The position numbers and the translations under genes were made by a program. A stretch of DNA of 22,995 nt from a virus: positions 1 through 22,995 of IMG/VR virus record IMGVR_UViG_3300035698_009306; one strand, written 5' to 3'. The notes under the pieces were generated by a model. The model was not told where the DNA came from, did not search any database, and worked only from the letters and a program-made list of their open reading frames with translations. Numbering within the stretch: position 1 is the first letter of the stretch; every line of letters begins with the position of its first letter. Shown here one piece after another: positions 1-22,995 of this stretch.

Positions 1-2210
1 CCTGCTTCTGAAATTACAAATACATCACTATTTGTCACATTCTCGATCGTCACAATATTCTCCGCACTATCGGGGTGATCTATGTGAAATTGTGCTAATG
101 GTGTTTCAGTCCCCACGCCGATATTGTTCTCAACCGTATCAACGTAGAGGGAACCCTGACCGAGATTGATGTGGCCACCTTTCCATGCGCGAAAGGAAAA
201 ACTATCACTCAAGTCAGCGTTTGTTGTTGAATCGAAAGTTACATATATGCCATCACCTAAGAGTTGAGGTGAACCTGTGATTGGAACATCTGTAGCTTCG
301 AGAACTCCGTAAAATGTTGAACCTCTATAATATTGATATGTGTCAGGCGTTCCATTGCCGTCAATCTCAACAAAGTATACCTGAGCATTGCTTCTCGTAT
401 AACCTGCCAAGTCAATAGACATAGACGTTGTGCCTGTCTTGTCTTCGTTCATCGTGTCAGCAACACCATTAGCTGAATAGAAACTATCTGCGTTTATTTC
501 TGTCTTGCCGTTGATAGTGAAAGTGTTTGCTTGAAATGTTGTATCTAATCCTGCAAATATAAGTGGCTTCCAATCTCCATGTGTTCCTTGATAATCCTCT
601 ATATACCATTGAAAATAATCATTCGTTCCGTCTGGATTATCACGCATGAAAAACTCATACTCTGTTTTGTCATACTCATATTCAGTCACTCTTATTCCAG
701 CAGCGTCACTTGTCTTGTTAAACCTCAATACAGACGTATTACCTATTCCTGGATTAGCGATCTGAAACTCACCACTTCGTGGGTCAACAATAATGTCGCT
801 GCCACCTTCAATAACAGAATCCCCATTATCATAGAAAAAGAACTCGTCAGCAACGGAAAGGTCGCCTGTGATAATCACATCACCAACAACATCGAGGGTT
901 GCATCCGGCGTTGAGTCACCTATGCCGACGTTAGCTCCATTCATACATAAGGCCAAATCATTGTCGTCGTTATTTTGCAAATACATCGTGCCGTATTTAG
1001 TTGATAACCCTAGCCGTGCGATCATGCCATCATACAAATTGTAGTTACAATCCAATGTCATATTCGCCGAATTTGTTCCCGTAAGCCTTATCCCTGTGCC
1101 ACCACTTATCTGTCCCAATAGATGCACATCATATAAACCATCGCTTCCCCTCGATATTTTAACAATATCGTTCCCTGTGAAATCTTGAGCCAAAAGAAGG
1201 TCGTCGTAGTAATCAATAGCTGGTGTCGCAACGTGTAATTGTGCTGTCGGACTAGTAGTCCCAATCCCAACTCTACCCGTACTCTCATCTACAAACAAGG
1301 TCGAACCAACGGAGAGATCACCTTGCATATCAACGTCCCCTGTGAAATCGTTTGCCTCGGAGCCGTCCTGCAGCACGTATTGCGTGTGATCATCGTCGGC
1401 CAATCCTGTCAAAGCCCCATGATCTGAAACGCCCGCGTCATCGGTACCATCCGCAAAGCCCGCAGGAATGCCGCTTAAATCGCCCCACGCGCCTCCAAAG
1501 TCGTCTGAGGCGTTCTTGTCCCAAGCGGCCGTCGCGCTCGTAAGCACATATAATGCCAGCGCATCATATATCGCATCTGAGTCTACAAGATTACTACTAC
1601 TGTTTGCTATTGCTCCAGTAGGTGTTAAATCATCATCTGTGAATAATGTTGGTTTTCCTGAAAGACTAGAGTAAGCTCCGTCAAAATCATTTGAAGCGTT
1701 TTTATCCCAAGCGTCAAACACTGTTTCATCACCATCAATAAATGCTTCAACAGCAGATTCATTTAGTTGAGTATTTGTGTCTGTGTAGTTTCCAGAATGA
1801 ATATTTGTTGTACCTTGGTCAACAGTCCAATCTAAATGCTCGGTTGATTCATAATCAAGTAAATTATCATGGTTAATTTCAGCTTCAAGCGTTCCAGTAG
1901 GGGATAGGTCATTCGCTGTAATAAAACCATAAGAATTATTCCAACCTGTATTACCATCGTCTATATAACCATAAGCAAGCATATTTTGAACAGTAATATT
2001 ATCTGCTAGTGCTTCATCAATTATCACCATGTTATGGTTGAGTGTTAAATCATATCTTGGTGAACGATATGCGGCAATAAAAAGTTCTAGCTCGCTTGTA
2101 TAAGTGTTCTCAGTATAACTAAGATTGTCAGGGTCTTCTGTCCACTCGTTTGCGGAAACAATACCTGCTGACATTATAAATATCATTAAAGCTAAAATGA
2201 ATTTTTTCAT
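1..2210 (-). CDS. fibre-like virion protein with signal peptide (partial, C-terminus outside window)
   Basis: The frame is open from an ATG at 2210 to the left edge, giving at least 736 residues with the C-terminus missing. The start follows AGAAAGAG at good spacing. Residues 1-20 look like a classical Sec signal peptide: two lysines, a hydrophobic core (FILALMIFIM) and a VSA cleavage site before Asn-Glu-Trp. The body is rich in Gly, Asp, Ser and Thr. It contains the VGIGTTSPTAQLHV-type repeat (around 1240-1280, again near 920 as VGIGDSTPDATLDV and near 110 as IGVGTETPLAQFHI) and a DHGALTGLADDDHTQY motif, both common in phage tail fibres and trimeric appendages that end in an S74-type chaperone. 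A duplicated block (WDKNAS.DF.GA...LSG.P) lies around 1480-1720. It is last in the virion operon. Host recognition is the likely role. A signal peptide is unusual for a virion protein. The GC content jumps inside the gene. Confidence 0.75.
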   Translation of the reverse strand, partial: MKKFILALMIFIMSAGIVSANEWTEDPDNLSYTENTYTSELELFIAAYRSPRYDLTLNHNMVIIDEALADNITVQNMLAYGYIDDGNTGWNNSYGFITANDLSPTGTLEAEINHDNLLDYESTEHLDWTVDQGTTNIHSGNYTDTNTQLNESAVEAFIDGDETVFDAWDKNASNDFDGAYSSLSGKPTLFTDDDLTPTGAIANSSSNLVDSDAIYDALALYVLTSATAAWDKNASDDFGGAWGDLSGIPAGFADGTDDAGVSDHGALTGLADDDHTQYVLQDGSEANDFTGDVDMQGDLSVGSTLFVDESTGRVGIGTTSPTAQLHVATPAIDYYDDLLLAQDFTGNDIVKISRGSDGLYDVHLLGQISGGTGIRLTGTNSANMTLDCNYNLYDGMIARLGLSTKYGTMYLQNNDDNDLALCMNGANVGIGDSTPDATLDVVGDVIITGDLSVADEFFFYDNGDSVIEGGSDIIVDPRSGEFQIANPGIGNTSVLRFNKTSDAAGIRVTEYEYDKTEYEFFMRDNPDGTNDYFQWYIEDYQGTHGDWKPLIFAGLDTTFQANTFTINGKTEINADSFYSANGVADTMNEDKTGTTSMSIDLAGYTRSNAQVYFVEIDGNGTPDTYQYYRGSTFYGVLEATDVPITGSPQLLGDGIYVTFDSTTNADLSDSFSFRAWKGGHINLGQGSLYVDTVENNIGVGTETPLAQFHIDHPDSAENIVTIENVTNSDVFVISEA

Positions 2211-2223
2211 TATACTCTTTCTT

Positions 2224-2619
2224 TTAGGATACAACTATACTAGGGGTTATTTTAATACTGTCACCGTTAGCGACGCTATAAGGTCCGTCACTGAAATCTT
2301 CTACACATAACAGCTTACCTGTGTTGTCTGCTGTAGTAGATATAAAGTAACCGTATATTGTTCCCCAGTTATCTCCAACATTAGTAAAGGTTTGTTCAGC
2401 ATAAGAAGATGTATCTGCAACAATAGACCAAGAACCTCTTGATAAAGCTATTCTTGTATAACCTTCTCCGCTTTGCTCAACTAAATCAGTAAGCACAGCA
2501 TCTTCACTTGGTTCGCTTGTATTTTTATATAAACCTAGATATAGTGTGCTATCAACTGGTGTAGCACCAAGTATAATATTAGCTATTCTATTTTCACCTT
2601 CATCAACGAACTTACTCAT
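2224..2619 (-). CDS. probable phage virion structural protein, 131 aa
   Basis: The protein has 131 residues with no signal peptide or membrane segment. It has the layout of a small virion protein common in tailed phages: an N-terminal helix (residues about 1-18), a LYLGLYKN strand, a GY.RIAL..GSWSI motif around residues 53-66, then a WGTIYGYFI strand, a KLLCVEDF strand and a GDSIKITP end. Similar proteins are usually annotated only as structural or tail-associated. It overlaps the upstream 102-aa gene by 8 bases, so translation is probably coupled. It is followed 13 bases later by the fibre-like gene. The assignment rests on pattern recognition and position; a head decoration or neck role is equally possible. 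Confidence 0.55.
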   Translation of the reverse strand: MSKFVDEGENRIANIILGATPVDSTLYLGLYKNTSEPSEDAVLTDLVEQSGEGYTRIALSRGSWSIVADTSSYAEQTFTNVGDNWGTIYGYFISTTADNTGKLLCVEDFSDGPYSVANGDSIKITPSIVVS

Positions 2620-2920
2620 AAACTCTTTTACCTTTTATTTTTAAAAATGTTTTCAACCCTGCTTTAAGGTCAATAGATGGTTTCCAAGTTAAAACTATTT
2701 TAGCACTTTCGTCTTCTAATAACTCTTCCGGAAAAGAAGTAAACTCTATTTCTTTATTGTCTGTGGAAAATTCTAAAGAGTCTACTGGAGAACGGTCAGC
2801 TACAATATCTGTAGTATTAAGAACATAAAATGTATATTCCTTGCTTTCTCCTGCTTCTACTCTGCCAAGGTCTAAAAGTTGAACTTCTTCTTTAAGTTCT
2901 GCGTCTTTAAATATTTTCAT
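2612..2920 (-). CDS. small beta-rich probable virion protein, 102 aa
   Basis: This 102-residue protein is acidic and beta-strand rich, with no cysteine and no membrane segment. The pattern LDLGRVEAGESKEYTFYVLN resembles the opening strands of an Ig-like beta-sandwich, where a GxVxxGxSKxxxFYVxN stretch is typical. A second strand set lies around residues 70-100 (SAKIVLTWKP, LKTFLKIKG). It starts in a TAATG overlap with the portal stop codon and overlaps the next gene by 8 bases, so it belongs to the virion operon. Ig-like domains are frequent surface decorations of phage heads and tails. I do not recognise a specific family, so this is a structural guess. Confidence 0.5.
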   Translation of the reverse strand: MKIFKDAELKEEVQLLDLGRVEAGESKEYTFYVLNTTDIVADRSPVDSLEFSTDNKEIEFTSFPEELLEDESAKIVLTWKPSIDLKAGLKTFLKIKGKRVYE

Positions 2921-4680
2921 TATAAATTTTCCTCATTAAGTAACTTGTCTAATAATTTATCTTTTTTACCTAAAACTTCAAGTTTCTTTATTTCGACTTC
3001 ATCTTCAAAAGAGGAAAGTTCTTTATCTGTTTTGCTTTTTTTGGTCCAAACTTTACCACCTTTTTTAGGTGACTTATATGTTTTCTTAATGCCTGCCCAA
3101 GCTGTCTGAACTGCAATAGCTTCATCATATCCAGATTCATATGCTTTGTTAAAAATATCCATCCAAACTTTCTGAGCAACTTTAGGTAATGAACTAGTTA
3201 CTACACTAGGTAGTTCAGTAATATTTTTAAAAGGAATATCTGAGAGCTGTTCTAATGTAATAGAAGACTTCTCAAAGTTTTTCTTTTCTATTGATTTTTT
3301 GTCCTCTGGAACATCTTCCTTTTTAAGTGGTGTTTCTTGATTATCATCAGCATACTGTTCCATGTTAGTTATAACAGGAGGATATAAAATATCTTCCTCA
3401 CCAGTGCTTTTTTCACGTTTTCTACGTTCAAGTTCAACATTGTAGTCAACATCTGCAACAGTTTCTATAAATGTCTGACGTGATAATCCACCGCGGTCAT
3501 ATACACTACGTAACATAGTTTTAACATCATTATCTACAAACTGTCTAATAGGTGAAGAAATAACTTTTTTAATTTTAACATTAGCTGTTTTACGTTTAGA
3601 TGATTTATTCTTTATGACAATCATACGAAGAATGTCAAACAAAAGAGCTTTAAAATCTTTTACGCCGTTTTCTACTTCTGTAATAAATGGTTTAGGATTT
3701 AAAATAACTTCCGCTCTAGAACTTGTATTATAAATTTCAATCATACCAAGTCCTGCAAGAATACGTTTTTCTGATGCAATAAAAAGCTGATGCTTAATTG
3801 CGTCTTCATATTTAGGTATTAAATGTTCTATCTCTGTATCAAAGCCCGTGGTGTATGATGTAACATCACCAGACGTTTTTTTCTCTTTAATCAGTTTTTT
3901 AAATTCATCTGATATAGCTTGATATTTTTCTTTAGTATAAACACCTTTATTAGACTTAACAAGCGATTCAGAACCTTTTTTAATAAGTAATAAATATTCA
4001 AGAGCTTTCTTGATTATAGTTTCGCCCTTAGATGCAATCAGGTCAATAAACTTCATGCTTCTATAAACACCTCTCTGAATTAAGAAAGGGTGAGGAAACT
4101 TAGTGCCCCATGCGCTAAATGGCATTTGCTTAAAATACATAGTCTTTTCAGTATTTTGTAAGACCTCATATTTGTTTTTCTCCAAAGAGGCGTTTGGGTC
4201 AACAAGTAATCTGTATTTTGTTTTTCCAATTGTTCTTGTTTTTGATTTATCATCTGAGGAAATACTCCCTCCATCTAAGAAATACATCTTAGTTGGTAAC
4301 ATCCATCCATCAACTTTTGTCCACTCTGTTTTTAAAACACAAAAAGAAGAATTTTTCCATCGTTCACGAAAATATTCTTTTGCTAGAGCATTGATACCTA
4401 TTGGTATCTCACCAATCAAAACTTCATTAACTGAGCTAAGCCAATCGTTCAATAATTTAGTAAATGTATCATTTGATGTTTGAATCGAAAAATCTACCCC
4501 TGATGCTGAAATAGCAAAATCAAGAATAGAATTTACTAAACCGGAAGGATCCGATATAAGAACTTGTTTAATTGCGGCAACTTGGGATTTAAAAACTTTC
4601 GGCACAGAAATAGCTTCTTCAGAGTATGAAGTAAGTAAGTTCAGTGCATATGCCACAAAATTTTCGTTAATTGTATTCAT
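2920..4680 (-). CDS. phage portal protein with C-terminal ChaB-like domain, 586 aa
   Basis: Portal proteins form the dodecameric ring at one capsid vertex through which DNA is packaged and ejected. The identification rests on position directly after the large terminase, on length, and on portal-like stretches: an FRERWKNSSFCVLK segment near residue 110 and an LSRQTFIETVADVDYN...ELERRKREK segment in the C-terminal third, the usual portal 'LSRET...E.RR..E' pattern. Residues about 485-536 look like a ChaB-fold domain (ITELPSVV...LPKVAQKVWMDIFNKAY, then AWAGIKKTYK). A charged tail of about 50 residues follows. The start is well supported: GGAGGAG lies 8 bases upstream, inside the last codons of the terminase gene. 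The stop shares one base with the next start. Confidence 0.75.
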   Translation of the reverse strand: MNTINENFVAYALNLLTSYSEEAISVPKVFKSQVAAIKQVLISDPSGLVNSILDFAISASGVDFSIQTSNDTFTKLLNDWLSSVNEVLIGEIPIGINALAKEYFRERWKNSSFCVLKTEWTKVDGWMLPTKMYFLDGGSISSDDKSKTRTIGKTKYRLLVDPNASLEKNKYEVLQNTEKTMYFKQMPFSAWGTKFPHPFLIQRGVYRSMKFIDLIASKGETIIKKALEYLLLIKKGSESLVKSNKGVYTKEKYQAISDEFKKLIKEKKTSGDVTSYTTGFDTEIEHLIPKYEDAIKHQLFIASEKRILAGLGMIEIYNTSSRAEVILNPKPFITEVENGVKDFKALLFDILRMIVIKNKSSKRKTANVKIKKVISSPIRQFVDNDVKTMLRSVYDRGGLSRQTFIETVADVDYNVELERRKREKSTGEEDILYPPVITNMEQYADDNQETPLKKEDVPEDKKSIEKKNFEKSSITLEQLSDIPFKNITELPSVVTSSLPKVAQKVWMDIFNKAYESGYDEAIAVQTAWAGIKKTYKSPKKGGKVWTKKSKTDKELSSFEDEVEIKKLEVLGKKDKLLDKLLNEENL

Positions 4681-4683
4681 GTT

Positions 4684-6330
4684 TTATGCTCCTCCGGAAT
4701 AAAATGTTTCTTCTTTTACTGGTTGATTACTTGTAAATTCGTTCATCCATTGACAACAAGAAAAAACCAAAAAAGAATCAAACAAATGGTCTTCCTCTGC
4801 TACTACTTCGTATATTTCTCTTGTGCCTGATTTAGCACAAACAACATTATTAAACTGTTCATGAAATTTAGAATTGTTATCAAGTGGGACCGAAAGTCTT
4901 TCATCATAGAAAATATTTTTTAAGTTTTGAACACCCCATTGTCTCATGTGTTCTGAGCTAATAAGTGGTTCACCATCTTTATCAAATATTATAGTTCCGT
5001 CTTCGTCTTTTTCAAAACCAACGGGGACTTTTTTGTTTCCATCATATTCAAATAAATTTTCAACAGGTATTAATTCAGCAAGTTCTCTAAATACTGCTCT
5101 GCCTGTTCCATCTCCACAATCAATAGCAATAAAATTTGCACTAAGCGTTTTAGCAATATAATGCAAAACTTTTGCTTGCTCTGAGTGAATTAAATTAAAA
5201 AGCGAAATATTGTATTTGTATTCGTAAATTAATTTGTTATCTTTAAATTTCTCAAAAAATATACAAATTTCTGTAGGTGCTGTTTCACCGATGTCTGCTG
5301 ATATATAAACTTTGTCTGCTGTCTTAGGACGGTCTATAGCGAGAAGGGATTCAAAATATTTAAATAGTTTTTTATCTATTTCAAATGTTCTGAGTTCTTT
5401 TTCTACAAAGCATCGTTTAACTCGTTCCCAATCAAAAACACTAACACCTGATTCTACAATTTCACCCTCAACAAATATTTTAAAATTGTTTGAATGTTTA
5501 CCACCATATTTCTTTTCTGACTTTCTTTCTGCTTCTTCATCAAAGGTAGGGTTGATATACTGAGGATAGTTACATATCAATTCGAAACTATCAGGGTCGT
5601 AGAAAATTTTACCAATAGGACTGTTTTTAGTAAAGTCTGTCATAGAACCAACTCGTTCAATAGCACCAAGCTCTGATTCTGACTCTGCTCTTTTGCTATG
5701 AGCTAGTGAGTTTTCTCTACTACCTTCATCAATCCAAAATTTCTTAACGTGAAAGCCAACTAAATTGTCTCCACACTTCGTAGAGTTGACATTCATGTTA
5801 ATACCGTCTAATCTAAATCCGTTGTTGAGAATTATCAACCATTGAGGACTTTTGGTTACGGTCTTTTTATAATGACTATAAATTGGATGATTGTCTAAAA
5901 CTGGAGTAATCTTTGATAAAACTGACCTTACATGAACTGCATCGAAGGCCGCAAAAATTGTTTCCCAACCACCTAAAAGAATCATTGATTGTAACATATC
6001 AAGAACTAATGTAATAGCTGTTTTACCATATCTTCTGGCACCAACAGCGTAAAGACTGCCAGCGTTTTCTAACAATCTGAAATTTTGTTTGTCTGTTAGT
6101 TCTGGGTCAGGTGCTATGGTGTATTCATAAGAAAGCATGGCTTCTTGATATGCTCTTATATCAATAAATTCATCTTCTTCTAATTTAATTAAATTATCTA
6201 TATCTGAGAACATGACTTCGTTAAAACCCCTAGGGTCAACGAGAGTTTCGTATAGAATTAGTTCTTCTGGGGATATTTTTGTTAACATAATTTTCTTTAT
6301 TCTCAGAACTATCAATTCGTCTAACACCAT
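4684..6330 (-). CDS. terminase large subunit (ATPase and nuclease), 548 aa or 534 aa
   Basis: This is the DNA-packaging motor, which translocates phage DNA into the prohead and cuts it. Visible motifs are a variant Walker A, GARRYGKT (residues 97-104), a Walker B ending FWIDEGS (Asp201-Glu202), and RNase H-like nuclease acidic residues: ISADIGE (Asp346), IAIDCGDGTG (Asp404, Asp407) and DHLFDSF near residue 514. Length is normal for the family. The first ATG (6330) has no clear Shine-Dalgarno. Met15 (6288) is preceded by AAAGAAAATT and gives a more typical N-terminus, MLTKISPEEL, so the true start may be 6288. The stop sits 3 bases before the portal start, and the portal ribosome-binding site lies inside the last codons. 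Confidence 0.92.
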   Translation of the reverse strand: MVLDELIVLRIKKIMLTKISPEELILYETLVDPRGFNEVMFSDIDNLIKLEEDEFIDIRAYQEAMLSYEYTIAPDPELTDKQNFRLLENAGSLYAVGARRYGKTAITLVLDMLQSMILLGGWETIFAAFDAVHVRSVLSKITPVLDNHPIYSHYKKTVTKSPQWLIILNNGFRLDGINMNVNSTKCGDNLVGFHVKKFWIDEGSRENSLAHSKRAESESELGAIERVGSMTDFTKNSPIGKIFYDPDSFELICNYPQYINPTFDEEAERKSEKKYGGKHSNNFKIFVEGEIVESGVSVFDWERVKRCFVEKELRTFEIDKKLFKYFESLLAIDRPKTADKVYISADIGETAPTEICIFFEKFKDNKLIYEYKYNISLFNLIHSEQAKVLHYIAKTLSANFIAIDCGDGTGRAVFRELAELIPVENLFEYDGNKKVPVGFEKDEDGTIIFDKDGEPLISSEHMRQWGVQNLKNIFYDERLSVPLDNNSKFHEQFNNVVCAKSGTREIYEVVAEEDHLFDSFLVFSCCQWMNEFTSNQPVKEETFYSGGA

Positions 6331-6385
6331 AATATCGTGCTAATCGTTCTAGTTCTCTTTTATTTGCAGGTCGTTGTTCGTTCAT
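6236..6385 (-). CDS. possible small overlapping ORF, 49 aa
   Basis: A short open frame starts at an ATG at 6385, inside the end of the SPFH gene, and ends inside the start of the large terminase gene. The 49-residue product is very basic and charged, beginning MNEQRPANKRELERLARYYG. It looks more protein-like than most chance frames, with a helix-like ELERLARYYG segment. If it is translated, the terminase start at 6288 becomes more plausible, because the overlap would shrink. There is no strong Shine-Dalgarno (only GAAGTG upstream). I do not recognise it. Confidence 0.25.
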   Translation of the reverse strand: MNEQRPANKRELERLARYYGVRRIDSSENKENYVNKNIPRRTNSIRNSR

Positions 6386-6971
6386 TTATACACTTCACTA
6401 TTTTGTCTGTATTGTTACTAATAGATTTACACGCCATTGACACTTCATGAGGTCTTAAATCTGTAAGCATAAAGTTATCTATTTTTGTGCCGTATTTTTT
6501 TAATAATCTGTTTATCTTAGTTTTTAAGTCGTTTAGGATTTTTTCATTGTCTAGAAGTTCAGTAAGTGATTTGTTGCGAGAATATTCTCTCACTTGATTC
6601 ATACACACAGATTCTACTATCTTCTCAATATCTTCAATTTCAAGTAATGCCTTTTTTAAATCAAATATAGAAAACTCTACACATCCGTTTACGACAACTA
6701 CAGATTCACATTTAATCATAAGAACTTGCTCAGACAAGTCTAGGTATCTGCCTATAACTTGTTCAACCATTACTTCCTCAAACATAGAAACAAAACACAT
6801 TCCAGATTTTCTTGTATTTTTTTTTCTTCTCACTTTACCAAATGTCAATATTAGTCCGTTTTCACCATCATGTATTCTATAAAATTTAAGTGGAAAAATC
6901 CATATAACAAAGTTTATTACTGGAGCAATAGCGTCTGAAAAAGAACTTATTAAGTTGGTTAAACCTTCCAT
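6360..6971 (-). CDS. SPFH/band 7 domain membrane protein, 203 aa
   Basis: The N-terminus has a hydrophobic segment (INFVIWIFPLKFY, about residues 19-31) that could anchor it in the inner membrane. The rest follows the band 7/SPFH pattern: HDGENGLILTFGKV, a GM.FVSMFEEVM segment in place of the usual 'G.hf..P..d', a D.SEQVLMIKCESVVVVNGCVEFSIFDLKKAL core, then the charged helical part (VREYSRNKSLTELLDNEK) and a final LTDLRPHEV. SPFH proteins (stomatin, prohibitin, HflK/HflC) build ring or cage assemblies on membranes and often control proteases. The start follows AGAGGA at 7-base spacing. The gene lies between the probable small terminase and the large terminase, so it is co-expressed with packaging genes. 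Its role in a phage is unknown; influence on host FtsH-type proteolysis is one speculation. Confidence 0.75.
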   Translation of the reverse strand: MEGLTNLISSFSDAIAPVINFVIWIFPLKFYRIHDGENGLILTFGKVRRKKNTRKSGMCFVSMFEEVMVEQVIGRYLDLSEQVLMIKCESVVVVNGCVEFSIFDLKKALLEIEDIEKIVESVCMNQVREYSRNKSLTELLDNEKILNDLKTKINRLLKKYGTKIDNFMLTDLRPHEVSMACKSISNNTDKIVKCINERTTTCK

Positions 6972-6973
6972 AA

Positions 6974-7750
6974 TTAATCCTCTATAGCTTTGTTTTCGTT
7001 TTCCATACTCTCTTTTTTATAAAACTTTTTAATAAGCCATTGAGTATATTTTTTAGAAGTGCCTAAAATTTCAGCAACATCTTCGTCTGTAATTTTACCA
7101 TCTAAATAAAGCCTAATCAATTTCTCATTATGAAGCCAACGTCCTTTATAGAACGTGTGAGGAAGAGCCTCATATTGATCCATCTTAACAACAAAGTTTA
7201 TGAGCTTTTTACAATGTGGACAAATTCTTGTGCGTTGAGCTGAATTTTCTTTCTGCCACACTTTAGCTTTCTTCTTCAGTAATTCAACATACTGAACAAA
7301 GTCAGATTTAGTATCTTTACTCAGAAGCCCTAACTCATTCTTGAGTGTAGAAATTCTCTGAGTGTTCTTATCAATCATATCATATAAGTCTCTAGGGATC
7401 CGTAAGTTACCAGCTTTCTTAGGTTCATCCATTAGTCTGCTAATGTTCTCCTGTAACTTCTTCTGCCATACCTCATAAAATATCAAAGATACTAATGTGC
7501 TCTTTTCGCTAATTGTTTGTGGTGAATAGTCTTCTAGGTATTTCTTATGCAAATCTATCGCATATTGCTTATCACCAGTATTAGAAAACAGAGACTTAAA
7601 AGCAAGCTCCTCTTTTCTTTTAGCTTCCTGCTCGTCTACTTTTTTTTCCGCCATAGCCTGTAATTCTTCTTTAGGCCTATCTCTCGTGGTCTTCAATACC
7701 TTGTATCGAGCCATCATGGCTTTAATCTGTTGTTCTCTTGGTTTTCTCAT
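6974..7750 (-). CDS. probable small terminase-like DNA-binding protein, 258 aa
   Basis: This is the first gene of the left-arm operon. The N-terminal half is highly charged and helical (many Lys, Glu and Arg). A single CPHC knuckle, ICPHCKKLI, occurs near residue 180. The C-terminal 60 residues contain a helix-turn-helix-like stretch, KLIRLYLDGKITDEDVAEIL followed by GTSKKYTQWLIKKFY. A helical protein with HTH-type DNA binding upstream of the large terminase fits a small terminase subunit, which recognises the packaging site. One gene (SPFH) separates it from the large subunit, which is less usual. The start codon lacks an obvious Shine-Dalgarno. Alternative: a transcription regulator of the late operon. 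Confidence 0.5.
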   Translation of the reverse strand: MRKPREQQIKAMMARYKVLKTTRDRPKEELQAMAEKKVDEQEAKRKEELAFKSLFSNTGDKQYAIDLHKKYLEDYSPQTISEKSTLVSLIFYEVWQKKLQENISRLMDEPKKAGNLRIPRDLYDMIDKNTQRISTLKNELGLLSKDTKSDFVQYVELLKKKAKVWQKENSAQRTRICPHCKKLINFVVKMDQYEALPHTFYKGRWLHNEKLIRLYLDGKITDEDVAEILGTSKKYTQWLIKKFYKKESMENENKAIED

Positions 7751-7781
7751 AAAATAGTCTACTGTAATGGTTTAAGTATAA

Positions 7782-7808
7782 TTACCGGGATATATGATAA
7801 TTGTTCAT
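7782..7808 (-). other. possible 8-codon leader peptide upstream of the late operon
   Basis: Reading the minus strand toward the first late gene, GAGGGAAAG lies just upstream of an ATG at 7808 that opens only eight codons before a stop (MNNYHISR). The Shine-Dalgarno is much better than that of the real first gene, which has none visible. It could be a leader peptide or chance. A TATAAT at 7821-7826 (complement) could be its -10 element, but no well-spaced -35 is evident. Confidence 0.2.
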
Positions 7809-7907
7809 ATCTTTCCCTCTATTATATATAACAAATAAAATGACTAAAAATCAAGTAATATTATTATTTATATTAAAATAACTACATATTACTAATATAC
7901 TATACCT

Positions 7908-7962
7908 ATATATATAGTATCGCGCGCACACGCACGCTGGCACGCTCCACGCACGCACGCGC
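7908..7962. repeat. alternating purine-pyrimidine (Z-DNA-prone) tract
   Basis: An alternating TA stretch runs straight into CG/CA alternation from 7921 (CGCGCGCACACGCACGC), with the hexamer GCACGC repeated four times up to 7962. It is an abrupt GC spike in otherwise very AT-rich DNA. Confidence 0.6.
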
Positions 7963-7991
7963 TAATAAGTTTAAAGTATTTAAGATTAATA

Positions 7992-8013
7992 ACTGTTAAC
8001 TGGCGTTAACAGT
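7992..8013. promoter_or_regulatory. perfect inverted repeat, operator candidate
   Basis: ACTGTTAAC, a 4-base TGGC spacer, then GTTAACAGT: a perfect 9-bp dyad with a symmetry typical of repressor operators. No T-run follows, so a terminator is unlikely. It lies about 240 bases upstream of the late operon start. Confidence 0.45.
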
Positions 8014-8303
8014 AAGGCTCGTTCCAAAAACCACTCGCCTTCCTTTCCTTTCTTCCTCCTTTTTTCTTATCAAAAAAAGCCAGCCATACTTATTGCCAAA
8101 ATTATGTAGCCAACAGGAAACAGTTACAGTTAATATGTCAGCCGATTTGGGGGTCAATATGTCTTCGCTGATGCGATTAGCCATTTACTGTTGTAAACTG
8201 TCTATTGGCAGTTATTTATGTTTATTCAGGCTTATTTTATATTATTATATTGTTAAAATACTGTTAAATTGCTGTTTAAAGCAATCATCACATGGTCATT
8301 AAA

Positions 8304-8339
8304 CCCGGTTCCTACGGGCTCAGGCGTTGCCTAAGCAAC
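8304..8339 (+). other. tandem short hairpins in GC-richer non-coding segment
   Basis: CCCG (8304-8307) can pair with CGGG (8315-8318), and GTTGC (8326-8330) with GCAAC (8335-8339). The surrounding 8300-8440 stretch is richer in GC than its flanks and has no open frame. It may be a structured RNA or a replication element; I cannot tell which strand would be transcribed. Confidence 0.3.
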
Positions 8340-8667
8340 TTTCTCGATGCTAGTGTCACCTTGTATAGGGTCCAGTGTTTTAAATCGCTTTTAGGCCGCT
8401 GAGGACGGGTAAACAGCCCTTTTTTAGCTGGCTGGCTGATTTCAGGGTATGTCAGGCTGATATTCTTAATGATACCTGTGAGGTATCCTATTGTTGTTCA
8501 TCCGTAAAATACCTGTAGTCGTATATATAATAGGGCCCGATAGTATTCTGCGAAAAAAGACCCCATCCGTCACCACTATTGGTATAAGTCCTTTATAGGT
8601 AGTAAAATGGCTCTAATAGTCTATACAGACAGTAAAAAAATAAAGCGTCTTTTCAAGATAATATGAG

Positions 8668-8716
8668 TGTCTCATTTTGGTTACACTATTTCTTTACCTG
8701 TAACATTCGTGTTACA
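8668..8716. promoter_or_regulatory. operator-like dyads, TGTAAC-N6-GTTACA type
   Basis: TGTAAC-ATTCGT-GTTACA at 8699-8716 is a perfect 6+6 dyad, extendable to 7+7 (TGTAACA-TTCG-TGTTACA). A degenerate copy, TGTCTC-ATTTTG-GTTACA, lies 31 bases upstream at 8668-8685. The same consensus forms the array at 11607-11726, so one phage or host DNA-binding protein may act at both regions. Confidence 0.5.
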
Positions 8717-8816
8717 CCTGCCTTATCTCTGCCCTATGTCTATTAAAAACATCAGTCTATAATTATAAACAAAGTTATTGACAATGCTGTAGCAAAATAA
8801 CACAGTTTATTTCCAC

Positions 8817-8836
8817 TTATCTACAGGTTATCAACA
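8817..8836 (+). promoter_or_regulatory. tandem DnaA-box-like sites
   Basis: TTATCTACA (8817-8825) and TTATCAACA (8828-8836) each differ from the DnaA box TTATCCACA by one base and are 2 bases apart. A third, CTATCCACA, lies at 8960-8968 across the promoter start region. This is compatible with a replication origin or DnaA-controlled transcription. Confidence 0.4.
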
Positions 8837-8890
8837 GGGTAAAAGTGTGTCAAAGTGATACAAAAATAGCAGTAAATAACAGCATAATAC

Positions 8891-8911
8891 GGTCGATATA
8901 CAGTATCGGCC
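8891..8911. promoter_or_regulatory. imperfect palindrome upstream of promoter
   Basis: GGTCGATA-TACAG-TATCGGCC is a dyad with 7 of 8 matching arm positions. It ends 21 bases before the -35 element of the right-arm promoter, a suitable position for an activator or repressor. Confidence 0.35.
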
Positions 8912-8932
8912 TATAATACTTTCATTGATGCG

Positions 8933-8961
8933 TTGACATTGTGAGAGAATCGTGGTATTCT
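8933..8961 (+). promoter_or_regulatory. sigma-70 promoter P1 of the right arm
   Basis: TTGACA at 8933-8938, a 17-base spacer, then TATTCT at 8956-8961 preceded by TGG (extended -10). Transcription would start near 8968 and give a leader of about 30 bases before the first gene at 8999. Confidence 0.75.
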
Positions 8962-8998
8962 ATCCACATAGTTAAACATCATAACAGCGGGAGAAATA

Positions 8999-9259
8999 AT
9001 GTTAAACACTAACACAATTACTAACACAGTAAACGAAAGGAACACACATGATAACTTTGTCAATTTTAGCATTGGTAATTCTTTATGCGTATGTAAAAGC
9101 GGAAGTGTTATGAGAAAAATTTTCAGTGGTGACAGTTACACAGCAAAACAATGTAAATTAATTCGATGGTATGTAATAACAAAAAAGCACACAGTCACGG
9201 AGTATTTAAAAAAGTATGCAGTATTATTTAACAATCATCATGCAAAAAAAGGAGTATGA
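8999..9259 (+). CDS. small unknown protein, 86 aa (or 49 aa from an internal start)
   Basis: This is the first frame after promoter P1. The ATG at 8999 follows GGGAG at good spacing, but the first 37 residues are Asn/Thr-rich and of low complexity. An internal ATG at 9110 would give a more protein-like 49-residue basic product (MRKIFSGDSYTAKQCKLIRW...). That ATG overlaps the stop of a separate small frame (9048-9113) as ATGA, so coupled translation from there is possible. The stop lies just before the first amidoligase. I do not recognise it. Confidence 0.45.
   Translation: MLNTNTITNTVNERNTHDNFVNFSIGNSLCVCKSGSVMRKIFSGDSYTAKQCKLIRWYVITKKHTVTEYLKKYAVLFNNHHAKKGV
9048..9113 (+). CDS. possible hydrophobic microprotein, 21 aa
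   Basis: The ATG at 9048 follows CGAAAGGA at 7-base spacing, the same Shine-Dalgarno type used by most right-arm genes. The peptide MITLSILALVILYAYVKAEVL is mostly one membrane helix. Its stop overlaps an ATG at 9110 (ATGA). It lies inside the 8999-9259 frame, so only one of the two readings, or both, may be used. Confidence 0.35.
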   Translation: MITLSILALVILYAYVKAEVL

Positions 9260-9261
9260 TA

Positions 9262-10416
9262 ATGGAATTAAGTAAATGCAAACACTGTTCTGAATTATTG
9301 GAAGCTGATAAACTATTTGACTTTGAAGGTCAGGACTATTGTGAACTATGTCATCAACAGTTGTTTACATTATGTCATACGTGCGGAGAAGAAATAGAAA
9401 AAGCTAATTCACAAAGTTATAACTTCAGATTTTTTTGTGAAACATGCTTTGAAGAAAATCACAGAACTTGTGACCGCTGTGATGATATATTTCCACAACG
9501 TGATAGTTACTACGCTTATAATGGAGATTGTTTATGTGTGGACTGTTATGAAAATTACTTTTCATCATGTGACCGCTGTGGAGAAGTTTTTGAGCGAAAC
9601 GAAATGAATTGGAATGATAATGATGGATGCTATTATTGCGGATCTTGTAATTATGATGATGATGAAGAAATCTATCACGCGGAAATTAATTCGTATAGTT
9701 ACAAGCCGGTTGCTATTCTGCATAAAGTAGCAAAAGAAAAAACCGAAATGCATTTTGGCTTTGAGTATGAAATACAAGTTGAAAATGGAGATTGTATAGA
9801 TACACTAAAACAAAAAGACGAATTGTATTTTAAACACGATTGTTCCGTGGGTAAAGGATTTGAAATTGTTACGCATCCAATGACAAAAAAATACATAGAA
9901 GAAACGGGCATAATAAATTTTGTTATGGATACATTATGCGATTATAATGCACAGGCAGACTACAATACCGGAAATCACATACACTTTACACGCGGAATTT
10001 TAAACGAATGTCAGGAAAAGAAATTAGCGTATTTCGGTAGTAAATTTGGTTCACAGTTGATGGCAATTTCAAAACGTAACACATCACATTGTGATTACGC
10101 AAAAAGGTACGATTTTACTATGAAAAATTTTCTACAAAATACAATACATGAGACAATGGGGTATGACCGTAGTAATTTATTTAATTTTACAAACAGAGCC
10201 ACAATAGAATGCCGACTTTTTAACGGCACAGTTGATGCAACCTCGGCAATAGAAAATTTTGAAATACTTTGTGGGATAATTAATTACATACAGTCTACGC
10301 ATATTTATGATTTTTGCTGGAGTGGTTATGTAAAATACATGAAAAATAATTATGCTATTGGGTATAACTTCATAAATAAAGAAACGACGAAAAGAAAGGA
10401 ACTACAATGTGTATAA
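9262..10416 (+). CDS. amidoligase 1 (Amidoligase_2 family) with four zinc-binding modules, 384 aa
   Basis: Amidoligase_2 proteins have a glutamine-synthetase-like carboxylate-amine ligase fold and are predicted to form amide or peptide bonds using ATP. Catalytic motifs are GFEYE (residues 166-170), HDCSVGKGFEIVTHPMT (192-208), GNHIHF with the His-x-His pair (239 and 241), and ATIECRLFNGT. Residues 6-129 hold eight CxxC-type knuckles (CKHC, CELC, CHTC, CETC, CDRC, CVDC, CDRC, CGSC), enough for about four treble-clef or LIM-like zinc modules. Start choice: an ATG occurs at 9256, but AGGAG at 9250-9254 is correctly spaced only for the ATG at 9262. The last codons (Cys-Val-stop) overlap the GAT start by 10 bases. 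The family call is good; the substrate is unknown. Confidence 0.8.
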   Translation: MELSKCKHCSELLEADKLFDFEGQDYCELCHQQLFTLCHTCGEEIEKANSQSYNFRFFCETCFEENHRTCDRCDDIFPQRDSYYAYNGDCLCVDCYENYFSSCDRCGEVFERNEMNWNDNDGCYYCGSCNYDDDEEIYHAEINSYSYKPVAILHKVAKEKTEMHFGFEYEIQVENGDCIDTLKQKDELYFKHDCSVGKGFEIVTHPMTKKYIEETGIINFVMDTLCDYNAQADYNTGNHIHFTRGILNECQEKKLAYFGSKFGSQLMAISKRNTSHCDYAKRYDFTMKNFLQNTIHETMGYDRSNLFNFTNRATIECRLFNGTVDATSAIENFEILCGIINYIQSTHIYDFCWSGYVKYMKNNYAIGYNFINKETTKRKELQCV

Positions 10417-11195
10417 TCATAGTTAAAAAATCAGGAATAAAGTTACCAAGTAAAACAATGCTGAAAAGATGTGAAAAACAAAACAACGACGGCATGGGCA
10501 TTATGTGGGTGAGAGAAGGAGAAAAATTAACACACATTAAAAAAGATTTTCAAAATTTAAAACACATGATTAATTTTATCAATAAAAACATAATGCAATC
10601 GGATACATTATGCATACATTTCCGTTACGCAACTAGTGGGATAGTAAACAGAACACAGAGGCATCCGTTTGTTATTACTACCGACCCACAAAGTGTTTTA
10701 CGCATGAGAGGAGATTGTAAAAAAGCAGTAATGCATAATGGCGTATTAAGTGAATACGATTTTCAAAATCAAATGTCGGATACAATAAATTTTACGACAA
10801 CGGTCTTGGCTAATAAAATCGTTAAAAATAATTTACATGATCCAGTGATTCAGTATTTTATTAAAGAAGTGTTACAAGGTGACCGACTTGCAATTTCTAA
10901 CAACGGAAAATTAATTCTATTAGGTGAATGGGTCACACAAAAAACAACGGGACTAGTTTTCTCTAATGAAGGCTATAGACCCACGCCAAAATGTAATGAT
11001 AAATGGGTAACAATGGATGATGCATTACTTTTGGATAATTTAGAAAATGAAATTAAAGAGGATGACCAGCAGTTTTCAGAATGTGACTTATGCGGAAAGT
11101 GGAAACAAGTTACAACGTTGGAAGCCTATGAAGCCTCGCTTCATGTATGTAAGCAGTGTAAAAAAAGTTACCAAGATGGGACCTTAACAATGTAA
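10407..11195 (+). CDS. class II glutamine amidotransferase 1 with C-terminal zinc ribbon, 262 aa
   Basis: This is an N-terminal-nucleophile glutaminase domain that releases ammonia from glutamine for a partner synthetase. All family landmarks are visible: Cys2 (nucleophile after Met removal), NNDGMGI (26-32), HFRYATSG with Arg73, MHNG (His110-Asn111-Gly112) and SDT with Asp125. The spacing matches GPAT-type class II enzymes. The C-terminus, residues 226-262, is a small zinc ribbon (CDLC...CKQC). No synthetase domain is fused; the adjacent amidoligase is the obvious partner. GAAAGGAA lies upstream inside the ligase gene, and the start overlaps its stop by 10 bases. Confidence 0.85.
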   Translation: MCIIIVKKSGIKLPSKTMLKRCEKQNNDGMGIMWVREGEKLTHIKKDFQNLKHMINFINKNIMQSDTLCIHFRYATSGIVNRTQRHPFVITTDPQSVLRMRGDCKKAVMHNGVLSEYDFQNQMSDTINFTTTVLANKIVKNNLHDPVIQYFIKEVLQGDRLAISNNGKLILLGEWVTQKTTGLVFSNEGYRPTPKCNDKWVTMDDALLLDNLENEIKEDDQQFSECDLCGKWKQVTTLEAYEASLHVCKQCKKSYQDGTLTM

Positions 11196-11208
11196 CAAAA
11201 ATTTTATT

Positions 11209-11243
11209 GCGTAACACATGTAAATTTTTTATGTGTGTTACGC
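11209..11243 (+). terminator. hairpin after GAT 1, possible terminator
   Basis: GCGTAACACA (11209-11218) pairs perfectly with TGTGTTACGC (11234-11243), with a T-rich loop of 15 bases. It starts 14 bases after the GAT 1 stop and is followed by a T-rich stretch (TATTATTTATTTTTTAT). The long loop and interrupted T-run make it a weak intrinsic terminator or an mRNA-stabilising hairpin. Confidence 0.45.
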
Positions 11244-11480
11244 CGCTATTATTTATTTTTTATACTTATAAATTTTCACGGAGAAATTTTTTCTATTACA
11301 ATTTTTTTGATGTAATAATTTTTTACACTATACATTTATTTGAATAATTAAACGGTCAAAACGCCCGTATAACAATATAAAGTAAAATTACATAGTATTT
11401 ACTTACAATAAACAAAAAATAGCTTAGGAGAGCAATTTGAACACTTAAAATTGATTTTTGACAATGTGATACAAAGCCTT

Positions 11481-11532
11481 CAGAAACGGCAGAAGTGCCG
11501 GGAAATCCGTATTTCTGCCCGTAAAATGGGCA
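11481..11532 (+). ncRNA. structured RNA candidate
   Basis: CAGAAA (11481-11486) pairs with TTTCTG (11512-11517), enclosing CGGCA-GAAG-TGCCG (11487-11500), with an alternative pairing of ACGG to CCGT. A second hairpin, TGCCC-GTAAAAT-GGGCA, spans 11516-11532. The segment is GC-richer than its surroundings and has no open frame. No promoter is evident directly upstream. It might instead be a protein-binding or origin element. Confidence 0.3.
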
Positions 11533-11606
11533 TATTTGATGTATAGTCTATTTACTATTACATAACGGTAAGGAGTATTGGTAGAGGTATAGATAGGCGT
11601 CGATTT

Positions 11607-11726
11607 TTTGACAAAAAGTTATCAACAGGCGTCAAAAAGTTAACACCTGTAACAAAAATGCGACACCTGTAACAAAAATGTTACACTTTGTAACCTAAAT
11701 GCGACACCTGTAATAATTAGGTTACA
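11607..11726. repeat. iteron-like array, six 18-bp units at about 20.5-bp period
   Basis: Units start at 11607, 11628, 11648, 11668, 11689 and 11709 (steps of 21, 20, 20, 21 and 20). The four best are TGTAAC-AAAAAT-GCGACA, TGTAAC-AAAAAT-GTTACA, TGTAAC-CTAAAT-GCGACA and TGTAAT-AATTAG-GTTACA. The first two are degenerate but keep the central AAAAAG and a TTA(T)CA end. The two-helical-turn spacing puts every unit on the same face of the DNA, as for replication iterons or cooperative operators. Confidence 0.6.
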
Positions 11727-11867
11727 TTTACAAAGTATTTAAAAAAGTTAATAAAAGATTTTAGAAAGTTAGAGAGAGAAGGGCAATGATTCCCATATAG
11801 CTAACCTCCAAGGCTCAAGATGATTTTTTAGTGTAACAAATTTGAGACAGTTTTAAAAAAATAATTG

Positions 11868-11896
11868 TTGACACGTTAATAAAAACATGGTATAAT
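11868..11896 (+). promoter_or_regulatory. sigma-70 promoter P2
   Basis: A perfect TTGACA (11868-11873), a 17-base spacer ending in TGG, and a perfect TATAAT (11891-11896). Transcription would start near 11903, just before AGAAAGGA and the ATG at 11921. Confidence 0.85.
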
Positions 11897-11920
11897 TATA
11901 ACAGTGACAGAAAGGAACTT

Positions 11921-12121
11921 ATGAATGTAAAAGAATTAAAAGAAGAATTAAACAAGTATGATGATAATTTGGTAATCTCATTTGGTAATAGTCATTATTT
12001 CAGAAAATCAGAACATTATTTATGGGCTGATAAAATTGAATCAACAGGCACTACACTGAGTAGAGATTTAAAAAGAGAAGAATATGACCCACAGGCATTA
12101 TTTATTTGGTGTGATGAATAA
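11921..12121 (+). CDS. small unknown phage protein, 66 aa
   Basis: The ATG follows AGAAAGGA at good spacing and lies about 18 bases after the predicted P2 start site. The N-terminus MNVKELKEELNKYDDNLVIS resembles small phage proteins that begin with an 'xVKELxExLxxxxDDxxV' helix-strand unit. A beta-rich C-terminal half follows, with conserved-looking Tyr, Trp and Cys residues (HYLWADKIE, FIWCDE). No membrane segment or catalytic motif is seen. It is followed 13 bases later by a lytic transglycosylase. Function unknown. Confidence 0.6.
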   Translation: MNVKELKEELNKYDDNLVISFGNSHYFRKSEHYLWADKIESTGTTLSRDLKREEYDPQALFIWCDE

Positions 12122-12134
12122 CAGAAAGGATACT

Positions 12135-12566
12135 ATGGAAGGAGATAGTATAACAAAAATTCTACTAGCTACTATAATATTTCTTTTAATATGTGCAACG
12201 GGAGAATGTGATGCTATTAGCCTACAGGCGCTTAGTAGTATTGAGAGTGATGGAGACACTAATGCCATATCATGTGCAGGAGCAAAGCACGGTAGAGGTA
12301 TATACCAAGTGTCAGAGATTGCGTTACTAGAGTATAATAATTATAATCATACACACATTAAGAAAGAGCAATTATTTGACCCGATTATCAATGAAATGAT
12401 TGCATTATGGTTTTTAGAAAAACGTATACCTCAGCTATTAAAACACTTTGGACATGAGGTGAATGTTGCTAATATAATACAAGTATATAATCTAGGTATA
12501 GGTTCATTTAATAAAGGCATACGCAATAAAAACTATGTGAAAAAATATAATGAAAGGAAAACATGA
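12135..12566 (+). CDS. small exported lytic transglycosylase-like protein (SLT fold), 143 aa
   Basis: The product has an N-terminal hydrophobic segment (ILLATIIFLLICATG, residues 9-23), serving as a signal peptide or membrane anchor, then a compact SLT-like domain. Landmarks are the likely catalytic Glu37 in LQALSSIESDGDTNA, the GRGIYQVSEIAL motif (family G.GlmQ), an LFDPIINEMIALWFLEKR segment (family 'DP..N...a..yL'), and VYNLGIGSFNKG (family 'aYNaG'). Such enzymes cleave peptidoglycan between MurNAc and GlcNAc. The ATG at 12135 follows AGAAAGGA at good spacing; an upstream in-frame ATG at 12084 lies inside the previous gene and is unlikely. Its early-arm position suggests local wall remodelling rather than bulk lysis. 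Confidence 0.7.
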   Translation: MEGDSITKILLATIIFLLICATGECDAISLQALSSIESDGDTNAISCAGAKHGRGIYQVSEIALLEYNNYNHTHIKKEQLFDPIINEMIALWFLEKRIPQLLKHFGHEVNVANIIQVYNLGIGSFNKGIRNKNYVKKYNERKT

Positions 12567-12788
12567 AAACAGAGTCACAAAAATTTACTGATGCAGTAAA
12601 ACACGTAAAAGATTACTTGGTATGCTCCACACGGTAGAGCATTAAAACATTTGATAAAGCGTGAAGTGGTGAAAGAAATTTTTATTGGCGAGTGCTTTAT
12701 TGGATATGAATATAAAGAACATTTAATTCTTAGAGAAAGAGGCACAGGTGATTGTGAAGAATATTATATATTAAAAGGAAAAGTATAA
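12563..12788 (+). pseudogene. frameshifted small gene of unknown function
   Basis: An ATG at 12563, overlapping the transglycosylase stop as ATGA and preceded by GAAAGGAA, opens MKTESQKFTDAVKHVKDY and would stop at 12635-12637. The +1 frame continues from about 12618 as WYAPHGRALKHLIKREVV and runs to a stop at 12786-12788. Read together, the two parts make one plausible protein of about 74 residues. A missing or extra base near 12617 explains it, as decay, a sequencing error or a programmed shift. No stand-alone start with a ribosome-binding site is seen for the second part. Confidence 0.5.
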
Positions 12789-12796
12789 AATAAATC

Positions 12797-12825
12797 TTGA
12801 CACGCTAACAGAAAGATGGTATAAT
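12797..12825 (+). promoter_or_regulatory. sigma-70 promoter P3
   Basis: TTGACA at 12797-12802, a 17-base spacer ending in TGG, TATAAT at 12820-12825. The ATG of the next gene lies only 6 bases after the -10 element, so P3 transcripts would be leaderless for that gene or would serve only the genes downstream. Confidence 0.8.
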
Positions 12826-12830
12826 AAAAT

Positions 12831-13157
12831 ATGAATAAAATGCGTAAGACAGTGTATAGGATAGAAAATCATGAGGGTAGATTATATCGGACCCATCATT
12901 TTCCTTATACAAAAATAGCAGACAAAATAAATGCTAAACATCCGTTACCTAAAGATGATATAAAGATAGGTAGAGACCCAAAACCTAATGAAAAGTGTTG
13001 CTTCCTATCACTTGAGCAGTTACATAACTGGTTCACTGATAAAGATTTGGAGATATTAGAAAGAAAAGGCTTTACAATCAAAAAAATCAATGTTATAATA
13101 ACAGCAGAAGGTGAGACACAGGGATTATATCATTGTAACAATTATGTAACACTATAA
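12831..13157 (+). CDS. small unknown phage protein, 108 aa
   Basis: A soluble protein without membrane segments. It has a pattern seen in small phage proteins of unknown function: an N-terminal VYRIENHEGRLYR strand pair, then CCFLSLEQLHNWFTDKDLEILERKGF, then an INVIITAEGETQGLYH strand pair. The SLEQL..WF....L..L...GF core is the most family-like piece. The start is uncertain: the ATG at 12831 lies at or before the predicted P3 start point and has no close Shine-Dalgarno; Met4 (12840) is an alternative. It is followed after 18 bases by amidoligase 2. Function unknown. Confidence 0.55.
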   Translation: MNKMRKTVYRIENHEGRLYRTHHFPYTKIADKINAKHPLPKDDIKIGRDPKPNEKCCFLSLEQLHNWFTDKDLEILERKGFTIKKINVIITAEGETQGLYHCNNYVTL

Positions 13158-13175
13158 ACAGAGAGGAATAGTAAA

Positions 13176-14600
13176 TTGAGTGAATTTAAAATAGATGATG
13201 TTGTTGAAGTTATTAATCCTGGTAACACATACTCAACACATAATGAAATGCAGTTTTATACTTCATGGCAATATTCTTATGTCCCATCACGCGGAGATAT
13301 AGGACAAGTAATGGCAGTTGGAATTATAGACACTGTATTACCTTCAGTGGTTTTAATGATTAATGATAAAGCATTATTAATTGGAGAACGAGGTATTAAA
13401 CAGAAAGGAAATGCATTGAGAGGAACAATAATATCAGATGGCACAGCAATTACAAGTGTAAACATAAATGATATAGTAATATCAAAAAAATGTCCTCATT
13501 GTGGTGTTGATTATCCAGAAAGTCAAGTGAGAAAGGTTGATGATGAAATGTATTGTTTTAAGTGTTACAATATATTATTTAAGTCTTGTTCTAGTTGCGG
13601 AGTGGCACATCTAATAGAGGATATGCTTGTTCCTAGTGGGAGAATGTTTCCTTCTTATTATTGTAAAAAGTGTTTTAAGCAAGTATTTTTACAATGCTCT
13701 GATTGTGGTGGTGATTATGGAGCTGGTGATATGAGATTAATAGACGGACAGAATATATGTCCTCGATGTTGGGAGGCCAATCACAGACTAATAAAATCTT
13801 GTGGCTATGTGTCTGTATTTAAATTTCATAAGATGGACTGGGAATATGAACCTCTCTATATGGGAATAGAGTTGGAGATTCAAGCACGTTGTATGGTGAA
13901 TGAAGAACAATTATCAGTGTATATACAAGAATATTTATTGGAAAATAAACTTGACAAGTTGTTCTATTTCAAGTATGATGATAGTATAAGCAACGGTTTT
14001 GAGATTGTATCAATGCCAGTTACATATGCTTATATACATAAGAATGTCAATATCAAGAGTTTACTAAAACATATAAACAGAAAAGCAACCTCATATAAAG
14101 GTGGAAGATGTGGTATACATGTTCACATGAGCAGAAAGTATTTTTGTAATGAAGATATAAGAAAAATGCAGTTGTTCTTTAATTATAACAGTAGTTGGTT
14201 ATTAAAGTTTTCTCAGAGAACACAAGAGCAGTTAAGTCAGTGGGCAAGAATTACAGAGTTTAATAAAGAAGAATATAAAGCATATAGATGTCACAATGAA
14301 TTTAGGAATCCTTCAGATAGATATATAGCTTTAAGTTTTGCTGGTGATAAAGACACTATTGAAATGAGATTATTTAGAGGCACATTAAACTATGATAGAT
14401 TTATTGCTACATTACAATTTGTCAATGCTATTGCTAGTTTTGTAAAGCATGTGAGTTTTGCCACACTAACGTATAGAAAAAGTATTGACAGATTTATAAA
14501 CTTTTGTAAATCTAAAAATCAATATAGAAAATTTGTTGACTACGTGATTGCTAAAAATTTAATAACAACGGAACAAGAAAGGGAAACAGTATGTGTTTAA
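13176..14600 (+). CDS. amidoligase 2 with SH3-like N-domain and three zinc modules, 474 aa
   Basis: The start is a TTG at 13176, supported by GAGAGGA 8 bases upstream. Residues 1-100 form a beta-rich SH3/KOW-like domain (FKIDDVVEVINPG...SRGDIGQVMAVGI...LLIGERGIK) not present in the other copies. Residues 106-198 hold six CxxC knuckles (CPHC, CFKC, CSSC, CKKC, CSDC, CPRC), about three zinc modules. The catalytic domain has MGIELEIQ (229-236), YDDSISNGFEIVSMPVT (267-283), GRCGIHVHMSRKYF with the His-x-His pair at 315 and 317, and TIEMRLFRGTLNYDRF. The final Cys-Val-stop overlaps the next start by 10 bases. Predicted ATP-dependent amide or peptide ligase; substrate unknown. Confidence 0.82.
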   Translation: MSEFKIDDVVEVINPGNTYSTHNEMQFYTSWQYSYVPSRGDIGQVMAVGIIDTVLPSVVLMINDKALLIGERGIKQKGNALRGTIISDGTAITSVNINDIVISKKCPHCGVDYPESQVRKVDDEMYCFKCYNILFKSCSSCGVAHLIEDMLVPSGRMFPSYYCKKCFKQVFLQCSDCGGDYGAGDMRLIDGQNICPRCWEANHRLIKSCGYVSVFKFHKMDWEYEPLYMGIELEIQARCMVNEEQLSVYIQEYLLENKLDKLFYFKYDDSISNGFEIVSMPVTYAYIHKNVNIKSLLKHINRKATSYKGGRCGIHVHMSRKYFCNEDIRKMQLFFNYNSSWLLKFSQRTQEQLSQWARITEFNKEEYKAYRCHNEFRNPSDRYIALSFAGDKDTIEMRLFRGTLNYDRFIATLQFVNAIASFVKHVSFATLTYRKSIDRFINFCKSKNQYRKFVDYVIAKNLITTEQERETVCV

Positions 14601-15523
14601 TCATTGTTAAAAATGTTGGTAGCAAGATGCCTACCATCAATACAATATCAGATGCGTGGAGTAGTAATCCACACGGTGCAGGCATTTGTTATAAACATAA
14701 AGATAGTGATATGGTTCACATTATGAAAGGCTTTATGAATCTAATAGACTTAAAAGAATATCTTGAGAACAAAGGTCTTAACGAGGACTTTGATGTGATT
14801 ATTCACTTTAGACTAGCTACAAGCGGTCTACGTGATGGCGGTAATACTCACCCGTTTCCTGTTGTTAATAACGGAATACTATTGAGAGAGACACAGTTAT
14901 CAACAGAAATGGCAGTTGCTCATAATGGTATATTATCTAGTTACAGTAGAGGTGGAAAATTCTCCGATACACAGTGGTTCATTTTAGATTTTCTTTCAAG
15001 AAAAAATATCAGAAAAAATCTAGAGAGTGAAAAAGTAATTGATAAAATCAAAAAACAGATTAGAGGAGATAAACTTGCGATACTTGATAAAACAGGCATC
15101 ACAAGAATAGGAAAATATGAGACAATAGACGGCCTATATTATTCTAACACTTCTCATTTGTGGGGCAGATACTCATATGGTTATGACCGTGATTGGGGCA
15201 CTTGCAGTAAAAATAATAGAGCAAAACGGCATACAGTTGATACAGCAGGAAAACCGTATGATAAAACAATACAAAAAGATGTTTACAATATAGGATATTG
15301 TGACCACTGTGAGTTTTACAATACTTTATATCTGTGTGAAATTGATGGCATCTTTCATAGAGTATGTTCTGAGTGTTATGGTCAGCTTAAAAAAGGTAAG
15401 TCAGATTTTAATAGTTGTGCCCAATGTGGGAAATTTATAAACAAAGATAGTTTATTAAAGTTTGAAGATGATGTGTCCACATATTACTTATGTGATACAT
15501 GTAATACAATATTATCAATGTAA
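14591..15523 (+). CDS. class II glutamine amidotransferase 2 with two C-terminal zinc ribbons, 310 aa
   Basis: The N-terminus MCLIIVKN gives the Cys2 nucleophile. Other landmarks are NPHGAGI (in place of the DG.G of copy 1), HFRLATSGLRDGGNTHPF with the substrate-binding Arg, VAHNG, and SDTQWF with the conserved Asp. GDKLAIL and a RIGKYE strand follow. Residues 237-310 contain two zinc-ribbon-like units (CDHC...CSEC and CAQC...CDTC), twice as many as copy 1. AAGAAAGGG lies upstream within the amidoligase gene and the start overlaps its stop (ATGTGTTTAA). It is the predicted ammonia-supplying partner of amidoligase 2. Confidence 0.85.
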   Translation: MCLIIVKNVGSKMPTINTISDAWSSNPHGAGICYKHKDSDMVHIMKGFMNLIDLKEYLENKGLNEDFDVIIHFRLATSGLRDGGNTHPFPVVNNGILLRETQLSTEMAVAHNGILSSYSRGGKFSDTQWFILDFLSRKNIRKNLESEKVIDKIKKQIRGDKLAILDKTGITRIGKYETIDGLYYSNTSHLWGRYSYGYDRDWGTCSKNNRAKRHTVDTAGKPYDKTIQKDVYNIGYCDHCEFYNTLYLCEIDGIFHRVCSECYGQLKKGKSDFNSCAQCGKFINKDSLLKFEDDVSTYYLCDTCNTILSM

Positions 15524-15536
15524 TGGAAAGGATATA

Positions 15537-16739
15537 ATGAAAGAGTTACAGATTAAAGACGGTAAAAAAATATTAAGTTGGTGTAGTGATATAGAAGAAG
15601 GTGCTTTAAAACAGTTAGAAAACTTATCACTTCTCCCTTTTGCTTTTGGTCATATAGCAGTTATGCCAGACTGCCATCAGGGGTATGGTATGCCTATTGG
15701 TGGAGTGTTAGCTACTAAAGGAGTAGTTATACCTAACGCAGTTGGAGTGGATATAGGTTGTGGTATGTGTGCGGTGAAAACTAATATCAAAGCAGGGCAG
15801 TTGGACAAAGAAACTTTTAATAAGATTTTAGGTGGTAGTAAAGAATATAAAGGTGGAGTAAGGTCTTGTGTTCCTGTTGGTTTTAATCATCAGAGTAAGA
15901 TACAGGATTCAAATTTAATGCCTGTTTTACCTGATTCTTGTTGGAACGATAATGCATATATTTTTCAGAAAGAGTATAGCTCTGCTTTAAAACAGTTAGG
16001 AACTTTAGGTGGAGGTAATCATTTTATCGAGATACAGAAAGATGAAGATGATATAGTGTGGATTATGATACATTCTGGTAGCAGAAACTTAGGATATAAA
16101 GTTGCTAAACATTATAATGACATTGCTATTAGTCTGAATGAAAAATGGTTTTCACCTGTTCCTAAAAGCTGGGAGTTAGCTTATTTACCTATTGGAACAC
16201 CTGAGGCAAAATCTTATTTAGTAGAAATGAATTATTGTGTTGAGTTTGCTTTGGCTAACAGAAAACTAATGATGTGTAAAGTTTTAGATTGTATCAAAAA
16301 TGTTACAGGTGATTTTGAACATGACTATATGATTAATATAGCACATAATTATGCTAGAATGGAAAATCATCTAGGTCATAACGTAATGGTGCATAGAAAA
16401 GGAGCCACCTCTGCTAAAGAAGGAGAGTTAGGTATCATTCCTGGCTCACAAGGAACTTGCTCTTATATAGTGAAAGGTAAAGGTAATGTTTCTTCTTTTA
16501 TGTCATGTTCTCATGGTGCAGGTAGAAAAATGAGTAGAACAAAAGCACAGAACAGTTTAGATTTGGAAACTGAAAAAAAGAGGTTAGATGAACAGGGTAT
16601 TATTCACGGTATCAGAAACAAAAAAGACCTTGATGAAGCCTCTGGTGCGTATAAAGATATAGACAGTGTTATGAAAGAACAGGGAGACCTAGTAGAGATA
16701 GTCGCTACTTTGAAACCTATGTGTGTTATTAAAGGATAA
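15537..16739 (+). CDS. rtcB: RtcB RNA-splicing ligase, 400 aa
   Basis: RtcB joins 2',3'-cyclic phosphate or 3'-phosphate ends to 5'-OH RNA ends using GTP and Mn2+. The whole family signature is intact: PDCHQGYGMPIGG (44-56), VDIGCG with Asp72 and metal ligand Cys75, GGGNHF (158-163) with His162, IHSGSRNLG with His179, NIAHNYA with His270, and SCSHGAGR with His326, the residue guanylylated during catalysis. Length (400) is close to E. coli RtcB, and the motif spacing parallels it. The ATG at 15537 follows GGAAAGGA; an upstream in-frame ATG lies inside GAT 2 and is unlikely. It sits 13 bases after GAT 2. Phage RtcB may repair tRNAs or other RNAs cut by host nucleases. Confidence 0.96.
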   Translation: MKELQIKDGKKILSWCSDIEEGALKQLENLSLLPFAFGHIAVMPDCHQGYGMPIGGVLATKGVVIPNAVGVDIGCGMCAVKTNIKAGQLDKETFNKILGGSKEYKGGVRSCVPVGFNHQSKIQDSNLMPVLPDSCWNDNAYIFQKEYSSALKQLGTLGGGNHFIEIQKDEDDIVWIMIHSGSRNLGYKVAKHYNDIAISLNEKWFSPVPKSWELAYLPIGTPEAKSYLVEMNYCVEFALANRKLMMCKVLDCIKNVTGDFEHDYMINIAHNYARMENHLGHNVMVHRKGATSAKEGELGIIPGSQGTCSYIVKGKGNVSSFMSCSHGAGRKMSRTKAQNSLDLETEKKRLDEQGIIHGIRNKKDLDEASGAYKDIDSVMKEQGDLVEIVATLKPMCVIKG

Positions 16740-16759
16740 TAACAGAAAGGATATAAGAT

Positions 16760-16927
16760 ATGTGTAGTGATAATTGTGGAGTTGATTGTAAGTGTAACAA
16801 AAATGAGACATGGTTGGCACAATGTGTAGAATGTGATACGTTGTTTAATGTGCATGTTGAAAACGGTAATAAAACATTTTCAGATGATGCATGTAAATGT
16901 GATAAAAAAGTGTTGTATAAACTATAA
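16760..16927 (+). CDS. cysteine-rich small protein, 55 aa
   Basis: The ATG at 16760 follows AGAAAGGA with 8-base spacing. The protein has eight cysteines in 55 residues (Cys2, Cys6, Cys10, Cys12, a CVEC pair, and a CKC pair near the end), consistent with one or two zinc sites like those in the neighbouring enzymes. The CVEC...LFNVHVENGNKTF part resembles half of a zinc ribbon. No known family is recognised. It lies between RtcB and another small zinc-binding protein, all with the same ribosome-binding sequence. Confidence 0.6.
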   Translation: MCSDNCGVDCKCNKNETWLAQCVECDTLFNVHVENGNKTFSDDACKCDKKVLYKL

Positions 16928-16942
16928 ACAGAAAGGAAATAA

Positions 16943-17293
16943 ATGGGAGTATTTAGAACGTGTGATGTATGTGGTATCCCTCTTAAAGAGTTTGTTTCAA
17001 ATGATATTAAGAGAACAAAGAGAGTAAAGATGTTCTTTAAAGCGATAGGTGCCATTGATATTAATGGTCCTATGAGCGGAGTAGGTGAGAAAGGACTTGG
17101 AGATAAAAGTAATGTAGAGCCTGAACTAGATGGCTTAGAACAGTTTGAACGATGGATTACCAAGAATTTTAATCCTGAAGTTATAATGTGTCCAACATGT
17201 AAAAAGCAATACATTAAAGTATGTTTTCAGTGGGTTCTAGAAAGAAAGAGAGAAGTTGCGGAACTTGATATTGAAAAAATATTTGCAAAATAA
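16943..17293 (+). CDS. split zinc-ribbon small protein, 116 aa
   Basis: The ATG at 16943 follows AGAAAGGA at 7-base spacing. CDVCG (residues 7-11) and CPTCKKQY (about residues 83-90) can form one zinc site, with a 70-residue insertion between them that includes a basic KRTKRVKMFFKAIG stretch and a Gly-rich loop. A helical tail (FQWVLERKREVAELDIEKIF) follows. Such CxxC...CxxC proteins occur often as small phage accessory proteins. It ends just before promoter P4. Function unknown. Confidence 0.6.
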   Translation: MGVFRTCDVCGIPLKEFVSNDIKRTKRVKMFFKAIGAIDINGPMSGVGEKGLGDKSNVEPELDGLEQFERWITKNFNPEVIMCPTCKKQYIKVCFQWVLERKREVAELDIEKIFAK

Positions 17294-17296
17294 CAC

Positions 17297-17325
17297 TTGA
17301 CAAACTTTAATAATCATGGTATAAT
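17297..17325 (+). promoter_or_regulatory. sigma-70 promoter P4
   Basis: TTGACA at 17297-17302, a 17-base spacer ending in TGG, TATAAT at 17320-17325. It opens the long block carrying amidoligase/GAT pairs 3 and 4. The predicted start site (about 17332) leaves almost no leader before the ATG at 17340. Confidence 0.85.
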
Positions 17326-17339
17326 AATAGAAAGGTCAA

Positions 17340-17471
17340 ATGAGTAACATATTCGATAAAGTAGAAGAAGAAGAAAATCTAAGCTACACAAATATTATCG
17401 ACTTGATAAATTTTGATATGGACACTAACAAAAAAATTAATCAATTAGAAAAATGTAAGGAGAATGTATGA
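17340..17471 (+). CDS. small acidic protein, 43 aa
   Basis: The ATG at 17340 follows AGAAAGG at 5-base spacing, directly after promoter P4. The 43-residue product (MSNIFDKVEEEENLSYTNII...) is acidic in its first half and basic at the end, with no membrane segment. Its TGA overlaps the ATG of the next gene (ATGA), and AAGGAG for the next gene lies within its last codons. That arrangement argues that it is translated. Function unknown. Confidence 0.5.
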   Translation: MSNIFDKVEEEENLSYTNIIDLINFDMDTNKKINQLEKCKENV

Positions 17472-17950
17472 GCAAAATAGTTTTTGAGATTGAGAACAAA
17501 GGTCTCTTTATCGGTAAGATAAACGAAAAGATAAAAATGAATAAAAGAATCTATAAAATCGTTAAAAAACTAAACGACAATTTTATTAAAGAGTCTTTTA
17601 CTTCTACTTCTGCTGTTCTTATGCTTAAAGAACAAAAGATACCATTTGGTCATTTTTGTCAAGATGATTACTGTGTTCCTATTATAGGTCAAGACGAATA
17701 TTTAAATGTATATTTTGTCCGTAGAGCAACAGAATTAACAAAAACAAAGCTAGTATTAGAACTATATGAAGATAACAAAAGAGCCTTACAAGAATTTAAC
17801 GAGAGAGCAATTAAAGATGCTGAAAAGTCATTGAAAATGATAGAGAATGTTTACTACTTATATGATTCTTTGAAAGCCAAAGCTACTAGCTTAAGAGATA
17901 TTGCCATCAGTAAGTGTCGTTGTCAGGTGAATTTGAAGGTGGTAGTGTGA
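17468..17950 (+). CDS. unknown protein, 160 aa
   Basis: A soluble, mixed alpha/beta protein. It starts with AAGGAG 5 bases upstream and overlaps the previous stop as ATGA. The first 50 residues are Lys-rich (GKINEKIKMNKRIYKIVKKL). The middle has a strand-rich part (IPFGHFCQDDYCVPIIGQDEYLNVYF), and residues 90-145 form long charged helices, probably a coiled coil (LELYEDNKRALQEFNERAI). I recognise no family. Its stop overlaps the next start by one base. Confidence 0.55.
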   Translation: MSKIVFEIENKGLFIGKINEKIKMNKRIYKIVKKLNDNFIKESFTSTSAVLMLKEQKIPFGHFCQDDYCVPIIGQDEYLNVYFVRRATELTKTKLVLELYEDNKRALQEFNERAIKDAEKSLKMIENVYYLYDSLKAKATSLRDIAISKCRCQVNLKVVV

Positions 17951-18267
17951 TGGATAATATGATTATAAAGTATACCCGATGGAAACCAAGAGCAATTAAA
18001 AGACTTGAAAGAATAATTAATATATTAGATATTGCTATGGATAAATTTTCAGATGATGCATATGTTTTATATGATAAATCTGAATATATTAATCTATTAC
18101 TTGATGGACTAAAATCAACGTGTTATTTTAAAGTTACATCAAGTAACTATCTTGAAATAATACAGAGAAAGTTTGTAGTGCAAAACGAAATTAAAGAAAT
18201 ATTAACTTATTTAACAAATAAAATAAAGGAGAAAACCAATGGTGCACGGGTGCAGTTACAAGCCTAA
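17950..18267 (+). CDS. unknown helical protein, 105 aa
   Basis: The ATG at 17950 shares its A with the TGA of the preceding gene (TGATG), with GAAGGTGG about 7 bases upstream. A longer in-frame start at 17914 would overlap that gene by 37 bases and lacks a good site. The product is basic and largely helical (RAIKRLERIINILDIAMDKF, KNEIKEILTYL-like end) with no cysteine cluster. Its end overlaps amidoligase 3 by 29 bases, and AAAGGAG for that gene lies inside it. Function unknown. Confidence 0.5.
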   Translation: MDNMIIKYTRWKPRAIKRLERIINILDIAMDKFSDDAYVLYDKSEYINLLLDGLKSTCYFKVTSSNYLEIIQRKFVVQNEIKEILTYLTNKIKEKTNGARVQLQA

Positions 18268-18976
18268 ATTTAAAATGAACAAAATCAAAACCGAAAAAAA
18301 GCCTTTGTTCCTAGGTTTTGAACTTGAGTGTGAAATTGATTGGGATGATGCTTATCATTTTACTAATGATTTACTCTATTGCAAAGAAGATGGTAGCATA
18401 GATGATGGTTTTGAAATCGTCTCACATCCTATGACGTTACGATATATGAAAAAAGCCAAGGTCTTAGAGTATATCACAGATAAACTTAAAAGCTGTGGAG
18501 CATATGAAGATGGTGGTTTTCATGTTCATGTAAATAAAAATTTCTTTACATCTACACAGTTGAGAAAGTTGGCGTTGTTTTCTACTGTAACAAAAAAGTT
18601 ACTATTAACTCTATCAAGACGAAGTGATTATAATATGGATTCATGGGCAAGAATACCAGAATATTCAAGAGAATGGTATAAAAGCACTAGAAGTTTATCC
18701 CATGATAGACAGTGTGCTATAAATTTCACTAATAAAGATACTGTGGAGTTTAGATTCTTTTCATCAACATTGTCATTAAATGAGTTAAAAGCAAGTATTT
18801 TATGTGTAGAAAGCATATGTCAATATGTTAAAAAAGTTAGAGTAAATAATATATCAAGCAAAAATTATATAAAATTTCTCTTGACAACACCAAAAAAATA
18901 TGATATACTGGTTAAGTATATAAAATCTAGAGTATCAACATTAAACACAAAGAAGGAAGTGCTTGAATGTGTATAA
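18239..18976 (+). CDS. amidoligase 3, minimal form without zinc modules, 245 aa
   Basis: This is the catalytic domain alone. Motifs are GFELECE (26-32), KEDGSIDDGFEIVSHPMT (49-66), GGFHVHVNKNFF with the His-x-His pair at 95 and 97, SWARI, and TVEFRFFSSTLSLNEL. It is 130-230 residues shorter than the other copies because it lacks the N-terminal zinc-binding region, which makes it the best guide to the minimal enzyme. AAAGGAG lies 7 bases upstream. It ends Glu-Cys-Val-stop, overlapping GAT 3 by 10 bases (ATGTGTATAA). Predicted ATP-dependent amide or peptide ligase, paired with GAT 3. Confidence 0.82.
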   Translation: MVHGCSYKPKFKMNKIKTEKKPLFLGFELECEIDWDDAYHFTNDLLYCKEDGSIDDGFEIVSHPMTLRYMKKAKVLEYITDKLKSCGAYEDGGFHVHVNKNFFTSTQLRKLALFSTVTKKLLLTLSRRSDYNMDSWARIPEYSREWYKSTRSLSHDRQCAINFTNKDTVEFRFFSSTLSLNELKASILCVESICQYVKKVRVNNISSKNYIKFLLTTPKKYDILVKYIKSRVSTLNTKKEVLECV

Positions 18977-19770
18977 TTATAGTTAAGCCAAAGAATATTG
19001 CGTTACCGCCTTTGCAGTATTTTTTGAATTGTGAAAGTAAAAACGGAGACGGAGTTGGTGTAGCAATACACAAAAAAGGAGTATACTCTTTTATTAAAAA
19101 AGACTTTGAATCGGCACAAGAATGTTACAGCTATTTAATGCTCAATACAGAGCCTAAGGATACTGTTATTGTTCACTTTAGATGGGCAACAAGTGGGATA
19201 GTTACAGAAGAATTTAGACATCCATATCCTATCACTAATAGAGTATATAGATTAAAACATACAGAAATGATAACATCAAGAGTAGTAGCACATAATGGTG
19301 TTTTCTCTGAATATGAACCTAAAAATCTTAATACTAATGATACTATGGTGTTCATCAAAAAGATGTTGTCTGTTCCTGAAATTAAGAACAATCTTCAAAA
19401 TGAGGTTCTTCAAAATTTAGTAAGGTCTCATATATCAGGGAGCAAGTTGGCTATTATTGATAAAGGTGAATTAATTATGTTAGGATATTTCACAGAAGAT
19501 AACGGATGTTATTATTCTAATTCTGATTATAAAGAATCATATCACAATATGCCTACTTTGTGGAAATCAGAAGATTTTAAGTCACAACCACATGGTGGAA
19601 CAATGATATATTGTTGTGACCACTGCGGAGGTGTAAAGAAGGTTCACCCAGTAATGGCTGAGCAAGAAATGTATAATCTGTGTAAAAATTGCAGAAGAAA
19701 AATTAAAAAAGGTAAATTAACTTACGAAACAATCAAAGCATTGGCTAGTGCTTTTGCTATAACAGACTAG
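18967..19770 (+). CDS. class II glutamine amidotransferase 3 with C-terminal zinc ribbon, 267 aa
   Basis: It begins MCIIIVKPKNIALP with the Cys2 nucleophile. Landmarks are KNGDGVGV, HFRWATSGIVTEEFRHPY, VAHNGVFSEY, and a TNDTMVF segment carrying the conserved Asp. GSKLAIIDKGELIMLGYF follows. Residues 217-267 contain one zinc ribbon (CDHC...CKNC) and a short helical tail. AAGAAGGAA lies upstream inside amidoligase 3. It is closest in layout to GAT 1 (one ribbon), whereas GAT 2 and GAT 4 carry two. It is followed after 11 bases by amidoligase 4. Confidence 0.85.
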   Translation: MCIIIVKPKNIALPPLQYFLNCESKNGDGVGVAIHKKGVYSFIKKDFESAQECYSYLMLNTEPKDTVIVHFRWATSGIVTEEFRHPYPITNRVYRLKHTEMITSRVVAHNGVFSEYEPKNLNTNDTMVFIKKMLSVPEIKNNLQNEVLQNLVRSHISGSKLAIIDKGELIMLGYFTEDNGCYYSNSDYKESYHNMPTLWKSEDFKSQPHGGTMIYCCDHCGGVKKVHPVMAEQEMYNLCKNCRRKIKKGKLTYETIKALASAFAITD

Positions 19771-19781
19771 AAAGGATAAAA

Positions 19782-20909
19782 ATGCCAGCTAACTGTTCTC
19801 AGTGTGGAGATTCACTTCCTATCGGTTCTGTATGGAGAGTATCATCTAGAAATGAAAGTATGTGTGAGGACTGTTACCACGATAATGCCATAAGCTGTGG
19901 GTGTGGTTATAGCGGTTATCGAGAGGACTTGAATTATGATAACAGAACTGATAGATATTATTGTCGTAGTTGTTGGATAAGACATCAACAACAACAGTTG
20001 GTGTTTCCATATGATTATGTGCCTAGATTTTATAAGCGAAAATTAAAGTTTGATTCTAAAGATTATATTGGATTTGAACTTGAAATAGAGTGTAAGAATT
20101 ATGCGGAGTGTGCCACAGCACTTAAAGGTTATTTTAAAAAGCATAAACTTGAAAAAATACTATATCTTAAACATGACGGTAGTGTAGAAAATGGCTTTGA
20201 AATAGTATCTCAGCCTATGACTTATAAATATTTAAGAACTAAGATTAACTTTAAAGATATGTTAGCTTTTGTTGCAAAATATGCGACTTCTTTTAATAGT
20301 GGAAGATGTGGATTACATTTTCACATAAACAGGGAATATTTTGAACCTAAAGAGTGGAGCAAAGTAAGATTATTCTTTCATCGGAACAAGCAGGAACTGT
20401 TTGACTTCTCACAGAGAAATTATAGTCATATCCAAAGATGGGCTATTTTTGAAAACTTTACTTTGTTTGATTATTTCATGAACGAGAAAGATGTAAAAGA
20501 ACATAAACAGTATAAGTCTCATAATAAATATGTAGCTGTGAGATTTCCAAATTCAAAAGCTACAATAGAGTTTAGAATATTCAGAGGAACACTTGACTAC
20601 ACAGATTTTATGGGAGCATTACAGTTTAGCCAAGCACTTACAAGCTATGTTAAACAAGCATCTGTGGCATCTATAAATAACATTAATTCGTGGGATAATT
20701 TTATGAAATGGATTAAGAAAGAAAAATGCTACAAACTGTTACAAAAAAGTTACAGTAACATTATGAAAAAAGTTGAGAAGAAGGTTCTCAGAGTAAAAGA
20801 GGTACCAATATCTGATGGAATTCAGCATAACAATGATAGTGGTTTTAGTTCCAGACCTTTTGGTAGAAGAAGTGTTGTAACAAATGGATATACCAGATTT
20901 AACTTTTGA
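19782..20909 (+). CDS. amidoligase 4 with two zinc modules, 375 aa, possibly extended by a +1 shift
   Basis: Residues 5-64 hold four cysteine knuckles (CSQC, CEDC, CGCG, CRSC), about two zinc modules. The catalytic domain has YIGFELEIEC (95-104), KHDGSVENGFEIVSQPMT (130-147), GRCGLHFHINREYF (His179 and His181) and TIEFRIFRGTLDYTDF. It most resembles copy 2. AGAAAGGA lies upstream. Unlike the other copies it does not end Cys-Val in an overlap with the GAT start; its stop is about 200 bases early. The next frame is open from there to the GAT 4 start, so a +1 shift at TTT-TGA would extend it by about 66 residues. Confidence 0.82.
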   Translation: MPANCSQCGDSLPIGSVWRVSSRNESMCEDCYHDNAISCGCGYSGYREDLNYDNRTDRYYCRSCWIRHQQQQLVFPYDYVPRFYKRKLKFDSKDYIGFELEIECKNYAECATALKGYFKKHKLEKILYLKHDGSVENGFEIVSQPMTYKYLRTKINFKDMLAFVAKYATSFNSGRCGLHFHINREYFEPKEWSKVRLFFHRNKQELFDFSQRNYSHIQRWAIFENFTLFDYFMNEKDVKEHKQYKSHNKYVAVRFPNSKATIEFRIFRGTLDYTDFMGALQFSQALTSYVKQASVASINNINSWDNFMKWIKKEKCYKLLQKSYSNIMKKVEKKVLRVKEVPISDGIQHNNDSGFSSRPFGRRSVVTNGYTRFNF

Positions 20910-21108
20910 TGTTGGAATAACACCAGTTTTATCTCCAGCATCAACAGAGATAGACCCACCAGTGACAGCAATAGAACCTTCTGTTATGGATGCTCCAGAA
21001 CCAGCAGAAAGAGTAGTAGAAAGAAACACATATGATTGGAGTGATGTTATCAACAGCTCCAATCAATATTACAATATTAATGGATGGACAACAGAAAGGA
21101 CAAGTTAA
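20884..21108 (+). CDS. acidic, proline-rich ORF between amidoligase 4 and GAT 4, 74 aa
   Basis: This open frame starts at an ATG inside the end of amidoligase 4 (26-base overlap) and stops in a TAATG overlap with GAT 4. The product is acidic, Pro/Thr/Ser/Val-rich in its first half (TPVLSPASTEIDPPVTAIEP) and probably disordered, ending Asn/Tyr-rich. The start lacks a good Shine-Dalgarno. It is either a separate small protein or the C-terminal tail of amidoligase 4, reached by a +1 frameshift. The second reading would restore the stop-start overlap seen in the other pairs. Confidence 0.4.
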   Translation: MDIPDLTFDVGITPVLSPASTEIDPPVTAIEPSVMDAPEPAERVVERNTYDWSDVINSSNQYYNINGWTTERTS

Positions 21109-22085
21109 TGTGTATAATAATAGCTAAGCCACCAGGTGTGGCATTACCAACATTAGATATATTAAACAAATGCTTTTCTAGCCATCCTCACGGGATTGGT
21201 ATAGCATTTAGACATAGAGGTAAAGGGTGTGTTAATATTAAAAAAGGCTTTGATACTCCAAAAGATTTGATGGATTATCTTGATAAACATAATGTGTCTA
21301 AAGATTGTTGTGCAATTATTCACTTTAGATATGCAACAGCAGGAGAACAGTCTAAGCATAACTGCCATCCTTTTCCTGTAACAGATGATAAGATGCTTAT
21401 GAGAAGTCTTGATTTAACCACTGATATAGCAGTTGCTCATAATGGGACTATAACTGAATTTGGTTCTCATGCAAAGTTTTCTGATACTCAGTTGTTTATT
21501 AAGAATATTTTATCAGATGATTATATCAAGGATAATATTCACAGTAAAACAGTAAGAAAACTTATAGAAGATTATATATCACCAAGTAAGTTAGCCATAT
21601 TAAAGAGTAATGCTTTCTTTACAATAGGAGAGTTTATATTACACAACGGTATATACTATTCTAATTCTTCTTTTAAAGAAAAAGTTTATAGACCAAGCTA
21701 TGTAAATACTTGTGGATATAGAACCGAAAGCTCCACTGTTGAAGATTATTACAGAGGACATATTGATTGCACAAACTATTATGGCCATATGGGACCATAC
21801 GCTGTTCAGCCTGCAACAACAGACCATTACTGTGATGTGTGTCATTTTAGAACATATAGCACTACTTTAACATTTGGCGCAGTAAAACGGAAGATGTGTT
21901 CAGATTGTTATTCAGATTTTACACGAGGTATTTTAAAAGGGAAATTAATAAGTCAATGTTTTGAATGTAGAAGTTTATTTCCTAACACTGATTTAATGAT
22001 AAAAAAGAATTGGGATTCAGCGACTAAGGTTTTTGGATATTATATTTGTAGAGAATGTAACCACAGAGAGCAGGTAACAACATGA
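21108..22085 (+). CDS. class II glutamine amidotransferase 4 with two C-terminal zinc ribbons, 325 aa
   Basis: The ATG at 21108 follows AGAAAGGA at 7-base spacing and gives MCIIIAKPPGVALP with the Cys2 nucleophile; an in-frame ATG 24 bases upstream would bury the cysteine and is unlikely. Landmarks are HPHGIGI, HFRYATAGEQSKHNCHPF (Ala-Gly rather than Ser-Gly), VAHNGTITEF and SDTQLF. Residues 242-325 contain two zinc ribbons (CDVC...CSDC and CFEC...CREC). A His- and Tyr-rich linker (YGHMGPYAVQP) precedes them. It is most like GAT 2. The stop overlaps the next gene's ATG. Confidence 0.85.
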   Translation: MCIIIAKPPGVALPTLDILNKCFSSHPHGIGIAFRHRGKGCVNIKKGFDTPKDLMDYLDKHNVSKDCCAIIHFRYATAGEQSKHNCHPFPVTDDKMLMRSLDLTTDIAVAHNGTITEFGSHAKFSDTQLFIKNILSDDYIKDNIHSKTVRKLIEDYISPSKLAILKSNAFFTIGEFILHNGIYYSNSSFKEKVYRPSYVNTCGYRTESSTVEDYYRGHIDCTNYYGHMGPYAVQPATTDHYCDVCHFRTYSTTLTFGAVKRKMCSDCYSDFTRGILKGKLISQCFECRSLFPNTDLMIKKNWDSATKVFGYYICRECNHREQVTT

Positions 22086-22549
22086 AAAATATAATTGGAA
22101 AGTATTCTTGTAGAAACTTTAATAATAAGACTTTAAAATTTAGAAAAGGAGGCTCAACTTTAAGATGTGGTTTGTGTGGAGAAACAATCACAGACGTAAT
22201 CCAGTATATGAAAGATGGTGAGGTTGTGGAGTGTCACCCAAAGTGCTATGCTGAGACATTTGATGTTAATGTTAGAAATTTATCTAGATATTATGCTAAG
22301 GTTACTCCTATTAAACTACAAAAAAACAACCACGCAGTTTCTTATGAGATTGCATACAGGCTAAGTTTTAATGACAGAAAAAAAATATTAAGGTCTATTG
22401 ATATGAAAGCATTTAAGTTAAAATATCCTCAAGCACAGATAAAGATGGCAGTTGCTCAAGAGATTATGAAAAGAGCAATAGCACAAGGTTTTAATATATA
22501 CACAGATGATATGAAAAACTTTTATTCAAAGAAATCAGTAATTGTATAA
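22082..22549 (+). CDS. zinc-binding small protein, 155 aa
   Basis: The start overlaps the GAT 4 stop as ATGA, so translation is probably coupled. Residues about 28-56 form a zinc site, CGLCGE...ECHPKCY. The rest is basic and mixed helical, with a long C-terminal helical region (KKILRSIDMKAFKLKYPQAQ, MAVAQEIMKRAIAQG). No family is recognised. Its coupling to pair 4 makes it a candidate accessory factor or substrate for that pair. A dyad follows 30 bases after the stop. Confidence 0.6.
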   Translation: MKNIIGKYSCRNFNNKTLKFRKGGSTLRCGLCGETITDVIQYMKDGEVVECHPKCYAETFDVNVRNLSRYYAKVTPIKLQKNNHAVSYEIAYRLSFNDRKKILRSIDMKAFKLKYPQAQIKMAVAQEIMKRAIAQGFNIYTDDMKNFYSKKSVIV

Positions 22550-22578
22550 ATAAAATTAGTTTAAAAAAACATCAAAAC

Positions 22579-22595
22579 ACATAGTCACACTATGT
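22579..22595 (+). terminator. short perfect hairpin, possible weak terminator or operator
   Basis: ACATAGT-CAC-ACTATGT is a perfect 7-bp inverted repeat 30 bases after the zinc-binding gene. An A-rich run, not a T-run, follows on the plus strand, so an operator or mRNA hairpin is as likely as a terminator. Confidence 0.35.
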
Positions 22596-22616
22596 AAAAA
22601 CAAAAGAAAGTAAACC

Positions 22617-22667
22617 ATGAGTAATAGAGAAAAAAGAATATCTAAAACTGAAAAGAGAAAACAATGA
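22617..22667 (+). CDS. possible 16-aa basic peptide
   Basis: ATG at 22617 after AGAAAG; the peptide MSNREKRISKTEKRKQ is very basic. The stop overlaps the next ATG (ATGA). It may be a leader that couples translation to the following gene, or chance. Confidence 0.3.
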   Translation: MSNREKRISKTEKRKQ

Positions 22668-22837
22668 ACAAAAATAGAAAGATACTAAATAGTTTTATTG
22701 CATATTGTAATGCTTATCCAGACCAGAGATTTTGGCAAGCATTAAGAAACTGGAGCGTGTTTGAGTTTATATATGTTGCCAAGTTTAGTGACGGAGATTT
22801 TACAGACACATTTTACTTTGAAGGAAAAGATAAATGA
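22664..22837 (+). CDS. small unknown phage protein, 57 aa
   Basis: The ATG at 22664 follows AAAGAGA and overlaps the stop of a 16-codon frame. The 57-residue product has the sequence pattern NSFIAYCNAYPDQRFWQALR and NWSVFEFIYVAKF, with a DTFYFEGKDK end. Small phage proteins with an 'FW.ALRNWS...I' core recur in tailed-phage genomes, without known function. Its TGA overlaps the next ATG (ATGA). Confidence 0.5.
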   Translation: MNKNRKILNSFIAYCNAYPDQRFWQALRNWSVFEFIYVAKFSDGDFTDTFYFEGKDK

Positions 22838-22905
22838 AAATATTAAGAGCAAATGGCGACTCATTTTCAGAGCTAAATAAAGGAGGGGTATATGGCAGAG
22901 GATAA
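22834..22905 (+). CDS. possible 23-aa peptide
   Basis: The ATG at 22834 overlaps the preceding stop (ATGA) and opens MKILRANGDSFSELNKGGVY plus three residues. Its second half covers the strong ribosome-binding site of the next tiny gene, so it may act mainly in translational coupling. Confidence 0.3.
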   Translation: MKILRANGDSFSELNKGGVYGRG

Positions 22906-22969
22906 CTGGATTAATGACATAAAGAATGCAATTCTACATTTATTTGGACAAGATACAGACGCAGATTAA
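22892..22969 (+). CDS. small acidic peptide, 25 aa
   Basis: The ATG at 22892 has the strongest Shine-Dalgarno in this area (AAGGAGGGG, 22880-22888). The peptide MAEDNWINDIKNAILHLFGQ is followed by five acidic or polar residues and looks like one amphipathic helix. Function unknown. Confidence 0.4.
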   Translation: MAEDNWINDIKNAILHLFGQDTDAD

Positions 22970-22971
22970 CC

Positions 22972-22995
22972 GAGCTAAATAGAAAGGGGAGGGTA
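22972..22995 (+). promoter_or_regulatory. ribosome-binding region of a gene beyond the window
   Basis: GAGCTAAATAGAAAGGGGAGGGTA closely repeats the initiation region at 22870-22890 (GAGCTAAATAAAGGAGGGGTA). A further small gene probably starts just past the right edge. Confidence 0.45.

Follow-up and report, generated by a model that had tools for sequence, protein, structure and literature searches.

Four diverged pairs of Amidoligase_2 and class II glutamine amidotransferase genes in one arm of a phage sequence

Four diverged and apparently intact gene pairs, each predicted to encode an Amidoligase_2 ligase and a class II glutamine amidotransferase (GAT), were found side by side in one arm of a phage sequence in IMG/VR (record IMGVR_UViG_3300035698_009306). 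The whole record, which is of class linear and probably a fragment, was analysed and is referred to here as the window (22,995 bases). The ligase-GAT unit is common and has been published in phages, and what stands out is the presence of four diverged, apparently intact pairs side by side, a number not reached in any of the related viruses examined. We put at about even the chance that the pairs represent four glutamine-dependent, carboxylate-amidating ligase-GAT enzymes that are made early from near-perfect sigma-70 promoters. This reading is based on the genes, their motifs, the predicted folds of one ligase and one GAT, the pairing and the co-inheritance of the partners; from the chemistry of the families we further infer glutaminase activity, ligase activity and ammonia transfer and, weakly, a target and a purpose for the amidation.

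The window consists of a minus-strand arm (1 to ~7750) with structural-type genes and a plus-strand arm, starting at ~9000, with the ligase/GAT pairs, a lytic transglycosylase, RtcB and small proteins (Table 1), and the junction between the arms coincides with a change of sign in the GC skew. When the window was compared with 50,697 phage records by Megablast, no matches were returned. Searches of IMG/VR with the TerL-like and portal-like proteins yielded no relatives that would point to near kin or a host. PADLOC matched nothing relevant in the window, in which no Rfam families and no tRNAs were found.

Table 1. Features of the window, in order of position
Feature	Position	Strand	Remarks
Tail-fibre-like protein and gp80-like fibre protein	within 1 to ~7750	-	
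Terminase-like ATPase	within 1 to ~7750	-	assigned by motif only
Portal-like protein	2920-4680	-	C-terminal ChaB domain, PF06150, 48.8 bits
Band_7/SPFH protein	6360-6971	-	in structural arm; PF01145, 54.5 bits
Promoter-like site before pair 1	8933..8961	+	2 mismatches to extended -10 sigma-70
Ligase 1, Amidoligase_2	9256..10416	+	most diverged of the four; tandem LIM-like zinc modules at the N-terminus
GAT 1, class II glutamine amidotransferase	10407..11195	+	C-terminal CxxC zinc ribbon; Cys2, Arg, HNG, Asp intact
Strong terminator-like stem (16 bp) downstream of GAT 1	11209..11243	+	
Promoter match	11868..11896	+	perfect, extended sigma-70
Small SLT transglycosylase	12084-12566	+	hydrophobic segment at the N-terminus; lies between pairs 1 and 2 in the putative early arm
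Promoter match upstream of pair 2	12797..12825	+	perfect, extended sigma-70
Promoter match upstream of ligase 2	13071..13099	+	near-perfect
Ligase 2	13176..14600	+	PF12224 match and motifs; zinc modules, extra N-terminal domain of ~95 aa
GAT 2	14591..15523	+	AF2 model, GlmS glutaminase-like
RtcB	15462..16739	+	PF01139, 379 bits
Promoter match upstream of pair 3/4 block	17297..17325	+	perfect, extended sigma-70
Ligase 3	18239..18976	+	245 aa; catalytic core only, without zinc modules
GAT 3	18967..19770	+	motifs intact
Ligase 4	19782..20909	+	PF12224 match and motifs
Pro/acid-rich ORF between ligase 4 and GAT 4	20884..21108	+	74 aa
GAT 4	21108..22085	+	GATase_4 above cut-off

All eight ligase and GAT open reading frames exist in the window. 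Ligase 1 starts at 9256, position 9262 in the earlier sequence-only reading being the second in-frame ATG, and ligase 2 was called from a TTG start, such that its true start is uncertain. That reading held that each ligase is directly followed by a GAT, and this order is present in all four pairs; in pairs 1, 2 and 3 the end of the ligase gene and the start of the GAT gene overlap by 10 nt, but in pair 4 the GAT begins 198 nt downstream of the ligase, with a 74-aa ORF in the gap. The 10-nt overlap, also present in 18 of 158 viral pairs among the relatives, fits translational coupling. Family matches were sought for the 74-aa ORF in pair 4 and none were found; it may be a spacer. The pairs are not strictly consecutive as had been described, because the SLT transglycosylase, RtcB and small ORFs intervene between pairs 1 and 2 and between pairs 2 and 3. 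Zinc modules are present on three of the four ligases, ligase 3 being the exception.

Ligases 1 to 4 matched PF12224 (Amidoligase_2) with scores of 27.1, 39.4, 34.7 and 38.5 bits, respectively, all above the Pfam cut-off of 22 bits, and no matches to this family were found in 14 control genomes. In an alignment of 52 sequences, ten ligase residues were invariant (GxExE, DxS, the E of GFEIV, one Pro, the first His of HxH, and ExR), and all ten are kept in all four window ligases, as are the near-invariant columns, in agreement with the motifs having been reported as intact. In order and kind, these residues presumably correspond to those with which glutamine synthetase (GS) binds metal and ATP. 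The GATs were examined in the same way using a 48-sequence alignment, and every window copy was found to retain the seven invariant residues (C2, R74, His87, H111-N112-G113 and D126), confirming that Cys2, Arg, HNG and Asp are intact in all four. GAT 4 scored 25.7 bits against the Pfam cut-off of 23 for GATase_4, and GATs 1-3, with weak Pfam scores, fell short of the cut-offs for GATase_4 and GATase_6. A profile of the wider GAT family identified GlmS (5e-11) and GPAT (2e-8) in the PDB, with the R-x-A-T-x-G...HP...HNG stretch of GlmS aligned to the GAT.

A GS-like fold of the ligases had been set beforehand as a test of the sequence-only reading, and such a fold was predicted for ligase 1, so this test does not refute it. 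The best fold matches of the AF2 model (pLDDT 91.8) were the YbdK family (Z 11.7-11.8) and GS (Z 11.5), and GmaS and glutamate-cysteine ligase were also matched, at Z ~11-12 over ~200 residues. The N-terminal zinc modules of ligase 1 matched LIM domains by fold (3.4e-4), and the profile of the ligase family matched LIM domains by sequence (7e-5), pointing to a likeness between the ligase zinc domains and the protein-binding modules of LIM type. The model of GAT 2 (pLDDT 85) resembled the GlmS glutaminase (Z 14.7) and EgtC (Z 14.3), and an Ntn-hydrolase glutaminase fold of the GlmS type is supported by this model together with the GlmS and GPAT matches of the profile.

Ligase and GAT trees were compared for 91 paired proteins and were found to be correlated (Mantel rho 0.55, P 0.001; best of 999 shuffles 0.20). 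The co-evolution that had been anticipated is therefore borne out, though as a broad agreement to which shared phage descent may have contributed, and the pairs seem to have been inherited as units. In both trees, the shortest path between any two of the four window copies is that between 2 and 4; copies 1 and 3 form sister branches in the ligase tree and, in the GAT tree, both belong to one starred set of seven. Both trees therefore point to a {2,4}/{1,3} grouping, with modest group support, and GAT trees constrained to groups of this type were not rejected. Recent tandem amplification of a single pair was also considered as an origin and set aside. A single clade of the four window GATs was rejected (AU P 0.027), whereas a single clade of the four ligases was not (P 0.105), and from these tests the pairs appear to be old rather than to stem from a single recent amplification. 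Zinc motifs in ligase and GAT co-occur (Fisher P 1.9e-8), but this association was not demonstrable after correction for descent, which left only 3-4 independent contrasts, and it was not used as evidence.

A scan of viral sequences identified 372 candidate stretches encoding a relative, and the best 80 loci of each of two scans, 160 in all, were retrieved. A GAT was located directly behind 158 of 178 viral ligase ORFs. About one in ten viral ligases has no GAT behind it, which counts against a two-subunit enzyme, and the lack of any ligase-GAT fusion protein in ~240 loci counts against a joint enzyme. Most viral loci carry a single pair, several carry two (L006, L073, L099, L135 and L147), and the next highest locus after the window (L112) has three ligases and two GATs. 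The four diverged pairs on one contig are thus the highest count among the 160 viral loci, the best 80 per scan, and a higher count is possible among the IMG/VR relatives beyond these. In scans of 74 whole contigs, many of them far longer than the window, the maximum was three ligase genes. In cellular genomes, ligase and GAT were found together in 76 of 80 loci (L166-L245), mainly in Ruminococcus and Oscillospiraceae. Integrases and recombinases are often located nearby, and a single genome can hold up to about eight ligase genes. The integrative elements of these bacteria share with the window the order of the pair and have N-terminal CxxC zinc motifs and many copies per genome; however, their copies are mostly at separate places or on separate contigs, whereas the four pairs of the window lie within 13 kb.

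The window contains seven matches to an extended -10 sigma-70 promoter with up to two mismatches, compared with 0.95 expected in shuffled sequences. Six of these are on the plus strand, three perfect and three near, and the seventh, a weaker one, is on the minus strand. As strong sigma-70 promoters are located on the arm opposite the structural genes, the proposed use of the pairs early in infection is plausible, and transcription of the pairs by the host RNA polymerase at that stage is a reasonable inference from the sequence. At least three transcription units with strong host-type promoters would then supply four parallel amidation activities early in infection. Each pair would form a two-subunit glutamine-dependent amidoligase, in which the GAT would hydrolyse glutamine via Cys2 and hand the ammonia to its partner, and the GS-like ligase would use ATP to activate a carboxylate, probably through an acyl phosphate, and would thereby yield a primary amide. 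The tandem LIM-like zinc modules on three of the ligases would probably dock a partner or the target. The likeliest target would be a carboxylate of a peptide or protein, such as a peptidoglycan stem peptide, an envelope protein, or a defence or host protein, and amidation might serve to block rivals or to take over the cell. A more elaborate version, in which four non-exchangeable enzymes act on four different protein or peptide targets, three of them steered by LIM-like adaptors, as parallel tools of post-translational amidation in host takeover or against rival phages and defences, is considered unlikely.

The chief rival to glutamine-dependent amidation is gamma-glutamyl chemistry, in which the ligase would join the side-chain carboxylate of glutamate to an amine and the GAT-like partner would remove the gamma-glutamyl group. 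Models for such a scheme are the ligases YbdK, glutamate-cysteine ligase, EgtA and PuuA, with removal by EgtC or PuuD. In ergothioneine synthesis, EgtA and EgtC combine a GS/GCL-like ligase with a class II GAT-like partner, as in the window; EgtC hydrolyses a gamma-glutamyl amide, and the two enzymes act at separate steps. The top fold matches of the ligase include YbdK, and EgtC and GlmS match the GAT fold equally closely, so that the fold comparison does not single out a glutaminase with ammonia transfer. In some related phages, moreover, the pair is surrounded by genes for GGACT, a C26 class I GAT, ATP-grasp and COOH-NH2_lig, a combination consistent with gamma-glutamyl compounds. However, the GAT profile finds GlmS and GPAT, with EgtC absent from its matches up to E 0.1, and no COOH-NH2_lig, ATP-grasp or GGCT/GGACT companion was recognised on the 23-kb fragment, although the contig is cut. 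As relatives L007 and L008 both have an ATP-grasp gene and L007 also has a COOH-NH2_lig gene, the window phage may carry genes of this type off the fragment. Gamma-glutamyl chemistry is considered rather less probable than amidation.

Protein tagging in the manner of PafA and Dop, where the ligase would attach a small protein or peptide to a target through an isopeptide bond and the GAT would be an editing deamidase or remover, appears improbable. The fold matches of ligase 1 include PafA and Dop (E 5e-4 to 9e-4), and the LIM-like zinc modules suggest protein partners, but GS, GmaS and YbdK are matched at least equally well, no tag protein was identified in the analysis, and the GAT sequence is closest to enzymes that use free glutamine. 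It is similarly doubtful that the four pairs are paralogs that share a single ordinary function without dividing it between them and were retained by chance or for dosage. Bacteria rich in mobile elements hold up to about eight copies per genome, and carriage of multiple copies may therefore not mean specialisation; on the other hand, the other window ligases are only 27-35% identical to ligase 4, the catalytic residues are all kept, and the GATs reject a single clade, as above. Modification of phage DNA or of tRNA or rRNA is very unlikely. Class II GATs occur in some phage base-modification pathways, and RtcB and small zinc-ribbon ORFs are located nearby, from which a nucleic-acid or ribosome-associated target had earlier been tentatively suggested. 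That suggestion is not upheld, as only one of the 160 viral loci besides the window (L008) has RtcB near a ligase-GAT pair, the ligase zinc domains look LIM-like, and no base-modification genes were recognised in the window. RtcB was on the same count rejected as a conserved partner of the pairs.

The Mur ligase and GAT families of MurT-GatD are unrelated to those of the window, and the window pairs are not members of them. The logic of that system, the amidation of a peptidoglycan carboxylate by a ligase with a GAT subunit in Staphylococcus aureus (PMC3267633), is alike. Closer relatives are found in phages, where passages of published papers describe Amidoligase_2 and class II GAT genes in LUZ24-like phages (PMC3890496) and the same genes in OM43 phages (PMC10580990), Clostridium clostridioforme prophages (PMC11318856) and a Planctomycetes phage (PMC10945688). 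The phiEco32 pair has been proposed to act in cell-wall modification and superinfection exclusion, a prediction of Iyer et al. 2009 (via PMC10580990 and PMC11318856), and the relevant passages of the four papers either quote this prediction or suggest nitrogen metabolism. In the available parts of this literature, neither an activity of the isolated enzymes nor a proven function of the phage pair was found. The same two families are close together in LUZ24-like phages, phiEco32, Marvin and OM43 phages as they are in the window, though usually as one pair and not four, and the description of LUZ24-like UFV-P2 (PMC3890496) adds COOH-NH2_lig, ATP-grasp and GGCT-like genes that are not on the 23-kb fragment.

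Pairs of ligase and GAT occur widely in phages and mobile elements, and the presence of four diverged, apparently intact pairs suggests an activity that is worth repeated investment to the phage. The four pairs also offer a natural comparison for determinants of specificity. The cultured phage Marvin, grown on Mycobacterium smegmatis, carries one such pair (gp105/gp106), which makes the function testable in the laboratory. An isolated Clostridioides phage, AR1086-1 (L247), was found to encode an unannotated ligase of the Amidoligase_2 kind (3731-4843) with no GAT directly behind it.

In the related locus L008 (IMGVR_UViG_3300029959_000004), the RtcB gene (681-2924) encodes 748 aa with an apparent intein after VDIGC, whereas the RtcB of the window is uninterrupted. 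The region 5133-19043 of the same locus encodes at least 12 small proteins, several of them SH3/KOW-like, with a common C-terminal tail such as KIIKPYGIVNFCKxY or KIIREYGIVRFMR. A shared tail of this kind was seen only in L008 among ~240 loci, and it may act as a peptide tag or serve in recognition.
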